Positions 1 to 39,693 of a DNA stretch of 39,693 nucleotides are shown here, in pieces (position 1 is the stretch's first letter; each line of letters starts with the position of its first letter). Source of the stretch: Dictyobacter arantiisoli. Its GTDB lineage: Bacteria; Chloroflexota; Ktedonobacteria; Ktedonobacterales; Ktedonobacteraceae. The stretch spans positions 1-39,693 of the forward strand of contig NZ_BIXY01000065.1 of assembly GCF_008326305.1 (NCBI RefSeq), in the 5' to 3' direction. The notes beneath the pieces were generated by a model, which worked only from the letters and a program-made list of their open reading frames with translations, was not told the DNA's origin and did no database searches. The translations under genes were made by a program, and so were the position numbers.

Positions 1-38
1 TTTTGCTGCCAACGCTTTTCCAGGTCTTCTGCATTCAT
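1..38 (-). CDS. 5' end of a gene cut by the window edge
   Basis: Reading leftward, an ATG at 38 opens a frame MNAEDLEKRWQQ that runs off the window without a stop. It is preceded by a GGTGG-type ribosome binding site eight bases upstream. Only twelve residues are visible, so no function can be given. The charged, helical start and the plausible ribosome site make it a likely true gene start. Bases 39-253, between it and the terminator of the next gene, hold no other coding signal that I can support. Confidence 0.5.
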   Translation of the reverse strand, partial: MNAEDLEKRWQQ

Positions 39-253
39 GATCTCGCCCACCTTTCTTTTGGTGAAATTTCTTACTACCATTTTATTTTACCATTTTGGCG
101 GCGCAAAAAAATGAATGGCACCCTTGTGCCAATGTGCCAATTTCAGAAAAGCGCGAGTCCAGGGCAGGGAATAGTGGCAGTGATCTGGCAATCTGGCGAT
201 CAGTTTCGGTTGTGGTTGGTGTTGTCTGGCAGGATTTTCATAGCTGTGGACAT

Positions 254-283
254 AAAAAAAGAGAAGCCAATTGCTGGCTCCTC
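254..283 (-). terminator. Rho-independent terminator after the 78-aa gene
   Basis: On the minus strand a nine-base-pair stem (GAGGAGCCA pairing with TGGCTTCTC, one G-U pair) with a five-base loop is followed at once by seven T residues. It lies about 70 bases past the stop of the 354-590 gene, so it most likely ends that transcript. Confidence 0.75.
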
Positions 284-353
284 GTGTTCACCATTTAATA
301 ATAACATATCCTGGCCCAAAAATCAAGGTTTTTTGGTGGCAATGTCGGTTTTC

Positions 354-590
354 TTAGGATTGATCATCGGTGGCTTTCCAGTTGCGGGCTTTGATGGTTT
401 CTTCAGCGACGATACGCCAGCCGCGCGCTACTTCGGCGTTTTTGAGATGGAGCTCGTCAGCAATCTGCTGGTCAGTAATGCGTGAGTCTTTTTTGAGTAG
501 TTCAATTACGCTTTCAGTGGTCGAATGGATAGAGCCATCGGCTCTGGGCTCCATCGATTCAAGTATTTCTTCGCCAGACATATTTATCAT
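354..590 (-). CDS. Small helix-turn-helix-like protein, unknown function
   Basis: This is a 78-residue soluble protein. The start at 590 is set by a strong AGGAGGAG site just upstream. A second ATG three codons in is also possible. Residues about 26-50 (ESVIELLKKDSR, ITDQQIADELHL) resemble the first helices of an AsnC/MarR-like winged helix: a leucine-rich helix, then a turn, then Q-x-I-A-x-E-L. The protein is too short for a full regulator of those families. It stands alone, with a terminator behind it and 225 AT-rich bases in front that probably carry its promoter. DNA binding is an inference from sequence pattern only. It could also be a small adaptor protein. Confidence 0.7.
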   Translation of the reverse strand: MINMSGEEILESMEPRADGSIHSTTESVIELLKKDSRITDQQIADELHLKNAEVARGWRIVAEETIKARNWKATDDQS

Positions 591-815
591 AGGATTTCTC
601 CTCCTCTAATCTTTGATACTTTTCTCTTCTACATATTAAACGCACATCTCTTTGGTTTGTAAAAGCCTACCATTTTCGATCTTTCAATGTAGAGATTCTA
701 CTTATTGTTATATAATACGGCATTCGGAGCTACTTTTCCATATGAAAAAGATGTGCTTGTTACATATTTACATATATTTAATTAAGCACGTCTGGTTTGA
801 TTGCTTCTGGCTGGC

Positions 816-1388
816 TTATTCCCGTTCCTCGGCGGTTTCGGCTCCGTAGAGTTGTCCCGCATAAAGCGGATCACTGGGATGACGACCACGCTGATCGATG
901 CTTTCAAGGATACTGCTGAGTTGGATCAAGGTGCGCTCAATCTGTTGCGATTGACGCTGCACAGAGCGCAATTGTCCTGCCAGTTCATACAAACGGCGAT
1001 TCAACGCTGGTACATCGGCTTCCAATGGCTCTAATGGTGATAGTGGCGGCTCGTAACGGCTTTCACCTCGGGGTACAGTATAGGTATCAGGTGCAAATGT
1101 CTGATTTTGTGAATATGACGACCTATGCGGTTGCGTATATGATTGTACGGACGGCTGGCTCCGCTCTTCTTCACGAGCAGATGGAATGGGTACTGTTACC
1201 GAAGCCTGCTGGTTTCTGGCTGGCTCTATGGGAGCGCTCACACGTTCAGTAGCAACATTACTGTTATCAGCAGCCGAAGCTATCCGAGTCTGAGCTTGAG
1301 TCTGCTGGGCGCTCTCATCTGAGCGCATAAGTAAAAAAGCTAGCAGCAGCGCGATAGCAGCGACTGCAATTAATCCACCAATAATCAT
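816..1388 (-). CDS. Membrane-anchored coiled-coil protein, paralogue 1 of 2
   Basis: This 190-residue protein has an N-terminal hydrophobic helix at residues 2-21 that starts MIIGG. A Ser/Pro/Gln-rich, probably disordered linker covers about 22-125, and an amphipathic coiled-coil segment covers about 129-165 (NRRLYELAGQL, then QRQS and IERTLIQLSSILE). The same three-part plan and closely similar end segments are found in the 1650-2234 protein, so the two are paralogues. The start at 1388 follows an AAGGAAGAG site. It has its own promoter at 1492-1540, which carries the same operator as the tetR and VWA operons. The terminator at 1565-1606 separates it from its paralogue. No known family recognised. 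A membrane scaffold or partner of the other coiled-coil protein encoded nearby (5894-7264) is a guess. Confidence 0.8.
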   Translation of the reverse strand: MIIGGLIAVAAIALLLAFLLMRSDESAQQTQAQTRIASAADNSNVATERVSAPIEPARNQQASVTVPIPSAREEERSQPSVQSYTQPHRSSYSQNQTFAPDTYTVPRGESRYEPPLSPLEPLEADVPALNRRLYELAGQLRSVQRQSQQIERTLIQLSSILESIDQRGRHPSDPLYAGQLYGAETAEERE

Positions 1389-1473
1389 GTCTCTTCCTTT
1401 CGCCGGCTCTATTGGAACACGTTGATAAGCAGAAGAATAGATAGGATAGGCACAAAGATTTAGAAGGTATTCA

Positions 1474-1540
1474 TGACTTATGTAACGATTTCATGACTAT
1501 TCAGTCATCAATTTACCAGATGGTCATATCAAAGTCAAGC
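1474..1540 (-). promoter_or_regulatory. TetR-type promoter/operator block A (upstream of 816-1388)
   Basis: Read on the minus strand, -35 TTGACT (1533-1538), a 17-base spacer and -10 TAAATT (1510-1515) form a promoter about 120 bases before the 816-1388 gene. Two dyads of 14 bases overlap it: TGACT-N4-AGTCA at 1494-1507, at the likely transcription start, and TTACC-N4-GGTCA at 1513-1526, in the -10/spacer. Their centres are 19 bases apart. A lone TGACT lies at 1474-1478, 20 bases from the first dyad. The block aligns without gaps to blocks B and C, with 38 of 49 bases identical to C over 1492-1540. Confidence 0.8.
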
Positions 1541-1564
1541 GATATGAGAAAGGATATAGAGCAT

Positions 1565-1606
1565 GCACAAAAAAGACCTCTAGACGTCTAGAGGTCTTTT
1601 TTGTGC
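1565..1606. terminator. Bidirectional terminator, perfect 42-base palindrome
   Basis: The sequence GCACAAAAAAGACCTCTAGA and its exact complement meet at the centre, with no unpaired spacer. The arms start with A-runs and end with T-runs, so either strand gives a GC-containing stem followed by U residues. It lies 43 bases past the stop of the 1650-2234 gene, just upstream of promoter block A, and so insulates the two paralogue genes. Confidence 0.85.
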
Positions 1607-1649
1607 TGGATAAAACTGTCCGGTTTGTTGAGATAGCTCCGCGTACCAG

Positions 1650-2234
1650 CTACTCTCTGTAGTGCAAACCCGCGGCTGATGGAATCCCATTCGCACTCTG
1701 TTCTGCAGAGTTACGTCCATGCATTCCCTCAATGACACCGCTCAATTGAACCAGTCCTTGTTCAATATCTCGCGATTGGCGCTGCAAGATGTGCAGTTGT
1801 CCGGCCAGTTCATATAACTGGCGATTCAATGTGGCGATTTCACGCTCGGAATATTGAGATTGGGCGGACTGCTCGGTTGCCCAGGATACTGGCAGTACCT
1901 CTTCACGGGTTGGATAATCCGCGATGTTATTTGTATGCTCGTTCTTCGCGTACGCCATCGTTGGGGCTTCTGGAAAATCCAGTTGCTCTAAGGGCTGACT
2001 TCTGGCTGAGAGTTGTTGGTCCTTGCGCTCATGCTCTGAGAGAGGAAGAGTCATACTCTTCTCTAATTCTGGCGCTGGCATCGTCTCTTGCTTCTCAATC
2101 GCAGCAGGCGTAACTGGCCCGGCAGGTACAGCTGCAGCCGCCGTTACTTTAGCACTCGTGTTACCACCACGTGACGCCAGGAATGCACCCAGCAAGGCGA
2201 GAACCGCAATGGCAATCAATCCTCCAATAATCAT
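1650..2234 (-). CDS. Membrane-anchored coiled-coil protein, paralogue 2 of 2
   Basis: This 194-residue protein has a hydrophobic anchor at residues 2-20 (again starting MIIGG), an Ala/Pro/Glu-rich linker to about 130, and a helical segment at 135-171 (LNRQLYELAGQL, then QRQS and IEQGLVQLSGVIE). The last segment is almost the same as in the 816-1388 protein. The ATG at 2234 follows AAGGAGAGAAG. It lies 81 bases after the HlyD-type gene on the same strand, with only an intergenic hairpin between, so it is probably the last gene of the tetR-efflux unit. The family is not recognised. Orientation of the C-terminal part, inside or outside the membrane, cannot be settled from the sequence. Confidence 0.8.
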   Translation of the reverse strand: MIIGGLIAIAVLALLGAFLASRGGNTSAKVTAAAAVPAGPVTPAAIEKQETMPAPELEKSMTLPLSEHERKDQQLSARSQPLEQLDFPEAPTMAYAKNEHTNNIADYPTREEVLPVSWATEQSAQSQYSEREIATLNRQLYELAGQLHILQRQSRDIEQGLVQLSGVIEGMHGRNSAEQSANGIPSAAGLHYRE

Positions 2235-2255
2235 TCTTCTCTCCTTCGTTCAATG

Positions 2256-2303
2256 CTTTGATGGATATCTGCCATGACGCTGTCGGGCAGATATCCATCA
2301 AAG
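2256..2303. other. Long intergenic hairpin inside the efflux operon
   Basis: An 18-bp perfect inverted repeat (2256-2273 and 2286-2303, arm CTTTGATGGATATCTGCC) encloses a 12-base loop. It starts 12 bases past the HlyD-type stop and ends about 20 bases before the ATG of the 1650-2234 gene. There is no T-run on the minus strand, so it is not a typical terminator. An mRNA-stabilising or partial read-through element is the likelier role. Confidence 0.65.
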
Positions 2304-2315
2304 AGGTGGTGATTA

Positions 2316-2972
2316 CTAGTGCAGGTGGATGGTTGCCTCGGCGCTCAGGCCAGGGACAACATTGTTGCTACCATTGCTATCCAGGGTGATGACAACCGGG
2401 ACACGCTGCGAGACTTTGCTGAAGTTGCCACTTGTGTTGTCATTGGTTGGCAACAAAGAGAAGGAACCGGCCGTCGCTGCAACGATGGTCTGGATATGGC
2501 CTTTATAACTGGTACCGCTGAATGCATCGATGGTAACGTCCACCTCCTGGTTGACTTTCACATCATTGATACGGCCCTCATCCACATAAGCGGTGACGGT
2601 CAAGTTATTAAGATTAGTAACCTGGATCAGAGGGGTACCGGCAGCAACGGCCTGACCAACTACGACGCTATCCTGAACGACGGTACCGTCGATGGGGCTG
2701 CTAACTTTCACATCCACAGGTTTGCCACCAGTGGCAGGTGTGACCAGGACAGTTCCGATAACTTCGTTCGCGGTGACCTTATCGCCAAGCTTCACTGCCA
2801 GAGTGTCAATCTGGCCAGAGCCAGGGCTGGCAACGGGCAGAATTGTACCTGTCACCTGAGCATCATCGATCGTATAGTAAAGATAACTATTGTAGAAGTA
2901 GTAGCCTAGACCACCAGCCGCAGCCAGGATGGCAACTACGATGAGGACCGTAACTAAAACAGTGCGACGCAT
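2316..2972 (-). CDS. HlyD/EmrA-type membrane fusion protein of an efflux pump
   Basis: This is a periplasmic-adaptor-like protein of 218 residues, working with the neighbouring DHA2 permease. An N-terminal transmembrane helix (about residues 5-25) is followed by a biotinyl/lipoyl-like half (IDDAQVTGTILPV, GQIDTLAVKLGDKV), a second half (SPIDGTVVQDSVVVGQAV) and a beta-barrel domain (LTVTAYVDEGRINDVKVNQ). EmrA proteins of Gram-negative bacteria are nearer 390 residues. This one lacks the long coiled-coil hairpin between the lipoyl halves, as expected where there is no TolC partner. Two starts compete. The ATG at 2981 lies one base after AAGGAG, which is too close. The ATG at 2972 has a ten-base spacing and is preferred. 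It follows the permease gene by about 130 bases on the same strand. Confidence 0.85.
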   Translation of the reverse strand: MRRTVLVTVLIVVAILAAAGGLGYYFYNSYLYYTIDDAQVTGTILPVASPGSGQIDTLAVKLGDKVTANEVIGTVLVTPATGGKPVDVKVSSPIDGTVVQDSVVVGQAVAAGTPLIQVTNLNNLTVTAYVDEGRINDVKVNQEVDVTIDAFSGTSYKGHIQTIVAATAGSFSLLPTNDNTSGNFSKVSQRVPVVITLDSNGSNNVVPGLSAEATIHLH

Positions 2973-3104
2973 TGTACGCATTCTCCTTCTTAAATGAGGG
3001 CATTAGAATTTAGATAAAAAACGTATAAAGTGTATTGAATGAATAAGCGTATTCGGGAATTTTTAGTATTCCCTTCTACCACACAGCATGGAAGGATGCA
3101 AGAC

Positions 3105-4727
3105 TTAGACAGCCATTGCAGCCTCTTCCAATGCTTTCTGCTCTTCCTCAGTTAATGACTCGGGTGCAACCTGCGGCTTTTTCTTGAAGCCACCCACGAA
3201 GATTGAAGCGAAAACTGCTACTCCAATCAAGATGAGCGTGAGCCAGAAGGTATCGCTGATCGATTGCACATAAGCCTGTCGCTTAACCAGTCCAGAAACC
3301 TCTTTAAGTGCGACCGCCATGGCTTGCTGCATCGTAAACCCTCTAGCCATAAAGCCAGCCTGAAGCATCTGGATCAAACGTCCCAGAGAAGTGTCAGGAG
3401 AGGACTTTACGGCGATGTTGGCGTAGTGCCTGGTGGTCTGCGATGATACAAAGGTAGAGATGACTGAGACTGCCAGCGAACTAATGACAAAACGGAAGGT
3501 CGTATTGACAGCTGAAGCCTGCGAGAGCATCTTTGGCTTGATCTGCGACAGACTGGCCATCATCAATGGCTGCATACAGAAGCCAAGACCGAAACCACGA
3601 ATGCACAGGGCAATTTGCATTTGCAAAATTGACTCATAAGAATTGATGAATGTAAGCATGTACATCGCAAAACCCATTACGAGCAAGCCCGGAATTACGA
3701 TGGTACGAACACCCATTTTATCAACCAGCCGACCACCAATGACTACAGCAACCATCGAGCACAATGATTGCGGCAACAGGTCAAGACCTGATTGGAAAGC
3801 GCTCAGCCCACGTAAGGATTGTAAGTAGACCGGTATAACAAATAGTCCACCATACAGAGAAAAAATTACTAACGAGCTTGCGATGATACCGGTGGTAAAG
3901 GTCATGTCGCTAAAGACGCGCAGATCCAATAGAACCGGCTTCTCTTGCTTGACACGCTGCAACTCCAGGAACACAAAGATGATGAGGAGAATTACGCCAC
4001 CACCGATACATCCCATCACAGTTGCAGATCCCCACCCATCCGAGTCGGCGGATGAGAGACCATAGAGCGTGGATGCCAGACCAATGCCAGCAAAAATGAA
4101 GCCCCAGAAGTCAAATTTGACGCGATGCGCGGGACTATCGTTTAAAAAGACCATCGCGGCAATCAAGCCGACAATACCAATTGGCACATTGATATAGAAA
4201 ATTAATTGCCAGCCGGAATAGGTTACCAGATATCCACCCACGGTTGGTCCAAGGGCAGGGCCTAACAACAATGGGATACCCAGAAAACCCATCGCGGTAC
4301 CGCGCTCGGCCGGAGGAAACTCCGAATAGAGCAGGGTGATCGCTAACGGTGAGATAAAGGCTCCGAAGACGGCCTGTATCACACGGAACGCGATCAACGT
4401 TGGGAGGCTCCAGGAGATACCACACAACGCTGAGCCGATAGTAAAGCCAGCCAGCGCGACGAGGTATAAGCGCTTGTTACCAATGCGACTCGCCAGATAT
4501 GCAGTCAATGGAGTGGCGACACCCTGGGCCAGCGTATACGCTGTTAATACCCACTGCACACTGGTAAGGCTAACTCCAAAGTTAGTCTCTAATTTCGGAA
4601 TGGCCGTATTGACGATGGTACTATCCAAAATCGTCATGAACAATCCGATTACGATCACAATCGCAACGATCCACTTATACGCAAGTCCCCCCGTTTTTTC
4701 GGCCGGGGGCGTTGCAATAACTTGCAT
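3105..4727 (-). CDS. DHA2-family MFS multidrug efflux permease (EmrB/QacA type, 14 helices)
   Basis: This 540-residue polytopic protein exports small toxic compounds, probably by proton antiport. The family marks are clear. The first helix carries LDSTIVNTAIPKL (residues 34-46), the DHA2 motif D1. The loop between helices 2 and 3 has the motif A form LASRIGNKRLY (78-88), and helix 5 has the antiporter motif C, GPALGPTVGGY (156-166). The length fits the usual 500-550 residues. The C-terminal tail is short and acidic. The ATG at 4727 follows AAGGAG by nine bases. It lies between tetR and the fusion protein on the same strand, the standard layout of a TetR-controlled EmrAB-like pump. The substrate cannot be read from the sequence. 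Confidence 0.93.
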   Translation of the reverse strand: MQVIATPPAEKTGGLAYKWIVAIVIVIGLFMTILDSTIVNTAIPKLETNFGVSLTSVQWVLTAYTLAQGVATPLTAYLASRIGNKRLYLVALAGFTIGSALCGISWSLPTLIAFRVIQAVFGAFISPLAITLLYSEFPPAERGTAMGFLGIPLLLGPALGPTVGGYLVTYSGWQLIFYINVPIGIVGLIAAMVFLNDSPAHRVKFDFWGFIFAGIGLASTLYGLSSADSDGWGSATVMGCIGGGVILLIIFVFLELQRVKQEKPVLLDLRVFSDMTFTTGIIASSLVIFSLYGGLFVIPVYLQSLRGLSAFQSGLDLLPQSLCSMVAVVIGGRLVDKMGVRTIVIPGLLVMGFAMYMLTFINSYESILQMQIALCIRGFGLGFCMQPLMMASLSQIKPKMLSQASAVNTTFRFVISSLAVSVISTFVSSQTTRHYANIAVKSSPDTSLGRLIQMLQAGFMARGFTMQQAMAVALKEVSGLVKRQAYVQSISDTFWLTLILIGVAVFASIFVGGFKKKPQVAPESLTEEEQKALEEAAMAV

Positions 4728-4815
4728 AATATCTAACTCCTTAATGACGTCTATTAGCTATTTATCTATCTATAAAAATGGAAAGAACATATAAAGGTAT
4801 TGACAATTCTGCTCC

Positions 4816-4851
4816 GCCTGATGACAAGCGCGACATGGCTTGCCATCAGGC
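4816..4851. other. Hairpin overlapping the 3' end of tetR
   Basis: Arms of 14 bases (GCCTGATGACAAGC against GCTTGCCATCAGGC, one mismatch) enclose an eight-base loop and cover the last codons and stop of tetR. No T-run follows on the minus strand. It may slow read-through into the permease gene or protect the mRNA end, which would let the regulator and pump be made in different amounts. Confidence 0.5.
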
Positions 4852-5523
4852 ATTTATATGTTCTGTTGATATGTTGTCCTTTTCTTCTGCTGACAGTTGG
4901 TAAGCCTGTGAAGAAGAAGCAGGAGCCGTAATACCGTGAAAGTAGATACATTTCAAATAGCGCACGAGATCCTCATGGCGGACCTTTTTACCACTGCGCA
5001 AGGTTTTGAACAAACGGGACATAATCATCCCGATCAAACTTTCCAGCATCACCTCGGTCGGCAACATCGCATTAAAAACGCCATTGTTCTTACCTTCGTC
5101 GAGCAAACTGAGCATATTCATATGAATAGTATTAAAGGCAGCTTGCAACTGGGAATCCAATTCCATGCCAGTATCGATGCTTTCACGCCACATAAATATC
5201 AACATATGTTTTTTAGCGATCTGTCGACAGATTTCATCGACCAGATGAGACAGGCGTATGTCTACGCTCTCTTGCTCTTTGAGAATCTGCTTCATAGCAT
5301 CTTGCAAGACCTGGAGTTCCCGTTTGAAAAGAGTCAGTACAAGGTCTTCCTTACTGGCGAAATGCTGGTAGAGCGTCCCTTTGGCTACCCCGACGCGCTG
5401 AGCAATCTCGCTCATCGAAGTATCGTGATATCCTCGCTCCAACAGCACTTCCTGTGCCGCCTGCAAAACAAGGGTTTCGCGCTCTTGCCTTTGCTTTTCT
5501 TTAAGCGATTGATGTATAGTCAT
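4846..5523 (-). CDS. TetR-family transcriptional regulator of the efflux unit
   Basis: This 225-residue repressor has an N-terminal TetR DNA-binding domain: helix 1 from about residue 14, helix-turn-helix at about 35-56 (MSEIAQRVGVAKGTLYQHF), then SKEDLV. Residues 70-200 form the helical ligand-binding and dimer domain, with no recognisable ligand signature. The last 20 residues are polar and probably flexible. The ATG at 5523 follows AAGGGATG. Its own promoter (block B) carries paired dyads over the -10 and start site, so self-repression is likely. The same block stands before the 816-1388 gene and before the VWA operon, making this protein the obvious candidate regulator of all three. That assignment is inferred from proximity and shared sites. 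Confidence 0.92.
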   Translation of the reverse strand: MTIHQSLKEKQRQERETLVLQAAQEVLLERGYHDTSMSEIAQRVGVAKGTLYQHFASKEDLVLTLFKRELQVLQDAMKQILKEQESVDIRLSHLVDEICRQIAKKHMLIFMWRESIDTGMELDSQLQAAFNTIHMNMLSLLDEGKNNGVFNAMLPTEVMLESLIGMIMSRLFKTLRSGKKVRHEDLVRYLKCIYFHGITAPASSSQAYQLSAEEKDNISTEHINA

Positions 5524-5595
5524 CTATAAATCTACATCCCTTAAGTATAATGTGTTGATCGCACCAGTTGTGTTCTGACTATTAAAACCAATTTT

Positions 5596-5662
5596 TGACT
5601 AGATTAATTTCTTTATGACTCCCTGGTCACTAATTTACCAGAAAGTCATAATTCTGTCAAGC
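5596..5662 (-). promoter_or_regulatory. TetR-type promoter/operator block B (upstream of tetR)
   Basis: On the minus strand -35 TTGACA (5655-5660), 17 bases and -10 TAAATT (5632-5637) form a near-consensus promoter about 100 bases before tetR. The dyads are TGACT-N4-GGTCA at 5616-5629 and TTACC-N4-AGTCA at 5635-5648. The extra TGACT half-site is at 5596-5600. All spacings match blocks A and C exactly. The remaining bases to the next gene (5663-5893) show only a small CTCCAC/GTGGAG hairpin and no coding signal. Confidence 0.82.
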
Positions 5663-5893
5663 AGTCCTCGACAACTCAGGACTTACCTATCACAGACGAA
5701 CCCACGTAGCGGTTGCCCTCCACGAGTGGAGTTATACAACCAGCTCGCACCAGGCTATAAATCTAAAACCTGTGAAATGCGCTTCTATCGTTCTCTGACG
5801 TATCTTCGGGGCAAGTTTATGCGCGACTCCACCAGGTAAAGGGTGCTAGATACGAGTCAACCATCATTCGTTGGCCTGGGCGCGTATGGAGGC

Positions 5894-7264
5894 TTACAGG
5901 GCGTGTTCAGAGGGCCGGGATAGCAGTTCGATGAGTTGCTGCTGATCCTGTTGTAGCCGGGTTAGAAATGCATCCTGGTGGCTGGCAAGGGTAGCTAGTT
6001 TCAGGGCGACTTCGGTCGTGCGCTCGTTAGAGAGATCCAGTCCATCGAGCATATTACGCAGGTCGGTGCCCCAGCGTTCCTGCTGACGGCCAAGCTGAGC
6101 CATGGTTTGGGCAGTATCTGTGAGGAGCCGGGTTGCCTGTGAGGCCGAGATATTTAGCATTTCTTGCTGTTGCGTGAGTTCAACCATCGGTGTCACCAGC
6201 TCTTCAAGTTGAAAAGTTAGCTGGCTGTTTGTTTCTTTGAGCAGGTTAGTGGCGTGATCGACATGCGCAGCTGTTTGTACTATCCCGCTCGTTAAATCCC
6301 CCATCTCTTTCAAATACTTACTCCCCTCTATTGACTGCTCAAGCATCTGATCAGCAACTTGTCTGAAGTATTTCATAACCTGCTGTGACATAGCATCATA
6401 TTTGTTGGTCATATCGCGGGCCATGTTATCCAGGTCCTGAGTAAGATCTTGAGACAGGAGGGAAAAATGTTCAGAGGTGTGTTGCGTCATATCTGCGAAA
6501 TCACCAGTGATACGCTCAAAGTGCTGAGAGACACGTTGCGTCATATCCGCGAAATCACCAGTGATACGCTCAAAGTGCGCGTCTAAACGGCGAGACATCG
6601 TATCAATGCGACGGACAACCACGGTCAGATTATCCGCTACGGTCAACTGGCTCTTAAATTGTGCTAAATAGAGTGAGACCAGGGCAAGCAGGTGAGTAAG
6701 ATCACTACGGAGTTCCTGTTCTTGCCGGAGTTGCTCCTGTTGTTGACGTTGCAGCCTCTGCGCTGGACCCAGTACCAACCAGCAGGAGAAGAGCAGAAAG
6801 GCCAGCACAAAGATCAGGTCGACGACAACCAGCGGACCAATACGCAACCAGGATGGCAATTGTCCATTAAAACCCTGTTGCCACCAGTAGAGGAGTGAGC
6901 CACTGGCGTTATGGATAGAGGATGACAGGATAGATGGATATAATTGCAAGGCACGCAACAGGCCAGTGCCAGTGAGCAGTACCGGTAGACAGAGTAGAAA
7001 GATACGCAGTGGCTTGGCCCAGAATGCGATATCACGCCCGGATCGTGTGTTTTGCGTGAGATAGCTATGATATTGTGCCAGTACAACCTCCGGCTGGACT
7101 ATAGCCAGGGGATCGGAATCAGCCCAGGCATTCATCTCAGCCGAGGATTCATCCTCAAGCGCGCTCCGTAAAAAGGTGAGACGCTGCGCGGCCGAAGGAT
7201 CAAATTCTTCAATACGCTGCGTCATGGTTGTCAAAAGATCAAGCATACGTGTTGTCTCAATCAT
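5894..7264 (-). CDS. Two-helix membrane protein with long coiled-coil tail (kinase-operon gene 4)
   Basis: This 456-residue protein is the last gene of the VWA-PP2C-kinase operon. Residues 1-80 are cytoplasmic-looking and acidic. Two strong membrane helices lie at about 86-106 and 144-166, separated by some 35 residues. From 168 to the end it is an almost unbroken Gln-rich coiled coil. Part of the coil is an exact internal repeat, HFERITGDFADMTQ twice, 18 residues apart. The coil resembles the signalling helices of chemoreceptors in pattern, but no methyl-accepting or HAMP signature is present. Its ATG overlaps the stop of the kinase gene by four bases (ATGA), so the two are translationally coupled. 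It is a plausible membrane anchor, sensor or substrate for the kinase. No known family recognised. Confidence 0.85.
   Translation of the reverse strand: MIETTRMLDLLTTMTQRIEEFDPSAAQRLTFLRSALEDESSAEMNAWADSDPLAIVQPEVVLAQYHSYLTQNTRSGRDIAFWAKPLRIFLLCLPVLLTGTGLLRALQLYPSILSSSIHNASGSLLYWWQQGFNGQLPSWLRIGPLVVVDLIFVLAFLLFSCWLVLGPAQRLQRQQQEQLRQEQELRSDLTHLLALVSLYLAQFKSQLTVADNLTVVVRRIDTMSRRLDAHFERITGDFADMTQRVSQHFERITGDFADMTQHTSEHFSLLSQDLTQDLDNMARDMTNKYDAMSQQVMKYFRQVADQMLEQSIEGSKYLKEMGDLTSGIVQTAAHVDHATNLLKETNSQLTFQLEELVTPMVELTQQQEMLNISASQATRLLTDTAQTMAQLGRQQERWGTDLRNMLDGLDLSNERTTEVALKLATLASHQDAFLTRLQQDQQQLIELLSRPSEHAL
6481..6578. repeat. In-frame tandem duplication within the coiled-coil gene
   Basis: A 44-base segment starting GTTGCGTCATATC occurs at 6481-6524 and 6535-6578, 54 bases (18 codons) apart, with one base difference. 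It keeps the frame and the heptad-like phase of the coil. The near identity points to a recent duplication. Confidence 0.85.
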
Positions 7265-9537
7265 AATACTCCTTGTGAGGTGGGATCACTTCCATCCGCA
7301 AAAAACCAGCGCTCTTTGTCCTCCCAGACGTCTAAGAGCGCACTATACCCATGGACATAGATATGCTCAGCCGCCTCAAACGGGAGCATACATTGTCCTT
7401 GTTCCTGGCCCTGCCGTTGAACCCAGCAAGTTGTCTTCCCCAGTGTCGCACGCTGAACGTGGTTCGCCAGATGAGGTGGATAACCTGCGTTACTCCAGAC
7501 GATCACGGCATGCTGGATGAGTTCTGTTGCAGGCCATCGCCAGCGCACCAATAATTGTGGACGACCAGCTTGCTGGATTAGCTCGACCGTCAGGGCTGTC
7601 AGGTCATGCTGCCGAACAAAGCGGAGAGCAGCTTTCTGTAGTTTAAAGGCGTTGAACGTGCTAATATACGGTCGAACAGCTTCAGGCAGTGCGTTGCTAG
7701 CAAGCAGTGCACGCTCATAAGCCTTGCTGGCTAATGCCTGTTCAATCTCCACACTTTGCAGGGCACAGGCAATACGCTGGCGCTGCGAGGCCGTAAAGTC
7801 GCTAAAAGCTTGCGCAAGAGTAGCATCATAGGCTGCCCGGATCGCCTGCTCATCTTCGCTGGCACAGGCATGCTCGACACGTTGGTACATACTCAGATAT
7901 GCGCGAGCCGTCTGCACATCTTCCAGCTCCTGTGCGGAAAATAGAAATGTACGCGCGGGAATGGATTGCTGGATGGCCTCATAGGCGTCGATTAACGCGC
8001 TGGCGATGCGCTCCTGATATGCCCGCTGGAAGGCACGGGCCCGAGCCAGTAGCGAGCGCTCACGCGGAGTAACGTTCTGACAATTGTTCAACAATCGATC
8101 ATCGTAGGCAGTCGCAATCTGAAGCGGTCGTTTGTTGGACAGCGCGATACGGAAGCGAGCCAGCGCGCTACGCCGACGCTGCGCAAGTCTGGCCCGTTCT
8201 AATAACGCCTCTGGCAGCGCCTGAGCATCAAAGTGACCAAAGTTACTGATCTCTTCATAAGCAGCTGCAATTGCCTCATCGTCCTCGCTCTGACAGACTT
8301 GAGATAGTTGCTTAATCTGCTCATCCATCTGTCGTACGCTCACCGCACGTTCCGTCACCGCGCGACTTACCCCTGGCACACCAGAAGCGATAGGATATAG
8401 CGAGGATGAGGCTGTGTGAGAACGCTGGATACTTGCAACACTCTGTCTCGGCGCGGTATGGTGGATATCATGGCTATCAGCTACCGCCAGAGAGGATAGG
8501 ACGCTGTCACGCCGTACATTACTTGTTGTCGGATAGACCAGAGTTCCATCATGCAAACTGGGAGCTTGCTCAATAAATTGAAGTGGAAAACGAACCTGAT
8601 TAACATCTTGCAGACAGGCCTGTTGGAGTGCATGGATGGCATCTGTCACCTGCGCATTATCCAGGCGCAGCAATTCATGGAACAGTTGGGATTGTCGCGG
8701 CTCTTTGAAATCCTGGCGCGTAAAAAGCAGGTTGGTATCCAACAGTTTGTCCTGCTGATCGCGCTTCATATATGTATCCCAGAGTTCGGGGTGAACAGCC
8801 AGGGCCGACAATGCTGTGTAGATAACCAGGGCAGAGAAAGCATCCATAGAGGCGTTAAAGGTGCGCTCAGACATCTGTGGATGCTGGTAGTCAGCCTGTC
8901 CCAACAATACGCGATCCAGGTGGGCAGCGGTAGGACCAAATTCAGGCAGATAAACGCCATCATAGTCCACCAGGACCAGCGAGTGATCTGGCCTGACCAT
9001 AATATTCACGGCGGCCAGATCCCCATGCGCCATCCCACAACGTTGCATACACGAGACGAGATACAGCCATTGCTGGATGAGCTGACGTAAGGAGGCGGTA
9101 TCGCGTTGTCGACAGAACACATCTACCTGCTCCAATAACGTCAGGCCATCGATCCATTCCATATCAATGACGGGATATGCCTGCGCCGTGCTTTTCCCCT
9201 GCTCCTTCACCATAATACTGGCATCATGATAGGAACAACCCACGGTGATAGCGGACGCATGGCGCTGAAAGAAGGGTCCCATACGCTCATAGCGGAACCG
9301 CATTGTCGCGTTCATTGGAACACGAAAACAGCGTAGAGCACGCATTTTGCCACTGCGAGTGCGAAACTTATAGACGACTGCGAAGCCCCCTTCAATACCC
9401 CAGGGGCGCTCGACCGTTCCCAGCGCCGTCTGGCTGGTAACGACCTCAACCTTGCCCTGCTTCAACTCGGGATCGGCTATCCGTAAGCGTGTCGCGGCAA
9501 AAAGCATCGCCTCATCATAGGCAAGACGATCCGGCAT
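7261..9537 (-). CDS. Protein kinase with helical repeats and beta-rich C-terminal domain
   Basis: This 758-residue protein has an N-terminal eukaryotic-like kinase fold (about 40-260) of the kind found beside VWA and PP2C genes in TerY-P-type loci. The nucleotide loop is near GIEGGFAVVYKF (47-58). The catalytic loop is HGDLAAVNIM (171-180), with D173 as base and N178 as metal ligand, and the DFG-equivalent is DYDG (191-194). The lysine of the VAIK motif is replaced by arginine (ALRCF, R69). After a Ser-rich linker come about 240 residues of repeated helices (for example DEAIAAAYEE, LQIATAYDD, EQAIRAAYDA). The last 120 residues look like a beta-sandwich (LLVRWRWP, IYVHGYSAL). It starts four bases after the PP2C stop and overlaps the next gene by four bases. 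It probably phosphorylates proteins in a pathway reversed by its PP2C neighbour. Substrates are unknown. Confidence 0.85.
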   Translation of the reverse strand: MPDRLAYDEAMLFAATRLRIADPELKQGKVEVVTSQTALGTVERPWGIEGGFAVVYKFRTRSGKMRALRCFRVPMNATMRFRYERMGPFFQRHASAITVGCSYHDASIMVKEQGKSTAQAYPVIDMEWIDGLTLLEQVDVFCRQRDTASLRQLIQQWLYLVSCMQRCGMAHGDLAAVNIMVRPDHSLVLVDYDGVYLPEFGPTAAHLDRVLLGQADYQHPQMSERTFNASMDAFSALVIYTALSALAVHPELWDTYMKRDQQDKLLDTNLLFTRQDFKEPRQSQLFHELLRLDNAQVTDAIHALQQACLQDVNQVRFPLQFIEQAPSLHDGTLVYPTTSNVRRDSVLSSLAVADSHDIHHTAPRQSVASIQRSHTASSSLYPIASGVPGVSRAVTERAVSVRQMDEQIKQLSQVCQSEDDEAIAAAYEEISNFGHFDAQALPEALLERARLAQRRRSALARFRIALSNKRPLQIATAYDDRLLNNCQNVTPRERSLLARARAFQRAYQERIASALIDAYEAIQQSIPARTFLFSAQELEDVQTARAYLSMYQRVEHACASEDEQAIRAAYDATLAQAFSDFTASQRQRIACALQSVEIEQALASKAYERALLASNALPEAVRPYISTFNAFKLQKAALRFVRQHDLTALTVELIQQAGRPQLLVRWRWPATELIQHAVIVWSNAGYPPHLANHVQRATLGKTTCWVQRQGQEQGQCMLPFEAAEHIYVHGYSALLDVWEDKERWFFADGSDPTSQGVL

Positions 9538-9541
9538 ACCC

Positions 9542-11872
9542 TTAACCTCTCCACCATTTAAAGTTCACCACCCAGGGGCACACCTGCTCCAGACGCTGCC
9601 GGAAGGTCGAGCCATCATAGCCATGTGTCACCTCCAGCCAATCCTGCAACTGCATCGATTGTTCCCAGAGCAGATACTCCTCAAAGAGCTGGCGGTTCAG
9701 CAGCATCAGCAGAATATCTTTCACCTGCTCATCAGTCAAAGCATATGCGCGCAACAGCGTTGCATAGTTTACTGCGGGATCATTCTTAAAGGCTTGAAAA
9801 ATATCCGGCAAGAGCATCTCAGGCATCAATGGTACCGAGGCACCGGTACGATTAGCCAGCTTAATCCCTTCCTGAATCAAGGCGGCATTGACCAGATCAT
9901 CCAGCGTCGTCTGCTCCAACTCCGCGTCAGATACTTTTTGATACACCCAATGGATCAAATAGAGACGTTTCACGTGACACACTTTACGGAACCAATATTC
10001 ACTAATCGCAGGAATATCGGAAGCCAACCGCATCGAAGAGGATAGCGCACTGCTACTCGCTGCCGTGGAAGATGACGGCACCGTGGATGTAGTTGATGGC
10101 CGGGTTGTAGCTGTAGGAGATGGCGGCATCATCGACATAGACGGTGTTGGCGTCGTAGTCATCGGAGATGGTCGTGGCGTAGCCGCGGCGGGTGGAGGCA
10201 AGGCTCGTTGCTGCTGTTGCTCATATTGACGGCGCACCTGTTCGATATATGCCATTTCTTGATTAGTAAATAGCAAATAATCCCGATAAGGAGAATTCAG
10301 AATAGCAGCGACCGCCGCAAGTAAAGCTCGGGAGTCCTGTAAACGCCAGGCATCCACAAATTGGCAGGAGAGAAACACCAGTTGCTGCTCTTCGAGAGAG
10401 AGGAACGAGGTATCACGTCCAATCAGGTCCGCTGAGATAGCAATCTGCTCGACACGCTGGCTGGCGATAGCACGTTGCATACGCCGCCGCTCATTATCCC
10501 GTTGTAATGCCAGTTGGATACGCTGCCGCTCGCTCTCACGGGTCCCGCCCCATATCGCGGCGGCATGTGGCGAATTCTGGATTGTATGGTACACCTCCAC
10601 AATCGCCTCATCCCGATTCGAAGCAATAGCCTGCCTTACGCTATATTCCAGATGCATTTGCTCCTGGCTCTTGATGATAACATGCAAGGAACGTGGCCTG
10701 GCTAGCTGTATTGCCATAGTCGTACCAGCAGGTGCCATCGCCTCACGGAGCGGCACACCGATACGCTCCAATGTCTTACAGACCGCATCCGCACAGGGCT
10801 CATCTATCAGGAGCGCAGCATATTTGCGCCACGTAGGAATAATTCTGGCCGCCGCCTGTGGATCATTTACATTGCGGCGCAACACCTGCAATACTTCGCG
10901 CAAGGCATCGGCCACCTGACGTGCATGCTCCTGTTCCTCAAGCGGCAAAAAGATACCCTCGTATTCCAGATCAATGCCATCCCCATAGAGAATAGCCGCC
11001 TGCTCTTTATTTTGATTATGGACTGCCTGTAAAAAAGCATCGCCGCGACTGGCCCGCATAGCTGGACGGTGGGCAAACGTCCCACCCAGCATTGCGCCAT
11101 CAGGTCCAGGCTCATTATCCAGGCGTACAACGACCGCGGTACAATCATCATCCACCATCTCGCCAGCGGCCCGGCAAGAGGCAATAAAAGTCGGCCATGA
11201 CGCGGGTACCTGCTCGGTCACAGCCATAAAAGCCGCAGCCTGATCCTGTAAATGGCCCCCGCCCGCGCTTACAATCCAGCGCGCCACCGCATCCGTCGCC
11301 AGAATGACCATATCGCCAGGCTCAAACTCGATCTGACAGGTCATGCCACGCTGAAAATAGCGCTGAAACGCACTGAGACGAGAAGGCAGGCAAATCGGCG
11401 GCTGATCAAAATCAGCCACGCGTTTCACGGGGAAAACAGATACAGCGGCTGTAGCAGCCTTTCGGATGAAAATACAACTATCCCCAAATACCAACAACTG
11501 GGCTTTGCGAGAAAGGGTAGCGCCCTGTCCGGGCAATACACGAATAGTAGCGAGCGTCGAAAAGCTCCCCTCATTTTGCACTTTCTGCAAAACGTTCCAG
11601 GGCATTCCTTCCAGAGCGGGCAAAGTCTGCTGAAAATGCGCTTGCGCCGTACGCAACCACCACTCAACCTCAAACGGATCAGCGCTCAGTAGTGGTGTCT
11701 CGATAAAATGATCGACGAGGTGCCGGGCCCATATGTTAGAGAAAAGCGTTGTTCCAACACCGTCAGCCACAGCTAACAAGCCTTCAGAAAGGCGTATTCC
11801 CAAAGCATCTTCGCACGACTGCTCATTATGCTCGGATTTCCAACATTGCAACCTGGTAACTTGTGCATACAT
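9542..11872 (-). CDS. PP2C-type protein phosphatase with helical repeats
   Basis: This 776-residue protein has residues 1-250 that carry the PP2C metal ligands in order: ED at 21-22, ADGVG with D37, FGDS at 129-132, ATDAV with D194 and DDDCTAVVV from 241. An active manganese/magnesium phosphatase is therefore likely. Residues 270-550 are helical and contain segments like those of the partner kinase (RDEAIVEVYHTI, ERQRIQLAL). A Thr/Ser/Pro linker covers about 557-615. A separate helical domain ends the protein (LLPDIFQAF, FKWWRG). The ATG at 11872 has only a weak ribosome site. The kinase gene follows after four bases, so the phosphatase and kinase are surely co-expressed. No membrane segment is present. 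Confidence 0.87.
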   Translation of the reverse strand: MYAQVTRLQCWKSEHNEQSCEDALGIRLSEGLLAVADGVGTTLFSNIWARHLVDHFIETPLLSADPFEVEWWLRTAQAHFQQTLPALEGMPWNVLQKVQNEGSFSTLATIRVLPGQGATLSRKAQLLVFGDSCIFIRKAATAAVSVFPVKRVADFDQPPICLPSRLSAFQRYFQRGMTCQIEFEPGDMVILATDAVARWIVSAGGGHLQDQAAAFMAVTEQVPASWPTFIASCRAAGEMVDDDCTAVVVRLDNEPGPDGAMLGGTFAHRPAMRASRGDAFLQAVHNQNKEQAAILYGDGIDLEYEGIFLPLEEQEHARQVADALREVLQVLRRNVNDPQAAARIIPTWRKYAALLIDEPCADAVCKTLERIGVPLREAMAPAGTTMAIQLARPRSLHVIIKSQEQMHLEYSVRQAIASNRDEAIVEVYHTIQNSPHAAAIWGGTRESERQRIQLALQRDNERRRMQRAIASQRVEQIAISADLIGRDTSFLSLEEQQLVFLSCQFVDAWRLQDSRALLAAVAAILNSPYRDYLLFTNQEMAYIEQVRRQYEQQQQRALPPPAAATPRPSPMTTTPTPSMSMMPPSPTATTRPSTTSTVPSSSTAASSSALSSSMRLASDIPAISEYWFRKVCHVKRLYLIHWVYQKVSDAELEQTTLDDLVNAALIQEGIKLANRTGASVPLMPEMLLPDIFQAFKNDPAVNYATLLRAYALTDEQVKDILLMLLNRQLFEEYLLWEQSMQLQDWLEVTHGYDGSTFRQRLEQVCPWVVNFKWWRG

Positions 11873-12222
11873 ACAATTTCAGTTTCTCATCATAATGCTG
11901 CCATCCTGCCAGTATACTGTCAGCCTGCATGCAAAGGTTCTCCGAGTGGGGCTGCAAAAGCGATCAAGGGTTTGCAGTCCCACTTCTGCCCGACAAGGCC
12001 ATTTTTCAAATGCAGGGTAACAGTCCAATAAGCCAGAGGCATGGCTTCACTGGCTTAACAGGATGTTTGCTTCTTCATACCGCATTCCCCATGCGTTGCG
12101 GCTCAGATTTTTGAGCATAGTATAACTTGGTCTGATCTTGCACCTTCAGACGCGTGTGCTATAGATTATATCTTTTTATAACTACGAAGATCAGTATATC
12201 TGGTACTAAAAAGGAAAAATCC
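11873..12222 (-). other. 350-base gap between the VWA and PP2C genes, with leader hairpin
   Basis: No gene is supported here. On the minus strand an imperfect 13-bp stem (11946-11958 with 11971-11983, arm GTGGG-CTGCAAA, one mismatch that is a wobble pair on the plus strand) sits about 75 bases before the PP2C start. A weaker AAGCCAG/CTGGCTT pair lies near 12031-12057. TATAAT-like and TATACT-like boxes occur around 12110-12170, so a second internal promoter is possible. A short AGGA/TCCT stem with T residues just after the VWA stop could give partial termination. Confidence 0.45.
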
Positions 12223-13113
12223 TCAGGAATTGCTGGTGGTCAATGGCTGCGTAGCAGGTACACTGGCAAAGACAAACATCTGACGTACAGACGCGGCATC
12301 TCCATTGAAGATCAACCCTTTCGCGCCTGGCTCAACTTCTCTTCCCAGCAGGGACTGTAAAAGCTTACGGCTACTCTCAGGGATAACGCTTGACATCTCA
12401 AATAGCAATTGTGCGTAAGGATCAGCGGGAAGAGCTTCGCTGGTCGCAGGATAGGTAATAGGGGCAAGATTGATATCAGTAATATGGACATTGAAGACCA
12501 AAGCTTCACCATCATTCGTCGCAACCTGTCTGATGGCCTGTGCCACCTCCAAAGGATCTCCATCACTGGCGACGCCATCCGTGACATTGATAATCACCGG
12601 AGGATAGCTATCGGGATGTTGCGCGACCCACTCCTGAGCCAGCTCATGCGCCTGTTGTAACGCCATACACATTGGTGTACCCGCGCCCGCTTTTGCCTTC
12701 ACCCAGACCGGAAAAGGCACAGTAATCTCAATCTCCTGGCCGGTATCATCGATCTCAGTACGGTGGCGACGCTCGATATCCAGAGGATTCATCTGCAACT
12801 CGGACAAGCCGACAAAGGTCCTGCCCGTCAAATTTCCCTGCAAAACAGGCTCAACCGAAATACCCTCATAACCAAGTACGGCTACTTCAGCGCGTGGACG
12901 CACCTCGGTTGTGCCATCCCGTTGTGCTACTGTATTTGAAACAATCAATTCATTGAGAAACCCATTTAAAACGGTCGCCACCATATCGCACTTGCGCCGT
13001 CCCGCACCAGCCTGTGCGGCCCCAAAGGGATCGGCCATTGAACCGGACTGATCTAATAAGAAAATCAGGCAACCAGGACGTGAACCCGCCCATACCTGTG
13101 TATATGTATCCAT
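12223..13113 (-). CDS. Von Willebrand factor A domain protein (TerY-like), first gene of the kinase operon
   Basis: This 296-residue protein is almost entirely one VWA domain. The metal-ion adhesion site is intact: DQSGS at 21-25 (D21, S23, S25), T146 in AGTPM, and D179 in NVTDG. It therefore probably binds a divalent metal and a protein partner. There is no signal peptide or membrane helix, which suits a cytoplasmic TerY-like protein rather than an adhesin. About 60 C-terminal residues beyond the fold may contact partners (LLFEMSSVIPES). Together with PP2C and kinase genes on the same strand it forms a TerY-P-type triad, although the TerY-C zinc ribbon is absent. The ATG at 13113 follows GAGAGGA at a long spacing of about 13. 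Promoter block C lies some 75 bases upstream of it. Confidence 0.88.
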   Translation of the reverse strand: MDTYTQVWAGSRPGCLIFLLDQSGSMADPFGAAQAGAGRRKCDMVATVLNGFLNELIVSNTVAQRDGTTEVRPRAEVAVLGYEGISVEPVLQGNLTGRTFVGLSELQMNPLDIERRHRTEIDDTGQEIEITVPFPVWVKAKAGAGTPMCMALQQAHELAQEWVAQHPDSYPPVIINVTDGVASDGDPLEVAQAIRQVATNDGEALVFNVHITDINLAPITYPATSEALPADPYAQLLFEMSSVIPESSRKLLQSLLGREVEPGAKGLIFNGDAASVRQMFVFASVPATQPLTTSNS

Positions 13114-13159
13114 TGAAATAGTAAAATCCTCTCAAAAATAGCGCTAATCCTAAATTTAT

Positions 13160-13226
13160 TGACTAAAGATACCAAAGCATGACTTTCTAGTCATCAATTT
13201 ACCCAATGGTCATACACTTGTCAAGA
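13160..13226 (-). promoter_or_regulatory. TetR-type promoter/operator block C (upstream of the VWA operon)
   Basis: On the minus strand -35 TTGACA (13219-13224), 17 bases and -10 TAAATT (13196-13201) lie about 80 bases before the VWA start. The dyads are TGACT-N4-AGTCA at 13180-13193 and TTACC-N4-GGTCA at 13199-13212. The extra TGACT is at 13160-13164. The layout is base-for-base that of blocks A and B, so the kinase operon is probably under the efflux TetR regulator. The rest of the gap up to 13486 shows no gene or clear repeat. Confidence 0.82.
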
Positions 13227-13486
13227 GAGCATCAGCCGCATCAGCCACATCAGGCATCCTTCAAACAAGCGTACAATGCCTGGCAAGGACGTTTACACCT
13301 GCCTTCTGACGCGCAATAACATCTATACATTGGTACTAGAAAACCCATAATATTTATATACTTGCTTCAACCAGATAACGATGCATAAGCCCGACTGGAT
13401 CTGCCAGTTCTCATGCAGGGACGGCAGTTCTGCTGCCCGGGTTTGGGATGTTCCTCGCCTTCCTTTTTCTCTCTCCAGCGGAAGCT

Positions 13487-13525
13487 AAAAAAATGCGAGG
13501 ACCAGATAGCAGCGCTGCTATCTGG
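13487..13525 (-). terminator. Terminator after the LysM-CHAP gene
   Basis: A perfect 24-base palindrome (13502-13525, arm CCAGATAGCAGC) is followed on the minus strand, after seven more bases, by seven T residues. It lies about 70 bases past the stop of the 13597-14484 gene. The gap between stem and T-run is longer than usual, so efficiency is uncertain. Confidence 0.6.
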
Positions 13526-13596
13526 CCATTATGCATGGGGTCTTTAAAACGTTATTCACTAGCCAGGGCGTAGCACTGGCTGTCTACAGCACCAAA

Positions 13597-14484
13597 CTAC
13601 TGACTGATGAAAGCGACGCCTGGTCCTTCATGAAACAGAGAATTCGTAATCGAGCCAGGGTGTTTCCCCCAGTTCATCGAACTGGCGATCACCATACCAT
13701 CATCCTTAACCTGCTCAACTATAGCAACATGTCCTACCGGGTCCGCTCCCTGGACACCACCGCTCAGGACAAGAATGGAACCCACCGTCGGAATACTGGA
13801 TACATGCCATCCAAAATTCAAGGCACGATCGACCCATTCTCCAGCATTCGCATTAAACGTCCATGGCACCAGAACATTGTGCAACTGATAGTAGCGTTGC
13901 GAAGCCCACCACGTACACTGTCCAAAGGGATATGCATTGCGATACGCAGTCGCAATGGCCAGTGGGCCAAATCCCCTCGGTACTCTTTTCAACGCGGCAC
14001 TGATCGATAGCGACATTTCTGGATCTGGCACAGCTTGAAAAGTGGGTGCAGCTGGCTGGTCACGTTGCTCTTCCTTTATATAAGTTGCGTGCTTCAGCAT
14101 TGCCAGAGGGGCTGCCAGTTGTGGTGGCACCCGAACGCCATACAAAGTACTACTCATCTCAATAAACGGTGCGCTCGGAATACAAATACGCTGGTTGATA
14201 TATGTCAAGCTGGAAGGGCTCAAGTGATTGTATGTTGCCATCTGTGAGGTACTCACACCATAGGCGGCAGCAATGCTCTCCAATGAGTCATCTCCAACAA
14301 CAATGTGTAGGCGATCCGTTTGTGAGCAAGCGGAAACAGTTAGCGCGCGCGCTCCCTCCACCTTCGCTCGCGACATTACTCCAATTAATCCAAGACCAAA
14401 CACTACGACAAAACAAGTACTCACTACAAAACTCACTACGTTATACCGCTGGAAGTTTTTCCAGCTTCGTGGTTGTGTTTGCAA
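13597..14484 (-). CDS. Membrane-anchored LysM-CHAP cell-wall hydrolase
   Basis: This 295-residue protein probably cleaves peptidoglycan as an amidase or endopeptidase outside the membrane. An N-terminal hydrophobic helix (about 17-37) is a signal anchor. A LysM domain follows at about 58-104 (LHIVVGDDSLESIAAAYGV, NQRICIP), and a CHAP domain lies at about 182-295. The catalytic pair is visible: C190 in YPFGQCTWWA and H252 in VGHVAIVE, with N271 in SMNWG as a likely third residue. No ATG is available, and a TTG at 14484 lies five bases after GAGG, so a TTG start is chosen. Neighbours on the same strand are the Gfo/Idh gene upstream and the VWA operon downstream, each with its own signals, so it is probably transcribed alone. 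Confidence 0.88.
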   Translation of the reverse strand: MQTQPRSWKNFQRYNVVSFVVSTCFVVVFGLGLIGVMSRAKVEGARALTVSACSQTDRLHIVVGDDSLESIAAAYGVSTSQMATYNHLSPSSLTYINQRICIPSAPFIEMSSTLYGVRVPPQLAAPLAMLKHATYIKEEQRDQPAAPTFQAVPDPEMSLSISAALKRVPRGFGPLAIATAYRNAYPFGQCTWWASQRYYQLHNVLVPWTFNANAGEWVDRALNFGWHVSSIPTVGSILVLSGGVQGADPVGHVAIVEQVKDDGMVIASSMNWGKHPGSITNSLFHEGPGVAFISQ

Positions 14485-14620
14485 TGTATCCTCTCTCGAA
14501 TATACAACTTGCAGACCCCCGCAAACGTCTATGAGACAGCGCTATAGATATTCTGGCTTGCGCTAAAATATATGTACATTGATGTTCACAGACGTATATC
14601 TAGTTGCACTATACACTATG

Positions 14621-14656
14621 AACCCCAATAATATATATTAATATATTATTGGGGTT
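14621..14656. other. AT-rich hairpin with GGGG/CCCC ends
   Basis: Perfect 16-base arms (AACCCCAATAATATAT and its complement) surround four bases. It lies between the Gfo/Idh stop and the LysM-CHAP start, both on the minus strand. There is no T-run beyond it. It could act as a weak terminator of the upstream gene or as a protein-binding site for the downstream one. Confidence 0.6.
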
Positions 14657-14725
14657 ATAAAACCAGAAGTCGTCCAAAAGACCTCTACCCTGTATGTACG
14701 CCATGAAAGGGACCGCTGTTGGTGG

Positions 14726-15841
14726 TTAGAGGGTTATTTGTTTATCGATGAGTTTAGTTAACAGGGTGGAGTAGTGCTCTCTATTCAGAGGAAGGTCGAC
14801 GTAGCTGTGGGTGTAACTGGAGTAAATGAGGGCGTTAGCCAGTTCAAGCGACATGCGCCCCTCGGCTCCAGCTGAGCTAAAAGGTGTGCCTCCACGAATT
14901 GCTGTGTTCAATGCCTGATAGACGGTGCTATGGCTTCCTCTACTCTGATTGTCTATCTCAACTGGTACGTCCTGCATGGCGGGTGAGGCCATGGCTTTGG
15001 GATGAGTGGCAATGAATTGTGTGAGATCTGTTTCCAGGGCGCGATAGTTGAGTTGGCCGCCTTGTAGTTCCAGTTGACCACGCGTACCAACGAGTTTGAG
15101 ATATTCGGATTGATCGGCTTCGGCGGTGCTAATGTGGATAGAACCAAGCGCACCATCCACCCATTCCAGGGCTCCTTCGACAGTATCTTCGGTTTCAATG
15201 GTGTGCTGGAGACGGCGGGTCCAACCAAAGACACGAGTGGGCATTCCCATCAGATGACAGAGCAGATCCAGATGATGGCAGGCCTGATTCATCAGGACAC
15301 CACCACCCTCGCCCTTCCAGGTGCCACGCCAGCCAGCGGATTGATAGTAACGCGCAGTTCGTGTCCAGACGGCACTCATGGTGACATGCTGGATACGTCC
15401 CAGTTGTCCACTTTGAATGAGCTGACGAGCCGCAATGATCTCGGGACGAAAGCGTTGCTGAAATACTACTCCCACAATACGCTCTGCCTGCTCAGATGCT
15501 TCTATCATAGCATCCGCATCCTTCACCTGTACGGCCATAGGTTTCTCAACCAGGACATGACTGCCGGATTGCAGGCTGTCAATCGCGATGCGGGCATGGT
15601 AAGGATGGGGAGTCATAACTACAACCACATCTGGCCTGACCTTGGAGAGCAATTGCTGATGATCGGTATACCAGGCACAATCCAACTCTTGTCCACGCTG
15701 CTCAGCGGCACTGGGAACGACATCAGCCACAGCGACAATCTGAATATCAGGGGATTGCAAGGCCTGACGATGCATCCCAAAAACACCGGCTCCGGCTCCA
15801 ATAATAGCGTAACGTAACTGGTTCATCGACGTTGGCCCCAT
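14726..15841 (-). CDS. Gfo/Idh/MocA-family NAD(P)-dependent oxidoreductase
   Basis: This 371-residue enzyme of the glucose-fructose oxidoreductase/inositol dehydrogenase superfamily acts on a sugar, inositol or similar polyol. The N-terminal Rossmann fold shows GAGAGVFG (15-22), with the acidic AD of strand 2 at 39-40. The catalytic EKP motif is at 99-101, with K100. The C-terminal domain carries WKGEGGGVLMNQACHHLDLL, whose histidines line the active site in this family. The length is typical. The ATG at 15841 follows AAGGAG by seven bases. A second ATG five codons in is less well placed. No sugar-pathway genes adjoin it, so the substrate stays open. Confidence 0.9.
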   Translation of the reverse strand: MGPTSMNQLRYAIIGAGAGVFGMHRQALQSPDIQIVAVADVVPSAAEQRGQELDCAWYTDHQQLLSKVRPDVVVVMTPHPYHARIAIDSLQSGSHVLVEKPMAVQVKDADAMIEASEQAERIVGVVFQQRFRPEIIAARQLIQSGQLGRIQHVTMSAVWTRTARYYQSAGWRGTWKGEGGGVLMNQACHHLDLLCHLMGMPTRVFGWTRRLQHTIETEDTVEGALEWVDGALGSIHISTAEADQSEYLKLVGTRGQLELQGGQLNYRALETDLTQFIATHPKAMASPAMQDVPVEIDNQSRGSHSTVYQALNTAIRGGTPFSSAGAEGRMSLELANALIYSSYTHSYVDLPLNREHYSTLLTKLIDKQITL

Positions 15842-15937
15842 ATTAAAACTCCTTACCTCTATTATTCGACATAGTAGATAAAAAAAAGAGAAACAGTCTC
15901 TCTAACGAGAGTGTGTCTGATTTCAATGGTTTCCAGG

Positions 15938-16036
15938 CATGGGTTTTCGCGTCTCTGGAGCTCAAAAAGATCTTGTGTGTTACAGAAAACGTACTCAGCA
16001 CATTTTCTGTAACACTCAGAATGTGTTTGATTCCCA
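15938..16036. repeat. Hairpin-cored dispersed repeat, copy 1 (short form)
   Basis: This copy has a CATGGGTTTTCGC...GCTCAAAA left module, then a 13-bp stem (15977-15989 and 16003-16015, arm GTGTTACAGAAAA), then GTGTTTGATTCCCA. The loop core GTACTCAGCACA is shared with the 27.1-kb copy. It directly abuts copy 2. The 124-codon minus frame across this stretch is only repeat sequence. Confidence 0.65.
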
Positions 16037-16056
16037 TGGTCTTCGCCATCCTGGTG

Positions 16057-16217
16057 CATGAGTTTTCGCACCTGCGGTGCTCAAAACTGTTTTTAGTGTG
16101 TGGTGCAGAAAAGGTGCTATGCACCTTTTCTGCACCACACACTAAAAAGGGCGCAGGCGCGCATGCGCCTGCCAGCAGGTGAGCAGCAAGATCCCGCTGG
16201 GAGTGGGAATCAAACAC
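16057..16217. repeat. Hairpin-cored dispersed repeat, copy 2
   Basis: A left module (TTTTCGCACCTGCGGTGCTC) is followed by a perfect 28-bp stem with a three-base loop (16090-16117 and 16121-16148). A right module follows (GCGCATGCGCC, GAGCAGCAAGATCCCGCTGG, then TCAAACAC). The same order occurs at 30212-30363 and, more diverged, at 27145-27301. The rest of the gap (16218-16574) holds a small left-module relic at 16360-16390 and no supported gene. Confidence 0.8.
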
Positions 16218-16359
16218 TTTGTAAGAATTTGTCGAAGGAGATGCTCAAAGTTGGTATTTCGGCTTCTGTAGGACAGTGGGCTTCCATACTCTACGATGTG
16301 AGAGGATCAAGTGGCTTGCATTAAGTAAGCATCAGGCTTCTTTCTTCGTGATTTTCACA

Positions 16360-16390
16360 CATGTGTTTTCGCATTCGAGGTGTTCAAACA
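16360..16390. repeat. Partial left module of the hairpin repeat
   Basis: CATGTGTTTTCGCATTCGAG followed by GTGTTCAAAC matches the left module of the family (CATG, TTTTCGC, then TCAAA). No stem follows it, so it looks like a truncated copy. Confidence 0.4.
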
Positions 16391-16574
16391 AAAAATCCTC
16401 ATTAATAACAAATTTTGCTGTTTGCATGTGGAGAATTTCTCTGTGGTCAGTAGTAATCCTGAATGATCCTCTGCGATCTGTAGAAATGGCTGGAGGGTTG
16501 CACTGTAAGGAGTTGTTTTATCTCGGTCTATCTATTGGTGGTGTTTGACTGATTTGAACTGGCCCAGCCCGACC

Positions 16575-16604
16575 GGGCTAAAAGTCGGCGTTGGCTTTTA
16601 GCTC
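16575..16604 (-). terminator. Hairpin downstream of the VOC gene, possible terminator
   Basis: A stem of ten bases with one mismatch (GAGCTAAAAG against CTTTTAGCCC on the minus strand) and a ten-base loop lies about 40 bases past the VOC stop. A second small stem (AGCCCG/CGGGCT) overlaps its outer edge. No long T-run follows, so termination is uncertain. Confidence 0.4.
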
Positions 16605-16644
16605 GCGTGCTTCTTCCTTGCACCATTTCTTATTGGTGATTGGT

Positions 16645-17520
16645 CTATATGTGTCGGGTCTCTGGAGTAATAATCCAGCGTGTTTCAAACATTTCTTGTG
16701 GCTCAATGACCAGCGCGTGTGGATCAGAACTGTCCTGTGCGAAATGAATTCCCTGCTTTTCGAGATAGATGCGTGTATGGTTTAAGTTGTTGCTGGTGAG
16801 AAAAATTTCAAATACGCCCTCACCAATCTCGCGCAGGTCCTTTTTCAACTGACCAGTGCCGCGTGGGGTTAAAAGATCGATAAAGGCATCGTTGATACAA
16901 AAGGTGGCTCGTTTGGCATCCAGATGTGCCACGATATCCTGTTTTTGTAGCTTTAATCCCAGGTTCTGTTGATAAATAGTGATAACCTGCTCAAAGTCCT
17001 TCACGCCAACTGAGACTTTGACTATGCCTGTGATTCCATTGTCATGTGTCTGGGCGCGGTTGATCTCATCATTTGACCATTCCCATTCATAGAGAAAAGG
17101 CCAGGCACGGCGCCAGGGTTGCCCCCCCGGCATAAAGACCTGTACATTGAGCGCTGTTCCATCCGCTCGCATGCGTTGCACGGAATACGGTTGATTGACG
17201 ACAAGACCTGTTCTGGATAAATGCTCCATATCTTTCGCGAGATCTGTTGAAGCAAGAGCATAGCCTATCATCGCTCCATCACGTTGGTCCAGAGCATTGA
17301 GCATCACGTCGACATGAGGCAGCGCCTGGATTGTCCTTGCTGGATCAAAGGTTGAGATCAATTCTATATAAGTAAATCCAAAGTGAATAAAGGCATTCTG
17401 TGTCCCCAGTGTCGTGTGGTTTCCGCCTGAAATGACACGAAAGCCTAAACGTTGATAATGGTCGATGGCCGTATCGAGATCGCGAACAGCTATCATGACA
17501 TGGTCAAGACGAGTAATCAT
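16645..17520 (-). CDS. Two-domain VOC (glyoxalase-like) protein
   Basis: This 291-residue protein belongs to the vicinal-oxygen-chelate superfamily. The N-terminal half (1-130) begins ITRLDHVMIAVRDL and has IHFGFTYIELI, the typical metal-binding strands of a glyoxalase_3-like domain. The second half repeats the fold (VKVSVGVKDFEQVITIYQQN, then FCINDAFIDLLTP). Metal binding is likely through H6 and E58 of the first module. The second module has lost the obvious histidine, so it may be structural. The ATG at 17520 is preferred because GGTGGA precedes it. A TTG five codons upstream is the alternative. It is a single gene. It may be a dioxygenase, isomerase or resistance protein, and the sequence does not decide which. 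Confidence 0.8.
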   Translation of the reverse strand: MITRLDHVMIAVRDLDTAIDHYQRLGFRVISGGNHTTLGTQNAFIHFGFTYIELISTFDPARTIQALPHVDVMLNALDQRDGAMIGYALASTDLAKDMEHLSRTGLVVNQPYSVQRMRADGTALNVQVFMPGGQPWRRAWPFLYEWEWSNDEINRAQTHDNGITGIVKVSVGVKDFEQVITIYQQNLGLKLQKQDIVAHLDAKRATFCINDAFIDLLTPRGTGQLKKDLREIGEGVFEIFLTSNNLNHTRIYLEKQGIHFAQDSSDPHALVIEPQEMFETRWIITPETRHI

Positions 17521-18062
17521 AAGTTTTTCCACCAATCATGCAAAGGCTGCCAGTGCATGGCTACCTTCTGTGATATGTATTTTGTACAAGACTATTGTCA
17601 TCAAGTACAAGGGTACCGGGCTCATTAGTAGTTTGTCAACCAAAAAACTCCCTGATTTGTTTTTAGATACTATTATATATGATTATTTGTGACTATTCAG
17701 GGAGATTGAACAGGACAATATTTTCTATCATTTCTTTTATCATGCGTGTTTAGCACTTGTTTTTTTTATCTCCAGACCATTTTTTTATCTCTTTCTCTAC
17801 TACTCTTAATCTCCTTTCACTTTTTTACTTATAAGTAGAATAGAAGTCCGTGCCAGTTGTCTGTTGAACTGAGGAGAGAGGTCAGGTACAGCTATAAAAC
17901 CCGGTCAAGGGATTGCGTCTTATGTGTTCTCCGTATGAGTATTGGCAAGCCCTGATTTAAATAGTAGGGGTGATCGACAATTCAGTTTTTCTTGCGTATA
18001 TTTTTACCGAGTGGTAAAAAAGAAACTTGCCAGATAGCGACTGACCATCAGGAGGAGTTGGT
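17521..18062. other. 540-base gap before the paa remnant
   Basis: This AT-rich stretch has no supported open frame. It must hold the promoter of the VOC gene (minus strand) and the old promoter of the paa remnant (plus strand). The only clear structure is the dyad at 18001-18020, listed separately. Confidence 0.5.
18001..18020. promoter_or_regulatory. Perfect operator-like dyad upstream of the paa remnant
   Basis: TTTTTACC-GAGT-GGTAAAAA is a perfect 20-base inverted repeat 42 bases before the paaA start codon. Its TTACC-N4-GGTAA core resembles a TetR-family site, and PaaR regulators of phenylacetate genes belong to that family. It may be a relic of the regulation of the decayed operon. It also resembles the second dyad of blocks A-C (TTACC-N4-GGTCA). 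Confidence 0.5.
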
Positions 18063-18180
18063 ATGATGATCGATGAGCATGAAGATGAAGCTGTAACTCA
18101 CTTTCGTGAGTATGTCGCGCAGGGTGGTAAAGTTGAGGCAACCACTTGGATGCCGGATGAATATCGCCAATCTTTAATCT
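18063..18180 (+). pseudogene. paaA: paaA remnant (5' end of phenylacetyl-CoA epoxidase large subunit)
   Basis: Behind an AGGAGGAG site, an ATG at 18063 opens about 39 codons that match the start of PaaA: EDEAVTHFREYVAQGGK, then TTWMPDEYRQSLI. After 18180 the match stops and the frame runs through paaC sequence in the wrong register to a TGA at 18222. Intact PaaA is about 310 residues, so more than 85% of the gene, including all iron ligands, is gone. A deletion joined it directly to paaC and also removed paaB. Identification rests on the W-MP-EYR-L motif and on the genes that follow. Confidence 0.75.
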
Positions 18181-18591
18181 GTCTATCTCCCCCTGGCGCA
18201 GGCAGCGAGCAAGATACTTCGTGAGGAGGTATACCATCAGATGCATACTGCGCTCTGGCTGGAACGCCTGGCTGGTGGTACCACTGAAGCGCGTCAGCGT
18301 CTGCTACAGGCGCTTGCGCAACTCTGGCCTGCCACGCCTGGCTTATTTGAGCCGCTGTCCGGGGAATCCCTCCTCTTGTAGGCTGGCATTCTCACCACAG
18401 ACAGTACAATCTTGCAGCAGATGTGGCTGGATAGCATTATAACGGTCTTTACTCGCCTTCAATTACCATGGGGGATATTTCAAGCGTCATCCATCAGTGG
18501 CAGCCGCTACGGCCCCCATACGTCTGATTTTAGCGCCTTATGGGAGCGCATGACGCAGGTGTATCGGATAGATCCACAGGCCAGTTGGTGA
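18181..18591 (+). pseudogene. paaC: paaC remnant (3' half, with in-frame TAG)
   Basis: The frame reads PLAQAASKILREEVYHQMHT, then LWLERLAGGTTEARQR and GLFEPLSGE, meets TAG at 18379, and continues in the same frame with RYGPHTSDFSALWERMTQVY and RIDPQASW before a proper TGA at 18589. These are the C-terminal hallmarks of PaaC, the structural subunit of the phenylacetyl-CoA epoxidase. The first half is deleted. About 136 codons remain of roughly 250. The frame stays coherent past the stop, which suggests that the nonsense change is young compared with the deletion or that decay is slow. Confidence 0.85.
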
Positions 18592-18616
18592 GCAATCTTT
18601 CAGGGAGAGCCAGTGC

Positions 18617-19114
18617 ATGGATAATAATTTGGATGAAGCTGCGATCTGGCATGTGTTGCAATCGATCCCAGATCTAGAGTTGCCAGTGATTTCAATCGTT
18701 GATATGGGCATTGTGCGCACGCTGAAGGTTGATCAGTAGCGTGCCCATGTATCGGTTGAGATCACGCCTACTTTCGCGGGTTGCCCCGCGCTTCTGCAAA
18801 TTCAGGTAGAGATTCGCGAACGTTTACTCGCCCTTGCTGTGACAGTCGAGATTCAGATCAATCTGCAACAACCCTGGAGTAGTGATCTATTAAGCGCAGT
18901 CGCACGAGACAAATTGCATGCTGTCGGCATTGCTCCGCCGCCTAGAATTGGCCGCGGGAGGGCCATTCCTATGCTGGTCAATCAGCCTCTCACCTGTCCT
19001 TACTGTGGATCGCAGCAGACGCGTCTGGAAAATGTCTTTGGTCCCACTCCCTGTCGTGCCATTGCTTATTGTCAACACTGCCACCAACCCTTCGAACAAT
19101 TCAAACCGCTGTAA
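18617..19114 (+). pseudogene. paaD: paaD with a single in-frame TAG
   Basis: This full-length frame of 165 codons is broken only by TAG at 18737, after codon 40. Before it: IPDLELPVISIVDMGIVRTL, the MIP18/DUF59 fold start. After it: VEITPTFAGCPALL, with the conserved cysteine, and PPPRIGRGRAIPML. The C-terminal zinc-finger-like end is CPYCGS, FGPTPCRA, CQHCHQPFEQFK. PaaD helps to mature the iron centre of the epoxidase. The start ATG at 18617 follows GGGAGAGCC and lies 25 bases after paaC, the usual operon order. With paaA-C destroyed it has no partner, consistent with decay. A downstream GTG could still yield a 91-residue fragment. Confidence 0.88.
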
Positions 19115-19246
19115 GCCCGTGGTTTATGAGCGATTTGGTACTCAGTGATAATTTCGAGGGTGCGCGTGTCGCTGTCCAGCATCTTATTGATCATAGTCAG
19201 TCTCATTCCTGCTCCTCTCAATCTAGACTCGATACAAGTCGTACTT

Positions 19247-19642
19247 CTATTTTTGCCCTCCTGGTTGCATTGAGCGTGCCTGCATAAAATCAATAAAGAG
19301 CTGGATAATTAGAAGCAGTTCAGTTATCTTCACGAGTACATCGAATGGATCCCACGACCCACCACTACTTGGGCTACCAAAGAAAAACCATAGGATAATG
19401 GTTAGCAAGGTATAGCCAACAAACACCAGATCAACGAGTGCATGCGTCTTTTTAAACTGGGGCAGAATGAAGGCTACAAGTAAAGCAAGATAACCAAGCC
19501 CATTGAGTAAAAAGATAAACCTGAGAGACTCATCGGGTTGAGAAGCAAGATACAAATGAGCACCAGCTGTCAGGATTCCAAGGGCCAGAATGCCAGTATA
19601 AAAAGTAATCGGCTGAGTGCGTGACAAAGTAAGTGCTTTCAT
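19247..19642 (-). CDS. Small four-helix membrane protein
   Basis: This protein has 131 residues from the ATG at 19642. A TTG twelve codons upstream is also possible, and neither has a strong ribosome site. Four hydrophobic helices are visible: ITFYTGILALGILTAGAHLY, FIFLLNGLGYLALLVAFILP, LVDLVFVGYTLLTIILWFFF and VKITELLLIIQLFID. A Gly/Ser-rich turn (GSPSSGGSWD) lies before the last helix. The pattern resembles small DUF7475-like membrane proteins of Chloroflexota and haloarchaea, but this is from memory and not secure. It stands alone next to the paa remnant. Function unknown. Confidence 0.7.
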   Translation of the reverse strand: MKALTLSRTQPITFYTGILALGILTAGAHLYLASQPDESLRFIFLLNGLGYLALLVAFILPQFKKTHALVDLVFVGYTLLTIILWFFFGSPSSGGSWDPFDVLVKITELLLIIQLFIDFMQARSMQPGGQK

Positions 19643-20835
19643 GTCAATGAACCAACTTTCTTTCTCTAAAAGGTACAATGTAGCGCTCGTTCATAACGAG
19701 TGGACCTCATTGACGCACTCGGCACAAAATTTAAATTCAAAGAGCTTATACTTGCACCTTCGAACGAAAATAGAATCTTCCACACATTTCCTGCTGATCA
19801 TCCATAAATACTGTGGGAATGAACATCGCACAGAGATACAGTAGTTCTCAATTTTATGAGAGCTTACCGGTCTGTTTCCTGCTAGCAACAAGAAACAGAC
19901 ATCGAGCAGGCACAGTACTGGTATGGTTTTCCCGTGAATATAAATGTAAATAAGGTTCTTAATGCAGATAACGAATTATCTTTGGCTATCGCATTTATCC
20001 CTGTAGCTTTATCATGATATCTTAGATAGGTTATGGTATTACCATTAAGGATCTCATGCTACAAAGAATTCTTCTTACATTAAAATTCCCAGGCACTGTT
20101 GAGATTTTTAAATATTATTAAGTATCTCATTATAGATATACATAATAAAATTGATCTTGTCAATATAGCTACAGAATAATCCAGGGCATCACAAGATTGC
20201 CTTTTACGCGTGGGTCACGCCCCGTTAATCTGATTTATACATTTGAGCGTAGAGCGGCTGGGTATCGGACCGCTTTGCTTGAAGCCGACTTGCCCGTAGC
20301 TTATCCGTTATTCTTGCTCCATTTTTCTGGTTGCATTCTTCTTCTTTGAAGAACGAGTTCCAGTTTTATGCGATCCCCATCCCATCCCATCCTATCCCAT
20401 CCCATCCAATGGATTCCCAATCCGATACAGTGGTCGAACTATGTGGAGGTCTTTACCTCCTAAAGCGGTATTGATCTTGTGTGTGCAAGAAGCTTCTTTC
20501 CAGCGTGACTTTCCCCGAGCACAAAAGTAAATATTACCAAATGTTCCACAGTGGTAAATATTTACTCCTGCAAACGTGAGAGAGAATAACGAGCATTGTA
20601 TTGTTTTGAATAAGTATCTTTCTTGTGTTTAGTGCGCAATGTTCATGTGTTGCAAACTACATTTGCCTGGCGTATTGGATCATGTGGTGGATATTCACAT
20701 ACAATGTTCAGCTTCTACTGTTTGATACAAGCAAAGCGCTGAGTGTGCCATGCGCTTGAACGTGAGTGAATGAAGGAGTGTGATTGTGCCGATAACCACA
20801 AGTAGACAGATTACGCGCTCACTTTGTCTTAATTG
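19643..20835. other. 1.2-kb AT-rich non-coding stretch
   Basis: No frame here has a credible start, composition or homologue. The middle (about 19900-20170) is very AT-rich. Visible structures are a CCCAT-type microsatellite at 20375-20409 and an inverted repeat at 20526-20566 (AGTAAATATTACC against GGTAAATATTTACT, 14 bases apart). Promoters for both flanking genes must lie within it. It is the longest gap in the window. Confidence 0.6.
20375..20409. repeat. Short tandem repeat of CCCAT
   Basis: About seven head-to-tail units of the five-base CCCAT (one as CCTAT) lie in non-coding DNA. Such tracts are prone to slippage. Nothing nearby shows that it controls a gene. Confidence 0.8.
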
Positions 20836-21369
20836 ATGAACCTGGTTCCCTTTATGTCACATGCTCAGATTGTGCCTCCAGGTGCTTTACGCACTACAAT
20901 CGGTGGTGTCCATAGTGGGGACTGTTCCTTGGGATGGATAGCTGAAAAGATGAAGTTTGAGTCTTTCTTAGAGCGCTACCACTTTGAAAAGTATGTTCTT
21001 GATGTTTGTATTGCTACGCTCGAGCAAGGTGGAGTGACGTCCAAGCTAGATACCTACCAGTTTTTATTACCTATCGAGGCCTGGGCCATCCCGAAATATC
21101 CAGATAGAACCGTGATCCTCCCCCCGGACGCGGATCTTCAACGAGAGATTACAGCGTTTATTGCCTCGAATGAGGCGTGTTTAAAGTATTCTGATAGCTG
21201 GCTGGGAACCTGGATTGAGCCGGATACCCGCAACTGCTATCTTGATGTCTCAACGCTGTGTTTTTGTCTGGATGACGCATTGCAAGCGGCGATGGCTTTG
21301 AGCCAGCAGGCACGACGCAAAATCGTTGCCCTCTATGATTTTAAACGTGGGCAGGCGATTTATTTATAA
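20836..21369 (+). CDS. Hypothetical protein, possibly co-transcribed with the glycosyltransferase cluster
   Basis: This protein has 177 residues from ATG at 20836. A TTG one codon upstream and an ATG at 20854 are alternatives, and no start has a clear ribosome site. There is no signal peptide or membrane helix. The C-terminal third (SWLGTWIEPDTRNCYLDVST, then ALSQQARRKIVALYDF, GQAIYL) has the form of small proteins in which a W-x-D/E-x-x-T-x-x-x-YLDVS stretch is followed by a Gln/Ile/Ala/Asp end. I know of no assigned function for it. It lies 43 bases before the GT2 gene on the same strand, so it may lead that operon. Confidence 0.65.
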   Translation: MNLVPFMSHAQIVPPGALRTTIGGVHSGDCSLGWIAEKMKFESFLERYHFEKYVLDVCIATLEQGGVTSKLDTYQFLLPIEAWAIPKYPDRTVILPPDADLQREITAFIASNEACLKYSDSWLGTWIEPDTRNCYLDVSTLCFCLDDALQAAMALSQQARRKIVALYDFKRGQAIYL

Positions 21370-21412
21370 GGGAATAGAGGAACCATATGCTATGGCAGGA
21401 AGGTGCGCGTGT

Positions 21413-22147
21413 ATGAATAGTGCTATAGATAGTCCCAAAACACACAGTATTGCTCTGGTGATTCCGGCCTGGAATGAGGCGGATGCGTTGCGTCAGCTCT
21501 TGCCGGAAATTCCTCCGCATCTAGTGCAGTGGGTGGTAGTGGTCGATAACAATAGCACGGATGCAACGGCTCAGGTGGCGCGTGCTCAGGGAGCCGTGGT
21601 GGTCAGTGAGTTACAACGTGGCTATGGACGAGCTTGCTGGCGTGGAGTGCAGACCGCCAGCGAATTGGGCGCTGATCTGGTGGTGTTTATGGATGGTGAT
21701 GGCAGCGATAATCCCGCGGATTTGTCTCGTATGCTTGAGCCACTATTGAGCGAGCAGGCAGATTTTGTGATTGGATCTCGTGTTGGCCCGCAGGCTGAGG
21801 CCGGTGCTGTCCCGCCGCAGGCCCGCCTGGGTAATTGGTTGATTAGTCGTATGGTTAGTCACTTGTATGGCGTTCACATCCATGATATTGGATCGTTTCG
21901 GGCACTACGCGTTGAGATGCTGAAGGCGTTGCAGATGCAGGAGATGACGTTTGGCTGGCCTGTCGAGATGCTGGTGAAGGCCGCACGCTCCCGGTATCGT
22001 ATTGTGGAATTGCCGTTGCGCTATCGCTGTCGCAGTCATGGACATTCCAAGGTTTCAGGTACGCTGTGGGGCAGTATTCGGGCCGCTAACGCGATGCTCA
22101 GTACCATGGTGCGCTATGCGAGAAAGCGGGAACTGAGGTATGTCTGA
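21413..22147 (+). CDS. Family 2 glycosyltransferase (polyprenyl-phosphate sugar transferase type)
   Basis: This 244-residue cytoplasmic GT-A enzyme resembles dolichol/polyprenyl-phosphate mannosyl- or glucosyltransferases. It shows the nucleotide-binding start VIPAWNEAD (16-24), DNNSTD (45-50), the DxD-like metal site MDGDGSDN (93-100), then DFVIGSR and the FGWPVEMLVKA segment with RCRSHGHSKVSGT. The ATG at 21413 is chosen because AGGAAGG lies nine bases upstream. Earlier in-frame starts would overlap the previous gene. The end overlaps the next gene by eight bases. It may load a lipid carrier for the polytopic transferase encoded at 23860-25371. The sugar donor cannot be read from the sequence. 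Confidence 0.88.
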   Translation: MNSAIDSPKTHSIALVIPAWNEADALRQLLPEIPPHLVQWVVVVDNNSTDATAQVARAQGAVVVSELQRGYGRACWRGVQTASELGADLVVFMDGDGSDNPADLSRMLEPLLSEQADFVIGSRVGPQAEAGAVPPQARLGNWLISRMVSHLYGVHIHDIGSFRALRVEMLKALQMQEMTFGWPVEMLVKAARSRYRIVELPLRYRCRSHGHSKVSGTLWGSIRAANAMLSTMVRYARKRELRYV

Positions 22148-22829
22148 TACGGCTCTGGTGCTTCTGGCACGTTATCCAGAAGCAGGCCAGGGGAAGACAC
22201 GTCTGGCACAGACATTGGGAAAAGTAGAGACCATGCGTATCTATACTTCTTTCTTACGCGATCTGGCAACCCGTTTTGTGGATAGTCCTTATGATCTCCA
22301 TTGGGCTTATACACCGCAGTACTGTGATTTCCTGACGTTTGCTGCGACCTTGCTCCCCGCGCCGCGAGCTGTCTCCTGGCAGGCTTTTGCGCAGCAGGGG
22401 CCCGATCTGGGAGCACGTTTGCAGTACGCTTTCAGGACCATGGCTGCCCACCAGTATAAACGCACAATCTTGATTGGTTCGGATACACCACATATCAGTC
22501 GTGCTGTGCTTGTTCAGGCCAAGCAAGCGCTGGATAGCGCCGACGTTGTCCTCGGCCCGGCAGAAGATGGTGGTTATTATCTGATCGCCATGCAGCGGCC
22601 TTACGATGTTTTCTCGGCTATCCCAATGAGTACCGAGTTGGTGCTAGAGATGACGATCGCGAAGGCGCGTCAGCAGCATTTAAAGGTGACACTCCTTGAG
22701 ACGCTATTTGATATCGATACTCAGACTGATCTGCTGCGTTTGCAGCAGATGTTGCAGGAAAATAGAGAGCTGGCACCGCATACGGCGGCCTGCCTGGATG
22801 CTTTAACTGAAAGAGGTTTGCTTGTATGA
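22140..22829 (+). CDS. TIGR04282/DUF2064 family nucleotidyl- or glycosyltransferase
   Basis: This 229-residue protein has a nucleotidyltransferase-like fold. The signature starts ARYPEAGQGKTRL (10-22), continues GSDTPHI (113-119), and ends in GPAEDGGYYLIAM (139-151). Many databases label the family arsenosugar biosynthesis glycosyltransferase, but members occur widely next to GT2 genes as here, and the label should not be taken as proof. The ATG at 22140 lies inside the end of the GT2 gene. Its stop overlaps the radical SAM start by four bases (ATGA), so all three are translationally coupled and probably act in one pathway. Confidence 0.85.
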   Translation: MSDTALVLLARYPEAGQGKTRLAQTLGKVETMRIYTSFLRDLATRFVDSPYDLHWAYTPQYCDFLTFAATLLPAPRAVSWQAFAQQGPDLGARLQYAFRTMAAHQYKRTILIGSDTPHISRAVLVQAKQALDSADVVLGPAEDGGYYLIAMQRPYDVFSAIPMSTELVLEMTIAKARQQHLKVTLLETLFDIDTQTDLLRLQQMLQENRELAPHTAACLDALTERGLLV

Positions 22830-23827
22830 CTATGACTGTTGATACCCTACCACGCTCGATCTATATTGAGCCAACGAGCCGTTGTAATGAATTCTGCCAG
22901 CAGTGCCCACGCACGCTCTTGTCGCGTGAGGACGATCGCGATCTGACCTTTGAGAACTTCCTTTCTATCGTGGAACAGTTTCCTGTGCTGGAGCGTGTCG
23001 TCTTGCACGGTCTGGGTGAGCCGCTCTTAAATAAGGATCTACCCAGAATGGTGCGCTATCTGAAGGATCGTGGCACCTATGTGCTCTTTAATTCGAACGG
23101 TATTGCGCTGACGGAGGCGCGTGGACAGGCGTTGATCGATGCTGGTCTGGATGAGTATCGCCTCTCGATGGATGGCTCGACACGTGAAACTTATGCCCAG
23201 GTACGTGGCGTGGATGCTTTTGATAAGATCTGGCGCAATGTGGGTGCTTTTATCAAATTGCAGCAGGCGCAGGATGCCAGTAAACCTGCCGTCTCGCTCT
23301 GGTTTACCGCTATGCGCGAAAACTTGCATGAATTGCCTGGCCTGGTTAATCTGGCAGATGTCCATGGTGTGCGCGAAATTTATCTGCAACGCCTGGTGTA
23401 TTTTGAAGAAGGATTGGCGGCTTCGAAGCAGGCGCTCTTCCATCGCTCGTCGCCGGAGGAATTGGCGATTATTCGACAGGCTGAAGAGCGGTGTAAGGAG
23501 CATGGTATTCTGTTTAAAGCTGCCGGAGCGGCTACTCCCCTGCAAAGTGTGATCCGTGATTTTGGTGAGCGCCCCTGGTCTGGTTGTCAGCGCCCTTATA
23601 ATCTGACCTATATTACGTCGAGCGGCAACGTACTCTCCTGCTGTTTCGCGCCCTTTGGACATCGTAGCGCCAAAGAATATCGCGAAGAGCGTGTGCTGGG
23701 AAATATCTTCCAGGAATCCATCGAGCAAATCTGGCATGGGGAACGTTATAACGAATTCCGGCGTGCCTTTGAGAGCGATAGTCCTGCCCGCCATTGCGCG
23801 CAGTGTGGCGTCAATTGGAGTTATTAA
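22826..23827 (+). CDS. Radical SAM protein with SPASM domain
   Basis: This 333-residue enzyme uses S-adenosylmethionine and a 4Fe-4S cluster. The radical SAM motif CNEFCQQC supplies C20, C24 and C27. GLGEPLLN and the strands NSNGIAL and YRLSMDGS follow the usual TIM-barrel order. The C-terminal SPASM-type part has cysteines in GCQRPYN, SCCFAPFG and CAQCG (C324, C327) for auxiliary cluster(s). SPASM enzymes modify peptides, sugars or other substrates, and the context of two transferases suggests a glycan or lipid-linked intermediate. No small precursor peptide gene was found close by. The ATG at 22826 overlaps the previous stop. Confidence 0.88.
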   Translation: MTMTVDTLPRSIYIEPTSRCNEFCQQCPRTLLSREDDRDLTFENFLSIVEQFPVLERVVLHGLGEPLLNKDLPRMVRYLKDRGTYVLFNSNGIALTEARGQALIDAGLDEYRLSMDGSTRETYAQVRGVDAFDKIWRNVGAFIKLQQAQDASKPAVSLWFTAMRENLHELPGLVNLADVHGVREIYLQRLVYFEEGLAASKQALFHRSSPEELAIIRQAEERCKEHGILFKAAGAATPLQSVIRDFGERPWSGCQRPYNLTYITSSGNVLSCCFAPFGHRSAKEYREERVLGNIFQESIEQIWHGERYNEFRRAFESDSPARHCAQCGVNWSY

Positions 23828-23859
23828 TCACAGTCGCAATGTAAAAGGTAAATACACCT

Positions 23860-25371
23860 ATGTCGCTGATGGATTTTCCTGCTACGACACGTGAACATCA
23901 CGTATTCTTCCATTGGAAGAATATGCGGCGTCTGCCCGTACTCTGCCTGCTCCTTTTATTAGCGGCTGGCTATAATATCTTCCTGGCTCTTGTTGTGCCT
24001 CCCGCTGGTCAGTCAACTGATACTTTTGCCTGGCTCTGGCTACTTAGCCTTTTGCTCTATGTAGCGGCCAGTATTGTGATTCTGACGACTCAACGCTCAA
24101 CAGGACGGCGCGGCTGGCTTGAACTGGCACTCATTTTGGGCGGCGCACTCCTGCTACGTGCCCAACTTTTATGGATTCCTCCTCTCTTATCTCGCGATTC
24201 CTGGCGCTACCTGTGGGATGCACGTGTGACCCTGCATGGCTATAGCCCTTATGTCTATGCTCCAGGAAATGTGCTATTAAAATCGCTGAGAAATGTTCTG
24301 TACGACAATAGCCGCTTTCGGAATGTGCCTACCATTTATCCACCAGTTGCGCAAGGATTTTATCTGTTGAGCTATCTGCTTGCGCCTGATAATCTGGTGT
24401 TTTTGAAAGGACTATTCACGGTTTGTGAATTGGTTTCTGTGGCTGCGCTGGCTTATCTATTGCACACACGTGGACGCGATCCTGCCCTCTGCATCATCTA
24501 TGCCTGGTGCCCGCTGCCGATTGTCGAGTTTGCCATTCAGGGACATCTGGATGCTCTGGTGGTGATGTTTTTGTTGTTGACAGTACTGGCAGCACAAAGC
24601 CAGCGTCGTGGGGCGCGTGTGTTGACTGGTTTCTTACTTGCGCTGGCTACCTTAACCAAGCTCTATCCAATTGTACTCCTGGCGGTGTTCCTGCGCCGAC
24701 GCGATTGGACATTATTGGTAACCTGTATCCTGACGATTGTAGTGGCCTATATGCCCTATATTATTCTGGGTCATGGTCAGGTATTCGGTTTCTTTGCGAG
24801 CTATGCCAGCGAACAGGGTGGCACAAATGGCGGCTCGATCATGCTGTTTATGCATTGGTTGAGCGGACTCTTTGCACTTCCGCTGCCTGTGACCTATGTG
24901 GTGGATGTTTTGTTCGTCGGTGGCTGCGCGCTCTTTGTCTGGCTGCGACGACTTCAAGGGCGTCTATCTATGGAAGTCGGTATACTGATAATTCTGGGCG
25001 CAATCTTTCTGATTTCTACCCATATCTTTCCCTGGTATACCAGTGCCTTCTTGCCCTGGGTTGCCCTCTTGATTGGATCTCCCTGGTCCAGACGTGCTGG
25101 CTGGCAGAGCCGAGAACTGTCCGCTATCCTTGTCTGGTATTTTGTTTGTTTCTCCATTCTCTCCTATCCTCTGGGCTCACAACGTAATTGGACGTTGTAC
25201 TACCGGGTGGTTTACGATGTAGTATTGGGTGGATTGGTTGTGACTTTTGTCTTGAGAAAAATCTCGCAACGCCGTGGTTTTACTCTGCTGCCTCGCCCTG
25301 TATCCGCTTCCGTTGAGGATAGTGTAGTGCGTCCTGATACCGAGGTGGATGTAAAAACGGAGCACATATAA
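23860..25371 (+). CDS. Polytopic GT-C glycosyltransferase (DUF2029/MptB-like)
   Basis: This 503-residue integral membrane protein has about 11-12 hydrophobic helices. The motif after the third helix is characteristic: SRDSWRYLWDARV, GYSPYVYAP, then PTIYPPVAQGFYLL. In GT-C enzymes of the mannosyltransferase kind, acidic residues in this first loop are catalytic. Such proteins take sugar from a polyprenyl-phosphate carrier outside the membrane, which the GT2 gene of the same cluster might supply. The ATG at 23860 follows AAAGGT by about ten bases and starts 32 bases after the radical SAM stop. The last 50 residues are hydrophilic. Confidence 0.82.
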   Translation: MSLMDFPATTREHHVFFHWKNMRRLPVLCLLLLLAAGYNIFLALVVPPAGQSTDTFAWLWLLSLLLYVAASIVILTTQRSTGRRGWLELALILGGALLLRAQLLWIPPLLSRDSWRYLWDARVTLHGYSPYVYAPGNVLLKSLRNVLYDNSRFRNVPTIYPPVAQGFYLLSYLLAPDNLVFLKGLFTVCELVSVAALAYLLHTRGRDPALCIIYAWCPLPIVEFAIQGHLDALVVMFLLLTVLAAQSQRRGARVLTGFLLALATLTKLYPIVLLAVFLRRRDWTLLVTCILTIVVAYMPYIILGHGQVFGFFASYASEQGGTNGGSIMLFMHWLSGLFALPLPVTYVVDVLFVGGCALFVWLRRLQGRLSMEVGILIILGAIFLISTHIFPWYTSAFLPWVALLIGSPWSRRAGWQSRELSAILVWYFVCFSILSYPLGSQRNWTLYYRVVYDVVLGGLVVTFVLRKISQRRGFTLLPRPVSASVEDSVVRPDTEVDVKTEHI

Positions 25372-25489
25372 CGTGATAATGTTGAATGTTATTGGCTGAG
25401 TCTGGTAGAGATTGTTCCTTTTCATTCGGGTGGAAGGCTGTCCCATTTCTACCCACGGCTTTTTTCTCAACGAGGGAAGTGTACTCATT

Positions 25490-27133
25490 ATGACTACTAC
25501 ACGCATCAAGTCGAGTGGTTCAGGTACCGCAGGCACGCCAGCACTGCCACCTGATACCTTCTCGCGCTGGCGTACGCTTATCGTGTCTGGCGGCTTTGCG
25601 CTGCTGGCGGGTTTGATCGCCAGTCTTTGCGCGACGCTGGTTATGGGCATTCTGCGCTTATGGATTGGTGTGCCTACTCCGGTGGAACTTTTTGGTGATT
25701 TCGTTCTGGTACATATCGATGTGAATACGTTTATTCACCTGTTGATCTCCTTTGGATCAAACTCGAAGCGGGGACCATTGGGGTTGGCGCTGCTGGCAAT
25801 GGTGGGAATTGGGACATTGCTGGGTATTCCCTATGCCCTGCTGGTGCGTCTCAAGCTTCCGGTGTATGGCTATCGACCGGGACGACGTGAGTGGTTCATC
25901 GCACTGGGTTTCTCGCTTGTCATGACGGCCGTCGCTATTCTGCTGTTCTGGCAGCAAATCAGGCAGAATGCATTTGGCTGGCCGATAGATACGGAGCGCT
26001 GGCTCTCTAGTCTGGGACTGTTTGCCGATTTCGCGACGTATAGTTTCATCCTCTGCTGGCTGTATCGTGTGCTGCTGCCGAAAGTGATTCAACCGGAAAG
26101 AGATGCCGTGGTGGCGCGACGCCGACAATTGCTGGCTCGCAGTGGCGCGGTCGCGCTGGGTGTGGGCGCTGGTCTGGGCACATTTGGCGCGGTACAGGCA
26201 TATCTGAAAAATTATACCTGGTATGATGGGATGAAAACTTCCTTCAAGAACCATATTATTCATCCCATTACGCCCAATGATGAGCATTATGTGGTCACGC
26301 AGAACGCGGTTGATCCCATGCCTGATACCAATCTCTGGCGGTTAGAGGTCACTGGCCTGGTCCAGAAGCCTGGCAGCTATAGTTATGAGGAACTGAAGAA
26401 ACTTCCTTCCGACTCACGTGCGATTACCCTGGAATGCATTGCCAATGGTCCGGCTGACCATTTGATCGGTAATGCCATCTGGCATGGCGTACCGTTACGT
26501 GCATTGCTTGAGCAGCATGGGGGAGCACAAGCAACAGCGCGCTATGTCGCTTTTTATGCTGTGGATGGTTATACGATCAGTCTTCCTTTGCAAGAAGTAT
26601 TGGATGCCAATGCCTTATTGGCCTGGAATATGAATGGGGTGCCATTGCCGACAAAGCATGGTTATCCATTGCGGGTACTGATTCCTGGCCGTTATGGCGA
26701 GGAGAATCCGAAGTGGTTAACACGCGTTGAACTCACCTCTGAATTCGTCCCTGGACTCTACTCCAGTCAGGGATGGTATAACGGTCCACTGCATACCACG
26801 AGCCGCATTGATAATCCTTATAAAGAAAGCGTGATGCACGTTGGACAGAGTGTTGATATGAGCGGCATCGCTTTTGCTGGTAATCGTGGTATTCAGAAGG
26901 TTGAAGTCAGTGTCGATAATGGGATATCCTGGCGTCCCGCAACGCTTGATCCAGCGATATCGCCAGATAGCTGGGTTTTCTGGAAAGCGAACTGGCAACC
27001 TGGACGCGCGGGTACCTACACACTGGCAGTACGTGCTACTGATGGGACTGGTACTGTGCAGACCGCGACTAAACAGGGCACGGTTCCTAATGGCGCTACC
27101 GGTTATGATACCTTACTTGTAACTGTTGCCTGA
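25490..27133 (+). CDS. Membrane-bound sulfite-oxidase-family molybdoenzyme
   Basis: This 547-residue protein has four membrane helices within about residues 25-200, a twin-arginine-like stretch with a hydrophobic segment (RRRQLLARSGAVALGVG, about 209-226), then the oxidoreductase molybdopterin domain (about 275-440) and an Ig-like dimerisation domain to the end. The molybdenum-ligand cysteine is visible in TLECIANG (C316). GVPLRALL, GYPLRVLIPGRYGEENPKW and VEVSVDNGISW are further family motifs. SUOX-family enzymes carry the cofactor without added nucleotide. The N-terminal membrane block is unusual next to soluble YedY/MsrP and might take part in electron transfer. The ATG at 25490 follows GAGGGAAG. 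The electron donor and substrate are unknown. Confidence 0.88.
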   Translation: MTTTRIKSSGSGTAGTPALPPDTFSRWRTLIVSGGFALLAGLIASLCATLVMGILRLWIGVPTPVELFGDFVLVHIDVNTFIHLLISFGSNSKRGPLGLALLAMVGIGTLLGIPYALLVRLKLPVYGYRPGRREWFIALGFSLVMTAVAILLFWQQIRQNAFGWPIDTERWLSSLGLFADFATYSFILCWLYRVLLPKVIQPERDAVVARRRQLLARSGAVALGVGAGLGTFGAVQAYLKNYTWYDGMKTSFKNHIIHPITPNDEHYVVTQNAVDPMPDTNLWRLEVTGLVQKPGSYSYEELKKLPSDSRAITLECIANGPADHLIGNAIWHGVPLRALLEQHGGAQATARYVAFYAVDGYTISLPLQEVLDANALLAWNMNGVPLPTKHGYPLRVLIPGRYGEENPKWLTRVELTSEFVPGLYSSQGWYNGPLHTTSRIDNPYKESVMHVGQSVDMSGIAFAGNRGIQKVEVSVDNGISWRPATLDPAISPDSWVFWKANWQPGRAGTYTLAVRATDGTGTVQTATKQGTVPNGATGYDTLLVTVA

Positions 27134-27144
27134 ATTCAAGTCAT

Positions 27145-27301
27145 CATGAACCTTCGCTCCTTTGAAGTCCAAAAATGTTTTAATAAAGGTTGTATAAAAA
27201 TGTACTCAGCACATTTTTATACAACCCTTATTAAAGGCGGATGCACACATGCCTACTTACAGGCGAGCAATACGATCTTGCTGGCGATGGGAGTCTGACA
27301 C
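27145..27301. repeat. Hairpin-cored dispersed repeat, copy 3 (diverged)
   Basis: The left module CATGAACCTTCGCTCC, a 25-bp stem with one mismatch (27179-27203 and 27211-27235, arm TTTAATAA-GGTTGTATAA) and the right module (ATGC, GAGCAA, GATCTTGCTGG, GTCTGACAC) keep the order of the 16.1- and 30.3-kb copies. The stem bases are wholly different. The rest of this gap up to 27547 has a possible promoter with TACAAT at 27503-27508 and a CCATG-TTAT-CATGG dyad at 27488-27501, upstream of the next gene. Confidence 0.7.
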
Positions 27302-27547
27302 ATTCCTGGGATAGTGAAAACTTGTGCTTGCTCTTCAGCTATTGAACAGGTGTATGCTAGAGACAGATGACTTTATTTCATAGCACCTGTGGTGAAGTTT
27401 TCAACCAATGGGGCAAAGTCTTTATAGAACTGTTCTGCCCTATTTTCACTATTTGGATAATTGCTAACCCTAGACGCTGACTCGTATCCATGTTATCATG
27501 GTGTACAATCGTACTTTGTGGATACCTGAAGAAGGGAGTTGTGCTTC

Positions 27548-28012
27548 ATGGGCACGAACTTGTTTCAATGGCTCTTTACAGACGCTGTTACAGCTGGATC
27601 GAATGCCAACCTGACTGGATCTGAGCCATTTCATTTCTTGTGGCCCTGGCTCATATTTTGTCTGGCCGGGTTGCTGATCACATTTTACTACTCCGTTGAG
27701 GGTCGTAAACGTTTTGTGAAGAACAAGCCGCTTATCAAATACATGTTAGACCGTTATTTAGGCTGGTTCGCGGTCATCTGTTTTATTGGCTTGCCTCTAA
27801 TTGGCGCACGTGTGCTCTTAGATGGCTATTTTTTCTCCTGGCGTGCGTGGCGCTATCTCTGGTTGCTGGCATTGGTCATCTGGGCTATCGTCTGGATTGT
27901 CTATCTGGTGCGTAAGTATCCGCAGGAGAAGGCTGAATTCCTCGCATATCAGAAACGACAGCAATATATCCCGAAAGGTAACAAGCGCAAAGTGCGGACC
28001 GCATCTCGCTAG
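27548..28012 (+). CDS. Small membrane protein upstream of mobA
   Basis: This protein has 154 residues from the ATG at 27548, nine bases after GAAGGGAG. A TTG three codons upstream is less likely. There are three hydrophobic segments: FLWPWLIFCLAGLLITFYYS, YLGWFAVICFIGLPLIGARV and WRYLWLLALVIWAIVWIVYL. A very basic tail follows (KRQQYIPKGNKRKVR), which should lie in the cytoplasm. I do not recognise the family. It is 34 bases upstream of mobA on the same strand and probably shares its transcript, but no functional link is evident. Confidence 0.75.
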   Translation: MGTNLFQWLFTDAVTAGSNANLTGSEPFHFLWPWLIFCLAGLLITFYYSVEGRKRFVKNKPLIKYMLDRYLGWFAVICFIGLPLIGARVLLDGYFFSWRAWRYLWLLALVIWAIVWIVYLVRKYPQEKAEFLAYQKRQQYIPKGNKRKVRTASR

Positions 28013-28046
28013 TTGAGAGGCTTGCCTTTGCCTGATAACAGAGCAC

Positions 28047-28676
28047 GTGGATAGAAATACAGCTGGTATCATTCTCGCCGGGGGGCAGAGCTCGCGGATG
28101 GGTCGTGACAAGGCCTTCCTGCCCCTACCTGGCGTACACCCCACAACATTTAGCGCCCGATTAGCCACTTTACTGCTGACTACCTGTCAGGAAGTATTGC
28201 TGGTAGCCCGTGATGCCGAGCAGGCCGAGCAATGTTCACTCTCTCTTCCTTCTTCTCTCCGTACTACTGTCCGTGTGATCACTGATCGCGTCGTTCAGAT
28301 CGGTCCTTTGATGGGTCTCTATAGTGGATTGAGCGCCATGCATGCTTCCCAGGCACTCGTAACCGCCGTAGATACTCCCTTTCTCCAGCCAGCTTTGCTG
28401 AACTTCTTACTTGAGCAATCTCGCGTACATCCAGAACAACTGTTGGTACCAATAGTGGAGGATATCCCTCAGGTCTTACTGGCTATCTATCCACGTCACA
28501 TCTTGCCCATACTCGAAGCGCGCCTTGCGGAAGGACGGCGTGATCCCAGGGCATTGTTGCAGGGCACATCCGTCATAAAAATCCCAGAAGCGCAACTACG
28601 CATTTTTGATCCGCAACTACGCTCATTTATCAATCTCAATACCCCCGAAGACTTTTCTTCTTATATCCACGACTAA
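28047..28676 (+). CDS. mobA: Molybdenum cofactor guanylyltransferase MobA
   Basis: This 209-residue enzyme attaches GMP to molybdopterin, making the guanine dinucleotide cofactor of DMSO-reductase-family enzymes. The N-terminal signature is complete: ILAGGQSSRMGRDKAFLPL. ITDR, GPLMGLYSGL and VDTPFLQP follow in family order, and the end has FINLNTPEDF. The start is GTG at 28047, since a stop lies four codons upstream and the next ATG falls inside the signature. The ribosome site is weak, so it may depend on translation of the preceding gene. The nearby sulfite-oxidase-like protein should not need the GMP form, so the client enzyme probably lies elsewhere. Confidence 0.92.
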   Translation: MDRNTAGIILAGGQSSRMGRDKAFLPLPGVHPTTFSARLATLLLTTCQEVLLVARDAEQAEQCSLSLPSSLRTTVRVITDRVVQIGPLMGLYSGLSAMHASQALVTAVDTPFLQPALLNFLLEQSRVHPEQLLVPIVEDIPQVLLAIYPRHILPILEARLAEGRRDPRALLQGTSVIKIPEAQLRIFDPQLRSFINLNTPEDFSSYIHD

Positions 28677-28740
28677 ATCTACCGCCGAGCATCCACATAC
28701 CTGTCACTGGAAGCGGATAGCAGAACTGGAGCGCTTTCTA

Positions 28741-29907
28741 TCAGACATCGGTCGATACTTCTGTGTTGCTCAGTGTCTGAGCCTGCATGCGTCGCCAGTG
28801 CCGTTGTGCCATGAGTTTGAGTTCATCTTCAAAGCCGCGCAATGCCAGCCATTCATGGGATGCGCCGGTAACGACGATATCTGTCTCGCGCAACTGGGCG
28901 AGGGTAGTGGCTCCACTGAGCTGCATAGCTACTTTTAACTGGGCAATGATACTTTCTACGACTTCGCAGACTTTTTCATAGCTTTCACTGGCGGCCTGTA
29001 AGAAAGGAAAGCCAATGCCTACCATGGTCGCGCCCAGGGCCAGGGCACGTGCGGCATCCAATCCACTGCGTATCCCTCCAGTAGAGATTAAAGGAAGCCT
29101 GGCGGTACGTGCTTCGACAATTGCAATGGGAGTAGCTATACCCCAGTCTTTATACAGCAGACCGATATTCATGGTGCGCTCGTCGCCACGAGTCTGCGAG
29201 CGGGCAGCTTCCAGTGCTGACATACTGCTCCCGCCTGCTCCTCCCACATCGATGGCTGAAATCCCGCATGAGCGCAACAGGAGTGCCTGCTCGCGGCTGA
29301 CCCCCGCTCCTGTCTCTTTAGCGATCACTGGCAGCCCGATCTGTTGTGTAAGCAGCCTCAGGGCGGCAACCTCTCCATAGGCGTTGCGATCCCCTTCGGG
29401 CTGGGCCGCCTCCTGTAAACTGTTCATATGGACCGCCAGTGCGTTAGCCTCAATCATGTGAATAGCACGTTGCACCTGTTCAAGCGTAAAGGGTGCATGT
29501 TTATCCTGCGTGATCAATTGGGGCGCGCCGATGTTGGCGATAAGAAAGGCATGCGGGGCCTGCTCGCGAGTAATGCTATAGCTGGCGGCAAGCCTGGGAT
29601 CTAAGATTGCTGCGCGCTGACTTCCTACTCCCAGAGCCAAACCATAGTGCTCGGCTGCCCGTGCCAGATTTTTATTGATCATGGTGACTGCGGGATGCCC
29701 ACCCGTCAATGAGGACATAAAGATAGGATAACGAAGCGCCTGCCCTAGAAAGCTGGTTGAGAGGTCGATGTTGCCAGGATCGACTTCTGGTAGCGCTTGA
29801 TGGACAAATTGGATATCATTCCAGTTAGCCCTCTGGGGTGCTGAGACATCGTTTGCCAGGGCGATATTGACGTGTTCAATTTTACGTTGCGTAACTTCGT
29901 CCGCCAT
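28741..29907 (-). CDS. fni: Type 2 isopentenyl-diphosphate delta-isomerase
   Basis: This 388-residue FMN- and NADPH-dependent enzyme interconverts isopentenyl and dimethylallyl diphosphate for isoprenoid synthesis. It has the substrate-binding start TQRKIEHVNIAL, FMSSLTGG, GVGSQRAA, HMNSLQEAAQPEGDR (Q/E metal and base region), IAKETGAGVS, DVGGAGGSS and the glycine-rich FMN-phosphate site STGGIRSGLDAARALALGA. The length is slightly above the usual 340-350, owing to the tail. The ATG at 29907 is preferred, with AAAGGA twelve bases upstream. A TTG twelve codons further up is the alternative. It is convergent with mobA. Confidence 0.93.
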   Translation of the reverse strand: MADEVTQRKIEHVNIALANDVSAPQRANWNDIQFVHQALPEVDPGNIDLSTSFLGQALRYPIFMSSLTGGHPAVTMINKNLARAAEHYGLALGVGSQRAAILDPRLAASYSITREQAPHAFLIANIGAPQLITQDKHAPFTLEQVQRAIHMIEANALAVHMNSLQEAAQPEGDRNAYGEVAALRLLTQQIGLPVIAKETGAGVSREQALLLRSCGISAIDVGGAGGSSMSALEAARSQTRGDERTMNIGLLYKDWGIATPIAIVEARTARLPLISTGGIRSGLDAARALALGATMVGIGFPFLQAASESYEKVCEVVESIIAQLKVAMQLSGATTLAQLRETDIVVTGASHEWLALRGFEDELKLMAQRHWRRMQAQTLSNTEVSTDV

Positions 29908-30065
29908 AAATAATAAAGGTCCTTTCTGTATCTCTCTGTACAATGACGATTGTGCCAGCCTTAAAAGGTATAGGAATCATATGACGGATGAATTGTTGCT
30001 GAAGAGGACGGGGAAGCTCCTGATTTCCAATAGGGATGCGAACGTAAGGCTTTTCAAGTGGGATT

Positions 30066-30199
30066 GCAAAGGGCGGCGAGCCCTTTGCCGGGGTGTGGGG
30101 TGTCCCCAAATACCCTTTTTTCTTCTTTTCTTCGCCGCCGCACGCGGCGGCGAGAGGGAGGGAAGAGACCGGGGCCAGGTTAAGGGTGCAACCCTTAAC
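30066..30199. repeat. GC-rich multi-hairpin repeat (second family), copy 1
   Basis: Three stems in a row: GCAAAGGGC/GCCCTTTGC (30066-30088), CGCCGCCGC/GCGGCGGCG (30133-30152) and GTTAAGGGT/ACCCTTAAC (30179-30199). The linker CGGGGTGTGGGGTGTCCCC after the first stem recurs, with one change, at 39493. Frames on both strands here have no gene-like features. The flanking bases 29908-30065 show nothing else. Confidence 0.7.
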
Positions 30200-30211
30200 A
30201 ATCCCGCTTCT

Positions 30212-30363
30212 GTTCGCACCTGCGGTGCTCAAAACAGTTTTAGTGTGTGGTGCAGGAAAGGTGCACAGCACCTTTCCTGCACCACACACTAAAAAGGACG
30301 CAGGCGCGCATGCGCCTGCCAGCCAGGGAGCAGCAAGATCCCGCTGGTATTGGGGACTGACAC
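30212..30363. repeat. Hairpin-cored dispersed repeat, copy 4
   Basis: The same left module as at 16057 (TTCGCACCTGCGGTGCTCAA), a perfect 27-bp stem with a three-base loop (30238-30264 and 30268-30294) and the same right module (GCAGGCGCGCATGCGCCTGC, GCAGCAAGATCCCGCTGG, then GACTGACAC). Compared with copy 2 the stem differs at a base pair (AGAAAAGG to AGGAAAGG), with the matching change on the other arm. It ends three bases before the purB stop. Confidence 0.82.
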
Positions 30364-30366
30364 TCT

Positions 30367-31677
30367 CTATAAACCAATACGCTTGAATGAATAATCCACG
30401 TATTTCGTATAGTAATCTGTGCTGGTCAATTCTTCGAGTTCCTGGCGGTTCAGATAGCCAGTTACTTCTGCATCCTCGCTCAGGGCATCGACCAGGGCCG
30501 CGCCTTTAATGGCTCCCTGGCTGGTCTGAGCCCAGACCTTTTTTGCGTTGCGCTGCACAATCTTGTACGCTTCCTGGCGGCCAACGCCCTTGTCGATGAG
30601 GGCCAGCAAGATACGCTGTGAGAAGACCAGACCACCGGTCATATTCAAATTCGCCAGCATACGCTCTGCATCAACCTGGAGACCGCTGATCACATTAGTG
30701 AAGATATGGAGCATGTAGTCCAGTAGCGTGCAGGCATCTGGAATGATGATGCGCTCAGTCGAAGAGTGGCTGATGTCTCGCTCGTGCCAGAGCGCCACAT
30801 TCTCCATTGCCGTTACCGCGTAGCCACGTAACAGGCGTGCCAGCCCGCAGATGCGCTCACACAGCTCTGGATTGCGCTTATGAGGCATTGAGGAGGAACC
30901 CTGCTGTCCTGAACCAAAGGGCTCAAAAGCCTCACTTAATTCTGTTCGTTGCAGGTGTCGAATCTCCTGGGCCATCTTCTCCAGAGAACTGCCAAGCAGG
31001 GCCAGTGTCGTCATAAAGTGCGCATGGCGATCACGTTGAATAATCTGATTTGAGATCGGGGCAACATGCAGACCCATCTGCTCACAGACATATTCCTCAA
31101 CCTGTGGTGGTACCGAGGCGTGTGTGCCTACTGGACCTGAGATCTGTCCAAAGGCTACCTGCTCAATTGCAGCCGCAAGGCGTGTCTGATGGCGACGCAG
31201 TTCGTCGACCCAGAGTGCCAGTTTCAGACCAAAGGTCATTGGCTCGGCATGGATACCATGCGAGCGTCCGGTAATCAGGGTATATTTATGTTCAACCGCA
31301 ACTTTTGCCACGGCATCAGTGAGTTGTTGCAGTCCTACCGTCAGGATCTGTCCGGCCTCTTTTAATTGAGCCGCCAGACCAGTATCCAGCACATCAGAGG
31401 AGGTCAGGCCAAGATGGATAAAGCGTCCCTCGGGACCAAGTTGTTCCTGAATAGAGCGCAGGAAGGAAATCACATCGTGGTGCGTCTCTTCCTCGATCTC
31501 ATGCATACGCTGTGCATTATATTGTGCCTTACGGATTTTCTCGATGGCATCCTGAGGAATGGTGCCCTCGCGAGCCCAACCCTCACAGGCCAACAACTCA
31601 ACCTGTAACCACTTATCTGTTTTGTGTTTCTCGGACCAGATAGCGGCCATTTCTGGCCTGGAATATCGTTCGATCAT
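30367..31677 (-). CDS. purB: Adenylosuccinate lyase
   Basis: This 436-residue fumarase/aspartase-superfamily enzyme cleaves SAICAR to AICAR and adenylosuccinate to AMP in purine synthesis. All signature blocks are visible: TSSDVLDT (92-99), GRSHGIHAEP (137-146) with the catalytic histidine, and the mobile loop SSSMPHKRNP (261-270) with the catalytic serine. The length is normal for the family. The ATG at 31677 gives the standard MIERYSRPEM start, with AAGGGA ten bases upstream. The frame is open for 31 more codons, but they do not look like PurB. The stop abuts the dispersed hairpin repeat. No other pur genes are near. Confidence 0.95.
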   Translation of the reverse strand: MIERYSRPEMAAIWSEKHKTDKWLQVELLACEGWAREGTIPQDAIEKIRKAQYNAQRMHEIEEETHHDVISFLRSIQEQLGPEGRFIHLGLTSSDVLDTGLAAQLKEAGQILTVGLQQLTDAVAKVAVEHKYTLITGRSHGIHAEPMTFGLKLALWVDELRRHQTRLAAAIEQVAFGQISGPVGTHASVPPQVEEYVCEQMGLHVAPISNQIIQRDRHAHFMTTLALLGSSLEKMAQEIRHLQRTELSEAFEPFGSGQQGSSSMPHKRNPELCERICGLARLLRGYAVTAMENVALWHERDISHSSTERIIIPDACTLLDYMLHIFTNVISGLQVDAERMLANLNMTGGLVFSQRILLALIDKGVGRQEAYKIVQRNAKKVWAQTSQGAIKGAALVDALSEDAEVTGYLNRQELEELTSTDYYTKYVDYSFKRIGL

Positions 31678-31990
31678 AAAATAGTGTTCCCTTAAGCATG
31701 CTAACAGCACAAAAGATCCGATCTCAAGTGGACAAAGTGGATAGATGCCAGCAGGCAAACCCATCTTCATCCCGAGATCGCAGTACTTTATTGGGTAATA
31801 TCTCCTATCCTAGTTTATCACACTGACGCGAACCACTTCTCCTGGGCATAAATTGGGTATGGGTATTGTTATCTATGGTAGAATAAAGCAAATACAAATA
31901 TGCTAAGCGTACCGGAGTCGATCTTCTGGTCGAGGAGATTCAACACACGGTTCGATATACAGCGTGGTTAACAACACAGCACAGCACATC

Positions 31991-32019
31991 TTGACGAAGA
32001 TGTACCTTGCATGTACAAT
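31991..32019 (+). promoter_or_regulatory. Promoter of rpmE
   Basis: TTGACG (31991-31996), a 17-base spacer and TACAAT (32014-32019) form a near-consensus housekeeping promoter. The predicted start near 32026 leaves a leader of about 110 bases before rpmE. The gap between purB and this promoter (31678-31990) holds the purB promoter region and no supported gene. Confidence 0.75.
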
Positions 32020-32136
32020 CATGCTTGCATTGCTATGAGCATTTTGACGGGTGTAGAGGTGAGGGAGGCAGGGGCGACACGCAAACACAGGCCTTCCAAG
32101 CAACGAAGCCATAAGTGTTGATATCCAGGAGATACC

Positions 32137-32343
32137 ATGAAAACAGGAATCCATCCCAACTATGTAGAATCCACAGTGCAGTGCGCCTGTGGCCATTCTT
32201 TTAAGACAATGAGCACAAAACCTGTGTTAAAAGTTGATGTGTGCTCTCATTGCCATCCTTTTTTCACAGGCCAGCAGCGTATTCTTGACTCTGCAGGTCG
32301 CGTTGATCGTTTCCGTAAGCGCTTCAATCTGGTGGAAGAGTAA
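32137..32343 (+). CDS. rpmE: 50S ribosomal protein L31, zinc-binding form
   Basis: This 68-residue ribosomal protein shows the typical start MKTGIHPNY and the four zinc-binding cysteines C16, C18, C36 and C39 (CACGH and CSHCH). The end ([20 protein letters not shown]) is the strongly conserved L31 tail. The cysteine-containing form is the zinc-replete version, and no zinc-free paralogue is present in this window. The ATG follows AGGAG by five bases. It is transcribed from the promoter at 31991 and ends at the terminator at 32367, so it is monocistronic. Confidence 0.97.
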
Positions 32344-32366
32344 TTCGTTACCATGTGGTAATCGTG

Positions 32367-32415
32367 TAGGGATAAAGGTGTTTTTTCGGACACCTTTATC
32401 CCTATTTCGTTTTTA
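32367..32415 (+). terminator. Rho-independent terminator of rpmE
   Basis: A perfect 15-bp stem (arm TAGGGATAAAGGTGT at 32367-32381, partner 32390-32404) with an eight-base loop is followed by TTTCGTTTTT. It lies 24 bases after the rpmE stop. Confidence 0.85.
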
Positions 32416-32442
32416 TCACTGTTCATAATTATCAGCAGGGGG

Positions 32443-33933
32443 GTGAGTCAACTGAGCGAACCAAAGCAAAGAACAATTCTTTTTCTGATTGCCGATACGG
32501 GGGCTGGACATCGTAGCGCGGCAAATGCAATCAGTAATGCTATCCGCCTTATTTCTCAACAGGAACAAGAGGAGTGGGAGGCGCGTGCTCAGAAAGAAGC
32601 GGTTGTAGCCGGGAATGCTTCAGATACTCATGGCTCATCATATTCTAAGGACGGGTCTCAGCCATTAGAATATCGCATCAAGATTGTTGATGTGTTTGAA
32701 GAGTACAGTCGTTTTCCTCTTCGTGAAGTCGTCAAGCTCTACGGTCCGACCATTCGTTATAATCCGAAATTATTTGGCGAATTTTTCAATTTCAGCAACC
32801 GTGAGGGTTCGGTAATGACGATGAGCTCATTAGCCAGTCCTCTGATTTTAAATGGATTATTGCGTCTTTTTACCACTATTCAGCCTGATGTCGTTGTTTC
32901 TATCCATCCGATTATTAATTTTGTAACGATTCGCGCCTTGCGCCAGCTGAGCTTGCCCATCCCGTTTATTACAGTAGTGACTGATCTGGTCAGTGTACAT
33001 TACTCCTGGTTCGCGCCAGGAGCTGACGCTTATATCGTCCCTACGGAACAGGCAAAGCAACTCTATCTGAAGCGCAAGCTTGATCCGAAACGCGTGCATA
33101 TGCTGGGCATGCCGATCGATCCCAAGTATACCCATGAGGTGAAACCAAAGGAAGCGTTGCAGCGCACTTTTGGCCTCTCACCTGACCTTCCAACTGTTTT
33201 GCTGGTGGGTGGCGGTGATGGCGCTGGTGGCTTGCATACAGCGATTCGTGCCATTTCGCAGGCGCACTTACCTGTGCAACTCATGGTAGTGACCGGTCGT
33301 AATAAAAAGTTATACGCACTTTTGCAACGCACGCGTTCGCGCCTCCATGTACCTGCTCATATTTTCGGCTTTGTCAACAACATGCCAGAATTAATGCATG
33401 CGGCGGATGTCTTGATTACCAAGGCTGGACCGGGAACGATCTGCGAGGCGCTGGCCTGCGGCTTGCCGCTCATTCTCAGTGGCTATGTGCCCGGGCAAGA
33501 AGAAGGCAATGTCGATTATGTCGTGCATAATGACGTCGGGGTGCTGGCAATGGATGCTCGCACGTTGACCGATGCGTTACGCCGTCTCTTGAAGCCGGGC
33601 TCGCCTGAATTACAACGACGACTCCAGAATGCCGCCAGGATTAGTCGACCAGCCTCTTCTTTTGATATTGGACGGAAGATCTTAAGTTTTCTTCCGGCGG
33701 CGGATCAGCCCGGTGTCTGGCAATCGCAGCACTCACATATGGTGCAGGAGCAGATGTCTGGTCGCCTGCATTCCGCGATCCGCATTCGACGCCTGCGCTC
33801 TCATTTGACCAGTCCAATTTCGATCTCTAAGAACACAGTGATGCGGCGCTTCTCGAAGACACAGGATATTTCGAGCGAGCAGCCAGGAGCAGTGACGAAG
33901 GCATCCCGGCGCCATAAGCGAAATTGGATGTAA
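32443..33933 (+). CDS. MGDG-synthase-like family 28 glycosyltransferase
   Basis: This 496-residue enzyme is related to monogalactosyldiacylglycerol synthase and UgtP. It would transfer a sugar from UDP-sugar to diacylglycerol at the inner face of the membrane. The N-terminal domain begins LIADTGAGHRSAANAI (15-30), the acceptor-side glycine/histidine motif. The C-terminal domain has VLLVGGGDGAGG and the donor-binding ITKAGPGTICEALACGLPLI, followed by GYVPGQEEGN. The last 75 residues are extra and basic, possibly for membrane binding. The start is uncertain: the GTG at 32443 overlaps the AGGGGGG ribosome site, while a CTG three codons on has ideal spacing. It leads a run of plus-strand genes. 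Confidence 0.87.
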   Translation: MSQLSEPKQRTILFLIADTGAGHRSAANAISNAIRLISQQEQEEWEARAQKEAVVAGNASDTHGSSYSKDGSQPLEYRIKIVDVFEEYSRFPLREVVKLYGPTIRYNPKLFGEFFNFSNREGSVMTMSSLASPLILNGLLRLFTTIQPDVVVSIHPIINFVTIRALRQLSLPIPFITVVTDLVSVHYSWFAPGADAYIVPTEQAKQLYLKRKLDPKRVHMLGMPIDPKYTHEVKPKEALQRTFGLSPDLPTVLLVGGGDGAGGLHTAIRAISQAHLPVQLMVVTGRNKKLYALLQRTRSRLHVPAHIFGFVNNMPELMHAADVLITKAGPGTICEALACGLPLILSGYVPGQEEGNVDYVVHNDVGVLAMDARTLTDALRRLLKPGSPELQRRLQNAARISRPASSFDIGRKILSFLPAADQPGVWQSQHSHMVQEQMSGRLHSAIRIRRLRSHLTSPISISKNTVMRRFSKTQDISSEQPGAVTKASRRHKRNWM

Positions 33934-33957
33934 AGGACGTGAAAGGATTTTCCTGCC

Positions 33958-34995
33958 ATGGCAAAGTTTTATTATGGCGGTCAGGCTGTGATGGAGGGCG
34001 TGATGATGCGCGGCCGCAATGGGGTTGCGGTTGCGGTACGGCGACCTGCCGGGGATATTTATGTCTATGAGGAGGCTCTGACCTCAAAAGTCTATACAAA
34101 TAAGCTTTTTCGCTTGCCGTTCTTGCGCGGAATGGTCCTGTTATGGGAAATGTTGGTATTGGGGACGCGTTTGATGACGCTTTCTGCTAATATCTCTTCA
34201 GGGGCAGTTGAACCGGCGGCGTTGGATGGCGCAAATGTCCTGGGCGGTACCTCTCAGAAGTCAGAGGATGATGATGAGGCACGCCCGGCAGCAATTGGTG
34301 GGGCTTCACTGGCGCTCACGATGGTTGTTTCGCTCGGCTTTGCTGTGGCGATATTTTTTATCGGTCCCTTACTATTGGCAAGTTTGTTAGGTCCTGTGCT
34401 CGGCGGCGGTCTCCTGAATCTGTTGCTTGAAGGTGTGATTCGACTGGCCTTACTGCTGGGTTATCTGACATTGATTGGACGTGTTCCTGATATTCAGCGT
34501 GTCTTTGGCTATCATGGTGCCGAGCATAAAGCGATCAATACCATGGAGCAGGGCTATCCATTGGATGTCGAGCATGTACGGCAGGCTTCACGCGTCCATA
34601 CACGCTGCGGCACCGGCTTTCTGTTGCTGGTGATGGTTGTTTCTATTATCGTGTTTGCCTTTATTGGCTCTCCACCATTGCTGATAAAAGTGCTTTCACG
34701 TGTCGTGCTGGTACCGGTAGTCGCTGGTATTGCTTATGAGTTAATGCGATTGGGTGCGGCAAATTATCGCTATCGCGTGGTACGCTGGCTGTTGGCTCCT
34801 GGCCTGGCCTTGCAGGGACTAACAACGCGTGAGCCGGATGATAGTATGATTGAGTGCGCGATTGCTTCATTAAATAATGTGGTTGCTCGTGATAACGAGG
34901 TTGTGGTTGAGCCTGTAATTGAGCCAGCGTTGCAGCGCGAAGATCCTGTCTTGCCTGCTTCAGCGTTCGCTCCGCAAGTACAGTCACAGCCATAA
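33958..34995 (+). CDS. DUF1385/YqhQ-family membrane protein
   Basis: This 345-residue protein begins with the family hallmark YGGQAVMEGVMMRGR, then the VYEEALTSK and PFLRGMVLLWEML segments. About five membrane helices follow, with the conserved FGYHGAEHKAINTMEQG between helices and SRVHTRCGTGFLL after it. The histidine and glutamate pattern in HGAEHK suggests a metal site, but the function of YqhQ proteins is not established. A stretch at residues 82-115 (GAVEPAALDG, SEDDDEARPA) is an insertion of low complexity. The start ATG at 33958 lies 24 bases after the glycosyltransferase, with AAAGGA upstream, so the genes are likely co-transcribed. Confidence 0.92.
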   Translation: MAKFYYGGQAVMEGVMMRGRNGVAVAVRRPAGDIYVYEEALTSKVYTNKLFRLPFLRGMVLLWEMLVLGTRLMTLSANISSGAVEPAALDGANVLGGTSQKSEDDDEARPAAIGGASLALTMVVSLGFAVAIFFIGPLLLASLLGPVLGGGLLNLLLEGVIRLALLLGYLTLIGRVPDIQRVFGYHGAEHKAINTMEQGYPLDVEHVRQASRVHTRCGTGFLLLVMVVSIIVFAFIGSPPLLIKVLSRVVLVPVVAGIAYELMRLGAANYRYRVVRWLLAPGLALQGLTTREPDDSMIECAIASLNNVVARDNEVVVEPVIEPALQREDPVLPASAFAPQVQSQP

Positions 34996-35032
34996 AATGG
35001 GATGCATGGGTAGCTAGAAAGATTAGCAAGGT

Positions 35033-35725
35033 ATGTCGTCAGAATCGGTTAAGCCTCCTTCGATTGAGGAGCGCAGAGGGGAAGAAACAGCCCCCACTTC
35101 AGCGGCAGCCGAGGCGCCGTTGATCCGTTTTTCGTTTCTGCGTTGGGCGACCAGTGGTGTGCTACGTCTGATCTATCGGCGTTGGACCCGGATCGCGGTA
35201 CGTTTGTTTCCAGAAAATTCGCGCTCTGAATATATCGCCCGCCTTTTACATATTCCGTTGCCCGATAATCTGAATATGAGTTGGGTTACCGAACACCTCT
35301 CAGTCGGTGGACGGGTACGGCCTGAGGATATCAAAGCCTTGAGCCAGGCTGGCGTGAGCCATGTGATTGATACACGTTCAGAGTATTGCGATGATAAAGC
35401 AGCTCTGGCTGACGAAAAGATCGATTTGCTCTATCTGCCAACTCCTGATACCTATCCTCTCTCCGTTGAGCAATTGATGGAGGGTGCGGCGTGGGCGAAT
35501 GAGAAGATCAGCCAGGGCGGACGCGTCTTGATCCATTGTGAGCATGGTGTGGGGCGCAGTGTCCTGTTGACCTGCGCGACGCTTGTCTACGGTGGTATGC
35601 ACGCCAGCGACGCTCTAGAACTGGTGAAGCGGAAACGCTGGCAGGCGGCACCTAATCAGAGGCAGGTGGCGCGGTTGAGGGAGTTTGAAGCCTCGTTCCG
35701 AGCGCGTTCACTGCCTAACGCATAG
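35033..35725 (+). CDS. Dual-specificity-type protein phosphatase
   Basis: This 230-residue protein has the cysteine-phosphatase loop HCEHGVGRS (168-176), with nucleophile C169 and R175, and a plausible general acid D139 in PTPDTYPLS. The phosphatase domain covers about 82-220. Residues 1-80 are basic and contain IYRRWTRIAVRLF, perhaps a membrane-surface segment. The fold order (LSVGGRVRPEDI, then GVSHVIDTRSE) fits the atypical dual-specificity group, which includes phosphatases acting on proteins, lipids or sugar phosphates. It lies 37 bases after YqhQ. Its last 70 bases overlap, tail to tail, the HAD gene on the other strand. Confidence 0.88.
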   Translation: MSSESVKPPSIEERRGEETAPTSAAAEAPLIRFSFLRWATSGVLRLIYRRWTRIAVRLFPENSRSEYIARLLHIPLPDNLNMSWVTEHLSVGGRVRPEDIKALSQAGVSHVIDTRSEYCDDKAALADEKIDLLYLPTPDTYPLSVEQLMEGAAWANEKISQGGRVLIHCEHGVGRSVLLTCATLVYGGMHASDALELVKRKRWQAAPNQRQVARLREFEASFRARSLPNA

Positions 35726-36549
35726 CGTTCAATCGCGACTGCCACGCCATCCTCAAGATTGGTGGTCGTCACAGCATTGGCGATGGCCTTGACTTCTGCG
35801 GGAGCCTGGCCCATCGCCACACCCCAGCCTGCAGCCTTAATCATTTCCCGATCATTATTGTTATCCCCCAGGGCCATTACATTGGCGAGTGGTATGTTGA
35901 GATGATGAGCTAACCTGAGCACTCCAGTAGCTTTGCTACAGTCCGCATGCATAATAGTGATTTCAGCGGTTCCATAATTGCCTCGTTTAATGGTATTCCA
36001 GGCACAGGGGAGCTGTGCGACGAAAGGGGCGACGCGGGCTATCGCCTCTTCACTGGCAAAGCTGACGACACGGATTGGGTCTGGCTGACCAAGACAGAGT
36101 TGAGCATGTGTCAGACGATGCACGCGAGGGAACTCTTGAAAATAACCTGCTAGTTCAGGATTATCGAACTCTGCCAGACCACTCCATGTCTGCTCCATTG
36201 TGCCGTCGATATGATGAATGATTGGTTGGAGATCGTATTCGATCAGGATGTCCACTGCCTGTTGGGCGATATGAGCCTCAAGCAACTGTGTATGTAAGAC
36301 ATCGGCAGCAGGATGATCGATAATCAGTGCTCCATCACAGGTAATCAAGGGAATATCGATGCCCAGTTCATCCGCGAAGTGCTTGCTGTTTTCGTAACGG
36401 CGTGCCGTTGCCAGAGTGACGATAATACCAGCTTCCTGTGCTGCCTGGATAGCCTCGCGGGTGCGGGATGAGATAGTCTTCTGAGGAGTGAGTAGCGTGC
36501 CATCAATGTCAATTGCGATCAGTTGAATATTCGCAGGTTGTGTTATCAT
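35656..36549 (-). CDS. Cof-type HAD-family phosphatase
   Basis: This 297-residue hydrolase is of HAD subfamily IIB. Motif I is AIDIDGTLLTP (nucleophile D14, acid D16), motif II is TLATARR, and the C-terminal GDNNNDREMI supplies the motif IV aspartates. The large cap between holds CDGALI and the IMHADCSKATGV lysine (motif III). Such enzymes dephosphorylate sugar phosphates, nucleotides or flavin precursors, with broad specificity. The ATG at 36549 lies seven bases after GGAG and gives the usual short lead before motif I. Earlier in-frame ATGs at 36564, 36588 and 36603 are less well placed. Its 3' end overlaps the phosphatase gene. Confidence 0.9.
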   Translation of the reverse strand: MITQPANIQLIAIDIDGTLLTPQKTISSRTREAIQAAQEAGIIVTLATARRYENSKHFADELGIDIPLITCDGALIIDHPAADVLHTQLLEAHIAQQAVDILIEYDLQPIIHHIDGTMEQTWSGLAEFDNPELAGYFQEFPRVHRLTHAQLCLGQPDPIRVVSFASEEAIARVAPFVAQLPCAWNTIKRGNYGTAEITIMHADCSKATGVLRLAHHLNIPLANVMALGDNNNDREMIKAAGWGVAMGQAPAEVKAIANAVTTTNLEDGVAVAIERYALGSERARNEASNSLNRATCL

Positions 36550-36642
36550 AAAGTGGCTCCACATATCGTTACTAGAGAATTTAGCCATACAATGTGCTTT
36601 CATTATACATCATCAATACCCCTCTGAAATGGAAGGATGCAT

Positions 36643-38103
36643 ATGCAAGAAGATACTATCTCTGGCCAGAAGAAGCCACGTCCTGTTCAACAGGCTTTAA
36701 CGGGAACCGGGGATGAGGAGGCACGCGTTCAGCCCATTCAACGCCCCTACTGGGTGGATGTGACTGGCTATCCTCTGTTACCGGATGAGCAGCCGCAGGG
36801 CACGGTACGCGATAGCCTCTATGATCTGATCCCTCTGGGGGCACGTGAATTGAAGCTGATTAATACTCCTGCATTCCTCCGTTTGCAGCAAGTGAAGCAA
36901 CTGGGCTTTGTCTATCGTGTCTGGCCGGGGGCAACTCACTCACGCTATGAGCATAGCCTGGGTTGTTATCATCTGGCGGTGCGGGCGCTACGGGCTTTAC
37001 TGATGCGTGGCGAGCAGGGTGGCCTGCATGGAGTCGCCCTCAGTAGTATTCAAACCCTGTTTGTGGCGGCTCTGTTGCACGATATCGGCCATTATCCTTT
37101 CTCACATACGATTGAAAATCTCGGTTATCCAATCATCGATCATGAGCAGGTGGGACGGGGGATTATTGAGAAGAGTGAGATTGCGGTGATCTTAGAGCGC
37201 GACTATCACCTTTCGCCTGAACGCGTGGCCGATTTTATTGATCCTCCTCATGCCCGTTCCATGCGCGCGGATGATGAGTTGCTCAGGCATCTTTTGAGTG
37301 GCGCGTTAGATATCGATAAACTGGATTATCTGCCAAGGGATGCGCGGGCCTGTAATGTGCCCTATGGTGGTGTCGATGTGTCGCGCCTTTTGAGTGCTTT
37401 GCGTATTCATCGCGATCCTCACGGCCAGCGGAGCCTGGTGGTGACGCATAAAGGAATTAGTCCTTTGCATTCGTTGCTGCATGCACGGCAGGAGATGTTT
37501 GATAATATTTACTGGCATCATACTGGTCGGGCTTTCCAGATTATGTTAGTACGGGCTGTCCATGATGCTTTGAGTTTTCAGGCTGTGACGGGCGAACAAT
37601 TGATGGGTTTAACGGATGCTGGATTGCTTTCTTTATTACTATCCCCTTCTATGCCTGCCAGTACACGAGCGCTGACGCTGGACCTTGAAATGCGTCGGCC
37701 CTATAAGGCGGTGCTGGAGGTAAGTCCTGCGGCTGGCAGCCTGTTCAGACGGTTGGAGGCGCTCTTCTGGGATTCCGCTCGGCGACGCAGCATTGAACAG
37801 AAGCTCTCAGCCGAACTGACGAACTCCCTGGCTTTAGAGATTGCTGATTATGAGATATTGTTTGATATTCCACGTCCCGAAAAATGGGAAATGGACCTGT
37901 GGATTTCCTACGAGAATCCACCTATTGGTATGAAACCCTTGATGAAATGGGTTGAGGCTACCGGTTTGCAATCCGATGATCTGGCTCGTTATGAGCAACA
38001 TCAGCGCCGTATTCGCATTGTAACGACAGAACGGTTACGCTCAGAGATCCTTCAAAGACAACTGGATGTCCTGCTCCCACTGGTTGAGCGCTTGATAGCA
38101 TAA
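36643..38103 (+). CDS. HD-domain phosphohydrolase (dNTPase/SAMHD1-like)
   Basis: This protein has 486 residues from the ATG at 36643, six bases after GGAAGG. The ATG two codons upstream lies on the ribosome site. The HD metal site is spread over HSRYEHSLG (from residue 99), LLHDIGHYPFSHTIE (H146, D147) and ALDIDKLDYLPRD. Together these are the pattern of dGTPase-like and SAMHD1-like triphosphohydrolases such as YwfO. The first 45 residues are polar and probably disordered. The C-terminal half is helical, with no added domain. It would remove triphosphate from a dNTP or hydrolyse a related nucleotide. It stands divergent from the HAD gene with about 90 bases between. Confidence 0.9.
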   Translation: MQEDTISGQKKPRPVQQALTGTGDEEARVQPIQRPYWVDVTGYPLLPDEQPQGTVRDSLYDLIPLGARELKLINTPAFLRLQQVKQLGFVYRVWPGATHSRYEHSLGCYHLAVRALRALLMRGEQGGLHGVALSSIQTLFVAALLHDIGHYPFSHTIENLGYPIIDHEQVGRGIIEKSEIAVILERDYHLSPERVADFIDPPHARSMRADDELLRHLLSGALDIDKLDYLPRDARACNVPYGGVDVSRLLSALRIHRDPHGQRSLVVTHKGISPLHSLLHARQEMFDNIYWHHTGRAFQIMLVRAVHDALSFQAVTGEQLMGLTDAGLLSLLLSPSMPASTRALTLDLEMRRPYKAVLEVSPAAGSLFRRLEALFWDSARRRSIEQKLSAELTNSLALEIADYEILFDIPRPEKWEMDLWISYENPPIGMKPLMKWVEATGLQSDDLARYEQHQRRIRIVTTERLRSEILQRQLDVLLPLVERLIA

Positions 38104-38167
38104 GGTTGGGGCAGGTGGCAGAGATGCCCGTTTGTTTTAGCGGTGCCGATGCTTTGCCTGCAGTATT

Positions 38168-39277
38168 TTAGCTTTTCTTCTTTTCTTTGCGTTGATACAT
38201 CAGGCGCAAAGACTTTTCATAGATGCGGATGGCTGGTGCGTCATCGGGTTCAAGGCGTTTGGCTCGTTCTGCGATGCTTACCGCCTCGCGATAGCGTTCC
38301 AGGCGATAGAGGGTATCAGCTTTGATGGTCAGGTAACGAACATTGGATGCGTCCAGCGCGATCAGGCGGTCCAGCACATCATTGGCTTCGCTGAACTGAC
38401 CGAGCCCGCGCAGGCCGCGCATATAGTTTTCCCAGGCCAGTGGATTATTGGGTGTACTCTGGATTAACTGACTCGACCAGGCTTGCAATTCACTATACAT
38501 TTCCAGGGCACGAAAGGCTTTGATACCCATCGTGATCGTACGAACATCCTGTGGAGCAAGCCGGAGAGCGGCTTGTGCCAGCGGAATAACTTCAGTCATG
38601 CGCCCAATATTGCAGAGGATATCCCCTTTCATCTGTAACGCAAAGAGTTGTTGGGGATCGAGGGCCAGACTCTGATCAAAAGCCTCCAGGGCCTCGCCCA
38701 GCCGGTTAAAATTGAGTAGTGCTACACCATAGTTCGCCCAGGCACGTGAATCAGTGGCTGCCAGTTTGGTGGCATGTTGCGCACTCTTTAGTGCCTCAGG
38801 AAATTTCTCCTGTATCAGTTGCAGTCCACTCCGATTAATCCAGGCCAGGCCCAGATGTGTATCCAGCAGCAGAGCCTGATCATTGGCAATCGTCGCCTGC
38901 GAGATGCGTTCCATCTTTTGTAGTGCGCGGGCTTTATATGCCAGCGCGGGAGCGGAGTTGGGAGTGATTTCCAGAATATGTTTAGCCGTATCGTAGAGTG
39001 TTTCAAATTGATTAAGCTTATCGAGCACTTCCGCCAGACCGAGCAGAGCTTCTTCATCATGAGCATCAGCAGCAAGTAGTGCCAGGAACGCCTCGCAGGC
39101 ACGAGGCCAGTTTCCGGCGGCCAGTAATGCATGGGCACGCTGGCGCAGTTCTTCTGTTGCTGTCTGAGTCAGTTCTGACTGTTTCTGACTATCACTATTC
39201 ACCATCTCGGGTGTCGATTGTTGTGTTGAGAGGAATGTCAAATCGTGTTCCCTCTCATGCTTTATCTGCTCATCCAA
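38168..39277 (-). CDS. Tetratricopeptide-repeat protein
   Basis: This protein of up to 369 residues has at least eight helix pairs of the TPR type from about residue 45 onward: LLAAGNWPRACEAFLALLA, ALLNFNRLGEALEAFDQSLA, DTLYRLERYREAVSIAERAK and others in register at about 34 residues. The last repeat ends in a lysine-rich tail (QRKEKKKS). No signal peptide is seen, so it is a cytoplasmic scaffold. The start is uncertain: TTG at 39277 and TTG at 39241 both have ribosome-like sites (the second GAGGG at eight bases), while the first ATG (39205) has none. It converges on the HD gene. The partner is unknown. Confidence 0.85.
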   Translation of the reverse strand: MDEQIKHEREHDLTFLSTQQSTPEMVNSDSQKQSELTQTATEELRQRAHALLAAGNWPRACEAFLALLAADAHDEEALLGLAEVLDKLNQFETLYDTAKHILEITPNSAPALAYKARALQKMERISQATIANDQALLLDTHLGLAWINRSGLQLIQEKFPEALKSAQHATKLAATDSRAWANYGVALLNFNRLGEALEAFDQSLALDPQQLFALQMKGDILCNIGRMTEVIPLAQAALRLAPQDVRTITMGIKAFRALEMYSELQAWSSQLIQSTPNNPLAWENYMRGLRGLGQFSEANDVLDRLIALDASNVRYLTIKADTLYRLERYREAVSIAERAKRLEPDDAPAIRIYEKSLRLMYQRKEKKKS

Positions 39278-39371
39278 TAGTTAGTGCACTCCATCTTCCA
39301 CTCAATTTGTTCCCCTATTATCTCATTATCGACAATGATGAGCAACCCCTTTGTCTCCTGCCCGGTGGAGC

Positions 39372-39542
39372 GATCTCCAAATCTCATGTAGGGGAGTGCA
39401 GGAAAGACAGAAAGCCACTACCAGGGCACAACAGAAGTGTTGTGTGATCCAAATCTCATGCAGGGGGTGCAGGGGGACCGCAGTCCCCCTGCCGGGGCGT
39501 GGGGTGTCCCCACCCATTCCCCTCTCCCCTCTGCCGAAGGCA
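39372..39542. repeat. Repeat block at the right edge, second GC-rich family copy 2
   Basis: Two direct repeats (GATC, CCAAATCTCATG, then GGGG and GTGCAGG) lie at 39372-39402 and 39446-39473. The second runs into a 10-bp stem GCAGGGGGAC/GTCCCCCTGC (39469-39492), followed by CGGGGCGTGGGGTGTCCCC as at 30089. A small CTGCC/GGCAG stem ends the block. Bases 39278-39371 carry the TPR gene's upstream region and nothing else recognised. Confidence 0.65.
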
Positions 39543-39581
39543 GCAAATAAAAGAGATTAGGAAGCCCTGGCAGGGCTTTCC
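39543..39581 (-). terminator. Terminator of the gene cut by the right edge
   Basis: On the minus strand GGAAAGCCC and GGGCTTCC pair with one bulged base around a TGCCA loop. TAATCTCTTTTATTTG follows. The stem begins only five bases after the TAG of the edge frame, which suits a normal end of transcript. Confidence 0.55.
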
Positions 39582-39585
39582 AATT

Positions 39586-39693
39586 CTAAAAAACGGAACA
39601 GTAGCCAGTGAGCAAGAGATCAAGAGCCTTGTCATACGATGCATCAAAATAGCGCATCTGTCGGGCAACATTGCACACGCCGACACGATCCAT
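39586..39693 (-). CDS. 3' end of a gene cut by the right window edge
   Basis: The minus frame that enters at 39693 reads 35 residues (MDRVGVCNVARQMRYF, then LLLTGYCSVF) to a TAG at 39586. A terminator-like hairpin lies directly behind it, which favours a real gene end. The ATG at the very edge may be internal. Too little is visible to name a family, and a chance frame cannot be excluded. Confidence 0.35.
   Translation of the reverse strand: MDRVGVCNVARQMRYFDASYDKALDLLLTGYCSVF

What the first reader, a model, noticed from the sequence alone, without database searches (positions are those of the whole stretch)
1474..13226. One promoter/operator block at three transcription units, apparently a TetR regulon
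Seen directly: blocks at 1474-1540, 5596-5662 and 13160-13226 align without gaps. Each has a -35 TTGACA/T, 17 bases, an identical -10 TAAATT, a dyad TGACY-N4-RGTCA at the start site, a second dyad TTACC-N4-RGTCA in the -10/spacer 19 bases away, and a third TGACT exactly 20 bases further out. All read on the minus strand, into tetR-efflux, into the small coiled-coil gene and into the VWA-PP2C-kinase operon. Known: TetR repressors often bind such paired dyads over their own promoter. Inferred: the TetR protein at 4846-5523 controls all three units, so an efflux inducer would also switch on the kinase system.
Basis: partly seen in the sequence, partly recalled or inferred. Interest (0 to 1): 0.85.

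Follow-up and report, generated by a model that had tools for sequence, protein, structure and literature searches.

The report
TetR operator array linking efflux and TerY-P
In a soil bacterium of the genus Dictyobacter, the same repressor-binding block lies before a drug-efflux operon, a leftover efflux-operon gene and a kinase-phosphatase (TerY-P, anti-phage-type) operon, and it is so well preserved in relatives that one efflux repressor very likely controls all three.

Summary
The three blocks are real and far beyond chance. Each is a promoter overlapped by a 14-bp dyad TGACY-N4-RGTCA at the start site, a second dyad 19 bp upstream, and further RGTCA half-sites every ~20 bp. In the 7.2-Mb genome, -10 plus start-site dyad occurs exactly five times: these three sites and the promoters of two paralogous tetR genes. 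Among ~85,000 species the exact 45-bp pattern occurs only in Ktedonobacterales. The dyad precedes 47 of 76 related tetR genes (shuffles: mean 0.12), so this TetR clade almost certainly binds it.

In all four other genomes of the genus the same cluster carries three sites. At the kinase promoter 21 of 22 dyad columns are invariant in five species, against 8 of 34 spacer and 0 of 140 flanking columns.

Two corrections. The 'small coiled-coil gene' is the last gene of a second efflux operon whose emrB2-hlyD2 part was lost here. The kinase operon is a TerY-P triad. In another genus TerY-P lies directly behind an efflux hlyD gene, but without this operator.

The regulon is strongly supported by comparison. 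Binding, repression and inducer are untested, and two paralogous TetRs could cross-talk.

The parts
1474..1540 (-). Block 1: -35 TTGACT (1533-1538), -10 TAAATT (1510-1515), start-site dyad 1494-1507, upstream dyad 1513-1526, third half-site RGTCA 1474-1478
5576..5662 (-). Block 2 (tetR's own promoter): -35 TTGACA (5655-5660), -10 TAAATT (5632-5637), dyads 5616-5629 and 5635-5648, half-sites 5596-5600 and 5576-5580
13160..13226 (-). Block 3 (TerY-P promoter): -35 TTGACA (13219-13224), -10 TAAATT (13196-13201), dyads 13180-13193 and 13199-13212, half-site 13160-13164
   Evidence: 21/22 dyad columns invariant in 5 species
816..1388 (-). hyp190: one N-terminal membrane segment plus C-terminal coiled coil; ortholog of the last gene of the second efflux operon of relatives; now directly behind block 1
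1650..2234 (-). hyp194: paralog of hyp190, last gene of the tetR-emrB-hlyD operon
2316..2981 (-). HlyD/EmrA-type adaptor
3105..4727 (-). EmrB-type DHA2 MFS multidrug exporter (TIGR00711, 384 bits, cutoff 230)
4846..5523 (-). TetR-family repressor, proposed owner of the three operators
12223..13113 (-). TerY-type VWA protein, first gene of the TerY-P operon (PADLOC TerY 2.4e-68)
9542..11872 (-). PP2C phosphatase of the triad (PADLOC PP2C 3.4e-22)
7261..9537 (-). Ser/Thr kinase of the triad (PADLOC STK_OB 9.9e-46, kinase part only)
5894..7264 (-). coil456: membrane segments plus long coiled coil, overlaps the kinase gene by 4 bp

Best explanation
The blocks are promoter-embedded operators of the TetR protein encoded at 4846-5523. 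Its dimers sit on the start-site dyad, on the dyad 19 bp upstream (spacer and first half of the -10), and on further half-sites spaced about 20 bp (two turns) downstream, all on one face of the DNA. This blocks RNA polymerase. It autorepresses tetR-emrB-hlyD-hyp194. It also represses the leftover second efflux transcription unit (now only hyp190) and the TerY-PP2C-kinase-coil456 operon. A ligand of the repressor, presumably an efflux substrate, would release all three together. Shown by sequence comparison: the sites, their conservation, their restriction to this TetR clade and cluster. Inferred: binding by this protein, repression, a same-face multi-dimer mode, the inducer, and co-induction.
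For: Only three close matches in the genome, all in this cluster. The exact -10+dyad pattern gives 5 hits, the other two before paralogous tetR genes. The dyad plus 20-bp half-site, searched without any promoter element, gives exact hits only at the three sites and at one paralogous tetR promoter. Four related species keep the cluster with three sites each. Upstream of tetR homologs 47/76 carry TGACY-N4-RGTCA, shuffled mean 0.12, max 1, mostly centred at about -75 to -130 from the start codon; some without it are last genes of operons whose first gene has the motif (L052, L055). Dyad columns are far more conserved than spacers or flanks at all three orthologous sites, TerY site 21/22 vs 8/34 vs 0/140. 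The window TetR and its 4 orthologs form a clade (100/99) whose operators all have 19-bp dyad spacing; the C30-type paralog clade uses 20 bp in 4/4. All non-tetR sites of the cluster are of the 19-bp type. Exact 45-bp pattern only in Ktedonobacterales among 84,980 species.
Against: No binding or expression data. Two paralogous TetRs in the genome share the half-site and have similar recognition helices. A second efflux-TetR clade (brp13, Tengunoibacter) also uses the 19-bp GGTA type, so type does not map one-to-one onto clade. The gap of 350 bp between TerY and PP2C in this species (36 bp in D. vulcani) could hold another promoter.
Confidence: 0.83

Rival explanations
1. The sites are shared by several TetR paralogs (C65, C30, C71) that cross-regulate, so TerY-P answers to more than one ligand, or mainly to the stand-alone paralog on contig 30, which has no efflux gene behind it.
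For: Both paralogs have TGACY-N4-RGTCA before their own genes; C30 also has the +20 half-site and is not followed by an efflux gene; recognition helices are alike.
Against: Upstream dyads differ: C30 spacing 20 and CGTTA, C71 CAACT..AGTAA, against spacing 19 and GGTAA at all three cluster sites. Cluster sites lie physically next to the local tetR in 5 of 5 species.
Confidence: 0.3
2. The blocks are similar only because the promoters are duplicates (efflux operon duplication) and the TerY-P copy is a carried-over promoter without regulation.
For: Block 1 descends from a duplicated efflux operon promoter; duplication explains the origin of sites 1 and 2.
Against: At the TerY promoter dyads stay invariant over five species while spacers and all 140 flanking columns have drifted; D. 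aurantiacus kept the dyads although its -35 hexamer changed.
Confidence: 0.07
3. A generic sigma-factor promoter motif.
For: Canonical -35/-10 in each block.
Against: Five occurrences in the genome, all at tetR genes or in the cluster; conservation concentrates in the dyads.
Confidence: 0.01
4. Another, unlinked regulator binds the dyads.
For: No direct binding data exist.
Against: The only regulator family seen to track the motif across genera is this TetR clade.
Confidence: 0.04

Closest known systems
Autoregulated TetR-family efflux repressors (QacR, AcrR, MtrR, TtgR type)
   Same: TetR fold (AlphaFold pLDDT 86; many PDB TetR matches), own gene next to a DHA2/HlyD efflux pair, dyads over the promoter
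   Different: Two dyads 19 bp apart plus half-sites every ~20 bp, not QacR's overlapping pair; a phosphorylation operon in the regulon
FadR of Bacillus (closest solved structures 5gp9/5gpa/5gpc, 3whb)
   Same: Best sequence and fold match
   Different: 75 bits against the FadR cutoff of 200; no fatty-acid genes seen; the FadR operator (from memory) differs
RutR of E. coli
   Same: Its ~16-bp palindromic site (PMC10891134); from memory the consensus TTGACCANNTGGTCAA fits TGACY-N4-RGTCA
   Different: Pyrimidine regulon, no tandem array known to me, different recognition helix (from memory)
FadRSa of Sulfolobus acidocaldarius (PMC6449355)
   Same: A TetR with only four genomic sites that represses the local gene cluster around it
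   Different: Lipid genes, archaeal promoter
TerY-P triad (Gao et al. 2020 as described in PMC7699616 and PMC11090510)
   Same: VWA + PP2C + Ser/Thr kinase in one operon, PADLOC matches to all three
   Different: Here adjacent to efflux genes with a TetR operator; kinase C-terminus does not match the C-terminal part of the STK_OB profile

Membership tests
TetR family regulators | N-terminal TetR HTH domain | tested here: met
   PF00440 66.1 bits, cutoff 24; all-helical fold matching PDB TetRs
TetR family regulators | Palindromic operator over its own promoter | tested here: met
   Dyads over -10/start site before tetR here and before 47 of 76 homologs; binding itself not tested
TetR family regulators | Ligand-controlled DNA binding | not testable with these tools
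   needs biochemistry
Bacillus FadR | NCBIfam NF053878 equivalog cutoff | tested here: not met
   75.2 bits against 200
EmrAB-type efflux | DHA2 permease plus HlyD/EmrA adaptor | tested here: met
   TIGR00711 384 bits, cutoff 230; HlyD Pfam domains above cutoff, though EmrA subfamily TIGR00998 at 108.9 bits is below its cutoff 390.8
TerY-P triad | TerY VWA, PP2C and Ser/Thr kinase genes together | tested here: met
   PADLOC PDLC02224, 02222, 02223
TerY-P triad | OB-fold or zinc ribbon at the kinase C-terminus | tested here: inconclusive
   STK_OB profile matched only over 13-297 of 562; no C-terminal Pfam domain above cutoff
TerY-P triad | Anti-phage activity | not testable with these tools
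   phage challenge needed

The most novel reading that the evidence does not exclude
A TerY-P phospho-signalling (anti-phage-type) module has been taken into the chemical-stress regulon of a multidrug-efflux TetR: small-molecule exposure de-represses both pump and kinase/phosphatase triad, through a phased multi-dimer operator array found only in Ktedonobacterales. TerY-P here may therefore act in defence against antibiotics or competitors rather than, or as well as, phages.
Probability: 0.5. Interest if true: 0.75.

Novelty: new variant of a known kind. Interest (0 to 1): 0.6.

Why it matters
How TerY-P triads are switched on is, as far as my library search went, undescribed. A small regulon whose members, operator and repressor are all predicted makes it directly testable. 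It would tie an anti-phage-type phosphorylation module to drug sensing. The clade also offers a natural series of TetR-operator pairs (19 vs 20 bp dyad spacing, 76 homologs) for studying TetR specificity and tandem-array binding.

Tried and rejected
Generic promoter: rejected by genome counts. RNA element in the leaders: no Rfam match. First genome pattern had a spacing error of one base and gave zero; corrected. TerY-P with the operator outside the genus: none in Ktedonosporobacter, Thermogemmatispora or more distant Chloroflexota. Efflux genes next to TerY-P in other Chloroflexota: none found in 14 fetched regions. Papers on TetR control of TerY-P, on this operator or on tandem 20-bp TetR arrays: none found (only an open-licence library was searched). 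The RutR consensus could not be confirmed in a held paper, so it stays a recollection.

Full report
Observation. The three blocks exist as described. A composite pattern built from them matches all three with no mismatch, and nothing else in the window even with three mismatches; no shuffled sequence matches. The start-site dyad TGACY-N4-RGTCA lies at 1494-1507, 5616-5629 and 13180-13193. The second dyad lies 19 bp upstream and covers the end of the spacer and the first bases of the -10. The third half-site is 20 bp downstream. At the tetR promoter a fourth lies another 20 bp on (5576-5580).

Not a generic promoter. The whole genome (7.2 Mb, 256 contigs) holds only these three matches at up to three mismatches. 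A looser pattern adds one site before a paralogous tetR on contig 71. Reduced to -10 plus start-site dyad, the exact pattern occurs five times: the three blocks and the promoters of the paralogous tetR genes on contigs 30 and 71. Searching the dyad plus the 20-bp half-site, without any promoter element, gives exact hits only at the three blocks and at the contig-30 tetR. A scan of one genome per species for 84,980 species finds the exact 45-bp pattern only in Ktedonobacterales: Dictyobacter, Ktedonobacter, Tengunoibacter, Thermosporothrix, Ktedonosporobacter, Ktedonospora, Thermogemmatispora and unnamed relatives.

Which protein. The window TetR was searched in 41 genomes, and 76 homologous genes with upstream sequence were collected. 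Forty-seven have TGACY-N4-RGTCA upstream; shuffled upstreams give 0.12 on average and never more than 1. Some without the dyad are the last gene of an operon whose first gene has it (L052, L055). The motif follows this protein clade from genus to genus. In the tree the window TetR and its four genus orthologs form one clade (100/99), inside a nine-member clade all of whose members have the dyad. The recognition helix (VGVAKGTLYQHF in the window; VGIAKGTxYLHF as consensus) keeps K, G, T, Y and H invariant in the 26-sequence alignment; that these are base-contact positions is by analogy with TetR(D), from memory. The predicted structure is a normal TetR fold closest to FadR-type structures, but the protein is far below the FadR family cutoff.

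An array rather than a pair. Over 69 promoters of this kind, RGTCA recurs at +19/20 in 49, at +39/40 in 28 and at +58-60 in 18, and TGACY lies at -19 or -20 in 52. Binding of dimers at two-turn intervals on one face is the natural reading, but it is inference.

The regulon. They lie before tetR-emrB-hlyD-hyp, before a second efflux operon, and before VWA-PP2C-kinase-coil. Between five species the TerY promoter keeps 21 of 22 dyad columns invariant, 8 of 34 spacer columns and none of 140 flanking columns; the other two sites behave alike. This is the pattern expected of purifying selection on the dyads. In D. aurantiacus the -35 hexamer changed while the dyads stayed.

Block 1. In relatives this site precedes emrB2-hlyD2-hyp, and in brp13 tetR2-emrB2-hlyD2. 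The window's hyp190 is the ortholog of the last gene there (74% over 43 aa in D. aurantiacus; DNA matches in D. kobayashii), and block 1 is 84% identical over 86 bp to the emrB2 promoter of D. kobayashii. The simplest history: an autoregulated efflux operon was duplicated, its own repressor was lost in most species, and in this species emrB2 and hlyD2 were also lost, leaving the promoter on the terminal gene.

Block 3. The VWA, PP2C and kinase genes match the three PADLOC models of the TerY-P triad (2.4e-68, 3.4e-22, 9.9e-46). TerY-P is described as an anti-phage system against T7-like phages (PMC7699616), and OB-fold kinase forms as stand-alone defence (PMC11090510). The kinase's C-terminal part does not match the C-terminal portion of the STK_OB model, so the exact subtype is open. 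TerY-P triads elsewhere (Ktedonosporobacter, Thermogemmatispora, more distant Chloroflexota) lack the operator. In Ktedonosporobacter the closest triad (80% TerY) lies directly behind hlyD and a hyp194-like gene, with a MarR-type gene upstream. An efflux/TerY-P link therefore exists in two genera, by co-regulation in one and by co-linearity in the other; common ancestry of the arrangement is possible.

Limits. Nothing here shows binding, repression or the inducer. The two paralogous TetRs might also bind. Their upstream dyads differ (20-bp spacing and CGTTA; CAACT and AGTAA), whereas all three cluster sites are of the 19-bp GGTAA type, which favours the local TetR. The intergenic gap of 350 bp between TerY and PP2C in this species could carry its own promoter.

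Verdict. The TetR-regulon interpretation is supported, with better definition of two of its three members. It is a new variant of a known kind: an autoregulated efflux TetR with a phased operator array whose regulon includes a TerY-P module.

Noticed in passing
L191 (Ktedonosporobacter rubrisoli) 8594-16004: The TerY-P kinase gene is interrupted by a ~6.3-kb insert carrying a recombinase (PF07508), between the two halves of its catalytic loop (HGDLAGVN / VNIMVRPDG), sharing GTCAA at the junctions; possibly a serine-recombinase element in a defence-type gene.
   Followed up: partly
L193, L194 (Thermogemmatispora): Larger TerY-P operons: Ser/Thr kinase, TerY, PP2C, 1021-aa kinase, a GAP1-N2/GAP1-M protein and a coil456 homolog; suggests coil456 is a regular partner of this TerY-P branch.
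   Followed up: partly
window 1650-2234 and 816-1388: hyp194/hyp190: a small protein family with one N-terminal membrane segment and a C-terminal coiled coil that ends these efflux operons; no Pfam or NCBIfam match.
   Followed up: partly
window 11873-12222: 350-bp gap between TerY and PP2C containing an imperfect hairpin, where D. vulcani has 36 bp; a possible species-specific insertion.
   Followed up: no
G000 contig 30, 52329-52931 (L190): Stand-alone paralogous TetR with the same dyads and no efflux gene behind it; orthologs in most of the genus, targets unknown.
   Followed up: partly
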